Below, piece by piece: positions 1 to 47,155 of a stretch of 47,155 nt of DNA. The stretch is from NCBI GenBank assembly GCA_017528425.1, contig JAFXOV010000058.1, positions 1 to 47,155 on the forward strand. The letters run 5' to 3'. This stretch comes from Elusimicrobiota bacterium. Lineage in GTDB: Bacteria; Elusimicrobiota; Endomicrobiia; Endomicrobiales; Endomicrobiaceae. The notes under the pieces are model-generated. The model searched no databases, was not told the DNA's origin, and saw only the letters and a list, made by a program, of their open reading frames with translations. The stretch's first letter is position 1. The number at the start of each line of letters is the position of its first letter. Made by a program: the position numbers and the translations under genes.

Positions 1-968
1 AACATTACCATTGTTAAACTTTTACCGCTGCCTTGAGTATGCCATATAACACCATTTCTTGAACCGTTACCATCTTTACCTAAAATTCTATCCATGGCTT
101 TTTTTATACCGAAAAACTGTTGGTATCTTGCGATTTTTTTTACATTATTATCGTATAATGTAAACATTTTTATTATTTCAAACAATCTGTTTTTTTCTAA
201 CAGAGAAATAATATTTCTATCTTGTGTTGTCGGTATTCTGTTTTTTACATGAACATTTAATAAATAGTTTAACCAACTATCATCTTTTTCTTTCCATTGA
301 GTAAAATATTCTTTTGCGGTTGCACATGTTCCATATAAAAAATCGTTTGTATTTGTAGATATTTCAAGTTGCACAAATTTAAAGAGTTGTGGTATTTCGT
401 TTGGTTTACAGTTTTGAACTAACTGTTTTATTCCTTCATCAACCGTTATTGCAGACTTTTTACATTCTATTACTACTAAAGGAATACCGTTTACAGTTAT
501 TACAATATCCGGTCTTCTGTGAGTTTTATCAAACTTTTCTACAGAAAATTCGTCTGTAACTCTAAATATATTATTATCTATATTCTGCCAATCAATAAAT
601 TTTAAATCGAAAGATTGTGTTGTGCCGTCAAACAAAGTTTCTTGATAAGATTTCCCATAAAGTAACAAATCATATATTTTTTTTGAAGCACTCATTAAAC
701 CTTGCTCTAAAGACACATCTATATCTTGAATTGCTTTTGTTATATTATTATTTGAAAAATAGAATTCTTCGTTTTTATACTTAAATTTTTGTTTTTTTAA
801 AAATTCCAATAAATCGTTTTTTAAGATAACAGTTGAAAGTCGTTCTCTTTGTTTTTCAGCTTCTTTAGGTGTTAAATAAGAATAACCCAAACTAACTAAC
901 AAATCTATTGCAGGTTGTTGGCTTATCGGTCTTTCATTTAAAATTTTATGATCTAAATTTGTGTTCAT
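1..968 (-). CDS. hsdR: Type I restriction enzyme R subunit, N-terminal part (HsdR, cut by window edge)
   Basis: HsdR is the motor and nuclease subunit of type I restriction enzymes; it cleaves DNA that lacks the host methylation pattern. Only the first 322 residues are in the window; the gene continues past base 1. The N-terminal nuclease domain shows a PD-(D/E)xK arrangement: D154 in RRPD and E168/K170 in IECKK. The Walker A of the translocase follows at residues 310-317 (HTQGSGKS, K316). The start is the ATG at 968, preceded by a GAGG ribosome site 5 nt upstream. It is the last gene seen of the hsd operon and lies 22 bp behind a 51-codon gene. The sequence to the edge is open with no frameshift. 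Identity is secure from the motifs and from hsdM and hsdS in the same operon; completeness cannot be judged. Confidence 0.95.
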   Translation of the reverse strand, partial: MNTNLDHKILNERPISQQPAIDLLVSLGYSYLTPKEAEKQRERLSTVILKNDLLEFLKKQKFKYKNEEFYFSNNNITKAIQDIDVSLEQGLMSASKKIYDLLLYGKSYQETLFDGTTQSFDLKFIDWQNIDNNIFRVTDEFSVEKFDKTHRRPDIVITVNGIPLVVIECKKSAITVDEGIKQLVQNCKPNEIPQLFKFVQLEISTNTNDFLYGTCATAKEYFTQWKEKDDSWLNYLLNVHVKNRIPTTQDRNIISLLEKNRLFEIIKMFTLYDNNVKKIARYQQFFGIKKAMDRILGKDGNGSRNGVIWHTQGSGKSLTMVM

Positions 969-990
969 ATAATCCTCTACCAATATCTTT

Positions 991-1146
991 TTATTTTGAC
1001 TTTTGGTTAGGTTTAGAAGAAACTGGTTTTGTACGAACAAAAGAACTTAAACTATTTGTAATAATATTCTCATCTTTTAGTGTTTCTATCTTTTCACTAG
1101 AATTTGATTTGTTGTTAACAGAGTTTTGATTTTTATTGTTTGACAT
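991..1146 (-). CDS. 51-residue small protein, paralogue of the next upstream small gene
   Basis: A short open frame of 51 residues with a strong ribosome site (AGGAGA, 7 nt before ATG), lying between another small gene and hsdR. The protein is hydrophilic, rich in Asn, Ser and Lys, with no membrane segment, and is probably disordered. Its C-terminal part (residues 32-47, NSLSSFVRTKPVSSKP) closely matches residues 31-45 of the neighbouring 48-residue protein (GSLSQFVKVKPVSKP), so the two are probably tandem paralogues. No family is recognised. The good SD sites, tight spacing and shared motif argue that it is expressed. Function is unknown; its place directly before hsdR suggests a role tied to the restriction complex, which is inference only. 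Confidence 0.65.
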   Translation of the reverse strand: MSNNKNQNSVNNKSNSSEKIETLKDENIITNSLSSFVRTKPVSSKPNQKSK

Positions 1147-1162
1147 AATTCAATCTCCTATT

Positions 1163-1309
1163 TTATTTTGTATTAGGTTTAGATACCGGCTTAACTTTAA
1201 CAAACTGACTTAAACTACCTGTTTTTTTCATTTGTTTAGGTTTTTGTGGTTTAGAATTTACAAATTGAAGCATACTATCTTGTCCTGTAGTGTACTTACT
1301 GTTTGGCAT
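1163..1309 (-). CDS. 48-residue small protein with an internally repeated SxxxFVxxKP motif
   Basis: A 48-residue open frame with a good ribosome site (GAGAGG, 7 nt before ATG). The protein is basic and hydrophilic. It contains two copies of one motif: residues 11-25 (DSMLQFVNSKPQKPK) and residues 31-45 (GSLSQFVKVKPVSKP). The second copy matches the C-terminus of the 51-residue protein encoded just downstream (16-bp gap). Such repetition in three places across two adjacent genes is unlikely to be chance. I know of no named family. It is most simply read as a linear binding motif presented twice by this protein and once by its neighbour, with the partner unknown. Confidence 0.65.
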   Translation of the reverse strand: MPNSKYTTGQDSMLQFVNSKPQKPKQMKKTGSLSQFVKVKPVSKPNTK

Positions 1310-1311
1310 AA

Positions 1312-1440
1312 TTAATCCTCTCTTTTATTATTTGTATCTTTTAGATTAGCATCTTTATATTGTAAACATTTCATATCTTTGTTTTCACATAAAATTGTTT
1401 CTTGAACTATTTCTTTATTTTTTTTGTTTACATTTTTCAT
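1312..1440 (-). CDS. Possible 42-residue small protein overlapping its upstream neighbour
   Basis: A 42-codon frame opens inside the last 26 bp of the upstream membrane-protein gene and closes 2 bp before the ATG of the 48-residue gene, whose ribosome site lies inside its last codons. This geometry suits translational coupling. The product is Lys/Asn-rich, has two Cys (residues 18 and 25) and no membrane segment. It shows no similarity to the two small proteins that follow. There is no clear SD of its own, so it could be a chance frame; the start could also be the internal ATG at codon 23. Confidence is low to moderate. Confidence 0.35.
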   Translation of the reverse strand: MKNVNKKNKEIVQETILCENKDMKCLQYKDANLKDTNNKRED

Positions 1441-1852
1441 TACAAAAATACATTCTGTAATTAAACATCGTTAAAGATAAAACAAATGTTAACAATATAG
1501 CTAATATAAAAAATACTTTAGAAATCTTATCTAAAAAATCTGCTAACTTTGTATCAACTGGTTTATCTTCTATTGAACTTTTCAATATATCATTATTAAC
1601 TTCAAAAATATATAAACAAATTATAATTGTAATTAAGAATAAAATAATTGAAAACAACCAAAGGAAAAATTGAGTTAAATTATTTATTCTAGAGAAAGAA
1701 AAAGTAATTAATAAACCAATTCCTGCACTGGATAAATATAATAATTGCTTATCTATTTCCATACAATTATTTGCCAATGCAGAATATGCTGCACTTAAAT
1801 AGCAATTTTGTTTTTCTTGTGCATCTGTTGTTTCTTCTTTTTTATCTTCCAT
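1415..1852 (-). CDS. Small three-helix membrane protein of the hsd operon
   Basis: A 145-residue protein with a short charged N-terminus rich in Glu and Lys and three predicted membrane segments at about residues 38-54, 62-84 and 113-132. A charged loop with several Asp and Lys lies between the second and third. The C-terminus is basic (KCKQKK). The start at 1852 has a GGGAG ribosome site and follows the hsdS stop by only 2 bp, so it is part of the operon. I do not recognise a family. Small membrane proteins are not core parts of type I restriction systems, so this is an accessory gene. A role in anchoring the complex or in a membrane-acting defence response is possible but unsupported beyond location. 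Confidence 0.75.
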   Translation of the reverse strand: MEDKKEETTDAQEKQNCYLSAAYSALANNCMEIDKQLLYLSSAGIGLLITFSFSRINNLTQFFLWLFSIILFLITIIICLYIFEVNNDILKSSIEDKPVDTKLADFLDKISKVFFILAILLTFVLSLTMFNYRMYFCNEKCKQKK

Positions 1853-1854
1853 AT

Positions 1855-2994
1855 TTATCTCCCTACTCTTATTTTACCTGTTAAAAGTTTTTGCATAAGA
1901 CCTTTTTTTTGTAATTCCAAATTTGAAAGTTTTTGTTTTAACAAATCTATTTGTTTATCGGCGGTTGATAAAACTTCTGCAATTGCTTTTTGCTCTGTTA
2001 AATTTTGTGGAATATAAATAATTATTTTTTTTATATCTTCACTCGATATATTTGGTTGAGCTCCACCATAAGACATTTTTAAAAATTTATTCTTAAAAGC
2101 AAAAAGATATTGATTAATAAAATTCTGATTAGATTTTAAAGCTCTAATTATACCTACTCTTTGATTCAATAATAATTTTTTATCAGAAGTATTTATAGCC
2201 AATTTTCCAGTAGTAGCACCAGACATAGCAATTAGTAAATCATATTGTTTTATAACAAACTGATTATATTTATAAATATAATCTATTGGTAAACAAACAT
2301 CTTCGTCACTTAAAACAATTTTACCATTAGAAATATTTGAGATTTTTATTAACAATATTCCTTTATCACAAAAATCATTACTTGAAAAAGAAAACCCAGA
2401 AATAAAATCACAAATATCACCTAAATTATATTTCTTCCACTTATCTTTAAAACCTTTCATGCGGATTTTACTTGTTAGAAGTTTTTGCATTAAATATTTT
2501 TTTTGTAATTGTTTTTGTTCAATTAATTTTTTTGTAGTTTCAATTGCCTTATCCCAAAGTTCCAATATCTCAACAATCTTTTCTTGTTCCTTTATCGGTG
2601 GAACTATACACTCAATATTCATTATTGTAGAAGCTGATAAACTTGGCACACCTGAAGCTTCATTGTATCTATACCAATTTATAGTATTAAATAAATAATA
2701 TAAGAATTTAGCAGAAAAACCTTTATTAACAATACTATAAAACAAAGTATCCACTGTCCAAAAAGGAGAATCCATATATCTTGGAATATCAATTGTCCCT
2801 TTTCTCCCTATCAAGACAGACGGTTTATTATAAATATACTTATTAGCAAATCCTATTATTCCACCTGAGCCCAATATTGGATATTTGCCATTCTTATCTT
2901 CAACTTCATGTTGTGATTTACCATGACAAATTGTTAAGCATTTTTTTATTTTTAACTTTTGCCAATCTTTTGGTATTTTATTTTTTTGTTTCAT
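1855..2994 (-). CDS. hsdS: Type I restriction-modification specificity subunit, two target-recognition domains
   Basis: HsdS reads the bipartite DNA target and joins the two HsdM and two HsdR copies. This 379-residue protein has the usual two-part layout: TRD1 (about 1-130), a central conserved helix ending near QKLLTSKIR, TRD2 (about 190-310) and a C-terminal helix ending QKLLTGKIR. The two helix ends are near-repeats, as expected for the dimer-like S subunit. I start it at the ATG at 2994 (MKQKNK), which overlaps the preceding SIR2-like gene by 17 bp; an upstream in-frame start at 3012 would add six residues. It is separated from hsdM by three accessory genes, which is unusual. A second, shorter S-like gene opens the operon at 8028, so recognition may involve two different S polypeptides. 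Confidence 0.93.
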   Translation of the reverse strand: MKQKNKIPKDWQKLKIKKCLTICHGKSQHEVEDKNGKYPILGSGGIIGFANKYIYNKPSVLIGRKGTIDIPRYMDSPFWTVDTLFYSIVNKGFSAKFLYYLFNTINWYRYNEASGVPSLSASTIMNIECIVPPIKEQEKIVEILELWDKAIETTKKLIEQKQLQKKYLMQKLLTSKIRMKGFKDKWKKYNLGDICDFISGFSFSSNDFCDKGILLIKISNISNGKIVLSDEDVCLPIDYIYKYNQFVIKQYDLLIAMSGATTGKLAINTSDKKLLLNQRVGIIRALKSNQNFINQYLFAFKNKFLKMSYGGAQPNISSEDIKKIIIYIPQNLTEQKAIAEVLSTADKQIDLLKQKLSNLELQKKGLMQKLLTGKIRVGR

Positions 2995-4021
2995 TAAAAT
3001 TATCCCATACATTAACTGTTTTATAATTATAAAAAGAAATTTTCTTTTTGTTTTTTAAATCATTGTTTTTAGAAATAAACTTTCTAACTTCTTCTTTTTC
3101 TATTTGTTCTTCCGATGAAACAGGAAAGAAAATTTCATTACATTTACTTTCCATTATAGCATCAACAATATGTTCATCATTATTGGAAAATTTTGTACCA
3201 AAAATAACTAATCCTGTTGTACTAGACATTTTTTTTAATCTTCTGAAACAAACATTTAGATATGAATTATGCATAATTTTTGATAGTTTTTGCTCACTGG
3301 TTCCTTCAGATATAAAAACAGGATAAATATTATTTTTTAGATTTTCTAAAGTTTGCTCTTTTAAAGGAATATCCGTTCTAGAAAAAGTATTCTTAATAAT
3401 TAAAGAACCTTTATCGAAAATATGCAATCCCCCATGTAGATATAATATATTTGGTTCTCCTAAAAATTCAACATATTCATCTTCTTTGTTACCATTTGCA
3501 AAACCATCACTTACATCAATACTATTTTCAATAGTTCCTTTTCCTACTAGTTCTAAATATTTCATAGTTACCCAATATAACAATAAATCATAATTTAAAG
3601 TATAAATTCTAGTGTAATCTTTTATAAAATTAATTGCAGATCTGTACTTATGTTCAGTAATATCTGTAGGTAAATTAGGATGATTATTTGTTACAACATC
3701 AACTAAATATTTTTTTAAACTTTTAGAATCTTCTCTAATTTCTTTTATTTCCTTGTAATTATATGCTGATAATATATTGTTAGTATTTTCTAAAGATTTT
3801 ATAACCATTTCAAAATCTGATGTACTAAATATTTGAAAAGCCTTATGCAATGCACTACCTTTTTCTATTATTTCTTTTTCCAATGCACTATTCAATAAAC
3901 TTGTATAGGAAAATCTGTTGCTATCATAAGCCATACTGAAACCATTTCCTAAAAGTAACACTTTATTTTTATAATCTTTTATTTGTTCTAAAACTTCTAA
4001 ATAATTTAGTATTTTTGTCAT
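2978..4021 (-). CDS. SIR2-like protein (DUF4917-type), predicted NAD-binding defence effector
   Basis: A 347-residue soluble protein with the hallmarks of the SIR2-like fold as used in phage defence: a nucleotide-binding LLLGNG loop (GNG at residues 25-27), TLNYD at 141-145 (Asn143), LHGGLH at 195-200 (His196), and a C-terminal IFGTKFSNND segment resembling the G-[YT]-x-F-x-x-D element of these proteins. Asn and His in these positions are the usual NAD-hydrolysing pair. The overall pattern fits DUF4917. It lies 4 bp behind a membrane-protein gene and overlaps hsdS, so it is co-expressed with the restriction system. By analogy with SIR2-domain defence proteins, it may deplete NAD when triggered; that is inference. 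No transporter, signal peptide or extra domain is visible. Confidence 0.72.
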   Translation of the reverse strand: MTKILNYLEVLEQIKDYKNKVLLLGNGFSMAYDSNRFSYTSLLNSALEKEIIEKGSALHKAFQIFSTSDFEMVIKSLENTNNILSAYNYKEIKEIREDSKSLKKYLVDVVTNNHPNLPTDITEHKYRSAINFIKDYTRIYTLNYDLLLYWVTMKYLELVGKGTIENSIDVSDGFANGNKEDEYVEFLGEPNILYLHGGLHIFDKGSLIIKNTFSRTDIPLKEQTLENLKNNIYPVFISEGTSEQKLSKIMHNSYLNVCFRRLKKMSSTTGLVIFGTKFSNNDEHIVDAIMESKCNEIFFPVSSEEQIEKEEVRKFISKNNDLKNKKKISFYNYKTVNVWDNFNETKK

Positions 4022-4025
4022 TTTA

Positions 4026-4808
4026 TTAATTCCTTGGATAAGAAAAAATATGTATTCCTATCTGTTGATCTATCGGAATATCTTTATGTTTTATCTGAAA
4101 TAGTATTTCTTCAATTTTCTCTTTAAATTCATTTATTCCTTTTTCAAAATTACTTAAATAATATCCATATTCTTCTAACAATTTATTTTCATCTTCAACT
4201 GAATACTTTTTCCAATTCTTTGATTTAGTTAAAATTCTATCCATTTCTTTTGCTAATGCTAAACGAATTTTTGAAATATTATCAAATTCAACAAATATCA
4301 AATTATTTCTTTGAATTTCATTTAAATTGTTTGGCATAGGCATTGATAACAAGCACCAAAAATATTGTATATATTTAGCTATATTATATTTTTGAAAGAT
4401 TATCATATTTGAATTAACATAGGCATTTAAACTATTAATTTCGTTCCAATAATCTAAAAACTTTGCATTTGCTCCACCATTTTGATATGTCAAATTGTTA
4501 TGATTCTTTTCATTAGTAGGTTCTTTAAATGGGTTTGCTAAATCATGAGTAAACCAAAACAATACTTTTTCAGCAGACATAAATTTTTTATAAAATTCTA
4601 ATAAAACTTTAATTTCATAACAATAAATTTCTTCTTTTAACCAATTATTTTTTTGTATATTATTTTGTTCTTTTAATAAGTCATTTGCTTTTTTATTTTC
4701 TCTAAATATAAGATATGTTACAACACAATATACAAAAGTAATAATAACAATACTGATTCCACTATTATTATTAAAAAATTTAATTACTTCTGTAATATTA
4801 AAACTCAT
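4026..4808 (-). CDS. Membrane-anchored protein of unknown family, partner of the SIR2-like gene
   Basis: A 260-residue protein with one membrane segment at about residues 16-36, followed at once by a Lys/Asn-rich linker and a mostly helical cytoplasmic part rich in aromatic and charged residues. A coiled-coil-like stretch (about 40-75) follows the membrane helix and another helical, Glu/Lys-rich stretch lies near 205-245. I recognise no family. It is encoded 4 bp before the SIR2-like gene, which suggests the two products act together, perhaps with this one as a membrane tether or sensor. It is not a standard type I restriction gene. The start at 4808 has an AGGAG site but with long (12-nt) spacing. 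Confidence 0.7.
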   Translation of the reverse strand: MSFNITEVIKFFNNNSGISIVIITFVYCVVTYLIFRENKKANDLLKEQNNIQKNNWLKEEIYCYEIKVLLEFYKKFMSAEKVLFWFTHDLANPFKEPTNEKNHNNLTYQNGGANAKFLDYWNEINSLNAYVNSNMIIFQKYNIAKYIQYFWCLLSMPMPNNLNEIQRNNLIFVEFDNISKIRLALAKEMDRILTKSKNWKKYSVEDENKLLEEYGYYLSNFEKGINEFKEKIEEILFQIKHKDIPIDQQIGIHIFSYPRN

Positions 4809-4828
4809 TTTGTTTTATAATCTCCTAT

Positions 4829-5836
4829 CTATTTCTTCAACTTCTTTTGTTTGTTTTCAAGTTTTTTGATAACTTTATCAAAGTCGGACACTATTTTTTG
4901 AGTTCTATTGAATTTATCGTATTCTATTGTCGCTTTTCTATCCGCTTGTTTTTTTGAAACTTTTCCGTTATCTTTTAAAATGTCATATTTTCTGAAAGTT
5001 AAAAATTCATTAACACTTTTAGCAAATTCTTCCATAGAAAAAGCATTCTCTCTTTCAATTAAATCTTCAATATAATCAAAGTAACCTGTAACTGCCCTTT
5101 CAAGCCGTTTAATTTCTTTTTCCTGTAAATAGTTTTTAGCAATAGTAACATCGGATTTTAATATTCTTCCGTCCGGAGAATGTTTCCATGTAGTTAAGCC
5201 CATATTTTGCTTTTTACTATCGGCACTATCATTAATGATTTCTGCTGCAGTTTTGCCTGTAATAGCATAGTGAAATTTATTTTGTATTGTTGCATAAAAT
5301 TCTTGTGTTATTGGAGAGTTTTTATCGTAATCCCAACTACATTCGGCAAAAATATCGGTAATTTGTTGCCAAATTCTTCTTTCGGAAGCCCTTATTGAAC
5401 GAACTCTTTCCAATAATTCTCTAAAATAATCTTTACCGAAAGTTGTTGTTCCTTGTTTTAATCTTTCATCATTAAGAACAAATCCTTTTTGTATATACTC
5501 TTTCAATATTTTTGTAGCCCAAATACGAAATTGTGTTGCTTTTGAAGAGTTTACTCTGTAACCTACGGAAATAATAGCATCAAGATTGTAAAACTTTGTA
5601 ATATAATTTTTCCCATCACTGGCAGTTGCCGAGAATTTCTCGGTAACTGACTTTTCATCAAGTTCGCCTTCTTTAAAAATATTTTTTAAATGAAGGGATA
5701 TATTATCAGAACTACAGCCAAACAATTCCGCCATAGATTTTTGTGTAAGCCAAAGATTTTCATCTTTAACTACAGCTTCTATAGAAACCTTTTCGTCCGG
5801 TGTTGTATATAATAAAAAAGATATTTCGTTAATCAT
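4829..5836 (-). CDS. rhuM: RhuM-family protein
   Basis: A 335-residue protein of the RhuM family, named after a gene of a Salmonella pathogenicity island and often found inside type I restriction operons. The N-terminal part (about 15-60) contains the phrase WLTQKSMAELFGCSSDNIS, which reads as a helix-turn-helix-like segment. The middle contains FYNLDAIISVGYRVNS, a hallmark of the family, and a Lys-rich coiled-coil tail ends the protein. The molecular role of RhuM in restriction operons is not established; DNA binding is the usual guess. The start at 5836 has an AAGGAG site 5 nt upstream and lies 9 bp behind hsdM. Length is normal for the family. Confidence 0.85.
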   Translation of the reverse strand: MINEISFLLYTTPDEKVSIEAVVKDENLWLTQKSMAELFGCSSDNISLHLKNIFKEGELDEKSVTEKFSATASDGKNYITKFYNLDAIISVGYRVNSSKATQFRIWATKILKEYIQKGFVLNDERLKQGTTTFGKDYFRELLERVRSIRASERRIWQQITDIFAECSWDYDKNSPITQEFYATIQNKFHYAITGKTAAEIINDSADSKKQNMGLTTWKHSPDGRILKSDVTIAKNYLQEKEIKRLERAVTGYFDYIEDLIERENAFSMEEFAKSVNEFLTFRKYDILKDNGKVSKKQADRKATIEYDKFNRTQKIVSDFDKVIKKLENKQKKLKK

Positions 5837-5845
5837 ATTTTCTCC

Positions 5846-7405
5846 TTATAAGCCCAATTCTTTTAAATATTTTTTCATTTGTTCGTCAACATCTTTTAAC
5901 TGCTTTTCTATATCATTAATTTCTTTTTTTACCGCTTTAATATCAACTTCTTTTTCTTCTTCAAAAGTATCTACATATCTTGGAATATTCAAATTGTATT
6001 CATTATCTTTTATTTCTGTTATACTTGCCACATGAGCAAATTTTTCAATATCTTTTCTGTTTTTATATGCAGAATATATTTCCGATATGTTTTCTTCTAA
6101 TAATACATTTTGTTTTTTTTCTTTTTTATAATGAGTTTCGCCGGAAGCATCTATAAATAATATATCTTTGTTTTTCCTGTTCTTTTTAAATATTAAAAGT
6201 GCCGCAGGAATACTTGTTCCAAAAAATAAATTTGAAGGTAAACCGATAACAGCATCTAACAAATTATTATCTATAACTTTTTTACGGATTTGCCCTTCAC
6301 TTGCTCCCCTAAATAAAACTCCGTGTGGAGCTACTGCAACTATTGTTCCGTTATTATTTAAACTTGCTATCATGTGAAGTAAAAAAGCCCAATCTCCTTT
6401 TGTTTTAGGTGGAACACCATAAGAAAATCTGTTGAATCTGTCTAAACTTGCTTCCATTTGAAAACTTTTCTTTTTATCTTTATCTGAAGATTCTTCTTCA
6501 CCGCCTGGATTGAAACCTTCTGCCCATTTATCTAAAGAAAATGGCATATTTGCAACTATAACATCAAATTTCATTAAATTACCGTCATCATCTAAATGTT
6601 GTGGATTTGATAATGTATCACCGAGAGCAATTTTGGCATCGCTTATATCATGAATAAACATGTTCATTTTTGACATAGCCCAACTTGAAGCATCTCTTTC
6701 TTGTCCGTATATAGCAACATTTTTTACACCTGCTTTTTTCGCCGTTCTAATTATAAGTGAAGAAGATCCTGCTGTCGGATCATAGACGGACTGCCCCGCT
6801 TTAGGGTTAGCAATTCGTGCCATTAATTCCGCAACACCCATAGGAGTAAAGAAACTGCCGGCTTTTGCCCCTGCTTGTTGTGCAAATTGTCCTATCATAT
6901 ATTCGAAAGCATCACCTAAAACATCACTTGGAACTTGACCTTCTTTAACTTCTATTTGAGAAGGTCTTAAATCTAAAGAATTAAAATCTTCTAACAAATT
7001 TTTTAGAGTAGTTATCTTATCTTTTTGTTCACCTAAATTTGCAGTGCTGTTAAAATCTACACTTCTAAAAATACCCTGTAAATATTGTTGGTTATCGTCT
7101 TCTATTCCTCTTAATGCTTCATTTATTTTTTCACCTATAGTAGATAAATTTTTTTGAGCATATAAAGATTTAAACGAAAACTTTTCTTGTAATTTAAAAG
7201 GTAGTCTTTCTTTTGCTCTTTCAAATCTTTCTTTGTTAGGATACTTTTTCTTTAATTCTTCTATATTTTCTTCATAAATATCACTTAAATATTTAACAAA
7301 AAGTAATGGTAATAAATAATCTTTATAAGTTGATGCCCCTATAATTCCCCTAAAAGTATTTGCTCCGTTCCATAAAACTTGTTCTATATCTGTTCTTGTG
7401 GTCAT
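5846..7405 (-). CDS. hsdM: Type I restriction-modification DNA adenine methyltransferase subunit
   Basis: HsdM transfers a methyl group from S-adenosylmethionine to adenine N6 within the target set by HsdS. The 519-residue protein has the N-terminal helical HsdM domain (about 1-140), the SAM-binding motif I DPTAGSSS at 209-216 and the catalytic motif at 286-289, read here as NMPF rather than the commoner NPPF. The C-terminal tail is coiled-coil-like and Lys/Glu-rich, as expected for contact with HsdS. Its ATG shares one base with the stop of the upstream S-like gene (TAATG), which implies coupled translation. The NMPF variant keeps the Asn and Phe that act on the base, so activity is likely. 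Identity is secure. Confidence 0.95.
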   Translation of the reverse strand: MTTRTDIEQVLWNGANTFRGIIGASTYKDYLLPLLFVKYLSDIYEENIEELKKKYPNKERFERAKERLPFKLQEKFSFKSLYAQKNLSTIGEKINEALRGIEDDNQQYLQGIFRSVDFNSTANLGEQKDKITTLKNLLEDFNSLDLRPSQIEVKEGQVPSDVLGDAFEYMIGQFAQQAGAKAGSFFTPMGVAELMARIANPKAGQSVYDPTAGSSSLIIRTAKKAGVKNVAIYGQERDASSWAMSKMNMFIHDISDAKIALGDTLSNPQHLDDDGNLMKFDVIVANMPFSLDKWAEGFNPGGEEESSDKDKKKSFQMEASLDRFNRFSYGVPPKTKGDWAFLLHMIASLNNNGTIVAVAPHGVLFRGASEGQIRKKVIDNNLLDAVIGLPSNLFFGTSIPAALLIFKKNRKNKDILFIDASGETHYKKEKKQNVLLEENISEIYSAYKNRKDIEKFAHVASITEIKDNEYNLNIPRYVDTFEEEKEVDIKAVKKEINDIEKQLKDVDEQMKKYLKELGL

Positions 7406-8028
7406 TATTTTTCTCCTATTAAATTTTGTAAGAAACTTTTATAAAATTCTTCTTTTTTTTCTATTAAATTCTTATATAATTTTATTTCTTTGTTTAATAA
7501 TTTATAAAACTCTACTATTTCTTTTTGCTTTTCCAAATTTATTACCGGTATATCTATATCGCTAATAGTAGATTGTTTTATTGAATTAACTAACCAAGTA
7601 TCTTCTTTTTTGTATTGTTGCATCTTCTTTGTATTTGAAAATGTATTTAAGAAAATGCTTACATATTCATTAATAACCGGTTCCGATAATATATTACTAC
7701 TTTTATTATTTCGCAATTTTACAAATTGCGAAGGAACTACAATATTTTCTAAATCTTTTGTAACAACGAAAGATTTTAACGGATTTATTAACCTTACAAT
7801 AATATCGTTTTCTTTTGTCAGATATTTTTCATCCATTATATTTTCCGTATAAATTTCATTAAAGAAATCTGTACTTATTGTATTATCTTCTAAAAAAGAT
7901 TTTAAACTTAATACTTTATATTTGCTATAATTAATATTGTTTGATTGTTCAGTAAAATCTACCGCTTTTCTTGAAACTACTAATCCTATTTGAACATCAA
8001 ATAATTCCGAAAGTTTTATATTTTTCAT
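7405..8028 (-). CDS. Single-TRD HsdS-like specificity protein
   Basis: A 207-residue protein with one target-recognition-like domain (about 1-165) and one C-terminal helix (about 168-205, Glu/Lys-rich, ending SFLQNLIGEK), which is half of a normal HsdS. The start is chosen at the ATG at 8028, preceded by AAGGAAA at good spacing; a TTG-initiated frame begins at 8061 but lacks a site. It is the first gene of the operon, 41 nt from the predicted start of transcription, and is coupled to hsdM by a TAATG overlap. Half-S proteins can pair to make a full recognition unit, or compete with the full HsdS. It may therefore give the enzyme a second specificity. It could also be a relic, but the frame is intact. 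Confidence 0.78.
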   Translation of the reverse strand: MKNIKLSELFDVQIGLVVSRKAVDFTEQSNNINYSKYKVLSLKSFLEDNTISTDFFNEIYTENIMDEKYLTKENDIIVRLINPLKSFVVTKDLENIVVPSQFVKLRNNKSSNILSEPVINEYVSIFLNTFSNTKKMQQYKKEDTWLVNSIKQSTISDIDIPVINLEKQKEIVEFYKLLNKEIKLYKNLIEKKEEFYKSFLQNLIGEK

Positions 8029-8075
8029 ATATATTTTCCTTAAAACAATTGTTATTTTCAACTTTTAACAAGATT

Positions 8076-8104
8076 ATTATACTTGATTATTTTCTTTTTG
8101 TCAA
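8076..8104 (-). promoter_or_regulatory. Consensus sigma70-type promoter of the hsd operon
   Basis: On the minus strand TTGACA (8104-8099) is followed, after exactly 17 bp, by TATAAT (8081-8076), a perfect match to both hexamers. Transcription would start near 8069, giving a leader of about 41 nt before the S-like gene at 8028. No internal promoter of this quality was noticed in the operon, so the accessory genes are probably driven from here. Confidence 0.85.
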
Positions 8105-8446
8105 GCATTTCTCTTAAAAATATTTGTTATTTTTGTGTTTTAACGTAGTTTCATTGACTCTATTATACTAAAATGCAACATTGTTTTCATAATTATTTTA
8201 TAAAATTATTACGACAACGTCTTGTCGCAACTTGGAAAGAGTTTTTAAGATTTTTGTCAGTCAAGACCTTAAGATTTTGAGATACCTTATTCTTGGCTCC
8301 CGAAGACTTCCAAGATTTTAAATTATAACAAAGTATTTGGCGATTGAAGTGTACATAAATGAAAGCGGAGCGAGTGGTACTCGATTGAGCCAAATACGAA
8401 GTTAGAATTTAAAAGATGAAGTCGCTTCGCTACCGGTTGTGAAAAT
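8105..8446. other. Non-coding junction between the hsd promoter and the DMT transporter gene
   Basis: About 340 bp with no credible gene. It contains a short hairpin CGACAA-CGTC-TTGTCG at 8212-8227, one copy of the 88-bp intergenic repeat at 8264-8351, and a TATAAT-like box on the minus strand near 8165-8170 without a good -35. The 66-codon minus-strand frame here runs through the repeat and has no ribosome site, so I do not call it. Confidence 0.6.
8264..8351 (+). repeat. Intergenic repeat, copy A
   Basis: An 88-bp segment that aligns without gaps to 10293-10380; I count 66 of 88 identical bases by hand. Best-kept parts are the first 30 bases (CCTTAAGATTTTG, ACCTTATT) and the last 40 (AGATTTTAA, TATAAC, AAGTATTT, TGAAGTG). 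Both copies also have a CGACAACGTCTTGTCGC-like hairpin on the same side, at 8212 and 10114. The central 20 bases are poorly conserved. No coding potential is evident. Confidence 0.7.
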
Positions 8447-9322
8447 TTATTTTTTCACAACTAAAAAAATGCCGATTATTACAAGTAGAAACCCAACCGC
8501 ATTGAACAACGACACCTGTTCCCCGAAAACAAGAACCCCCACAATTATCGCAGTAAGCGGTTCGAGTGCACCGATTATTGATGTCTTTGTTGCACCGATA
8601 AGTTTTATTGCAACATTAACCGTTTCTATGGCAACTATCGTAGGTATTACCGCCAAACAAAGCACATATATCCACTGATTCGGTCTTGTAAGCAACTGGA
8701 AATCCAGCCCGAACCTTAAACATATAAAATAAAAAACGGTTCCTGAAAGCATAACATAAAAAGTTACTTTTTCCGGCTGCATATGTTTTATGGTTTTTAC
8801 GGTTTTTACAAATATCATATACATTGCATACATTATCGCACCGCAAACAGAAAACAAAAATCCCAAGAATTTTCCGCCGGTACTCATACCGCCGGCATAG
8901 TTTAAAAGTGCAACTCCCAAAAAGGCGCAGGCAATGGAAATAACAGTTGTTTTTGTAAGCTTTTCATGAAAGAACAGTGTCATAATTAAAGCAACTATTA
9001 CAGGGTAAACAAACACTATTGTACAAGCTATTCCGGAATCTATATACTTTAAAGCGGCAAACAATGCAATGGAAGATACGGCAAAAGTGATACCCACAAA
9101 AAACAGTATTATAAACTCTTTAACCGTAACGGACAGATTAATTTTTTTATGAACTTTTAATATATACAAATAAATAAGAAACGCAAACAGATATCTGTAA
9201 AACAGTGAGTTGGATACGGATGATCCCGTGTTATATAACAGTATTGCAAACAAAGGATACAAACCGTAACTTACAGAAGATATTATTGCATCAATAAAAC
9301 CTATTCTTACCGCTCTTTTCAT
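8447..9322 (-). CDS. EamA/DMT-family membrane transporter
   Basis: A 291-residue, very hydrophobic protein with about ten membrane helices arranged as two repeats of five (roughly 5-140 and 150-290), the layout of the drug/metabolite transporter superfamily with two EamA domains. The second repeat ends with GALEPLTAIIVGVLVFGEQVS, close to the usual end of EamA domains (shown here only as the run SIIGALEPLTAII for the conserved core). Members move amino acids, nucleotides or other small metabolites out of or into the cell; the substrate here cannot be read from sequence. It has its own promoter (9349-9377) and stands alone between non-coding regions. The start at 9322 has only a modest ribosome site. 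Confidence 0.88.
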   Translation of the reverse strand: MKRAVRIGFIDAIISSVSYGLYPLFAILLYNTGSSVSNSLFYRYLFAFLIYLYILKVHKKINLSVTVKEFIILFFVGITFAVSSIALFAALKYIDSGIACTIVFVYPVIVALIMTLFFHEKLTKTTVISIACAFLGVALLNYAGGMSTGGKFLGFLFSVCGAIMYAMYMIFVKTVKTIKHMQPEKVTFYVMLSGTVFYFICLRFGLDFQLLTRPNQWIYVLCLAVIPTIVAIETVNVAIKLIGATKTSIIGALEPLTAIIVGVLVFGEQVSLFNAVGFLLVIIGIFLVVKK

Positions 9323-9348
9323 AATCGTTCTCTAAAAAATAATGTAAG

Positions 9349-9377
9349 ATTATACCAAAAAAAGTGCGGTTTGTCGT
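9349..9377 (-). promoter_or_regulatory. Predicted sigma70-type promoter of the DMT transporter gene
   Basis: On the minus strand a perfect TATAAT (9354-9349) lies 17 bp after ACGACA (9377-9372), which matches the TTGACA consensus at four of six bases. Transcription would start about 20 nt before the ATG at 9322. The hexamer overlaps a short TTGACA/TGTCAA inverted repeat zone at 9381-9398, which could be an operator, though this is weak. Confidence 0.6.
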
Positions 9378-9406
9378 TGGTTGACATCATTTTGTCAAAC
9401 ATAAAA

Positions 9407-9438
9407 GCAGGCGGGAGTTTTGCCCCCGCCTGCCTTTT
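9407..9438 (-). terminator. Strong GC-rich hairpin, probable terminator of the Sel1-repeat gene
   Basis: GCAGGCGGG (9407-9415) pairs perfectly with CCCGCCTGC (9425-9433), loop included within nine bases. On the minus strand it is followed by TTTTAT, on the plus strand by CTTTT, so it can terminate in either direction. It lies about 95 bp behind the Sel1-repeat gene and just before the DMT transporter promoter. It is by far the most GC-rich stretch nearby. Confidence 0.75.
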
Positions 9439-9489
9439 GGGCTCTTGTAAGCGATACGGTAATTACACCGTTGCTTAGACAAGAAACCC
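9439..9489. other. Second extended hairpin beside the terminator, possible small RNA element
   Basis: A 51-bp segment folds into a long stem: GGG/CCC at the ends, CTTG (9444-9447) with CAAG (9480-9483), TAAGC (9448-9452) with GCTTA (9473-9477), and ACGGT (9456-9460) with ACCGT (9467-9471), with small bulges. It lies only 5 bp from the terminator hairpin. Orientation and function are unknown. It could be the body of a small RNA ending at the terminator on the minus strand or simply a structured 3' end of the Sel1-repeat transcript. Confidence 0.45.
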
Positions 9490-9529
9490 ATATGTCAATC
9501 TGCATCCATTGGTCAGAACTAAAACTTTA

Positions 9530-9997
9530 CTAATTCAAACTTAACATTTTGATTTGATTCAACGCTTTTTTGGCATCCTGGCAACCTCTGTTTGCTGCTA
9601 TTTTACCCCATTGGAAACTTAACGCATAGTTAACGTAAACATATTCACCGTTTGCATACATAATACTTAAATAATCGGCAGATTCGGCATGCCCGTTTTG
9701 TGCAGACAGCCAAAACCATCTGAAAGCCTCTTTAAAATTTTTATTATCATAAGCAGACAAAGCTATTAAAAATTGAGCTTCACTGTCCCCTTCTATTGCT
9801 TTTGATTCTGTACTTTTCCCTTCATCCGTAAAACTTTTCAATGTTTCCTGCTTTTCCTGTTCATCCCTTATTTCTTTATCCTGTTGCTTTATAGCCATTT
9901 TCGAAAGTAATTTCCACATTTTACTTTCTTTTGAATTATTAACATTTTGTTTTGCCAATTTTTTACAATCTTCAGCCGTTAAATTTTTCTTATCCAT
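9530..9997 (-). CDS. Sel1-like repeat protein
   Basis: A 155-residue protein with a charged, Lys/Glu/Gln-rich N-terminal half, probably a coiled coil (about 1-70), followed by two or more Sel1-like helical repeats (about 75-145): segments AEGDSEAQFLIALSAY-like, WFWLSAQNGHAESADYLS-like and WGKIAANRGCQDAKKAL-like with the usual A-x-G spacing. Sel1 repeats are protein-binding scaffolds. The start is the ATG at 9997 with an AAGGAA site 7 nt upstream; the longer frame from 10075 runs through a hairpin and lacks a site. There is no signal peptide. It stands alone, ending before a strong terminator. The specific role is unknown. Confidence 0.75.
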   Translation of the reverse strand: MDKKNLTAEDCKKLAKQNVNNSKESKMWKLLSKMAIKQQDKEIRDEQEKQETLKSFTDEGKSTESKAIEGDSEAQFLIALSAYDNKNFKEAFRWFWLSAQNGHAESADYLSIMYANGEYVYVNYALSFQWGKIAANRGCQDAKKALNQIKMLSLN

Positions 9998-10054
9998 ATT
10001 TAAATTCCTTAATTTGATTTTCTGCTGCTGTAACAATACATTTTTCTTAAACAT

Positions 10055-10081
10055 AAAAGGTTGCCTGACAAGCAACTTTTT
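10055..10081. other. Hairpin in front of the Sel1-repeat gene
   Basis: AAAAGGTTGC (10055-10064) pairs with GCAACTTTTT (10072-10081) with one G-T wobble and a seven-base loop. On the minus strand it lies 58 bp before the Sel1-repeat ATG and is followed by TTTTATG. It may be an attenuator or the end of a transcript entering from upstream; no promoter could be placed to decide. Confidence 0.4.
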
Positions 10082-10219
10082 ATTAATGCAATATTATTGT
10101 ACTAAAGTATTAAGACAACGTCTTGTCGCGACATGCTAGATGTATAGAGGCATAGATGCATAGAGGCATGGAAACGGCAGAAAGACAGTTGAAAGGTTTA
10201 AGGTGTCCTTCGGACATAT

Positions 10220-10251
10220 TTTATAGATTCCGGATCAAGTCCGGAATGACA
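10220..10251 (+). repeat. Palindromic 32-nt repeat, copy 1
   Basis: The core ATTCCGGA-TCAAG-TCCGGAAT is a perfect 8-bp inverted repeat with a five-base loop. A second copy lies on the other strand at 16790-16821 and differs at three of 32 bases, two of which change together so that the stem is kept. This is the behaviour of a structured, dispersed intergenic repeat. Confidence 0.75.
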
Positions 10252-10292
10252 AATGAGTTGTTTGTCGTTGGTCGTTTGCTGTTGGTCGTTTA

Positions 10293-10380
10293 AGGCCTTA
10301 AGATTTTGTGTTACCTTATTTGTAACTTTCAAAGGATTTACAGATTTTAAGCTATAACGAAGTATTTTCCGCCTGAAGTG
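10293..10380 (+). repeat. Intergenic repeat, copy B
   Basis: Second copy of the 88-bp repeat seen at 8264-8351, 66 of 88 bases identical by hand count. It sits directly before the ABC-F promoter. Between its companion hairpin (10114) and the core there are about 165 extra bases that contain the 32-nt palindromic repeat, suggesting that copy B was split by later insertion. The first bases are partly repeated again at 10393-10410. Confidence 0.7.
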
Positions 10381-10417
10381 CCGTTGGTCGTTAAAGACCT
10401 TAATATTTTTTGGTATA

Positions 10418-10428
10418 TATGCTATAAT
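10418..10428 (+). promoter_or_regulatory. Extended -10 promoter of the ABC-F gene, probably leaderless
   Basis: TATAAT at 10423-10428 is preceded by TGC, giving the extended -10 form TGnTATAAT; there is no good -35. The usual start of transcription, seven bases on, falls at about 10435, which is exactly the A of the first in-frame ATG. No Shine-Dalgarno sequence is present. Confidence 0.6.
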
Positions 10429-10434
10429 CTACTT

Positions 10435-11937
10435 ATGTCAATGATAAAAGTATCCAACTTAACTTTTAATTACGATACACATCCTGATTATATTTTTAAA
10501 GATGTTTCGTTTACCATTGATACCAATTGGAAATTAGGATTTATCGGCAGAAACGGAAAAGGTAAAACAACATTTTTAAATTTATTGTTAGGCAAATACG
10601 AATATACCGGTTCCATAAAAGCAGACGTTAATTTCGATTATTTCCCTTTCGAAGTTACCGACAAAAATTTAACTTCATACGAAATAGCCCAAAATCACGA
10701 TACCTTGTACGAACAATGGAAATTTGAAAGAGAAATTTCTTTATTGAATATTGATTCCGATGTATTAAGCAGACCGTTTAATACATTAAGCAGAGGCGAA
10801 CAAACAAAAATATTACTCGCAATAATGTTTTCAAAAGAGAACAATTTTCTTTTGATAGACGAACCGACAAATCATTTGGATGCAAACGCAAGAGTTTCGG
10901 TAACGAAATATTTAAATAAGAAAAAAGGATTTATATTGGTTTCCCACGACAGAACTTTTTTGGATAATTGTATTGACCATGTTCTATCCATCAACAGAGC
11001 CAATATTGAAGTAGTAAAAGGTAATTTTTCATCCTGGTACGAAAACAAAACCAGGCAGGACAATTTTGAACTGAATGAAAATGATAAATTGAAAAAAGAT
11101 ATTTCCAGATTAAAGGAATCAGCAAAAAGAACTTCGGAATGGTCCGATAAAGTGGAAAAATCGAAATATACTATGACTTGGGACGGAGCAATAGATAAAG
11201 GTTTTATAGGCACTAAAGCAGCTAAAATGATGAAAAGATCAAAATCCGCGCAAAAAAGGATGGAAAAAGAATCTGAAGAAAAGTCAAAATTGCTGAAGAA
11301 CATTGAAGTGACGGAAGATTTAAAATTGCATCCTTTACCAAACAGGAAAGGACATTTAATCGAAGTAAGCAACTTAAGTATTTCATACGGTGACAGAAAA
11401 ATATTTTCAAATATAAGTTTTTGTTTGGATGACGGTGACAGATTACAGTTAAAAGGTAAAAACGGCAGCGGTAAATCCAGTATCATCAAATTAATATTGG
11501 GTGAAGATATACCCTGCGAAGGTGAAATACATCTTCAAAGCAATTTGAAAATATCGTATGTATCGCAAGAAACTTCAAATCTGTCCGGAAATTTGAAAGA
11601 ATATATTGATACCAACAGAATTGATGAAACTTTATTTAAAGCTATATTAAGAAAAATGGATTTTGAACGCGAACAATTCAATAAACCGATTGAAAGTTTC
11701 AGTGAAGGCCAGAAAAAGAAAGTGTTGTTAGCTAAAAGTATATGCGAACAAGCCAATATATATATTTGGGACGAACCGTTAAACTATATTGATATATTCA
11801 GCAGAATGCAGATAGAAAAACTGATCGATAAGTATCATTTAACAATGATTTTTGTAGAACATGATGAAACTTTCGGAAACAAAATTGCTAACAATGTTTT
11901 GGATTTAGACAGGAATGTGTCCAAACAGCAAAGCTAA
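10435..11937 (+). CDS. Lsa-type ABC-F ribosome-protection ATPase
   Basis: ABC-F proteins have two ATPase domains and no membrane part; antibiotic-resistance members bind the ribosomal E site and dislodge drugs. This 500-residue protein has Walker A motifs at 38-45 (GRNGKGKT) and 341-348 (GKNGSGKS), signatures LSRGEQ at 118-123 and FSEGQ at 422-426, and Walker B Asp-Glu pairs at 142-143 and 446-447. The linker between the domains (about 190-310) is long and Lys/Glu-rich, as in resistance-type members. The opening segment FTIDTNWKLGFIGRNGKGKT-like and the IYIWDEPLNYID ending closely resemble Lsa proteins, which confer lincosamide, streptogramin A and pleuromutilin resistance. I start at 10435, with 10441 as an alternative. 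It is the only plus-strand gene, and its stop overlaps that of the DUF456 gene by 3-4 bp. Confidence 0.88.
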   Translation: MSMIKVSNLTFNYDTHPDYIFKDVSFTIDTNWKLGFIGRNGKGKTTFLNLLLGKYEYTGSIKADVNFDYFPFEVTDKNLTSYEIAQNHDTLYEQWKFEREISLLNIDSDVLSRPFNTLSRGEQTKILLAIMFSKENNFLLIDEPTNHLDANARVSVTKYLNKKKGFILVSHDRTFLDNCIDHVLSINRANIEVVKGNFSSWYENKTRQDNFELNENDKLKKDISRLKESAKRTSEWSDKVEKSKYTMTWDGAIDKGFIGTKAAKMMKRSKSAQKRMEKESEEKSKLLKNIEVTEDLKLHPLPNRKGHLIEVSNLSISYGDRKIFSNISFCLDDGDRLQLKGKNGSGKSSIIKLILGEDIPCEGEIHLQSNLKISYVSQETSNLSGNLKEYIDTNRIDETLFKAILRKMDFEREQFNKPIESFSEGQKKKVLLAKSICEQANIYIWDEPLNYIDIFSRMQIEKLIDKYHLTMIFVEHDETFGNKIANNVLDLDRNVSKQQS

Positions 11938-12425
11938 AACCAACCGAATAACAAATTCAATATCAAAATCAACAGAAATGAAAGTGTAAGAAAGGCTTTA
12001 ATTCCCGTTCCAAAAAGAAACCCGATAAAAGAACTGAATGCCGATTTCAACGCCTTTTTTATATCTTTGGAATCGTTTATAATTTCACCTATTAATGCAC
12101 CGATAAACGAGCCGAAAATTAAAATTATCGGATTAACCAAAACTATTCCGGACATACTGCCGATCAGTGCACCCCTTTCCCCGCTTTTTGTTCCCCCGCT
12201 TTTTTTAACCATTTTTGCGGGAATAACATAATCCAAAACGGTAACAATTACCATAAGTAAAAGAGTTATAACTATTGTCCAAATACTTAAAGTACAATTC
12301 GGAGACAAAAATGCAATAAACAAACCGAACCACCCTACAGGCAAGCCCGGAAACATAGGAATAAATGTTCCAACCAACCCTACTATAATAAGAATAAATG
12401 CTGCAACCGTTAATGTAATTGCCAT
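11934..12425 (-). CDS. DUF456-family membrane protein
   Basis: A 163-residue, strongly hydrophobic protein with about four to five membrane segments and the Gly-rich, Pro-rich pattern of DUF456: FIPMFPGLPVGWFGL near residues 22-36 and several Gly-Ser-x-x-Gly turns (GSMSGI, FGSFIGALIGE) in the middle that resemble glycine-zipper membrane repeats. Function of the family is not known. The ATG follows the methyltransferase stop by a single base, so it is probably read from the same transcript as the polyene cluster; whether it works in that pathway is uncertain. Its 3' end overlaps the convergent ABC-F gene and no terminator separates them. Confidence 0.85.
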   Translation of the reverse strand: MAITLTVAAFILIIVGLVGTFIPMFPGLPVGWFGLFIAFLSPNCTLSIWTIVITLLLMVIVTVLDYVIPAKMVKKSGGTKSGERGALIGSMSGIVLVNPIILIFGSFIGALIGEIINDSKDIKKALKSAFSSFIGFLFGTGIKAFLTLSFLLILILNLLFGWF

Positions 12426-12426
12426 A

Positions 12427-13482
12427 CTATTTTGAACACTCTAACAAAGTATATTCGAAAGGTCCGATATTTTCATGTATTTTCGATAACCTTAACCCCG
12501 ACTTATTTATACAGTCCAACATTTCGTTACAGGAATACATTTTGCTGTTACCGTTTGCCAATGCCGTAAAATATAAAGATATATGTGTTAACGATAACTT
12601 TGCCGCTTCAAATTTCTGTTTATCCCAAAACGGTTCCAATATAAAAACTTTTGTTCCGCTAAGCATAACATTTTTTACTTTTTTAAGTATAGACACAATT
12701 TCTTCCAAAGAGAAACAATCCAAAAATTGGCTCATAAGTACAACATCCGGATTGTTCGGTAACCCTAAAGAAGCATCCAAAATATTTGTAGGGAAAAATT
12801 CGCAATTTTCAACTTTATTAAGTTTTTCCATGTTCTGCTTGGCCATGTTCAACTGTTTTTGTAAATCTATCATTACCATTGTGCCCGTATATCCGTTTTT
12901 AAACATTGCAGTTTCGAATTTTCCCGTATTGCAACCTATATCAAAAACCCGTTTCGGGTTTGATTCCAAAATTATTTTTATAACCTGTTCGAAAGAGTTG
13001 TCCGAATAGAAGTGATCGAAATCGAACCAACTTTTTTTAACATCTTCCGGTAAAGAAGAAAGACCTTCATATATTGTTTTCCAATTGCCGAAACATTTTA
13101 ATCCTTCCGGTTTTGAATTTACAAACGAATCTTTCAAATAAAACATACCCTGATAACATACATCGTTAACAAAATTAAAGTTAACTTTTGTCATGGTATC
13201 ATACAAGAAACATTGACCGATTTTTGTTATGTTATACTTGTTATCTTTAAGTTCAACAACATCCGAAAATGTACCCACTTCAAGTAATGTGGAAACGGTA
13301 TAATGGTTCAAGTTCAACTTTTTTTCTATATCTTCAACGGATATTCCGTCAGGCAAACTTTCATCTATCAATTTTAATATACCTAAATCCGCCATAGATT
13401 TTATTGCCTGAAAACTGAACGGAGCAAATGCTATTTTTTGTGCCAACGATTTTGCTTCAACCATTTTCATTTTTTTATCCAT
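12427..13482 (-). CDS. SAM-dependent methyltransferase of the aryl-polyene-type cluster
   Basis: A 351-residue protein with an N-terminal winged-helix-like dimerisation part (about 10-100) and a class I methyltransferase fold. The SAM-binding loop FDIGCNTGKF is near residue 178, the acidic end of strand 2 (MVMIDL) near 200, and VVLMSQFLDCF near 245. This resembles O-methyltransferases of secondary metabolism. Aryl-polyene clusters usually carry a methyltransferase that decorates the aryl head group, which is the likely job here; the substrate is inferred from context. The ATG at 13482 has a strong AGGAG site and lies 3 bp behind the ketosynthase-ligase gene. Confidence 0.8.
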   Translation of the reverse strand: MDKKMKMVEAKSLAQKIAFAPFSFQAIKSMADLGILKLIDESLPDGISVEDIEKKLNLNHYTVSTLLEVGTFSDVVELKDNKYNITKIGQCFLYDTMTKVNFNFVNDVCYQGMFYLKDSFVNSKPEGLKCFGNWKTIYEGLSSLPEDVKKSWFDFDHFYSDNSFEQVIKIILESNPKRVFDIGCNTGKFETAMFKNGYTGTMVMIDLQKQLNMAKQNMEKLNKVENCEFFPTNILDASLGLPNNPDVVLMSQFLDCFSLEEIVSILKKVKNVMLSGTKVFILEPFWDKQKFEAAKLSLTHISLYFTALANGNSKMYSCNEMLDCINKSGLRLSKIHENIGPFEYTLLECSK

Positions 13483-13485
13483 ATA

Positions 13486-15288
13486 TCACTCCTGCCAATC
13501 TTTCATTTTTCCGAACTGCGTTTTCGGAAGTTCTGTTCCCAACGTTATTTTTTTCGGTGTTTCGTGTGCAGTTAAACTTTGTTTCATGTACACTTTTAAA
13601 TTTTTCATAAACTGTTCTTTATCTGTATTGCTGTCTTTCAAAACTATAAATGCTTTTAAGAAGTTTCCTTCTTCCGGCTTGGATAATCTTACTGCCGCTT
13701 CTTTAACATTTTCAAACTTGCACAATATATCTTTAACTTTGTTGGGATACACATTTATTCCTGCAACCTGAACGGCATTATCTTTTCTGCTTACCGGTTT
13801 GAACCTGTTATCTTCGAACAGTTCAACGTTGTCCGGCAACTCTATTTCCATATCACTGTTTTTTCTTTTAATCGAAACCATTGTATTGTTATTAAGTTTC
13901 GGTTCCCAACACGGTAACAGTTTAAAACCTTCGGAAGACTTGTTTCTGTACCCGATAGCACCGGCTTCGGATGCTCCGTAAATTTCTGTTAATGTGTTAA
14001 CCCCGTTATCGTAAAGGCCGTCCATAGTTTCTTTCGGGCATGGTGCCGTAGATGTAAGTACTGTTACTTTTTTAGTGAACTTATATTCCAACTTTACCAA
14101 CTGATTTAAAAACATAGGGAACGTTACAAACAAATCGTTATCCTGCAAAACATTGTTCCAGTCCGTTGTAGGTATAGGCGGCATTTTTATAAGTTCAACA
14201 TTTAATCTTTTTGAAAGTTGTAACCCGAAAATAAACCCGTAAGAATGGAACGACGGGACCAAACAAACTATTCTTTTAATATCTTTAAATAACGGTAACA
14301 CCGCACTTACTTCTTCTTTTATGTTATCCTGCGAATGTTTACATTGTTTGGATATTCCCGTAGAACCGGAAGTTAAAAAGTTTATAAATTTGTTCTTCTT
14401 GAACAAGTTAAATATTTCGTCCACAATAAAATTTTTGTTTACGGTTACCGTTTCTTTGGAAAATATCGATGATAAAGTTTTTAATATCTCTTGTTGCGTG
14501 GTATCATCAACATCAGTAAAGATATTTGAAATACCGTCATTTTCAAAAACGTTTAAAACATTTTTGTACTTTTTGGACAGTTCCGTTTTAATAAAATCGC
14601 AACAGATGGTTTCTATATCCTGTTTATCCAAAATAAGTGAATACTTTTTGGACAGTTCCATTGCCAAGCAGGACGGATAAAATTTATTATCTGCTTTGTT
14701 TTCCAAATTAACATCTATATTGTTATCGGATTTTTCCAGCAGAAAAAATGCACTGCCGAACCCAACATTTTTGTTGCTAAAATCTTTAAACACTTCAACA
14801 TTATTTTCAATTATACTTTGTGCAACGGTATGGATTTCGTCTACCGCACCTACCAAAACTTTGTCTGCCGTACCGCACGACAACCAAGTTTGCGCTATCG
14901 CCAACGCACTTTGAAAAGATGAATCCAAGTTACTGACCGTAAGTGACGGACCTTTTATGTTTAACAAAATGGATATTGTTGTTAATGCACTGTTATGAAC
15001 GGAAGATGAAAAAGCGTTCGGACTTGCACATTCGTCACCGAAATCTATAATAGAGTCCATAAAGTCGCAAGTCTTTTTTACGGGTCCGTACCCTGTAGCA
15101 ACAATCAGTCCTATATTTTTATTTTCTTCCAACCTTATATCCGCAATTTTTAAACAGTTAACTGCGGATTTGAGTGCAAGTTTGGAAAAAAAGTCCATTC
15201 TTCTGATTTTTTTCAGTTCGAAATCTTTTTCCAAGCCTGCAATGTTGTCCGTATTATATGTTGAAATTACAGATACATTTTTAAGCAT
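13486..15288 (-). CDS. Fusion of a Cys-less ketosynthase-like domain with an AMP-dependent acyl ligase
   Basis: A 600-residue two-domain protein. Residues 1 to about 230 are a ketosynthase-like domain in which the active-site Cys position holds Asp (NLDSSFQ, D122), so it cannot condense and probably acts as a chain-length-factor-like partner, as ApeC does for ApeO. Residues about 235-600 are an adenylating ligase: TSGSTG at 306-311, EIYGASEAGAIG near 415, and a C-terminal PKTQFGK with the catalytic Lys594. This half would activate the aryl starter acid, the ApeH role. The ATG at 15288 has an AGGTG site and overlaps the upstream ketosynthase stop by 8 bp; a GTG at 15297 is an alternative. The fusion of these two functions is not the standard layout. 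Confidence 0.82.
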   Translation of the reverse strand: MLKNVSVISTYNTDNIAGLEKDFELKKIRRMDFFSKLALKSAVNCLKIADIRLEENKNIGLIVATGYGPVKKTCDFMDSIIDFGDECASPNAFSSSVHNSALTTISILLNIKGPSLTVSNLDSSFQSALAIAQTWLSCGTADKVLVGAVDEIHTVAQSIIENNVEVFKDFSNKNVGFGSAFFLLEKSDNNIDVNLENKADNKFYPSCLAMELSKKYSLILDKQDIETICCDFIKTELSKKYKNVLNVFENDGISNIFTDVDDTTQQEILKTLSSIFSKETVTVNKNFIVDEIFNLFKKNKFINFLTSGSTGISKQCKHSQDNIKEEVSAVLPLFKDIKRIVCLVPSFHSYGFIFGLQLSKRLNVELIKMPPIPTTDWNNVLQDNDLFVTFPMFLNQLVKLEYKFTKKVTVLTSTAPCPKETMDGLYDNGVNTLTEIYGASEAGAIGYRNKSSEGFKLLPCWEPKLNNNTMVSIKRKNSDMEIELPDNVELFEDNRFKPVSRKDNAVQVAGINVYPNKVKDILCKFENVKEAAVRLSKPEEGNFLKAFIVLKDSNTDKEQFMKNLKVYMKQSLTAHETPKKITLGTELPKTQFGKMKDWQE

Positions 15289-16462
15289 TTTTATCACCTA
15301 AAATAATAACACTGTTAACACCGCCGAAAGCAAGCGAGTCGGATAATGCAACATGTTTTTCAGTTTTAGTATTTTCAAGTACCGGCACAAAATTTATTTC
15401 TTCATCAAACTCTTTAAAGTTTGAAGCTTTCGGAATTTCTTTTTTGTTTAATGCAATTAAACTCAGTACCGCTTCTATTGCTCCCGCAGCACCCAACGTG
15501 TGACCGGTATGACTTTTAGATGCCATTACCGGAACATCTTTTAACAGTTCGTTAAACACTTTAGATTCGGTTAAATCGTTATCATGTGTTCCCGTACCGT
15601 GCGCATTTATAAATGCTATATCTTCCTTTTTTATACCGGCATCTTTCATTGCATGCATTACGGCATTTTTTAAACCGATACCGTCAGGTGCGGGTGTTGT
15701 GGGATGGTACCCGTCGCAACAGTTACCGTACCCCAAAACATAACCTGCCGGTTCCATATTTCTTTGTTTAAAAATTTCTTCTTTTTCCAAAACAAGTATT
15801 CCGCAACCTTCACCGATATTTATTCCGCCTCTGTTTTTGGAAAACGGACTGCACGGATTTTTACCTGCTATTAACAACTTTATAAAACCGGTATACGGAA
15901 TAATGTTAAGTTCGTCCGTACCGCCGCAAATTACAATATCGCACAAGTCTTGTTGTATCCATTGGCCTGCGATACCTATTGCATCGGTGGAAGATGCGCA
16001 TGCCGTTGTTATTGTGGCATGAAGGCCTGAAATTGATAAATATTTTTGTAATCTTTCACTGAGCGAATAACTGAAATAATCCACTAAATCCCAATATGAT
16101 GATACTTCATTTTTTTTGTATTGTTTATAAAAATCAAAACAGTTGAAAGAGGCATTTACGGATGTTCCTAATATGATACCTACTCTGTACTTTTGTAAAT
16201 CCTGTTTTGACAGTTTGGCTTGTTGTAATGCTTGTTCCACACAAGTTCTTACAAACAAAAAGCCGTAAGATTCGTCTTCTTTTTTTTGTGATAAAAGTTT
16301 TTCCGGTACAAGATAAACGGGATAATCGTTTTTATATGAACTTTCGAATCTGGTTGTAATATGTGTCGGTACACTTACTTTATTATAAATATTGTCGGAT
16401 ATTTCTTCCAATGTTGTGCCCAAACTGCACACACAAGACATTGAACTTATTATCGTTTTCAT
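15281..16462 (-). CDS. Beta-ketoacyl-ACP synthase (ApeO-like)
   Basis: A 393-residue condensing enzyme of the FabF type with a complete catalytic set: Cys155 (TTACASS), His288 (AHGTGT) and His321 (SHTGH), and a closing FGGVN. It would extend the polyene chain by decarboxylative condensation on the ACP. Its gene lies between the ACP and the Cys-less ketosynthase fusion, so it probably pairs with that protein in the way ApeO pairs with ApeC. The ATG overlaps the ACP stop (TAATG), implying coupled translation. Length is normal. Confidence 0.88.
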   Translation of the reverse strand: MKTIISSMSCVCSLGTTLEEISDNIYNKVSVPTHITTRFESSYKNDYPVYLVPEKLLSQKKEDESYGFLFVRTCVEQALQQAKLSKQDLQKYRVGIILGTSVNASFNCFDFYKQYKKNEVSSYWDLVDYFSYSLSERLQKYLSISGLHATITTACASSTDAIGIAGQWIQQDLCDIVICGGTDELNIIPYTGFIKLLIAGKNPCSPFSKNRGGINIGEGCGILVLEKEEIFKQRNMEPAGYVLGYGNCCDGYHPTTPAPDGIGLKNAVMHAMKDAGIKKEDIAFINAHGTGTHDNDLTESKVFNELLKDVPVMASKSHTGHTLGAAGAIEAVLSLIALNKKEIPKASNFKEFDEEINFVPVLENTKTEKHVALSDSLAFGGVNSVIILGDKNA

Positions 16463-16719
16463 TATTTTTTTCTGTTTTCTTCAATATGTTTTCTTAAAGT
16501 TTCAAATGTTTGAAAAACTTCTTTGCCTTGTTTCATATCTTCAATTGAAATATCGTAATTCTTTTTTAAAACCACAATAAGTTCTATGGCATCCAAACTG
16601 TCTAATCCTAATCCTTCAAAAAGAGGAGTGTCACCTGTAGTGCTGTCGATATCTATTCCTTCCAATTCTAAGTTTTGTTTCAATACTTTTTTTACATCTT
16701 CAAGTGAAGTTGGAATCAT
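16462..16719 (-). CDS. Acyl carrier protein (second ACP of the cluster)
   Basis: An 85-residue acyl carrier protein with the phosphopantetheine attachment Ser41 in GLGLDSLDAIEL. It carries the growing acyl chain for the ketosynthase encoded directly after it. It opens the second half of the cluster after a 149-bp gap. The start at 16719 has a GGAGAA site 9-10 nt upstream. Two different ACPs are typical for aryl-polyene clusters (ApeE and ApeF). Confidence 0.88.
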   Translation of the reverse strand: MIPTSLEDVKKVLKQNLELEGIDIDSTTGDTPLFEGLGLDSLDAIELIVVLKKNYDISIEDMKQGKEVFQTFETLRKHIEENRKK

Positions 16720-16868
16720 TGATATTATTCTCCTGTTTATTGTATGTTTCTTTAACCTAAATTATACAAAATTATAACTTGTTTTTTGTTGTCATTCCGA
16801 ACTTGATTCAGAATCTATAAAAAAATAAAAATTCCTGTTTGCTTCCAATCTTCTAATCTTCCAATCTT
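16720..16868. other. Gap inside the polyene cluster with palindromic and tandem repeats
   Basis: This 149-bp gap separates the acyltransferase from the second ACP. It holds copy 2 of the 32-nt palindromic repeat (16790-16821) and most of a tandem TTCYAATC array (16843-16874). On the minus strand two TATAAT-like boxes (16766-16761 and 16776-16771) lie before the ACP, so a second promoter is possible, but neither has a convincing -35. Confidence 0.5.
16790..16821 (-). repeat. Palindromic 32-nt repeat, copy 2
   Basis: Reads on the minus strand as the same 32-nt element found at 10220-10251, 29 of 32 bases identical. Stem positions 14 and 22 change from G-C to A-T together and position 12 changes to a tolerated T-G pair, so the hairpin is preserved. 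It sits between the two halves of the polyene cluster, where it could slow or end transcription. Confidence 0.75.
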
Positions 16869-16874
16869 CTAATC
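16843..16874 (+). repeat. Four tandem copies of TTCYAATC
   Basis: TTCCAATC and TTCTAATC alternate, four units of eight bases, over the stop codon of the acyltransferase gene. Units of eight bases can slip during replication and would shift the reading frame past the present stop, but only the last two residues of the protein lie inside the array. Confidence 0.7.
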
Positions 16875-17780
16875 TTCTGTCTTTTTGTCGTTCCCTTCCC
16901 ACATATCATACATATTAAAAAATTGGTACGGGTACTGTTTAGTAAACTGTTCCAATGCATTAACAAACTTTTCGGCATACTCTTTATAATTTGTTATTTT
17001 TGCACCGTTATCTTCAACAACAAAATTATCTAAAATCATTGAATCAAATTTTCCGTTACTTTTTGTAGGAAAAAACACTATAACTATCGGCGTTTGTGTA
17101 ATGGAAGCAATTCTGTATATTGTTCCCGGAACATTTATACTGTGTCCCAAAAAGTTTACCGATATTTCGTTCTTTTGTGAACCGAATGTTCTGTCACCCA
17201 TAACACAAACTATGGATTTTTTTTGCAGTACGGACAACATTTCCACGGTTCCGCCGTAAGGGCCTGTAGGATCTATAAACTTTATATTTTGTTTTCTGTT
17301 ACCATGCTCGTAAACTTGTTTATCCACATCTTCTTTAACCCGTTTATATAAAACATATTTGTCTGCTTTTATAAAATCAAATGCCGCCATTGCACTTTGC
17401 CAGGCACCGCAATGCGCCGTTATAAATATAAGGCCTTTTCCTTGGTTGTATAAGTCGGTACACAAATCTCTGTCTTGTTGCGATGACAAAATTTCTATTT
17501 TACCTAAAATACCGAACACCGCTTTATCCACCAACGTTTTACCGAACGATAAAAACAGTTTATAACAATGCCAAAATTTTGAAAAAAAGTTCGGTCTTCC
17601 AAACCGTTTTTCTATGTAGGGATATGCTTTTCTTCTGAATTTCGGAACTATCGCATAAGAAGCAACAACAAAATACAGTAACAAATAAGCACAGTACCTG
17701 CCGCCTGTTTTTATTAAGAAATAAAATATTTTATGTTTGAAAGAAGAAGCAACACTTGCTCCCGTCCAATTATCTGCCAC
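16869..17780 (-). CDS. Lysophospholipid/lauroyl-type acyltransferase
   Basis: A 303-residue membrane-associated acyltransferase of the HtrB/LpxL-like superfamily. An N-terminal hydrophobic segment (about 30-48) is followed by the catalytic region: TAHCGAW at 121-127 (His123, the usual HxGxW form) and MGDR near 195. These enzymes move acyl chains onto lipid acceptors at the inner membrane. In aryl-polyene clusters an acyltransferase of this type is thought to help place the polyene on its lipid anchor. The start is a GTG at 17780 with an AGGAGAGG site; it overlaps the upstream glycosyltransferase by 11 bp. The stop lies inside a tandem repeat. Confidence 0.82.
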   Translation of the reverse strand: MADNWTGASVASSFKHKIFYFLIKTGGRYCAYLLLYFVVASYAIVPKFRRKAYPYIEKRFGRPNFFSKFWHCYKLFLSFGKTLVDKAVFGILGKIEILSSQQDRDLCTDLYNQGKGLIFITAHCGAWQSAMAAFDFIKADKYVLYKRVKEDVDKQVYEHGNRKQNIKFIDPTGPYGGTVEMLSVLQKKSIVCVMGDRTFGSQKNEISVNFLGHSINVPGTIYRIASITQTPIVIVFFPTKSNGKFDSMILDNFVVEDNGAKITNYKEYAEKFVNALEQFTKQYPYQFFNMYDMWEGNDKKTED

Positions 17781-18924
17781 TTAAAATTAAACCTCTCCTG
17801 ACAATTTTACCTATAAAAAAAACTATTATTCCCACCAACACCGCAAATACAGGTGCTACCACAAGCGACCCCAATATCCATTCCCAAATTCGTTGCGGTG
17901 CCTGATATCCCAAAGTAGTTAAATTAAATTCAGTTAACCATTTCCCGTGTCTGATAAAAAACCCGACTTCTATTGCTATTGCAGGAACAAACGGCGGCAT
18001 AGCAAGTTTATCCAAACTTAAACATATTGCTCTGTTCAAATTGAAGTATCCCATACCGAATAACAATATCATTGTTCTTATTCCCGGTAAAGCGATACTT
18101 CCCCAAAACACTGCCCACACTGTACTTACGGCAAGATTGTACGGACTTTTGTTTTTTTTAAGTTCCGCTTTTACAACTTTAAACGGATTCAACGATACAA
18201 CCTGATTATCTTTGTTAACTATATATTTTTTGTGCGGGTATGGTATCATTGCTCTTACGGTTAACTTGGTATTTAAAATCGATAACCTTAAATTATCCTG
18301 GAACTTTTTAAAATGGCTGACTCTTTCCCTGCCTTTATGGTACTTTACTTTTACATCGGCTTCTTTTACATCAAAACCCGCCCATATTGACTTTATAATA
18401 ACTTCAACTTCGAAAGAGTACCTTTTATCGTGAAACTTTAAATAATCGAATATTATTAACGGATAAACTCTTAACCCGCTTTGAATATCACCGACTTTTT
18501 TACCTGTTTGAACTCTTGCCCAAAAACCGGAAAATTCTCTGCCGAACTTTGACGAGCCGGGCACGTTTTCCGTATTAAAATTTCTGTAACCTATAACTAT
18601 CGACTTATCGTTTTGTTCGGCAATTTCGCTTAACTTAAAAAGGTCTTCGGCATAATGTTGGTTGTCGGCATCTATAGTTAAAAGGTGTGTAAAACCGTTT
18701 TCTTTGGCATATTTTGCTGCTGTTAAAATGGCTTGTCCTTTACCTTGATTTTTTTCGTGAGTGATACAGTTTACATTTAAGTCGGATATAACTTGTTTTG
18801 AATTGTCTGTACTGCCGTCATCAACAACCAAAATATCAACAAAATATTTTTTTACATCTTCTATTACCGTCGGTAAAGTTTTTGAATGGTTATATAAGGG
18901 AACTGCGACCAAGGGTTTATACAT
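17770..18924 (-). CDS. Family 2 glycosyltransferase fused to a DUF2062 membrane domain
   Basis: A 384-residue protein. Residues 1 to about 220 are a GT-A glycosyltransferase of family 2 with VVDDGSTD (Asp35, Asp36) and a DAD metal-binding motif near residue 86. Residues about 260-384 are the DUF2062 domain with three or so membrane helices. This GT2-DUF2062 pairing is common in lipid-sugar loci and matches the ApeJ-like glycosyltransferase role in polyene clusters, probably adding a sugar to the head or the lipid anchor. I choose the ATG at 18924 (MYKPLVAVPLYNH), which fits the family start; an ATG at 18951 would add nine residues. It overlaps or abuts both neighbours. Confidence 0.85.
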   Translation of the reverse strand: MYKPLVAVPLYNHSKTLPTVIEDVKKYFVDILVVDDGSTDNSKQVISDLNVNCITHEKNQGKGQAILTAAKYAKENGFTHLLTIDADNQHYAEDLFKLSEIAEQNDKSIVIGYRNFNTENVPGSSKFGREFSGFWARVQTGKKVGDIQSGLRVYPLIIFDYLKFHDKRYSFEVEVIIKSIWAGFDVKEADVKVKYHKGRERVSHFKKFQDNLRLSILNTKLTVRAMIPYPHKKYIVNKDNQVVSLNPFKVVKAELKKNKSPYNLAVSTVWAVFWGSIALPGIRTMILLFGMGYFNLNRAICLSLDKLAMPPFVPAIAIEVGFFIRHGKWLTEFNLTTLGYQAPQRIWEWILGSLVVAPVFAVLVGIIVFFIGKIVRRGLILSGR

Positions 18925-18926
18925 AT

Positions 18927-19391
18927 TTATTTTATTAATCCTTGTTGCCATTTCTTACAGAATTCTTCGTAAAATTTCGGCTTTACCAAAACAAGATTTT
19001 TGTCTTTATCCGTCATCATTTGAATTGTGTATGCTCTTGTGGCCAACTTGTTATCGCTTGAATATATTTCGTACTCAAAATCAAGACGCGGTGCTTCATT
19101 CCAATGAAGTATGGCTTTTACGGTGTACTCTTTATTAAATTCCAACGGTGCAATATAATCAATAAAAAATCTTTTTATCGGTATAATAACACCACTGTCG
19201 GCAAATTCAGTGTAACCGATACCGTATTTTATACCCATTGCAACTCTGGCATCTTCAAAAAAACTTGCATAGTTACCGTGCCACATAACATTTAACGGAT
19301 CAAGTTCATCGAAACGAACTTTTCTTTTAACTTCGCAGGTTAACGGTTTGGGATCACCGGTTTTTGTTTTAAAAAATTCTTTTGTCAGCAT
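18927..19391 (-). CDS. 4-hydroxybenzoyl-CoA-type thioesterase
   Basis: A 154-residue hot-dog thioesterase. The signature region reads DELDPLNVMWHGNYASFFED with Asp31 and His38, the D-x(6)-H-x-x-Y pattern of the 4HBT family. Aryl-polyene clusters carry one such enzyme (ApeK) that is thought to release or proofread acyl chains on the ACP. The gene sits 3 bp behind the small dehydratase gene and ends next to the glycosyltransferase. Length is normal for the family. Confidence 0.85.
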   Translation of the reverse strand: MLTKEFFKTKTGDPKPLTCEVKRKVRFDELDPLNVMWHGNYASFFEDARVAMGIKYGIGYTEFADSGVIIPIKRFFIDYIAPLEFNKEYTVKAILHWNEAPRLDFEYEIYSSDNKLATRAYTIQMMTDKDKNLVLVKPKFYEEFCKKWQQGLIK

Positions 19392-19394
19392 AAT

Positions 19395-19730
19395 TTATTC
19401 CACTATTATTTGAAAATTAGATATTACTTTTTCATCTTTTTTTATAGATATATCGTAAAAAGTTTCTTTATCAACATAAGTTAAGTTTACGGTTTCTTTC
19501 GGGAAAATCGGAGATACGAACTTCGCTTTTTTTACCGTTTTTAGTTTAACTTCTTTTTTTAACGCTTTGGATAAAACAAATATTGCAAGTTCCACCTGTA
19601 CAACTGCCGGCAACAACTGTTGTTGCGGGAAATGACCTTTAAAAGCAACAAAGTCTTCCGGGAAAGTAAATGTTGCACCGTTATCTGCAGGTTTATAAAT
19701 TCTTTCTATATCTTCAATTACCGAGTTCAT
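19395..19730 (-). CDS. Small hot-dog dehydratase (ApeI/FabZ-like)
   Basis: A 111-residue hot-dog protein with KGHFPQQQLLPAVVQVELA, resembling the FabZ motif GHFPxxPxxPGVxxxE, with His33 as the likely catalytic residue. It would remove water from 3-hydroxyacyl-ACP to form the conjugated double bonds. I start it at the ATG at 19730, which has a GGAG site 6-7 nt upstream; the frame from 19763 lies wholly inside the exporter gene. It overlaps the exporter 3' end by 17 bp. The cluster has a second dehydratase domain fused to an acyltransferase at 22957-24093. Confidence 0.82.
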   Translation of the reverse strand: MNSVIEDIERIYKPADNGATFTFPEDFVAFKGHFPQQQLLPAVVQVELAIFVLSKALKKEVKLKTVKKAKFVSPIFPKETVNLTYVDKETFYDISIKKDEKVISNFQIIVE

Positions 19731-22371
19731 TTTGGCTCCAAAAAGATATTGTTTTATCTTCATTATTATATAAAATTTTGCTGTCTTGCATACTACTGAT
19801 TAAATAATCTTTATGAAACAAGAAAGTGATATAAAATCTTGATAACTTGTCAGCTGTTGTTTTAGGTAAAAATTTTATTTTGTAATGTGTGTTTACGGTA
19901 TCACAAGTGAGTGTGGTATCCAACATTTTTGTCCCAAGCTCGTTTAATGTAATTACCCTGTACTCTTTATCGCTTATTTTATTTATTGCCGCAGTAAAAA
20001 ACAGTTTATCATCCATTTCGCCTTGATAATATTGGGTTTCTATTGCCTGTATATTTTGTTCGGTATTAACACTGTTTGTTTTCGGTACGGAAGAACAACC
20101 TATAAGAAAAGCCGTTAAAAATATCGGCAAAATTTTTGTTACTTTTTTTATTATGTTAGGCATAACATATACACTTACAAAACCGGAAACTATTATTCCG
20201 ACACTTAAAGCAAACCCCATTGAGAACAATACCGTATGGTTTGCAAATATGAGTGAACCGAATCCTGCCAAACTCGACAATGCTGCCACCACTACCGCCA
20301 TAGAAGGGTACAATGTTTTGGATTTTGTGTATTGGTGCACTATAAAAATAACATAATCCACCGATAACCCTATAATTAAAGGTAAACAAAACAACGAAAA
20401 CAAGTTCAATTTTACTGAAAATACAGAACTTAAAATTATAAATGTGCTTACAGATACAAGTATCGGAATAAACGAAACCAATGCAAGTTTAATATTTTTG
20501 AAACTGAACGTTAATAAGAAAAAGTCCAACAACAAAATAAACAAGGTGACAAAAAATATTGTTTTAATTGTTTTGTCGGACAGTGCATGTTGCAACTCTT
20601 TTTGTGAAAGTAAAACAATGTTTTTGTTATCTTTAAATTCCTGCGGCAAAGTAAAACCATCATCAACAAAATGTATCATATACTCTTTATTTTTAAATTT
20701 TATAAACGGATTATACATTGTTGTAATATCGAACTCTTTAACATTTTCCCCCTGTGCCGTTTCCAAAAAGTTATAGAACTTGTTAAAGATACTTGTATCT
20801 ATACCGTACTGTTCGTAAAAAGAATTTATCTCTTTTTTAATTTCCGAAATTCTTTCTCTGTTCCAAAACTGTTTCCACCTGTTAAGATTTTGTTCTTCTT
20901 GTTCTTTTGAAGAAATGAAATTAAGGATATCGAAATTCGATATTTTGTTGCTTAAGGACAATATTTCTTCTTTTGTTTCCCCGCCTACAAACAACATGGA
21001 TTTTGTGTCGGTATCGTATCCGACAAACTCGTCAAACAGTTTTCTGTCCTGCAAACATTGTTTTGATACACTGTTTAACGATTCCAACGAAAAATCCGTT
21101 TTTATAAACTTTAAACTTATTAATCCTAAACAAACAATTAAGATAATAAGAATTATTGAAAATTTACAGTTTATACTTTCAGGCAACTTTATTTCTGTCG
21201 TTTGTTTGTTTTGTACTTTATAGAAAATAGGTGCCAAGAGTATCGCAATTAATACCGCATATATTAACCCGAACACCGCAAAGTACGCCAACTGTTTGAA
21301 CAATATAATGTCACAGAAATATAAAACAAGAAACGACATTATTGATGTTAGTCCGCTCAACATTATAGGTTTTGAAACTTTTTTTAATATTTCCGATTTT
21401 TTTATACCTTTGTTCGAAGATTTGAATGAATAATAAACATATACACTGTAATCCACGGCAAGTCCCATAAGTATGGAACCGAACCCCAACGTTATACCGG
21501 ACAAAAATCCGAACTTTAAAAATGTAAATGCCGCAGACGGTATTAAAACAAGTAACGGAACGGTATAAACAAATATTGCATATTTATCTTTAACCAACAC
21601 AACAAAAACCAAAAATATAAGCAGTATTGAAATGATTAAAATCTTTTTTACGTCGTTAACTATGATACTGTTATTTTCCTGAGTGTATCTTGCAGCGCCT
21701 AACGAAAAAACTCTGCAATCTTGCGGTAACGAACCGTTTATATCTTTTATGTAATTTATTATTTTGTCTGCCTGAGATCTGTCGAACTCGTTATTGTTTG
21801 TGTTGTACAACAGTAAAGCCGTATTGTTTTTATCGTCGGTAAAGTATCCGTTTGTAAAATCAAGATTTTGCCCCGCAAAGTTAAGTTTCTTAAAATTTTC
21901 AAGTATAACGGGCACAATTCCTATGGGATCTGAAGGAATAATATCTTTAAAAAAGTTTCCTTCCGGTGAAAACAAAAGCATAACATTGTTTTCGTTTGTT
22001 TCCTGCAAACTTTCTTTTGTCATTAAACTTTCAACTTGTTCCTGTAACTGCTGCGTCCACAAGTAAGGAAGATTGTAGTAATACGATAAAATAAAATCTT
22101 TATCTGTTTTTTGGCTTTCTGAAATTTGCGGACAATCTTTCAATTTATCTTTTACTGTTTCCACCGCTGAATTTAGTGTGTCCGTATCCGGTGCACTTAC
22201 AACAACGAAAAGTTTGTTTGAAAAAGGTGTTTGTTGCAACAGTTCGATTTGGTCGGCCAAAGATGACGGTACCATCACCAAAATGTTTTCCTGATACTTT
22301 ATTTTGGCAAACAAGAACGCGGACACACAAAAAAACAAGATAAACAAAATTAATATAATTTTATTTTTCAT
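19714..22371 (-). CDS. MMPL/RND-type exporter with a C-terminal lipoprotein domain
   Basis: An 885-residue protein. Residues 1 to about 735 form an MMPL exporter: one N-terminal helix, a large periplasmic loop, a block of about five helices (about 235-390), a second single helix and loop, and a second block (about 625-735) with the Asp-Tyr motif LSVDYVIF. Such exporters move aryl-polyene lipids to the outer membrane. The rest of the protein starts with a Lys-rich stretch, a hydrophobic run and a lipobox, LIGCSS with Cys759, followed by about 125 residues like the DUF3261 lipoprotein of these clusters. This is normally a separate gene. An internal ATG at 20163 (M737) could give it separately. 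The gene overlaps the LolA-like gene by 11 bp. Confidence 0.85.
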   Translation of the reverse strand: MKNKIILILFILFFCVSAFLFAKIKYQENILVMVPSSLADQIELLQQTPFSNKLFVVVSAPDTDTLNSAVETVKDKLKDCPQISESQKTDKDFILSYYYNLPYLWTQQLQEQVESLMTKESLQETNENNVMLLFSPEGNFFKDIIPSDPIGIVPVILENFKKLNFAGQNLDFTNGYFTDDKNNTALLLYNTNNNEFDRSQADKIINYIKDINGSLPQDCRVFSLGAARYTQENNSIIVNDVKKILIISILLIFLVFVVLVKDKYAIFVYTVPLLVLIPSAAFTFLKFGFLSGITLGFGSILMGLAVDYSVYVYYSFKSSNKGIKKSEILKKVSKPIMLSGLTSIMSFLVLYFCDIILFKQLAYFAVFGLIYAVLIAILLAPIFYKVQNKQTTEIKLPESINCKFSIILIILIVCLGLISLKFIKTDFSLESLNSVSKQCLQDRKLFDEFVGYDTDTKSMLFVGGETKEEILSLSNKISNFDILNFISSKEQEEQNLNRWKQFWNRERISEIKKEINSFYEQYGIDTSIFNKFYNFLETAQGENVKEFDITTMYNPFIKFKNKEYMIHFVDDGFTLPQEFKDNKNIVLLSQKELQHALSDKTIKTIFFVTLFILLLDFFLLTFSFKNIKLALVSFIPILVSVSTFIILSSVFSVKLNLFSLFCLPLIIGLSVDYVIFIVHQYTKSKTLYPSMAVVVAALSSLAGFGSLIFANHTVLFSMGFALSVGIIVSGFVSVYVMPNIIKKVTKILPIFLTAFLIGCSSVPKTNSVNTEQNIQAIETQYYQGEMDDKLFFTAAINKISDKEYRVITLNELGTKMLDTTLTCDTVNTHYKIKFLPKTTADKLSRFYITFLFHKDYLISSMQDSKILYNNEDKTISFWSQNELGN

Positions 22372-22954
22372 TAAGTATATCTCTAAGGTTTGACGGAATA
22401 TCCGTATTTGTTAAAGAATTACTGAATTTTATTATGGTATTGTCACCGGATTTATCTATTATGTCCACTTCGGTAACAACGGAATTTTCCAAATCGAAAG
22501 AAAGTTTTATTTTTTCCAATGTATTGCCTTTAACATTTTTTTTAGGATAAAGTTCCAAACTGTTTTCCGACTCTTGTACATTATAAACTTTCGAAATTTT
22601 TTCCATATCCATAGACAAGAACATATAGATAAGTTCAACCATTCTTTTGGCATAAGTTTGTTTTGTTATATCTTCAACTTTTTTCTTCGAACCGATATAT
22701 TTCCATGAGTATACTTTTGAATCTTCCAACAGGTATCCGGAAACAAAAGGACTGTCATAAGACCAATACAAAAAGCCGGAATTTTTGAAATAGAAGTGAC
22801 CTTTACTTATTAAAGGTTTTTGTGCAATGGACAACTGTTTTTCCATAACAAAATCGCTGCTGATACTTTCTACTTTTGAAAAGTTGTCTGTTTGGAAAGA
22901 GTAAGAAGATACTGCCAATAAAAAAATTGTTAAACAAATTAAAATGTATTTCAT
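22361..22954 (-). CDS. LolA-like periplasmic lipid/lipoprotein carrier
   Basis: A 197-residue protein with a cleavable signal peptide (about 1-19, ending SYSF) and the fold pattern of LolA: an open beta-barrel with alternating hydrophobic strands, for example SKGHFYFKNSGFLYWSY around residues 50-66. LolA relatives in aryl-polyene clusters (ApeL role) are thought to carry the product through the periplasm from the exporter to the outer membrane. The gene lies directly before and overlaps the exporter gene, which supports that job. It starts 2 bp behind the acyltransferase-dehydratase gene. Confidence 0.83.
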   Translation of the reverse strand: MKYILICLTIFLLAVSSYSFQTDNFSKVESISSDFVMEKQLSIAQKPLISKGHFYFKNSGFLYWSYDSPFVSGYLLEDSKVYSWKYIGSKKKVEDITKQTYAKRMVELIYMFLSMDMEKISKVYNVQESENSLELYPKKNVKGNTLEKIKLSFDLENSVVTEVDIIDKSGDNTIIKFSNSLTNTDIPSNLRDILNEK

Positions 22955-22956
22955 TT

Positions 22957-24093
22957 TCAGTCAAAACAATATATTCTTATTTCACCTTCACACAACAAGG
23001 TACCATTTTGGTTAAACAGTTTACCTTGTGCAATGTGTGTTTGTGCTATAAAATCCACTATATTTATGTGACATTCCAATATATCACCGCATTTTGCATC
23101 CGCAAAAAAAGTAATGTTTTTTAACATAACCAAAAAACCTTTTTGTGTGGGTTTATTTTTTTGTTTACTGTCAAAAGCATTTGATGCCGCAAGTGCCTGT
23201 GCCATTATTTCTATTTGTGCGGATCTTTTCAACACATTATTTTTATCCAAGAATATGTTGTCGGGCTTTATTTCAAAAGATGTTCTTGCAAAGTCACCGT
23301 TTACTTCGAGTACTTTGTCTACAAGCAACATAGGAGGCCTGTGCAACATTAATTTCGTTATATTAATTCCTTCTCCGCTTTGTTTTGCCATTTCTTCAGC
23401 AATGAGTTGTCTTGTTTTTCTTGTAATATCCAACACTTGTTCTTCGTCAGGTACAACAATTTTGTTCATAACCGTTATTTTTACATCACAAGATCTTACT
23501 ATTACGGAATTTTTCTTTATTGTTTTATCCAACCCTTTAACACAAACAGGAAGTACCGGAACACCAAGTTTCTGTGCTATTAAAAAAGCACCTTTATGAA
23601 ACCTTTTAACCGTTCCGTCTTCGCTTCTTGTTCCTTCCGGAAAAACTATAACTTTTAAATTTTTATCGAATGCTTTTTGAACCAACGAACATAATTCTTC
23701 GAAACTTGTATTTTCATCGAAAATAACATTTCCTGCGGCTTTTAAATATTTGTTCATTAAGGGAATTCTTGTAGGCCAACCTTTACTTAAAAAAACGGCA
23801 TCTTTGAAGTTTACACTGCTGAATACGACTATATCCAATATCGAACTGTGATTTGCCACTACCACGCACGGACCGTCTGTATTTTTTTCTTTAAATTCAA
23901 CAACAAAACTTTTACTGATAAATTTTACAACGGTCATCACAAACTTTGAAAGCTTATAAAATTCTTTTCTGACATAATTTTCTTCGAACTTTTTTAAAAC
24001 ACAAAACGGATAATAACATATCAAACAAAGTCCGAATATGCCGAAAGCGATAAACCCGATGACCGCTACAAAAATATCTTTAACAAAACTCAT
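22957..24093 (-). CDS. Fusion of a PlsC-type acyltransferase and a FabA/FabZ-like dehydratase
   Basis: A 378-residue protein. Residues 1 to about 235 form a 1-acylglycerol-phosphate acyltransferase: an N-terminal membrane helix (about 10-30), NHSSILD with His82 and Asp87, and FPEGTRS with Glu153. Residues about 240-378 are a hot-dog dehydratase opening with LHRPPMLL (His251 catalytic) and IEIMAQALA, like ApeP. The fused protein could both help anchor the polyene to a lipid and make double bonds. In well-known clusters these are separate genes. The ATG abuts the ACP stop without a gap. Confidence 0.85.
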   Translation of the reverse strand: MSFVKDIFVAVIGFIAFGIFGLCLICYYPFCVLKKFEENYVRKEFYKLSKFVMTVVKFISKSFVVEFKEKNTDGPCVVVANHSSILDIVVFSSVNFKDAVFLSKGWPTRIPLMNKYLKAAGNVIFDENTSFEELCSLVQKAFDKNLKVIVFPEGTRSEDGTVKRFHKGAFLIAQKLGVPVLPVCVKGLDKTIKKNSVIVRSCDVKITVMNKIVVPDEEQVLDITRKTRQLIAEEMAKQSGEGINITKLMLHRPPMLLVDKVLEVNGDFARTSFEIKPDNIFLDKNNVLKRSAQIEIMAQALAASNAFDSKQKNKPTQKGFLVMLKNITFFADAKCGDILECHINIVDFIAQTHIAQGKLFNQNGTLLCEGEIRIYCFD

Positions 24094-24345
24094 TTATTTC
24101 TTTTCGTTTATAAGTTTTTCTATGAAATCGTAAAGTCCGCCCAAATTTGTAAATGAGCCGGGCTTATAATTGTTTCTTATATCTATTTTAAAAGTCTGTT
24201 CGAAAGTTATTACCATATCAACAACATCAAGACTGTCTACCTGCATATCCGCAAATGTTGCGGTAGGAACCAATTTTTCTTCAGGTATTTCAAATTCTTT
24301 CATTAAAGCAGCATTTACTTTTTGAATAATCTCTTCTTTATTCAT
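24094..24345 (-). CDS. Acyl carrier protein (first ACP of the cluster)
   Basis: An 83-residue acyl carrier protein with the attachment Ser38 in QVDSLDVVDM. It presumably carries intermediates for the adjacent ketosynthase. Its ATG directly follows the ketosynthase stop (TAA then ATG), and its own stop abuts the acyltransferase-dehydratase start. It differs clearly from the second ACP at 16462-16719. Confidence 0.9.
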   Translation of the reverse strand: MNKEEIIQKVNAALMKEFEIPEEKLVPTATFADMQVDSLDVVDMVITFEQTFKIDIRNNYKPGSFTNLGGLYDFIEKLINEKK

Positions 24346-25566
24346 TTAATTGTATCTCCCTATAACAATACTTGCATTTGTTCCGCCCAATGCAAAACTG
24401 TTTTTTACAAAATTGTTAATTTTTATTTCCTGCGTACTTCTTATATGATTTACAACGTTACATTGTTCGTCAATATTGTCTAAATTCAATGTTCCCGCAA
24501 CCTTATTTTTCAACATCATTTTCATTATACTAATTAATTCCATACTTCCACAAGCAGCCATCGAATGGCCGATATGACCTTTTAAACTGTTAACTTTTAT
24601 ATCTTTTCCGAACACGTTACCTATTGCGGAAACTTCTTCGATATCACCCGCAATAGTGCTTGTTGCGTGAGCATTAACCAAATCGATATCCGTTGTTTTC
24701 AGTTTTGCATCGTTTAATGCCATTTGTATACATTGTTGCATGCTGTCTCTTGAAGGGTGAGCGATATTTTTGGTTTCCGTATTTGTTGCAAAACCTTTGA
24801 TTTCGGCAAGAATGTTTGCTTTTCTTTCCAGTGCCGATTCCAAACTTTCTATATATAACATTGCACAACCTTCGGAACAAACAATACCGCATCTGTCTTT
24901 ATCGAAAGGTCTTGATGCTTTTTGTGGATTATCGTTAAAGTTTGTACTTGCGGCATTTAATATTGAAAAACAGCCTGTAAATATAGGATGATATTCTTCC
25001 GTTCCGCCGCACAATGCTCTTTTAATAAAACCCGCCTTTATCATTTGGTAAGCAAGACCGATATTTGTAAGACTTGAAGCGCAGGCATTACTTACGAAAT
25101 ACCCCGGACCTTTCATATCCAACGCCTGAGCAACATTTGCCAACGGTGAATGATTCAAAACCTGAAACACCGCCATAGTTTTAACCATGTTCAACTCTTT
25201 ATCAAAATATTTCTTTGTAAATTCCAACCATGAACTTATACTGCTCATCGTAGAACCGATATATAAAGCGGTATCATCGGAAGGTTTTTCGATACTTGCA
25301 TTTTTCAATGCTTCCTGACATGCCATAACGGCATACAAAGACATTTTTGTCATGTATCTTCTGTATTGTCTGGGTATAAAAGTGAAATCTATTTCCGGAA
25401 CTTTACATGCAACAAAACTGTTTATAAAAGGTGTATCTTTTAATTCCTGTACAAACTGAACGGCACCGACATTATTGAGAAGGTTTTCGACAAGTGTATC
25501 TACGCCCGCACCGTAAGGTGAAACTGCTCCGGCTCCGGTTATAACAACTCTGTGATAATCAACCAT
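24346..25566 (-). CDS. Beta-ketoacyl-ACP synthase (ApeR-like)
   Basis: A 406-residue FabF-type condensing enzyme with Cys162 (NACASS), His300 (NAHATST) and His334 (HIGHS), so it is catalytically complete. Two active ketosynthases and one inactive one is the usual complement of aryl-polyene clusters; this one matches the position of ApeR beside the ketoreductase, and may do the first condensation. The ATG overlaps the oxidoreductase stop by 8 bp and has a GGAG site. Confidence 0.88.
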   Translation of the reverse strand: MVDYHRVVITGAGAVSPYGAGVDTLVENLLNNVGAVQFVQELKDTPFINSFVACKVPEIDFTFIPRQYRRYMTKMSLYAVMACQEALKNASIEKPSDDTALYIGSTMSSISSWLEFTKKYFDKELNMVKTMAVFQVLNHSPLANVAQALDMKGPGYFVSNACASSLTNIGLAYQMIKAGFIKRALCGGTEEYHPIFTGCFSILNAASTNFNDNPQKASRPFDKDRCGIVCSEGCAMLYIESLESALERKANILAEIKGFATNTETKNIAHPSRDSMQQCIQMALNDAKLKTTDIDLVNAHATSTIAGDIEEVSAIGNVFGKDIKVNSLKGHIGHSMAACGSMELISIMKMMLKNKVAGTLNLDNIDEQCNVVNHIRSTQEIKINNFVKNSFALGGTNASIVIGRYN

Positions 25567-26962
25567 TTTGTTTCTCCATTATTTTATCTATTACATAAGC
25601 CGTAATAATTGCTCCCAAAAATCCGGTAGTAATTACGGATTGTCCCGAAAGAAATAATCCTTTAATTTTTGTCATCGGGAACAATGTCATTTTATGCATA
25701 TCGTGTTCCAATGCGTAAGAGCCCGTGTACCCGACATACTTTTTTGTTGTTAACGGACTTGAACTGTCCAAAAACTCCAAATTTTCCGCTGTATCTTTTA
25801 ACTTATCGTTAAGATTTCTTTTTATCACATCGACAAAATATTCTTTTTGTTTCTTATATTCCGTTTTATCCTGCGACCAATAATTTATGTCCGAAGGAAC
25901 CAAACAGGTTATATTTACCGCCTGCGGATCGGTATCCGAAAAATTCAAATGCAAGCTTTTGTTTTCGTTGTTGTAATCGAAGAAAGAATTTAAATTGTAA
26001 TCCGAAAGAGCAAATATGTTTGTATTTTCCGCTTTCTTACCGTTATTTCTTGCATAAACCGTAAAAAAGCCGGGAGTTTCTTCTTTTTCCCGTATATGCG
26101 ATTTATAACTTTCTCTGTAAACTTTTTCCGGAGCAATATTTAAAAATTGTTTCGGATGTATTGTGGATATACAAACATCGCACTCGAAATCGTCGTCTTT
26201 TGTTCTTACTGTTTTTTTTGTAGCGTTTAAATCTATTTTTAATGCTTTAGTGTTTAAGAATATATCAACTTTTAAATCCTGTAAAACTTTTTTGTATGCA
26301 TTAACTACCGCTCTTCCCCCGCCGACAATGCTGTATGCGCTGTCGTAAAGACCGCCGGAAACACAAACCTGTTCACCGAACGATATTTTGTCTAACGAAG
26401 TACCGTGCAAAAAGAAACCTGCGGCAAGTATTACTTTTAATTCGTCCGACTTAAAATAGTAATCCAAAATATCTTTAACACTTTCCTGTGTTGCAACCGA
26501 AACATTAATATCAAAAGAACTGTTTTTATGTATATTTAAAAACGGTAACTTGTTATAACATTCATAAACTTTATCAAAATATTCTTTTATTGCTTTTTCT
26601 TCACCGGGGTAACAAGATATCAACTTTTTTCCCAAATCGTTTCTTCCGTAAACCATTTCAAAAGTCTTACCGGATGGAAAAATTATTTTGTCGTAACCGT
26701 CTTTTTTCAACAATTTTGATTTTATGTCCAACCCTAAATCTTTGAAATAGTAACCGCCGATTTCGCCGTCGCCAAGCCCGTATGTATAATGGAATCCTGT
26801 TTCGAAATGTACATCTTTTCTTGTAAATCCCGAAAATAACGGTGCTATATTTGAAGCTTGTTCTATAACGGCCGTTTTAAGACCTTTTTTTGCACAAAGT
26901 ATTGCCGATGTTAAACCGCTTATTCCGGAGCCGATTATAACCGTATCGTACTTTTTTAACAT
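25559..26962 (-). CDS. CrtI-like FAD-dependent oxidoreductase
   Basis: A 467-residue flavoprotein of the phytoene desaturase/carotenoid isomerase/retinol saturase family. The FAD-binding IIGSGISGL lies at residues 9-17 and the C-terminal closing motif reads LFLSGQSVITTGFLGA, where the usual GDxxxPG form is altered. These enzymes oxidise, reduce or isomerise polyene chains. In this cluster it could set the double-bond geometry or saturation of the chain. I do not know the substrate. The gene overlaps fabG by 7 bp and the ketosynthase by 8 bp, so it is firmly inside the operon. Confidence 0.8.
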   Translation of the reverse strand: MLKKYDTVIIGSGISGLTSAILCAKKGLKTAVIEQASNIAPLFSGFTRKDVHFETGFHYTYGLGDGEIGGYYFKDLGLDIKSKLLKKDGYDKIIFPSGKTFEMVYGRNDLGKKLISCYPGEEKAIKEYFDKVYECYNKLPFLNIHKNSSFDINVSVATQESVKDILDYYFKSDELKVILAAGFFLHGTSLDKISFGEQVCVSGGLYDSAYSIVGGGRAVVNAYKKVLQDLKVDIFLNTKALKIDLNATKKTVRTKDDDFECDVCISTIHPKQFLNIAPEKVYRESYKSHIREKEETPGFFTVYARNNGKKAENTNIFALSDYNLNSFFDYNNENKSLHLNFSDTDPQAVNITCLVPSDINYWSQDKTEYKKQKEYFVDVIKRNLNDKLKDTAENLEFLDSSSPLTTKKYVGYTGSYALEHDMHKMTLFPMTKIKGLFLSGQSVITTGFLGAIITAYVIDKIMEKQNG

Positions 26963-27678
26963 ATACCACCATTAACTTGTATTGCCTGACCCGTAATATA
27001 GTTGGCTTTTTGAGAACATAAGAAAGATACCAGTTCCGCTATATCCTGAGGTTTACCCAACCTTCTTAAAGGTATTGTTTTAAGAATAGCATCTATAGGT
27101 AATCCTTCAAGCATATCCGTTTCCACAAATCCCGGAGATACAACATTAACCAAAACATTTTTCTTTGCAACTTCCGCGGCAAGAGATTTGCTTGCACCGA
27201 TGATACCTGCTTTTGCCGCACTGTATCCAGTTTGACCTGCAACGCCGATATGTCCCGAAACGGAAGCGATACTAACGATTCTGCCTCTTTTTTTGTTTAA
27301 CATATAAGGTAAAATTTGTTTTACAACATTAAAAAATCCGTCGAGATTTACATTTATCACAGATTTCCATTCTTCCTGTGTAAGCCATGCCAGAAGATTA
27401 TCTCTTCTGAAACCTGCATTGTTTATTATTGCAAAAGGAATTTCGTTGTTTAATAACATAGGTTCCAAAGCTTGTTTTGTTTTTTCAAAGTCGGTAACAT
27501 CAAATTCCAAAAGTGTACATTTTCTGCCGAGCTTTTCTATTTCCTGTTTTACTTCGTTTGCTTTTTGACTGTTAGATCTGTAATTTAACCAAATATCAAA
27601 ACCGTCTCTTGCAAGTGTTTTTGCAATTTCCGCACCTATACCTCTGCTTGCTCCGGTTACCAATGCAATTTCTGACAT
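26956..27678 (-). CDS. 3-oxoacyl-ACP reductase (FabG/ApeQ-like)
   Basis: A 240-residue short-chain dehydrogenase that reduces 3-ketoacyl-ACP with NADPH. The cofactor loop TGASRGIG is at residues 8-15, NNAG near 90, and the catalytic YxxxK is Tyr152/Lys156 in YSAAKAG. It is the first gene of the polyene cluster. Upstream are 84 bp of extremely AT-rich sequence with two TATAAT-like boxes but no convincing -35, so the promoter of the operon is probable here but not located. An AAGGGA ribosome site precedes the ATG. Confidence 0.9.
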   Translation of the reverse strand: MSEIALVTGASRGIGAEIAKTLARDGFDIWLNYRSNSQKANEVKQEIEKLGRKCTLLEFDVTDFEKTKQALEPMLLNNEIPFAIINNAGFRRDNLLAWLTQEEWKSVINVNLDGFFNVVKQILPYMLNKKRGRIVSIASVSGHIGVAGQTGYSAAKAGIIGASKSLAAEVAKKNVLVNVVSPGFVETDMLEGLPIDAILKTIPLRRLGKPQDIAELVSFLCSQKANYITGQAIQVNGGIC

Positions 27679-27762
27679 GTTTTTTCCCTTATTCCTTATT
27701 AATAATAATATATATTTATAATATTATATAAAATTATATAGTTATTAAAAATATAAAAAATT

Positions 27763-30099
27763 TTAGTATTCCACGGTAAACGAAGAATATGCATATCTGT
27801 TTAAATCATCTGTTGCAATAATATTGTGTGTACCGCTTAAAGCGGTTATAAAAAGTGTTTCGTTTTTTTTGCTGTTACCTGCGAAATTGCCGTCAACAAA
27901 CCAATAAACGATATCGGCATCGGCATCAATGTCGGCTTTTAAAGGAATGATTTTGTCTCCGGGGACTATTTTATAAATAACATCTTCCAACGGTAAAAAT
28001 ATCTTCGGCGGGTTGCCGGATACCGATATATCTTCCGGTTCTATATTCGGCATATATTTCGGCGGAAGTTGTTTCTTTATACCCGCCTTTTCAAACAAAC
28101 TTAAAATATCCGACGGCCAAAACTCATACACTTCATAATGAGTTTTTCCTTTAACTTCAACATTTGTTCTTAAACCTGTTTTGTTATCTATTAAAATATT
28201 TCTGTGAATATCACATAAGTTTATAGGAGATTTTTCCGGTATAAAATAGCAGTCTGTTTTCTTCGGGCAAAATTTGTTTGCAATAGCTCCGCTAACGGAA
28301 CAAACATGTATTTTTTTTATGTTTAAGTCTTTCATATCCGGAGAAAAAAAGTTTTGATCTTTTTTATTAAGAACAACTGTTCTTATAAGTTCAAAAAACA
28401 GGTTTCCGGCTGCAGTCCTTCCCCAGAAATTGGAATTACTTTCTCCGGAAAAATTGCCGACCCAAACAACCAAAACATAATCGCCGAATGCTCCGGCCGC
28501 CCAAGCATCTTTAAAGCAATAAGATGTTCCTGTTTTCCATGCGACTTTTATGTTGTTACCGTATTTATCTTTTATATTAAAATTTTGCGGAGCGGGATTG
28601 TGTGACAACATATCAAACAAAATAAATGCCGTTTCTTTTGAAAATATTGTTTTATCACTTTCCGTATCGGATTCTTTTCTGTCATCCATGACATATTTTA
28701 TTTCTTCCGTTTTCCCTCCGTTCAATAAAGAAGAATATAACTTTGCAACTTCTTCAACTGAAACATCTATGGTTCCTATCGCGGCACTTACACCGTAATG
28801 TTCGGCGGATTTAAGTTTTGTTATACCGGCGGTTTTAAGAAGATTTAAAAAAGTTTCTATACCAACATCCTGCAAGAGCTTTATTGCGGGAATGTTTCTG
28901 CTGTTAACCAAAGCATCCTGCGCAAAAACAGGTCCCGCAAATTGTCTGTCCGAGTTTTCCGGCGCATAAATGGAAAAATAATGGAATGTATCTTTTAATA
29001 ATGTTGTCGGGCAAATAAGTCCGTTTTCCAATGCCAAACCGTAAATAAAAGTTTTTAATACGGAACCCGCCATTCTTTTGGCTCTTACTCCGTCGTTTTG
29101 TCCTAAAATATCATTATTAAAAAAATCGGCAGATCCAACGGCAACTTCCGCCTGCATTGTTTTTGTGTTCACCAGCAATACGGAAGCATTTTTTATACCC
29201 AACGAACTGTTTCTATCTATATATTTTCTTATATTTTCTTCAAACAACATTTGAAGTTTCAAATCTATGGTTGTATAAATTTCGTTTTTATTTATTTTTG
29301 AGTTCAAATAATTTACAACATGCGGAACGTAAAACGGAAGTTCTTTGGGACTTTTTATATCCATCGGCATATCAAAAAAATGCTCTTTGTTTTTTGACTC
29401 GGGATACTTCTTTTTCCATTTGTCGTACAATATTTTTCTTGCAATTTTCATTTTTTCAAATCCGGATTTTAATGACGGTCTTCTGATATTCGGATTTTGC
29501 GGAATAACGGCAAGCGTAAGTTGTTCATGCAACTCCAAATCTTGTAACCTTTTATTAAAATAAATTAATGAAGCCGCACCTATACCTTCAATATTATAAC
29601 CGTAAGGTGCTATATTAAAATATGCTTCCAAAATATCTTTTTTGGAATATCTCATTTCAAGCCATAAAGCCAAAAATATCTGTTTGATTTTCCCCGCAAC
29701 GGTCTTGGTATTTAAATTGTACAGGATTCTTACGGTTTGCATTGTAATTGTAGATGCACCCTGTTTTCCGTTTTTTGATATAAAAGTAGTCTTTATTGCT
29801 CTTAAAAGAGAAATGGGATTTATACCGATATGAAAATAAAAATTCTTATCTTCATACAGCAAAACCGCTTGTTGAATTTGTTCGGGTATTTCGTTTAACG
29901 GATAAAAAACCCTGTATTTGTCATCGTAAGAAACGGTAACACGTAAAAGTTTTCCGTCACGCGAGAAAAATGATTTTGAAAAAGTATAATCATTTAAGAT
30001 TTTCGGTCTCGGGAAAAATCTTATTATTAAAACAATTACCGAACATATTATTATAAAAGCAATAATATTTTTGGCATATTTTTTAAAAAAGTTTAACAT
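27763..30099 (-). CDS. pbpC: Penicillin-binding protein 1C
   Basis: A 778-residue bifunctional peptidoglycan enzyme. After an N-terminal membrane helix (about 12-30) comes the glycosyltransferase domain with Glu83 (YEDKNF) and GASTITMQ, then a transpeptidase domain with SVLK (Ser346, Lys349), SRN near 400 and KTG at 522-524, then a C-terminal BiPBP-type domain (about 670-778). PBP1C often stands beside an alpha-2-macroglobulin gene, as here, and the pair is thought to repair the wall and trap proteases after damage. The ATG at 30099 is chosen; a TTG at 30117 is in frame. All catalytic motifs are intact. Confidence 0.92.
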   Translation of the reverse strand: MLNFFKKYAKNIIAFIIICSVIVLIIRFFPRPKILNDYTFSKSFFSRDGKLLRVTVSYDDKYRVFYPLNEIPEQIQQAVLLYEDKNFYFHIGINPISLLRAIKTTFISKNGKQGASTITMQTVRILYNLNTKTVAGKIKQIFLALWLEMRYSKKDILEAYFNIAPYGYNIEGIGAASLIYFNKRLQDLELHEQLTLAVIPQNPNIRRPSLKSGFEKMKIARKILYDKWKKKYPESKNKEHFFDMPMDIKSPKELPFYVPHVVNYLNSKINKNEIYTTIDLKLQMLFEENIRKYIDRNSSLGIKNASVLLVNTKTMQAEVAVGSADFFNNDILGQNDGVRAKRMAGSVLKTFIYGLALENGLICPTTLLKDTFHYFSIYAPENSDRQFAGPVFAQDALVNSRNIPAIKLLQDVGIETFLNLLKTAGITKLKSAEHYGVSAAIGTIDVSVEEVAKLYSSLLNGGKTEEIKYVMDDRKESDTESDKTIFSKETAFILFDMLSHNPAPQNFNIKDKYGNNIKVAWKTGTSYCFKDAWAAGAFGDYVLVVWVGNFSGESNSNFWGRTAAGNLFFELIRTVVLNKKDQNFFSPDMKDLNIKKIHVCSVSGAIANKFCPKKTDCYFIPEKSPINLCDIHRNILIDNKTGLRTNVEVKGKTHYEVYEFWPSDILSLFEKAGIKKQLPPKYMPNIEPEDISVSGNPPKIFLPLEDVIYKIVPGDKIIPLKADIDADADIVYWFVDGNFAGNSKKNETLFITALSGTHNIIATDDLNRYAYSSFTVEY

Positions 30100-30125
30100 A
30101 GCAAATCTTAAAATCAATCAGTTTT

Positions 30126-33100
30126 CTACTTGCGCGGATTTACTTTAAATACGGATTCGCTTGAAACGGCATATCTGTTTAAATCGTACAAATGACAAGC
30201 TTCAACCGCAGGCAAAACAAAACTTCCCGAAGCAACAGCTTTTGCTTCATAAGAAAACTCTTTTGGTTCCGAACCGACAGATGTATAAATTAATAATCTG
30301 TCTTCTCTGATATCAAAACTGTCAAACGTACCGTTTAAACTTCCGGGGACAATACTTAATCCGCCGGGTAACAAGTCCGTTACAACCATATTTGATACAT
30401 ATTTTTTGTCTGTTGTTTTGATGGTAATTTTAACTTTGATTTCGTCCCCTACTCTAACAAGGTTGGTTTCGTTTCCGTCTTTATCAAAATATTTTTTATC
30501 AATTTGCAAACCTTTTGATATGTTTTGTTTCTTATCTTTAAAAAACCCCTGTTGTGTTATTGCATAAAACAATCCGAGTGAACCTGTGGTATTTGATTTC
30601 ACACTTATATTCTTTGCTTTGGCCGGAATTGCCGCCTGCATAAATCCGAGTTTGTTTTGTGTTCTTTCAGTCTTTTGTCCGTCAATGAAAATTTCTATAT
30701 TATCATCTTTATCTTTGTTGGCTGTTGAATAAGCGGCAACCGCCAGAACAGTCTTTGCGGAACTTAAAGTATTATAATTTTTGTTCACAATGTTATCCAT
30801 GGCATTTTGTATTATCTTTGCAATCTCAGGATTATTTAACATTTCCGGGAAATGTTTTGATACAAGATAAACATATGTTAAATTTCTCACAAAGTCGGAA
30901 TCATAATCGGAATAAACCTGATTATCATTTTTCTCGGCTTTAACTTTAAATTTCTTTATTATATCCTGTGCCTTATCTTCGTTCTGTAACAATCTGTAAG
31001 TAGAAGCAATGTATGCTCCCGATATTGTTCCCGCCCAATTTTTAACATTATTATCAAAATAATCTTCCAATTTAGATATTTGTCCCGTTAAAACTATAGC
31101 GTTTCTTGCCAAAAGATAAAGCGCTTCGGCCTGCATATCCGCCTCATATTTATCGTTAGGTTCTTTAATAAAATTCCTTGCCCAATCCAACAACTTTTTC
31201 AACATTACATTAGGAACTTCATATCCCAAACTTTGTGCATCGGTAAGGAATTGCAATACATACAACGAAGCATAATCACTGACTCCTTCATAATCGGGCC
31301 ACGGAGAAAAACCGCCGTCAACTCTTTGTCTCGGAGCTAACTTTTCAATGTAACGTTTAAATATTGTTCTGTTTTCCTCCGTAAGTCCGTATAAAGCTAT
31401 AGAAGAATAAGTTTGGCTTGTAATCTGTTCCGTACATCCGTGAGGGAATTTTTCCAAATATTTTTCCAATCCGAAAGCTACAACCAAAGGACTGTTCGAT
31501 ACAACAATATTTTTATCGGAAAATTCGTTATAAGTGTCAATATTTGTAAAATTTTTAACTTCGAAATTTTCGGTTTTACTTCCACCTACGGTAACATCCG
31601 TTGCATAAACGCTTGCGGGACGAATACTTAATGCGGAAGTTATTTTTGCTTTACCGTCCGAAAGTTTATCTGTAACATTAAACTTAATTTCCGCATTTCC
31701 CAACTTATCAAGCACTTTAACTTTAAAGGTCAAAGTATCTTCTTTACCGTATTCTACATGAACAGTTTTTGTTTTCTCTCCCGACACTTCCAAGTTATCC
31801 GAAACAGAAATTACAGCTTCAAAATCGCCAGCTTTGGAATCTTCTTTACTGTTTGTAATTTTTAACGTAACATCAAAAATGTCCGAAGGAGCCGCGACAA
31901 CAGGTGCTCCCGCCGACAAAACTATCGGAGCTCTTACTATAACGGATTTCTCGCTGCTGCCGAAAGAAGTCTTTTTACCTACGGCAACACACATAATTTT
32001 TAAACGTCCGTTAAAATAATCCGGAACATTATACGTATATTTTTTAGGTGTTTTATCACTGTCAATTATTCCCGACCAGAAAACTACCGGAGCCAACGAT
32101 TGTCTTTTAAAGGGATTAAGTCCGGCATTTAAAAGAGCTTCCGCTTCGGAATCAAATCCCGTACCGCCGCCGATACCGTAAACTTCCTTTATTACGGAAA
32201 ATTCAGGTAAGAACAAATCCAAAGTTTGGTACGAAGTTACATCAAGTGCCGGTTTTCTGAAGAAATAAGATAAAGGATCGGGAGTTTTATATTTTGCTAC
32301 CTGCAATATTCCTTCATCAACTCCGTAAAGAATAATTCTGGCAGGTTCCGATGTTGAATATTCTATTTTAAGTTCGGAACCAGGCTTTACAAGTTCCGGA
32401 ACTGTTATTTTCGGCTTTACTTCTTTTTTCGTATCTGATGCGATTTTAAAATATTTTAAAGCGTAACTGTGAGGATTTAAAAATACTTCTTTTGAATTTT
32501 TTGCTTTTAAAACAGAAACATTTAAGTATGCTCCGTCATCGATATTTTCCGGAACGGTTATTTTGCAAAGTTTGCTGTTTGTATCCATATTAAACCATTT
32601 ATAAGCATAAACTTTATCTTTTTCAATTGTAATTAATCCTACTCCGGTAAAAGGAGCAGTAACATTAAATTCCAATTCCCCGCCTCGTTTTACGATATCA
32701 TTACGTAAATTAATGAACAATTCCGAATTTTTTTCCAATTGAGAACCAAGATTCGAATTACCTGCAATAACATATTCCATACTTAAAAGAATTGTTCCGT
32801 TTTCATCAACAATTTCGATTTTATAGTTTCCGGAAACAGATGTATCAATACTGAAATCGGTAGAGTTTTCGGATATGGCAAAATTTTTGCTTGAAACTTC
32901 TTTTTCCTGTTTTACGGAATGATATTTGTATCTGCCGTTATACTCTTTTACGGGAACTGATACATATTGAAGGTTGTAAGTTTTTAATTTAAGTTTATTC
33001 AAACTTATCTTTTTCAAATCATTATCAACGGCAATAAATTTAATAACCGCTTTTGCATTTTTATCTATAAAGTTAAGGTCACTTAATGTTTTGTATCCTA

Positions 33101-35645
33101 CAATATATTTATTCGGAGAAATTAACTGTTGAGAAGCCGATTTTACACTTGAACCGCTTTCACGTTCAAATCCTTCAGCGCTAAACAATAATCTGTAAGT
33201 TCCCGCTTCATATTTCGAAAAAGATAAATCGTAAGAAACTTCACCTGTCGAAGATGTTTTCTTTGTTTCAAGGTTATCTTGAACAGGTTTTATTTTTACT
33301 TTATTGTCTAAAGAAATATCCGAAAATGTAAAATCTTTATATTCTTCAAAATGAAATTTGTATGGGTATAAAGATACGGATGCTTTTACTTCGTTCCCCT
33401 GTGCGGGAATGCCGTAAAGGTTTTGAAGATTTACTTTACCTGAAAGGCCTTCAAAAGATTGCCAACCTTTATGCGAACCGCCCTCGATAGAGGTTTGTAT
33501 CTTTAATTTATCTTCTTTAAATTCTTCTATTTTAAATTCGCAACTTGAAAGAAATTTCGAGTAATAATCACCTCTTTTCGAAGAGGCGTTATAAACATTT
33601 ATTCTGTAAGTTCCTGTTTTTAATGTAGTTTGCGATTGGAATTCGGATTCATTGAATCCGTCGGATGATGAAGAAACGGTTTTATTAAATACCGTTCTGC
33701 CGTCACAATCTTCAATTTCAATTTTTATCGGAAAGCCTTTAAGAGCAGTTTTATTTTCATTCATTAAAATTACGGAAAACTTTACTTTTTCGCCCGGTTT
33801 ATAAATTCCTCTGTCGGTAAATATATAAGAATCCGCCTGTTTATATCTCATATCTCTTACGGATCTTCCGCTTGTATCGTATTTCGAATATACGATATCT
33901 CTGGCACCTCTGTCTATAGGAATAAAGGCAACATCATTGTTACCTCTTACAACTATGGCTTCAGGATCTTTTTCGTTAACAAAAGCCGAAATATCTTCAA
34001 ATTCGCAAGTACCGTTGGAATCGGTATTTTTAACAACAAGTTCGGTTCCGTTTCTTGCAAGCAGACAAACTCTTGCACCGTCCAAAGGCAAACCGGATGA
34101 AACAGAAACACAGAAAACTTTTATTCTGTTATCGACATCTTTCTTATAGATTATTCCTATATCGGAAATTAAAATAAATTTTTTACGTTTAATTCCGTTA
34201 CCGTATATTTCAACATTGAATAAACCGAGTTTACCGTTATTTATATATTTACTTAAATCTATTGATGAATAATTCACATTTGGACTGCTTACAAGTCTTA
34301 TTCTTTCGGTAAACACTTCGGCAATATCTTTATCTTGAATTCCCGGATCGTAGTAATAACCGTAATCGCTTGCATAATCATCATTATTGTAATAGCCGTA
34401 AAAACTGTTTGTTCTGTAAAAATTTTGAGAAACAAACAAGTTTAGTCTGTCAGGAAAAATTCTTGAAACCGTTACTTCAACACTATCCAACAATCTGGAA
34501 TATATAGTTAAGTTTTTATCTCCGGAAGCCGCCAAAACATTACCGTAACCGATAAACTTCAACTCCGTTTCATAATTTTTTATCGGTTCTATATAAGCTT
34601 TAGTTTCTTTTAAATTGTAATTGCTTTTGCTCTTTACGGTATTTTTTAATTTGATATATAAATATCTGTTATACAAAGGTTTATTATATTTAAGAGCAAC
34701 TATCGTTCCCGCGGCATCCTGCGGCATAGCTTTTACTGTAATTTTTTCGGATTTCTTCAAAGAATCTTCGGCATACTTTAAAGTTTTTTCGTTCCAATTG
34801 ATATTACCGGGCAACAAATATACTTCAACATTTTTTTCCACTTCTTCGGCGGAAACAAAATCACTGAATTCCATAATTATTGCCTGTGCGGCATTTTCAT
34901 CTTTTCCGACAATATCCGTTGTTATTTCGTTCAATTTAAAAAACTCGCTCATTTCCGGAATTACCAACTCTTTTTTCTTATCCAAGACTTTTAACTCCGC
35001 AGTCTGTTTAGTGTCGAGCAATTGTATCGGTTCATAATTTATAAAGCAATATCTTTTATATTGATCGAAAGTAATTTTCGGTTTTACTTCTTTCTTATTA
35101 TAACTTAACACAATTTCCGGTTCTTCAACAGGGAAATCAAATTTTAATACAGCTTTTATGCCGAATAAAGACAAATCTTTTTCACTGTGCCATAAACTAA
35201 AATCTTCTATATTAACATTATTGGGCTTTGTGGAAAAACTTAAATTTAAATTTTTTATTTTTTTCGGATTTTTAAATATTTTTTTGTTTATTGAAACTTT
35301 ATATTTTTTATCTGCAAGCCAATCTTTTTCCGGTGTAAAAACTATTTTTAAAAAGTCGGGTTTATCGTTTTCCAAAATCCATTTTCCTCTTAAATCGGGA
35401 CTTACGGTTATGTAATCGGAGACATTATCCCCTCTTTGAAGAAAAATATCGTCGTTCGGTATATTGTATATATATACCTTATCGGGATTTGACAAAACGC
35501 TGTTATTATCTTCATCCAAAGATATTTTTGTTATCTCGGGCTGAGAAATTTCCAAACTTATTTTATCGCTTTTTTGAGAGAAGTAAAAAAAAGCAAAACT
35601 TGATACACAAATGACACCCAAAATCAATCCGATTATTTTCTTCAT
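30126..35645 (-). CDS. yfhM: Bacterial alpha-2-macroglobulin (YfhM-type), thioester intact
   Basis: A 1839-residue secreted or membrane-anchored protease trap. An N-terminal hydrophobic helix (about 4-22) leads into macroglobulin-like beta-sandwich domains. The thioester motif CTEQ lies at 1404-1407 within HGCTEQ, followed by a helical thioester domain with repeated alpha-hairpins (about 1400-1640). A protease that cuts the bait region would be captured covalently. The helix end lacks a proper lipobox (GVIC has Ile before Cys), unlike the lipidated Escherichia coli form, so the protein is probably anchored by the helix. It has an AAGGAG site and lies before pbpC with a 26-bp gap. Confidence 0.92.
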   Translation of the reverse strand: MKKIIGLILGVICVSSFAFFYFSQKSDKISLEISQPEITKISLDEDNNSVLSNPDKVYIYNIPNDDIFLQRGDNVSDYITVSPDLRGKWILENDKPDFLKIVFTPEKDWLADKKYKVSINKKIFKNPKKIKNLNLSFSTKPNNVNIEDFSLWHSEKDLSLFGIKAVLKFDFPVEEPEIVLSYNKKEVKPKITFDQYKRYCFINYEPIQLLDTKQTAELKVLDKKKELVIPEMSEFFKLNEITTDIVGKDENAAQAIIMEFSDFVSAEEVEKNVEVYLLPGNINWNEKTLKYAEDSLKKSEKITVKAMPQDAAGTIVALKYNKPLYNRYLYIKLKNTVKSKSNYNLKETKAYIEPIKNYETELKFIGYGNVLAASGDKNLTIYSRLLDSVEVTVSRIFPDRLNLFVSQNFYRTNSFYGYYNNDDYASDYGYYYDPGIQDKDIAEVFTERIRLVSSPNVNYSSIDLSKYINNGKLGLFNVEIYGNGIKRKKFILISDIGIIYKKDVDNRIKVFCVSVSSGLPLDGARVCLLARNGTELVVKNTDSNGTCEFEDISAFVNEKDPEAIVVRGNNDVAFIPIDRGARDIVYSKYDTSGRSVRDMRYKQADSYIFTDRGIYKPGEKVKFSVILMNENKTALKGFPIKIEIEDCDGRTVFNKTVSSSSDGFNESEFQSQTTLKTGTYRINVYNASSKRGDYYSKFLSSCEFKIEEFKEDKLKIQTSIEGGSHKGWQSFEGLSGKVNLQNLYGIPAQGNEVKASVSLYPYKFHFEEYKDFTFSDISLDNKVKIKPVQDNLETKKTSSTGEVSYDLSFSKYEAGTYRLLFSAEGFERESGSSVKSASQQLISPNKYIVGYKTLSDLNFIDKNAKAVIKFIAVDNDLKKISLNKLKLKTYNLQYVSVPVKEYNGRYKYHSVKQEKEVSSKNFAISENSTDFSIDTSVSGNYKIEIVDENGTILLSMEYVIAGNSNLGSQLEKNSELFINLRNDIVKRGGELEFNVTAPFTGVGLITIEKDKVYAYKWFNMDTNSKLCKITVPENIDDGAYLNVSVLKAKNSKEVFLNPHSYALKYFKIASDTKKEVKPKITVPELVKPGSELKIEYSTSEPARIILYGVDEGILQVAKYKTPDPLSYFFRKPALDVTSYQTLDLFLPEFSVIKEVYGIGGGTGFDSEAEALLNAGLNPFKRQSLAPVVFWSGIIDSDKTPKKYTYNVPDYFNGRLKIMCVAVGKKTSFGSSEKSVIVRAPIVLSAGAPVVAAPSDIFDVTLKITNSKEDSKAGDFEAVISVSDNLEVSGEKTKTVHVEYGKEDTLTFKVKVLDKLGNAEIKFNVTDKLSDGKAKITSALSIRPASVYATDVTVGGSKTENFEVKNFTNIDTYNEFSDKNIVVSNSPLVVAFGLEKYLEKFPHGCTEQITSQTYSSIALYGLTEENRTIFKRYIEKLAPRQRVDGGFSPWPDYEGVSDYASLYVLQFLTDAQSLGYEVPNVMLKKLLDWARNFIKEPNDKYEADMQAEALYLLARNAIVLTGQISKLEDYFDNNVKNWAGTISGAYIASTYRLLQNEDKAQDIIKKFKVKAEKNDNQVYSDYDSDFVRNLTYVYLVSKHFPEMLNNPEIAKIIQNAMDNIVNKNYNTLSSAKTVLAVAAYSTANKDKDDNIEIFIDGQKTERTQNKLGFMQAAIPAKAKNISVKSNTTGSLGLFYAITQQGFFKDKKQNISKGLQIDKKYFDKDGNETNLVRVGDEIKVKITIKTTDKKYVSNMVVTDLLPGGLSIVPGSLNGTFDSFDIREDRLLIYTSVGSEPKEFSYEAKAVASGSFVLPAVEACHLYDLNRYAVSSESVFKVNPRK

Positions 35646-35723
35646 ATATATGTTCTCCTTTTAATTATTAACTATTTATATGTATGAGTAGTTTATTGAT
35701 ATATATTTTACATTTTTTATACA

Positions 35724-35787
35724 CAAAAAAAACACAGCAACTATGAGAGGTTATTTCCAAAACGGAAATAACCATTGTGTGTTTTTT
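35724..35787. terminator. Bidirectional hairpin terminator
   Basis: GGTTATTTCC (35749-35758) pairs perfectly with GGAAATAACC (35764-35773) across a five-base loop, with outer AACACA/TGTGTT pairing. T-runs lie on both sides (TTTTTT on plus, eight T on minus), so it can stop transcripts from either side. It closes the ATP-grasp transcript on the minus strand, before the alpha-2-macroglobulin gene. Confidence 0.85.
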
Positions 35788-35849
35788 GCATATTGCTTTT
35801 TCTTATTGTGATATGTTGTGATGTACCGGCAGAACCCCAGTACAATGTA

Positions 35850-37103
35850 TTACCAGTTTTCGTAATCGGGTACTCTGTATATCAGCATGTCATGCATGTT
35901 GTCATCATAAAAATGCAAGTTTTTATTAATATCGGTGATTTTTTCCGCGATATCTTTATATGATTTTCCAAACACTTCAATAATAAAAGCAATCGTTCTC
36001 ATATCAACTACATTTAATACCGTGTCACCCTCATTAAAACGATCACATATCAAGATTACATCATCTCTTAAATAAAGCTCCTTTTTTCCCTCAATCTTCG
36101 ATATCTTTCCCGGTAATGCCCATACAACGTAGCCTAGACTCATTTCTTTCTGTTCGTGAGCAATAAAAGAATTGTCGGATACTTTTTCTCCAAGAGCCAA
36201 ATCAACCATCATTTTAAGTTCATTGATTCCTATCAATCTTTCAACTCGTCTCCATATTTTTATACCGTCAAGACGATAACTGAACTCGATATTGTATATC
36301 TGATTATTACGGGTTTTACATTGAAACATACATGCGCCGTTTTCGCATTTCAGATCGGATATAAGTTTTTCATATTTGGAAAAAAGCTGTTCATTAACCA
36401 AGTCCGTGAATGTGCTGAAATTAGCATTGAAACCGAATCGTTTTTGCCCGTCAACCATTATAAATCGATCGAGAGTATAGTGCAGAAATTTCAGTTTTTT
36501 ATTATGAATGTAACATCCTATATAAACGTCATCACCGTCAACATAGTCTTCAACAATAATCTTTTTATTTTCGGAATACTCAAGCGCTTTTTTATATGCC
36601 GTAAAAAGTTCATCTTGATTTGAAACGATCGAAAAACCCTTTTGGGCGCTGGAATCACTCGGTTTAACTATGACCGGATATTGTATTTTTGCAAGATCTT
36701 TCTTGGAAAAATTCTCATCAAGATAATACTCTTTTGGCGTTAACAGTCCTGCCTTCTCGCACTTTTCCTTGTAGAACACTTTATTTCTTGAAGCTTTCCA
36801 CCCGTCATCCGATGCATAAAAAGGAAGCCCCAATTCTTTACAAAGCCGCTTGCATTGCTCCAAACAGAACTCATGATTTCCGGCATAAATATTGGTAATA
36901 CCTTCTTCCATGCATTGCTTTTTCAAAGCTTCGAAATCGGCAACATCGATCATCCAATATTCGTCCGCCAACTTTTTCTCTTTTTTTACTTCGGGAGATG
37001 AAAAATCCGTTACTACTGTATATACATTTTTACTCTTTGCGTATTCAATTGCTTCACCTGTGGAAGTATCTACGCCTAAGAACAGCAGTTTTTTTCTTTC
37101 CAT
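35850..37103 (-). CDS. ATP-grasp protein, copy 2 of a tandem pair
   Basis: A 417-residue ATP-grasp ligase-like protein: an N-terminal Rossmann-like part (about 1-100, LLFLGVDTSTGE), then the central grasp fold with YPVIVKPSDSSAQKG near 145-160 and IIVEDYVDGDD near 187. These enzymes join a carboxylate to an amine or other nucleophile using ATP. The substrate cannot be read. It is about three quarters identical to the preceding 417-residue gene (37149-38402). The copies differ mainly in the middle (about 205-235) and near 320-335, which may mark substrate differences. A GGGAGG site precedes the ATG. Confidence 0.85.
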   Translation of the reverse strand: MERKKLLFLGVDTSTGEAIEYAKSKNVYTVVTDFSSPEVKKEKKLADEYWMIDVADFEALKKQCMEEGITNIYAGNHEFCLEQCKRLCKELGLPFYASDDGWKASRNKVFYKEKCEKAGLLTPKEYYLDENFSKKDLAKIQYPVIVKPSDSSAQKGFSIVSNQDELFTAYKKALEYSENKKIIVEDYVDGDDVYIGCYIHNKKLKFLHYTLDRFIMVDGQKRFGFNANFSTFTDLVNEQLFSKYEKLISDLKCENGACMFQCKTRNNQIYNIEFSYRLDGIKIWRRVERLIGINELKMMVDLALGEKVSDNSFIAHEQKEMSLGYVVWALPGKISKIEGKKELYLRDDVILICDRFNEGDTVLNVVDMRTIAFIIEVFGKSYKDIAEKITDINKNLHFYDDNMHDMLIYRVPDYENW

Positions 37104-37148
37104 ATCTTTTCCTCCCGTAGTTTTCCGGTCAAAAACCTGTATTATATG

Positions 37149-38402
37149 TTACCAATTTTCAAAATCGGGCTCTCTGTGTATTATCATATCATTCATATTT
37201 TCATCATAAAAATGCAATGTTTTATTAATGTAAACAATTTTTTCCATGATGTCTTCATATGTCTTTCCAAACACTTCAATAATCAAAACTATCGCTCTCA
37301 TATCAAGTACATCCAATACTGTATCGCCTTCTTTAAAACGATCAACCAACACACTTATATCGTTTCTTGAATAAAGTTCCTTTTTTCCCTCAATCTTTGA
37401 TATCTTTCCGGGTAATGACCACATAAGCCAACAAATATGCTTTTCTTGTGTTCCGTTCTCAATAAAAGCATTATCGGATACAGTTTCTCCGAGTGCCAAG
37501 TCAACCATCATTTTGAGTTCGTTGATTCCTTTTGTTCTGGCAACTCGTTCCCATATTCTTATACCGTCAAGGCGGTAACCGAACTCGAAAGTGTATATCA
37601 GATTATCACGGCTTGTACATTGAAACATACATACACCGTTTTCACATTTCAAATCGGTTATCAGCTTTTCATATTTGGATAAAAGCTGTTCATCAACTAG
37701 GTTTGTGATTTTGCTAAAATTACTGCTGAAACCAAATCGTTTTTGTCCGTTAACTCTTATAAATTGGGTGACAGTAACGTACAACAGTTTCAGTTTTTTA
37801 TTATGAATGTAACATCCTATATAAACATCAATACCGTCAATATACTCCTCAACGATAATCTTTTTATTTTCGGAATACTCAAGCGCCTTTTTATATGCTG
37901 CAAAAAGTTCATCTTGATTTGAAACTATCGAAAGACCTTTTCGGGCAGTAGAATCACTCGGCTTAACAACAACCGGGTATTGTATCTTTTCCAAATCCTT
38001 CTCGGAAAAATTCTTATCCAAATAATACTGTTTTGGCGTTAATACTCCCGCCTTTTGGCATTTTTCCTTATAGAATCCTTTATCTCTCGAAGCTTTCCAT
38101 CCTTCATCCGATGCATAAAACGGAAATTTCAACTCTTTACAAAGCCGTTTGCATTGATCCAAACAAAACTCATTGGTTCCGGCATAAATGTTGGTAACAC
38201 CTTCTTCCATACATTTATTTTTCAAAGCTTCGAAATCGGCAACATCGATCATCCAGTATTCGTCCGCCAACTTTTTCTCTTTTTTTACTTCGGGAGATGA
38301 AAAATCCGTTACTATTGTATATACATTTTTACTTTTTGCGTATTCGATTGCATCAATTGTGGTACTATCTATTCCCAATAACAGCAGTTTTTTCCTTTCC
38401 AT
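37149..38402 (-). CDS. ATP-grasp protein, copy 1 of a tandem pair
   Basis: A 417-residue ATP-grasp protein of the same length and layout as its neighbour at 35850-37103, with YPVVVKPSDSTARKG near 145-160 and IIVEEYIDGIDVY near 187. The pair arose by duplication; identity is highest in residues 1-200. Genes of this kind sit in surface-polymer loci, where they can add amino acids or other groups to sugars. Its neighbours, a WbqC protein and a glycosyltransferase, fit such a role, but the reaction is unknown. It begins with a GGAGAG site 36 bp behind the WbqC gene. Confidence 0.85.
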   Translation of the reverse strand: MERKKLLLLGIDSTTIDAIEYAKSKNVYTIVTDFSSPEVKKEKKLADEYWMIDVADFEALKNKCMEEGVTNIYAGTNEFCLDQCKRLCKELKFPFYASDEGWKASRDKGFYKEKCQKAGVLTPKQYYLDKNFSEKDLEKIQYPVVVKPSDSTARKGLSIVSNQDELFAAYKKALEYSENKKIIVEEYIDGIDVYIGCYIHNKKLKLLYVTVTQFIRVNGQKRFGFSSNFSKITNLVDEQLLSKYEKLITDLKCENGVCMFQCTSRDNLIYTFEFGYRLDGIRIWERVARTKGINELKMMVDLALGETVSDNAFIENGTQEKHICWLMWSLPGKISKIEGKKELYSRNDISVLVDRFKEGDTVLDVLDMRAIVLIIEVFGKTYEDIMEKIVYINKTLHFYDENMNDMIIHREPDFENW

Positions 38403-38437
38403 ATTATTCTCTCCAAACTTTTTATTAATTCAACAGA

Positions 38438-39139
38438 TCATTCAACACTGTAACGTTTTAAAAGTGCCTGAATATCTTCTTTACTGTTAAACATTAATAC
38501 ATCCAATACAGACAGTGAAGGTATAAACTGACCTTTTCCCTGAGGATATACAATATCCGCATCCATCTTCAAAAAACTCAATTTAATACCGGCATCACTA
38601 AAGAGCTGTTTGTAATACAGTTCTTTCCCCCCGATAGCATTGACATATTCAGTCGTTCCCCTTAACTTGCATATATCAATAATACGTTCCTGTGCCTTTT
38701 TTGTGTGGTCGAGTTTCAATTCTGAAGATGAATATATTTTTGCGGATATTCCCATAAATTCAGCTGTCCTGCGGATTGAATATTCAAGGTATTCTGCCAA
38801 ATTCATTTTTTCACAGTATACCGCATCTTTAAACAGTTCATACACATCTTTAAAATAAGGTGCTTTTCCGTATGCCCGCTTTACTTTCATGAGTAAACTT
38901 TCTTTATCCGAATCCGGCATAAAAATCTCATGTTCATTAATTTTTCTGTTTTGGCTGGCATTTTTAACGGAAAATCCAAAATAAACAGGTGCCCCGTTTA
39001 CCTTGATTCTGTTTCGATTGATCCATCCGCCTTTAATATAGTTGACATCATCGTAGATAATATATTCATCCACACAGTTCATAAGCTGCCAATATCCGAG
39101 ATACGGATAAAAGTAAGGCTGCATTATTCCAAGTTTCAT
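38438..39139 (-). CDS. WbqC-family protein
   Basis: A 233-residue protein of the WbqC family, opening with MKLGIMQPYFYPYLGYWQL, the family signature, and DDVNYIKGGWINRN near residues 30-43. WbqC proteins are found in O-antigen and other surface-polymer loci; the reaction is not well settled. I start at the ATG at 39139 with a GGAG site; upstream non-ATG starts would add six residues. It lies between a glycosyltransferase and the ATP-grasp pair on the same strand. Confidence 0.85.
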   Translation of the reverse strand: MKLGIMQPYFYPYLGYWQLMNCVDEYIIYDDVNYIKGGWINRNRIKVNGAPVYFGFSVKNASQNRKINEHEIFMPDSDKESLLMKVKRAYGKAPYFKDVYELFKDAVYCEKMNLAEYLEYSIRRTAEFMGISAKIYSSSELKLDHTKKAQERIIDICKLRGTTEYVNAIGGKELYYKQLFSDAGIKLSFLKMDADIVYPQGKGQFIPSLSVLDVLMFNSKEDIQALLKRYSVE

Positions 39140-39209
39140 ATTGTCAGGCTCCATCAAATATTGCTGTGCTTTAAACAGTTCTTCAGTAAATTTTCCCCTG
39201 CAGTATATC

Positions 39210-40220
39210 TTAGTACCGTCCCGGGAATAATTTCATTTTTATAATTTGTATAACAGCTTTATATAAAAAACACAGTCTGAAAAGTTCTTTAACGGAAAAC
39301 TCGCGAAATAACAACTTGTAATCTTTTTTTTGAATACAATACTTTAGTATATCTTTTTTTAATGTCAATTCCATTCTATCCAATTCATCATACTCAAACA
39401 TCATTTTACTGTCATACTTTCTGTTTGAAAAAGCAGAAAAAGAACGTAACATTTTCTTTTTTTGAGTAATATGTTTCTTTCTCATTGTAAACAAATCAAT
39501 GTTTTGTTCTTTACCATATATACTGCTTGACCAACTGCCTTGCCTCTGAAACCTGTAATTAGACATGGTCTCATTAATATAATACACATTACCGATATAA
39601 GAAAAATACAGAAGCAGCGGTCTGTCCCACGATAGAGCCGCCAACCTAAACTCAGGAGGATTATATTTATACTCGATATATTTTTCAGCCAAACAAAAAC
39701 AGCTTGAGAGGTGGTAATATCTTGCCTTTTCATAGATATCGAAGAAATTCTCCGACAGCAATTTCCCGGTCGGTACAGTGCATAAAGGATAATGTTTCCC
39801 TATCGGCAAACCTTTTTCATCGACAACCTCAACATCATGCAAACATAAATAGCAATCCGGATTTTTTTCTAATGCCTCACATTGTTTCTTCAGTTTATAC
39901 GGATCTGTCCAGTAATCATCTCCTTCACACATGGCAACATATTTCCCACTAATTAACGGAACTATATATTCCTTCCCGTAATCAATATGCGGGAAATACC
40001 GATGATTTGTTGTTTGATAAACAGGTTTGAAAAGATTTGGATACTTTTTTGTGTATTCACGGATAATGTCCGCTGTTTTATCGGTTGAAGCATCATCATG
40101 AATGATAATCTCAAAAGTTACTCCCTTTTGCATTACAAAACTATCTAAACACTGACGGATGTATTTTTCATGATTGAATGCCAGGCAAAAAACACTCACT
40201 TGAACCTGATTGTTTGTCAA
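39210..40220 (-). CDS. Family 2 glycosyltransferase
   Basis: A 336-residue GT-A fold glycosyltransferase. The N-terminal part has VSVFCLAFNHEKYIRQCL near 8-25, IIHDDASTDKT near 38-48 and a CEGDDYWTD motif near 94-102, where Asp-Asp binds the sugar nucleotide metal. The C-terminal third is basic and helical with few clear features. The start is a TTG at 40220 supported by a strong GGAGG site 7 nt upstream. It is the first gene behind the tRNA-His and probably begins the surface-polymer island. The sugar and acceptor are unknown. Confidence 0.85.
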   Translation of the reverse strand: MTNNQVQVSVFCLAFNHEKYIRQCLDSFVMQKGVTFEIIIHDDASTDKTADIIREYTKKYPNLFKPVYQTTNHRYFPHIDYGKEYIVPLISGKYVAMCEGDDYWTDPYKLKKQCEALEKNPDCYLCLHDVEVVDEKGLPIGKHYPLCTVPTGKLLSENFFDIYEKARYYHLSSCFCLAEKYIEYKYNPPEFRLAALSWDRPLLLYFSYIGNVYYINETMSNYRFQRQGSWSSSIYGKEQNIDLFTMRKKHITQKKKMLRSFSAFSNRKYDSKMMFEYDELDRMELTLKKDILKYCIQKKDYKLLFREFSVKELFRLCFLYKAVIQIIKMKLFPGRY

Positions 40221-40277
40221 CTGTGAGCCTCCGTTTGCAATTGCTGCAATATCTGGAATTCTAACGGACTAGTAAAG

Positions 40278-40352
40278 GGTGGATGACGAGATTTGAACCC
40301 GCGACCTTCGCTTCCACAGAGCGACGCTCTAACCAGCTGAGCTACATCCACC
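40278..40352 (-). tRNA. tRNA-His (anticodon GTG)
   Basis: A complete cloverleaf: acceptor stem with the extra 5' G pairing to C73, the mark of histidine tRNA, D-arm GCTC/GAGC, anticodon stem TCGCT/AGCGA with loop CTGTGGA (anticodon GTG) and a T-arm GCGGG/CTCGT. The CCA end is not encoded. It lies 15 bp behind tRNA-Arg on the same strand. Confidence 0.97.
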
Positions 40353-40367
40353 ATTAAATTAATCGAG

Positions 40368-40441
40368 CGTCTCCGACGTGAGTTGAACACGTAACCTACT
40401 GCTTAGAAGGCAGTTGCTCTATCCAATTGAGCTACGGAGAC
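40368..40441 (-). tRNA. tRNA-Arg (anticodon TCT)
   Basis: A complete cloverleaf: acceptor GTCTCCG/CGGAGAC, D-arm GCTC/GAGC, anticodon stem ACTGC/GCAGT with loop CTTCTAA (anticodon TCT), T-arm ACGTG/CACGT. The CCA end is not encoded. It reads AGA codons, which are common in this AT-rich window. It is first behind the promoter at 40459-40487. Confidence 0.97.
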
Positions 40442-40458
40442 ACTCTTAATAGCTAATG

Positions 40459-40487
40459 ATTATATCAAAAGTACAATTTATAGTCAA
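40459..40487 (-). promoter_or_regulatory. Strong sigma70-type promoter of the tRNA pair
   Basis: On the minus strand TTGACT (40487-40482) is followed after 17 bp by a perfect TATAAT (40464-40459). Transcription would start near 40452, 11 bp before tRNA-Arg. No terminator is visible between tRNA-His and the glycosyltransferase, so this promoter may also drive the genes behind it. Confidence 0.85.
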
Positions 40488-40505
40488 ATTTTTAAACTTT
40501 TTATG

Positions 40506-41579
40506 TTAGATGAAATCCGAAAGGATGGAATTTGAGACAAACAATGCTTTTTGTGTAAATTTAACTCTGTTGTTTTCCACTGCCAACATACCGTTGACAA
40601 CATGCTTATTTAAAACATCTTTACAGTTTTCAAAATATTTTATATTTACCCCTTCGGCAAGTCTTAACCCCAACATTATAGTTTCTTTAATATATAAATC
40701 GTCCGTAATAAATTCTTTATCTATAACAATATTTTTGTTACTCAAAACATTTTCAATATATTTTATTACATTGGTATTATTTTTGTATCTGTATCTTTTA
40801 TAGTAGGAAGAAGCACTTGTACCAAGCCCGATATATTTTTTGTTTTTCCAGTACAGTCTGTTATGTAACGAATACTTTTTTTCTTTAGCCCAGTTTGAGA
40901 TTTCATAATGTTCGAATCCGTTTTCTTTCAAAAACTCACATGCAAATTCGTACATTTTGGCTTGTAAGTCTCCGTTCGGTTCAATCTTTTTCTTATAAAA
41001 GGGAGTGTTCGGTTCAACCGTTAAAGGGTATAAAGATATATGTTGAGAATCCAATTTTAATACTTCTTTCAATGTTTTTTTCCAACTGTTTAAAGTTTGG
41101 TTGGGAATTCCGTACATTAAATCTATATTGATATTATCAAAACCTGTTTCTCTTGCATCATAATATGCTTGTTTAAACTTTTCGTAATTGTGTAATCTTC
41201 CCAAAACGGTTAAACTTTGATCGTATATGCTCTGCAACCCGAAACTTAACCTTGTTACTCTTGCATCAAACAAAAGCTTTAACTTTTCTTTTGTTGTTGA
41301 TTCGGGATTTAATTCTACGGTTATCTCTTTACAATTTGATACATTGAACGTGGAATTTATAACAGATGCCAACTTTATCTGTTGTTTAATGGTTAAAGTC
41401 GACGGTGTTCCCCCGCCGATATAAACAGTGTCTATCCATTCGCCTTTATATTTTTGAGCTTCTTTTTCCAATGCAATTAAATAATTATCTGCCAATTCTT
41501 CAACGTATGGAATTGAAACAAAATCGCAGTAAAAACATTTCTTTTTACAAAACGGTATGTGAATATAGAGTCCAAGCAT
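40506..41579 (-). CDS. hemW: HemW-like radical SAM protein
   Basis: A 357-residue radical SAM protein with the iron-sulphur ligands Cys11, Cys15 and Cys18 in FCKKKCFYCDF, the GGGTPS element near 58 and the HNRLYW motif near 240 that marks the HemW branch. HemW is a heme chaperone related to, but distinct from, oxygen-independent coproporphyrinogen oxidase. The ATG follows the tamB stop by 2 bp. The branch-specific HNxxYW motif argues against a true HemN. Confidence 0.85.
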   Translation of the reverse strand: MLGLYIHIPFCKKKCFYCDFVSIPYVEELADNYLIALEKEAQKYKGEWIDTVYIGGGTPSTLTIKQQIKLASVINSTFNVSNCKEITVELNPESTTKEKLKLLFDARVTRLSFGLQSIYDQSLTVLGRLHNYEKFKQAYYDARETGFDNINIDLMYGIPNQTLNSWKKTLKEVLKLDSQHISLYPLTVEPNTPFYKKKIEPNGDLQAKMYEFACEFLKENGFEHYEISNWAKEKKYSLHNRLYWKNKKYIGLGTSASSYYKRYRYKNNTNVIKYIENVLSNKNIVIDKEFITDDLYIKETIMLGLRLAEGVNIKYFENCKDVLNKHVVNGMLAVENNRVKFTQKALFVSNSILSDFI

Positions 41580-41581
41580 AA

Positions 41582-44500
41582 TTAAAACCTTAATCTTTGT
41601 TCTATCATAAACTTCTTTTCAGGTTCATAGTTCGGATTATCCGAATGTAACCCGTAACTGCCTTTCAAAAACAAGTTGCTGTTCAACTTAAACGACATTT
41701 CAAGCGCCTGTTTCAAATCTATTTCTCTTTGAACTTTATCGAAAGTTACGGAATATCCTATTTGTAATAATCTGTTAAGATTTTTTTCTACGGAATATTT
41801 CATACCGTAAAGAAGTTCGGCCATAGTGGCTTGCTCATCAGAATCTATTTGTAATGTGTCTTGATTTATAAACCCGAGACGAACATTATCAACAAGTCCC
41901 GTTTTTTTAAGAACGGTATTTGCCAAAGGTGTGGCAACGCTCGAAGTAAACAACCTTATTGCCTGCTGTTTAGCTAAAAAGTCCGTACTGGTATCAAGCG
42001 CGGTTGTTTGCGAAGGATCTGTTTTGGTAAGTCTTGAAAGTGCTTTTTTTGAGTCCATTGTAGGATCGTTTTTAGATGCAAATCTTGTTTTGATATTATC
42101 TATATTCGATCTGTCTATATAAACTTTAAAAACTTCAGCCGTACTGTCACCGGCGGAATATACTTCCGCTTCACCTTCGGCTGTTATAAACAGTTCATTG
42201 TTTATTATTTCTATTTTGGCAGATACGACATCGAAATCGTTACCTATAATAGAGAACAAACCTCTGTCGGATGTTGCAACACCGTTAGCTACTATTTCGT
42301 CTATAGGTCCTTTTAAATTTACCGAGCCTTTCAATGCCACATTTAATACCGAATTTTCAAAATTCGTATCAACACCGTTTTTCAAATCTATATCTATATA
42401 TAAATTCTTAAAAAGCTCGGCAATAAACTCGGGAACATCCGTATCACTTTTTACCGGAGGAGGAAAACAAAGACTTGTACTTTCAAGTTTTGCCCAACCC
42501 GTAAGTTTTAAATCTTCCGGTGTACCTTTCAACTTAAAATCAAATATCGGAACACCTTTTGTATAGTTTGCAAAACCGCTCGATTCCATATTCAAAACAC
42601 CCGATGTAGGTATAGGCAACTGTTTAACAACAACGGGAATTCCCTGTTTTGATGTAAACAAATTCAAATTATAAACTGCGGGATTTATACCCTGCATTTT
42701 TAATGTGCCTGTCGCTTCCAATACTCCGGAACCGATTTTAGCTTTTGCATTTTTTATTGTAAACAAACTTTTATCCCAAACAATATCAACATCTAAATCT
42801 TTAATTTTACTTACATAAGATTCCGTTTTAATATTTGTTCCTGTCATCGTCATTTTTCCGACATTGGAAATATTTTTTCTTATACCGATAAGATTACCGT
42901 CTATTTTCAAGTTTCCTTTTTTAGCGGTAATGGTATTGTTTGCTAAATTTTTGAGTATATATAAACTGTCATCGTTTAATTTATAGTGAACATTTACCTC
43001 TTTTTCCATCATCGATTTTCTCAGTTTAGAATCAAGCCAAAACGGGAAAAAACCGTCAACAACAACATTATATTTTCCTGATTTTTTTACATTAAATTTA
43101 TTGATATTAAGATTATTATCTTTTACATCTATTGCTATATCACACAAATCAAAAGGAACATTATAAACAGAACCGTTTGAAGAATTTATATTTAAATTTA
43201 TATCGGGACCGGCTACAGGTCCTGCAGCTTTCAAATCAAAATCCGCGGCACCGGTCATGTTTACCGAAAGGCCAAACAAATCGGTTACTGCCGCCAAATC
43301 AAGTTTTTTACCTGCCATGTTTATGTCGATTTTATCGGACAATATAAAACCGTCAAGTTTGTAAGACTGTTTTTGATAGTTGAACAAAATATCTTTAAAT
43401 GTAACTTTAGGGTACTTGTTAAATAATATTCCGCCGGACAAATTAATTTTGTTACCATCTTCCGTTTTAAACTCAAAATTTTTGTTTGAAACCGTATAAT
43501 TCAAAAGTAACGAATCTACTTTTTCGTCATTCAACCACAAATTCAAAAAGTTTATGTTGCCGTTATACACATAACTTTGATTTTTCTTTGTCATTTTGCC
43601 GTCTATTTTTATATTACCGAAAACATCAAACGGACCTAAATGTGTATTAACGAATTTTAATTCGGAATTGTATTTTTTTGTATTGGCATCAAAGTTTGCC
43701 GACAAAATTTTCATTTCGCTGTCCGACAATTTTACTTTGGCATCTTCTATGGATATAATTTTGTTTTGGGCGGTAAGTTTTGAAACAAAAGAATTAAATT
43801 TTATCGTTTTCACATACATCGTATCAGCAAAAAGGTTTAGTTCATACTTTAAATTTTTTATCCTGCCGGTAACTGTTCCGTTACCGTAAAAAGATCCTTT
43901 TAAAGGTGTTCTGAATCCGAAATATCTGTTTATTATTTTTTCGGAAACATCTTTAAACTCTATTTGCATATTTGTATTATATGCATCCAACACTCCCGAA
44001 CCCGTAATTTTTGCCTTATCTTTATCTCCTGCATTTATTATAAATTTATTTAAGTTCATTTTTTTATTTTTGTAAGAAACATTCGTATTTAAATCGAATG
44101 CCAAATCATTATAAAGTCCGTTATTTATTTTTACGTTAACAAGCACCGACGGATTTTTTATCGTTCCGGAAACTCTTGCTTCCGTATTTAATATTCCTTT
44201 TGTATTGGCATAAAATTGAGATAAATTTGAATCCGTGTTTTTTATAATGGCTGAAATATTGTCCGTAGAAAACTCGTATGTAAGATCTCCGGACAATCCG
44301 TTATCGTTTCTAAAACGACTCAGCTTTATTTCTTCTCTCGATAAAGACATAAGCGCCTTATGTGCAAGATTTATTTTACCCACTTCAAATTTACTTACGG
44401 AAATTTTTCCGACAACCTTATCTTCTTCTACAAGTTTTCCGTTAATCGTTAAATCGTAATTTATATTTATACCTTTAACCTTAAAATTTTTAATTGATGT

Positions 44501-46225
44501 ATTGAAATATGAATCTGAATCTTTGCTGGAAAAATCTATAAAACTTTTCGCTTGTATCTTTGTGACAGGGCCGTTGAAGGTGAATGTCGATATATTTACT
44601 TGTTTATTTGAATAGTTTGCAGCGATATCCCAATTGTTAAACTCGTTACCCAACAAAGCACCTTTTTTTAAATTCATATTAATTGACGTCGTATTATCAT
44701 TCGCAGAATAATTTACTGTTCCCGTAACTTTTCCGGACAGCTGAGGATTTTTATATCCTAAAATTTTTAGAATATTGTTTAAATCTACTCCGTTATAACA
44801 AATTGCTATACCGTTATTTTTTTTCGTTTCATAAAAAGCATTTATATCGATTTTTTTATCTTTTGTATTTATTTCCGCAAACCATTTATAATCTTGTTTA
44901 TACAATTTACCCAAAATATCGAAATTCTTCAGTTCTTTTGAAGCAATTTGTTTTCCGGTAAGATTTATTGTGCCTTTTTCAATCCCTATATTTCCCTCGA
45001 GAGAGATTGTGCCTTTTATATTCTTTACTTTTTCCAAAAAAGGAAGTTGTTTTATCGGAATATTTTTGATATCTACGGACACTTCACCTTTTTTATAATT
45101 TCCGGACAAATATCCGATTTTCTTTTTGTTATTATAAACATCGGTATGATAACTTCCGTCTTTGTTTACCGTCGATTCAAAACTTGTACCTGAATTATGA
45201 TAACAATGTGTTTTTAACACATCACTCAGATTGTCGGCTTTGAAATCCAAATCCCCGAAATTGTTTCCTAAAAAGGTTACATCTTTAGCATTAATTTTTA
45301 AATCTAATTTTTTGTCGTCATAAGTTGCAGAACAATCTAATTTTGTATTTAAAACGTCGTTTGTATCTCTCAAATTCACGGCACCTACGGCAATCCAAGT
45401 GTTAAAATGCAGATCTTCCGATTTAAAATAAACATTCAAGTTTTTACCGGCAGAGGATAATGTAAATGTATTCGTATCTTTTTTTACCTGAGTAGATACA
45501 TCACCTATGTCCAATCTGTTCACTAACAAATCTTTCGCATCTATATTGTATTCAAATGAATTATCAAACAAATTATAATTTCCCAGCAATTCGACTTTTG
45601 ATTTTATGAGTCCGTCAAACTCCGTATAAAAATCGCTTGTTATATATGTCCCGTCTAACTTCATATTTCCTTTAGTATGTATTTTTTGTTTTGAATAAAG
45701 AATTTCACCGCCGATATCTATTTCTTTGTTTAATGTAATATTCACCTTCCTTGCTCTTATAACTTTATTTTTAATAATTGCATCTACTTTAGCGATATCG
45801 CAATTTACATTAAACAAAGAAAGAAATTTTGTAATAACATTTATTTTTATTTTTTGAAATGTTGTGTTTGATTGTTCCTGTTTGAAAGAAAGGTCTGGTT
45901 CATTTTTTTCGTTTATATAAGTGATTTTATCTATTTTTAAAGAAGAAAGGGATTTGAGCGGAGACTTTATATTTTGGAAAAGCATATACGGCTCAAATCC
46001 CATTTCTGCGGTATCTATAAAAATTCTGTTGTCGTATTCTACGTTATGTAATATTAAAGTGAACGGCAACTTTATAGAAAAAGTTCTAAACTTTATTTTA
46101 GGATCTACTTTGTTTATAGCTTTTTGAATGTATGGAACATAGTAATATTCTCTGAAATTATATGTAACGGAGAATATGAAAATTAAAACTATAAAATATA
46201 AAACATATCTTATTGTTTTCCACAT
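41582..46225 (-). CDS. tamB: TamB-family (DUF490/AsmA-like) giant periplasmic protein
   Basis: A 1547-residue protein with one N-terminal membrane helix (about 7-24) and then almost pure beta structure, with repeated short strands typical of the bridge-like AsmA/TamB group, which spans the periplasm as a lipid-carrying groove. The C-terminal third (about 1150-1547) matches the DUF490 pattern, including GLFSIIGNDFDVVSAKIEI near 1335 and an RLRF end like an outer-membrane beta signal. Its job is lipid transport to, or protein assembly at, the outer membrane. It lies 13 bp behind ilvE and 2 bp before hemW. No tamA is seen in the window. Confidence 0.85.
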   Translation of the reverse strand: MWKTIRYVLYFIVLIFIFSVTYNFREYYYVPYIQKAINKVDPKIKFRTFSIKLPFTLILHNVEYDNRIFIDTAEMGFEPYMLFQNIKSPLKSLSSLKIDKITYINEKNEPDLSFKQEQSNTTFQKIKINVITKFLSLFNVNCDIAKVDAIIKNKVIRARKVNITLNKEIDIGGEILYSKQKIHTKGNMKLDGTYITSDFYTEFDGLIKSKVELLGNYNLFDNSFEYNIDAKDLLVNRLDIGDVSTQVKKDTNTFTLSSAGKNLNVYFKSEDLHFNTWIAVGAVNLRDTNDVLNTKLDCSATYDDKKLDLKINAKDVTFLGNNFGDLDFKADNLSDVLKTHCYHNSGTSFESTVNKDGSYHTDVYNNKKKIGYLSGNYKKGEVSVDIKNIPIKQLPFLEKVKNIKGTISLEGNIGIEKGTINLTGKQIASKELKNFDILGKLYKQDYKWFAEINTKDKKIDINAFYETKKNNGIAICYNGVDLNNILKILGYKNPQLSGKVTGTVNYSANDNTTSINMNLKKGALLGNEFNNWDIAANYSNKQVNISTFTFNGPVTKIQAKSFIDFSSKDSDSYFNTSIKNFKVKGININYDLTINGKLVEEDKVVGKISVSKFEVGKINLAHKALMSLSREEIKLSRFRNDNGLSGDLTYEFSTDNISAIIKNTDSNLSQFYANTKGILNTEARVSGTIKNPSVLVNVKINNGLYNDLAFDLNTNVSYKNKKMNLNKFIINAGDKDKAKITGSGVLDAYNTNMQIEFKDVSEKIINRYFGFRTPLKGSFYGNGTVTGRIKNLKYELNLFADTMYVKTIKFNSFVSKLTAQNKIISIEDAKVKLSDSEMKILSANFDANTKKYNSELKFVNTHLGPFDVFGNIKIDGKMTKKNQSYVYNGNINFLNLWLNDEKVDSLLLNYTVSNKNFEFKTEDGNKINLSGGILFNKYPKVTFKDILFNYQKQSYKLDGFILSDKIDINMAGKKLDLAAVTDLFGLSVNMTGAADFDLKAAGPVAGPDINLNINSSNGSVYNVPFDLCDIAIDVKDNNLNINKFNVKKSGKYNVVVDGFFPFWLDSKLRKSMMEKEVNVHYKLNDDSLYILKNLANNTITAKKGNLKIDGNLIGIRKNISNVGKMTMTGTNIKTESYVSKIKDLDVDIVWDKSLFTIKNAKAKIGSGVLEATGTLKMQGINPAVYNLNLFTSKQGIPVVVKQLPIPTSGVLNMESSGFANYTKGVPIFDFKLKGTPEDLKLTGWAKLESTSLCFPPPVKSDTDVPEFIAELFKNLYIDIDLKNGVDTNFENSVLNVALKGSVNLKGPIDEIVANGVATSDRGLFSIIGNDFDVVSAKIEIINNELFITAEGEAEVYSAGDSTAEVFKVYIDRSNIDNIKTRFASKNDPTMDSKKALSRLTKTDPSQTTALDTSTDFLAKQQAIRLFTSSVATPLANTVLKKTGLVDNVRLGFINQDTLQIDSDEQATMAELLYGMKYSVEKNLNRLLQIGYSVTFDKVQREIDLKQALEMSFKLNSNLFLKGSYGLHSDNPNYEPEKKFMIEQRLRF

Positions 46226-46238
46226 TCAAATTTTAATT

Positions 46239-47120
46239 TTATTTTTTTCTCTTTATAGGTTCCCCTGTAGATCTTGTTAAAGCTTTAAACTCCTTCAAAA
46301 GTTTAGGGAATATTTTCCCCGGTTTTCCGTCGCCTATTTCTCTGCCGTCAACTTTTACTACAGGTATTGCTTCTGCAGCTGTTCCGGTTAAGAAACATTC
46401 ATCTGCGGTATACAAATCGTAAGGAGCAATCATAGATTCCCTTACATCTAACTTCAATTTATTCTTTAAAAGTTCTATCGATGTATTTCTTGTAACACCT
46501 TTCAATGCACCTGCTGTTGCCGGAGGTGTAAATACTATTCCGTTTTTAACTATAAAAATATTGTCACCGCTGCACTCAACAACATATCCTTCTCTGTTAA
46601 GCATGATTGCTTCCAAAACTCCTGCTCTTTTTGCTTCCATTTTTGCCATGATGTTATTCAAATAGTTCAATGATTTAATATTCGGACTCAATGCATCGGG
46701 AGAATTTCTTCTTGTGCATACGGTAATAACCGCAAGACCGTTTTTGTACAATGAATCAGGATACAAAGAAATTTTATCCGCGATAATAAATACTGTCGGT
46801 TTTCCGCAGTTTGCAGGATCTAATCCCAAATCACCTGCTCCTCTTGTAACAACAAGTCTTATATAAGCATCGTCTAATTTGTTTACTGCCAACGTATCCA
46901 ACAATGCATTTGTCATTTCTTTTTTTGTCATTTGAATGTCGAGTGCTATGGCTTTTGCACTGTCATAAAGTCTGTCGATATGTTCTTTGCATCTGAACAC
47001 TCTGCCGTTATATGCTCTTATTCCTTCAAATACTCCGTCTCCGTAAAGAACACCGTGATCGAAAACAGATACTACTGCATCTTCTTTGTTTACAAATTTT
47101 CCGTTAAGATAAATCTTCAT
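46239..47120 (-). CDS. ilvE: Branched-chain amino acid aminotransferase (class IV)
   Basis: A 293-residue PLP-dependent transaminase of fold type IV that makes or breaks down leucine, isoleucine and valine. The PLP-binding Lys149 lies in [23 protein letters not shown] near 26-37 and [12 protein letters not shown] near 245 are family marks. The residues cannot fully exclude a D-amino-acid transaminase, but the EGIRAY and SLNYLNN forms favour IlvE. An AGGAGAG site precedes the ATG. It heads the ilvE-tamB-hemW run. Confidence 0.9.
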
Positions 47121-47155
47121 CTTGTTTCTCTCCTGTTTATAAAATTATATTAATA

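What the first reader, a model, noticed from the sequence alone, without database searches (positions are those of the whole stretch)
991..1309. Tandem micro-proteins with a repeated SxxxFVxxKP motif before hsdR
Two adjacent genes of 48 and 51 codons, both with strong ribosome sites, share one motif three times: DSMLQFVNSKPQKPK and GSLSQFVKVKPVSKP in one, NSLSSFVRTKPVSSKP in the other. Such short genes are usually missed. Repetition suggests a linear binding motif with a common partner, perhaps HsdR or another operon product.
Basis: partly seen in the sequence, partly recalled or inferred. Interest (0 to 1): 0.65.

Follow-up and report, generated by a model that had tools for sequence, protein, structure and literature searches.

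The report
Membrane protein with tandem motif micro-proteins
Inside a bacterial DNA-restriction operon lies a swapped-in mini-operon: a small three-helix membrane protein followed by tiny, repetitive, disordered proteins, found again beside other phage-defence genes in distant relatives, so it is probably an undescribed defence add-on in which the tiny proteins control the membrane protein.

Summary
In detail: two minus-strand genes (48 and 51 codons) with good Shine-Dalgarno sites carry S[LM]xxFVxxKP three times; composition shuffles essentially never reproduce this. The closest relatives of this hsdR (97-99% identical) lack both micro-genes. Instead the motif travels with the gene just upstream, a 145-aa protein with three hydrophobic segments. 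Two homologues of that protein, elsewhere in Elusimicrobiota, sit in loci without hsdR and carry the same kind of motif (SLEGINRIKP, SLGEVYAIKP, SLEGVKKIMP, SLNGLNKMSP, SLNGMEALRP), as a separate 48-aa gene or as an in-frame tail with its own internal ribosome site. A fourth, weaker case has three tiny downstream genes. The two clear homologues lie beside R-M, Pbe and Gabija genes, and the window copy fills the hsdS-hsdR slot known to host defence cargo (e.g. DarTG2). Best reading: a portable membrane effector with antitoxin-like disordered regulators, analogous in layout to SpoIISA/SpoIISB/SpoIISC but not homologous to it. Function is inferred, not shown.

The parts
991..1146 (-). 51-aa micro-protein, one motif SLSSFVRTKP (1024-1053)
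   Evidence: ORF; SD AGGAGATTGAATT, -7.3 kcal/mol; gene-like codons; motif statistics
1163..1309 (-). 48-aa micro-protein, two motifs SMLQFVNSKP (1247-1276) and SLSQFVKVKP (1187-1216)
   Evidence: ORF; SD GAGAGGATTAATT, -7.8 kcal/mol; gene-like codons
1312..1440 (-). 42-aa small ORF overlapping the end of the membrane gene; no SD, no motif; perhaps translationally coupled, status uncertain
   Evidence: motif P=0.21; codon usage z 2.7
1415..1852 (-). 145-aa membrane protein, three hydrophobic segments; proposed effector
   Evidence: ORF, SD -8.9, hydrophobicity, homologues 37% and 33% identical, E 2.6e-15 and 1.7e-13
1855..3012 (-). hsdS (385 aa), upstream border of the slot; the ORF opens at 3012 but no SD is seen there
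   Evidence: Methylase_S 3.3e-45; junctions
3..968 (-). hsdR, N-terminal part, runs off the window; downstream border of the slot
   Evidence: HSDR_N 4.5e-42
2978..5836 (-). Other cargo of the same R-M operon: DUF4917/PDC-S21 (2978-4021), 260-aa protein (4026-4808), RhuM/PDC-S05 (4829-5836)
5846..8061 (-). hsdM (5846-7405) and a 218-aa half-length hsdS-like ORF (7405-8061)
   Evidence: PADLOC Specificity_I 2.8e-10 for the latter; hsdM named from its translation, not run against a library

Best explanation
The finding is the distal half of a small portable module inserted between hsdS and hsdR: a 145-aa protein with three membrane segments, followed by short, basic, probably disordered proteins bearing one or two copies of a 10-residue motif (S-L-x-x-hydrophobic-x-x-x-x-P, here S[LM]xxFVxxKP). 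Most likely the membrane protein is an effector that damages or depolarises the membrane of infected cells, and the micro-proteins bind it through the motif and hold it in check, as disordered antitoxins do; a phage that disturbs host synthesis or the R-M complex would release it. Shown here: module, motif, its conservation together with the membrane protein, and its siting beside defence genes. Inferred: membrane damage, binding, restraint and trigger.
For: (1) Two homologues of the membrane protein carry motif copies: G064 has an in-frame tail SLEGVKKIMP plus a separate 48-aa gene with SLGEVYAIKP and SLEGINRIKP; G156 has an in-frame tail with SLNGLNKMSP and SLNGMEALRP. Scored only with the three window motifs, these tails beat all 5,000 shuffles (P=0.0002). 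(2) Both tails have an internal ATG with a strong SD (-6.3, -8.8), so free peptide can be made. (3) hsdR relatives of 97-99% identity lack the module: one has Abi_2 there, one nothing. (4) Neighbours: PbeC/PbeA and Gabija in G156; EcoRI-type methylase and a DUF262-HNH restriction enzyme in G064. (5) The slot before hsdR in other loci holds DUF4917, RhuM, SIR2_2 and AAA_15 genes. (6) Peptides are hydrophilic (GRAVY -1.1, -1.3; net +9, +5). (7) SpoIISA (three TM segments) is held by two similar small antitoxins of 56 and 45 aa (PMC6562991).
Against: No toxicity, binding or phage data. In G064 and G156 one motif tail is fused in frame to the membrane protein, odd for a toxin-antitoxin pair unless the internal start gives the main product. 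If the N-terminus is cytoplasmic, a fused tail would be exported. Only three clear cases among 341 genomes. No close homologue of the micro-proteins, so no dN/dS between orthologues. The AlphaFold model is too poor to show how the tail packs (pLDDT 53.8).
Confidence: 0.4

Rival explanations
1. The micro-proteins are obligate small subunits or activators of the membrane protein (assembly partners of a channel or sensor), with several motif copies for avidity, rather than inhibitors.
For: In-frame fusion of motif tails to the membrane protein in G064 and G156 fits a positive partner better than an antitoxin; 2-3 copies per locus.
Against: Separate genes with strong ribosome sites in the window suggest the peptide is wanted in excess, as for an inhibitor.
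Confidence: 0.27
2. R-M guardian: the micro-proteins tether the membrane effector to the type I enzyme (HsdS/HsdM/HsdR), as PrrC is held by EcoprrI, and anti-restriction releases it.
For: Cargo position inside a type I locus, between hsdS and hsdR as for DarTG2 (PMC12707154; PMC12255303).
Against: The homologous modules sit beside other systems (Gabija/Pbe, EcoRI-like) with no hsdR seen near; hsdR genes 97-99% identical occur without them.
Confidence: 0.13
3. Secreted or leaderless bacteriocin peptides with a membrane immunity protein.
For: Tandem small basic peptides next to a small membrane protein.
Against: Peptides are strongly hydrophilic with no hydrophobic stretch (best 19-residue mean hydropathy below 0); no exporter gene noticed in the operon; defence neighbourhoods.
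Confidence: 0.04
4. The micro-ORFs are real but selfish or decaying cargo with no maintained function, the motif kept by recent duplication.
For: Patchy distribution; the 48- and 51-aa repeats still share runs of DNA.
Against: Same motif in distant relatives; the two most similar repeats differ by 5 synonymous and 4 non-synonymous codons, against roughly 1:3 expected without constraint; gene-like codon usage and SD sites.
Confidence: 0.1

Closest known systems
SpoIISA/SpoIISB/SpoIISC toxin-antitoxin system of Bacillus subtilis
   Same: Membrane protein with three TM segments and two small antitoxins (56 and 45 aa) similar to each other, SpoIISB natively disordered (PMC6562991).
   Different: No ~160-aa cytoplasmic GAF domain; no sequence match to it among PDB chains; motif tails may be fused to the membrane protein; defence neighbourhood.
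PrrC / DarTG2 cargo embedded in type I R-M loci
   Same: Cargo inside a type I R-M locus; DarTG2 sits between hsdS and hsdR as here.
   Different: No ATPase, nuclease or ADP-ribosyltransferase domain found; a small membrane protein with micro-proteins.
PycTM (Pycsar) and CBASS 2TM effectors
   Same: Small TM effector proteins; weak PADLOC similarity of single homologues (E 0.01-0.13).
   Different: Too weak to count; no cyclase gene recognised in the loci scanned; peptide partners instead.

Membership tests
SpoIISABC-type toxin-antitoxin | Three N-terminal TM segments | tested here: met
   Three hydrophobic segments by hydropathy and three long helices in a low-confidence model
SpoIISABC-type toxin-antitoxin | Cytoplasmic C-terminal GAF-like domain (~160 aa) | tested here: not met
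   Protein is 145 aa and ends shortly after the third segment; no SpoIISA hit in PDB search
SpoIISABC-type toxin-antitoxin | Small peptides neutralise a membrane toxin | not testable with these tools
   Needs expression experiments
PrrC-type R-M guardian | Gene embedded in a type I R-M operon | tested here: met
   Between hsdS and hsdR
PrrC-type R-M guardian | ABC-ATPase plus anticodon nuclease domain | tested here: not met
   No Pfam, NCBIfam or PADLOC domain of this kind in the module
PrrC-type R-M guardian | Silenced by the R-M enzyme, released by anti-restriction | not testable with these tools
   Needs biochemistry and phage tests
Pycsar / CBASS TM effector | Match to PycTM or 2TM effector profiles | tested here: inconclusive
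   Window protein none; homologues E 0.01-0.13
Pycsar / CBASS TM effector | Nucleotide cyclase gene next to the effector | tested here: not met
   None recognised among the neighbours scanned in the window, G064 and G156
Leaderless bacteriocin | Hydrophobic or amphipathic membrane-active peptide | tested here: not met
   GRAVY -1.1 and -1.3, no hydrophobic stretch

The most novel reading that the evidence does not exclude
An undescribed, portable anti-phage module in which a three-helix membrane effector is controlled by tandem motif-bearing micro-proteins (or by an internally initiated tail of its own gene), docking next to type I R-M, EcoRI-type R-M, Pbe and Gabija systems.
Probability: 0.4. 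Interest if true: 0.72.

Novelty: new variant of a known kind. Interest (0 to 1): 0.52.

Why it matters
Genes of 23-55 codons are easily missed by annotation and none of the family libraries used here covers these, so a defence module whose regulators are this small could go unseen even where its membrane partner is annotated. If confirmed it would give a new membrane effector with its regulators for the hsdS-hsdR cargo slot, and a short motif by which others could be found. The test is simple: express the 145-aa protein with and without the 48/51-aa proteins.

Tried and rejected
Direct searches with the 48-, 51- and 145-aa proteins: nothing for the 48-aa protein in viral contigs and plasmids, the 51-aa protein in genome contigs, or the 145-aa protein in plasmids and viral contigs. 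The three-protein alignment A1 found nothing in viral contigs and in genome contigs only the two loci already found through the genome search. Scans with the G133, L070 and L071 proteins in viral contigs: nothing. Weak hits of the 48-aa protein in relatives: those inspected are chance matches in unrelated genes or frames. The 18-residue motif profile across the phylum: the only new hit below E 0.01 lies in a ParB-like linker (NSLEQINKIKP, L107), so a single motif is not diagnostic. The G155 hit (L055, E 5e-5) contains a stop inside and showed no peptide: not used. The Vibrio plasmid homologue (E 8e-4) has no motif downstream. Pfam, NCBIfam and PADLOC have no family for the module. AlphaFold on the G156 fusion with a 3-row alignment: pLDDT 53.8, so no fold search was made. 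Internal promoter scan: 7 sites against 7.6 by chance. Centring genome searches on another phylum was not possible.

Full report
What is there. On the minus strand the window holds a type I restriction-modification operon: half-length hsdS-like ORF (7405-8061), hsdM (5846-7405), RhuM (4829-5836), a 260-aa protein (4026-4808), DUF4917/PDC-S21 (2978-4021), hsdS (1855-3012), then four small genes and hsdR (968 down to the window edge). The genome is an Elusimicrobiota member: its relatives found in the named collection are an Endomicrobiales and an Elusimicrobiales MAG, and the Endomicrobiales one counts as same order, which places the window in class Endomicrobiia.

Both ORFs have strong Shine-Dalgarno sequences (-7.8 and -7.3 kcal/mol; 6% of all minus-strand ATGs reach -6) and gene-like codon use only in their own frame. 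S[LM]..FV..KP occurs three times, against a mean of 0.00006 in 200,000 composition shuffles, and nowhere else in ORFs of 20 aa or more in the window. The 42-aa ORF has no SD and no motif but its codon use is gene-like; I leave its status open.

The module is an insertion. hsdR genes 97% (G005) and 99% (G013, over 200 aa) identical to this one follow hsdS with, respectively, an Abi_2 gene or nothing in between. In the window the end of hsdS abuts the SD of the 145-aa gene and hsdR starts 22 nt after the 51-aa gene, so the block of about 890 bp is a clean cargo. In other loci of the phylum the gene just before hsdR is DUF4917 (L022), RhuM (L026), AAA_15 (L030), DUF1828 (L037), SIR2_2 (L039) or DUF4276 (L046). 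Published work names the site between hsdS and hsdR a potential hotspot for defence systems (DarTG2; PMC12255303), and PrrC is embedded in a type I locus (PMC12707154).

The motif travels with the membrane protein. A search of 341 genomes of the phylum with the 145-aa protein gave two convincing homologues: G064 (37%, E 2.6e-15) and G156 (33%, E 1.7e-13). In G064 the membrane ORF continues in frame into a tail with SLEGVKKIMP and is followed by a 48-aa gene, SD -7.3, with SLGEVYAIKP and SLEGINRIKP. In G156 the membrane ORF ends in a tail with SLNGLNKMSP and SLNGMEALRP. In both the tail is preceded by an internal SD and ATG (-6.3, -8.8). To avoid a motif loosened after the fact, I scored the tails with BLOSUM62 against the three window 10-mers only: none of 5,000 shuffles reached the joint score (P=0.0002). 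A looser pattern S[LM]..[FILMV]....P occurs five times in these tails against 0.011 expected, but that pattern was chosen after seeing them. Within each locus the copies resemble each other more (SLSxFV, SLEG, SLNG), as if repeats are homogenised.

A fourth, weaker case: a profile of the three membrane proteins found a 159-aa protein in G133 (E 1.7e-5 for one genome, 341 searched), followed by three tiny ORFs of 37, 23 and 33 aa ending in lysine/proline-rich tails. Similarity of those to the window motif is only suggestive (P=0.06). A Vibrio plasmid protein (E 8e-4) resembles the membrane part but has no motif peptide.

Neighbourhoods. G156: the module lies between PbeC/PbeA (with a radical SAM gene) and Gabija gajA/gajB, all on one strand. 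G064: near an EcoRI-type methylase, a DUF262-HNH type II restriction enzyme, a DUF6161-like membrane protein, and HNH and T5orf172 genes. G133: an element with LexA-like and recombinase-like genes, judged from the translations only. No hsdR was seen in the stretches read around G064 and G156 (16 and 18 kb), which argues against HsdR as the obligate partner.

How it probably works (inference). The membrane proteins have three hydrophobic segments, the first rich in small residues. The micro-proteins are basic, hydrophilic and probably disordered, and the motif looks like a short capped helix (Ser, then hydrophobic residues at positions 2, 5 and often 8, Pro at 10). The simplest reading is a membrane-active effector restrained by small binding partners; SpoIISA with SpoIISB and SpoIISC has that layout (PMC6562991). 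It is not a member of that family: no GAF domain and no sequence match. The in-frame tails are the chief difficulty; they fit an activating subunit as well, which I keep as the main rival. PycTM/2TM similarity was seen only at E 0.01-0.13 for single members and no cyclase was recognised nearby.

Limits. No orthologues close enough for dN/dS; within the window the two most similar repeats differ by 5 synonymous and 4 non-synonymous codons, which hints at constraint only weakly. Other phyla could not be searched with a profile. The structure model was too poor to use. The paper searches made here turned up no description of such a module, but the library holds open-licence papers only.

Noticed in passing
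window 7405-8061 and 1855-3012: Two hsdS-like genes in one operon, one half-length (218 aa) and one full-length (385 aa).
   Followed up: no
window 12427-27678, L102 8431-11809, L052 2777-3019: Ketosynthase/ligase/ACP genes (aryl-polyene-like cluster, judged from translations) lie near the window operon and right beside the G133 module, and an acyl carrier protein gene lies near the G064 module; possibly a shared insertion neighbourhood.
   Followed up: no
L107 1342-2280: A ParB-like protein of G175 carries NSLEQINKIKPQK in its linker, a single match to the motif profile (E 3.7e-4).
   Followed up: partly
L068 7941-8375: A Vibrio parahaemolyticus plasmid in an array of small cassette-like genes encodes a 144-aa homologue of the membrane protein without a motif peptide.
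   Followed up: partly
window 35850-37103 and 37149-38402: Two tandem, similar 417-aa ATP-grasp-like genes.
   Followed up: no
window 4026-4808: 260-aa protein with an N-terminal hydrophobic stretch and no significant Pfam, NCBIfam or PADLOC match, inside the R-M operon between RhuM and DUF4917.
   Followed up: no
L066 9031-10898: A radical SAM gene and a 153-aa gene of no family sit between PbeC and the membrane module in G156, on the same strand.
   Followed up: no
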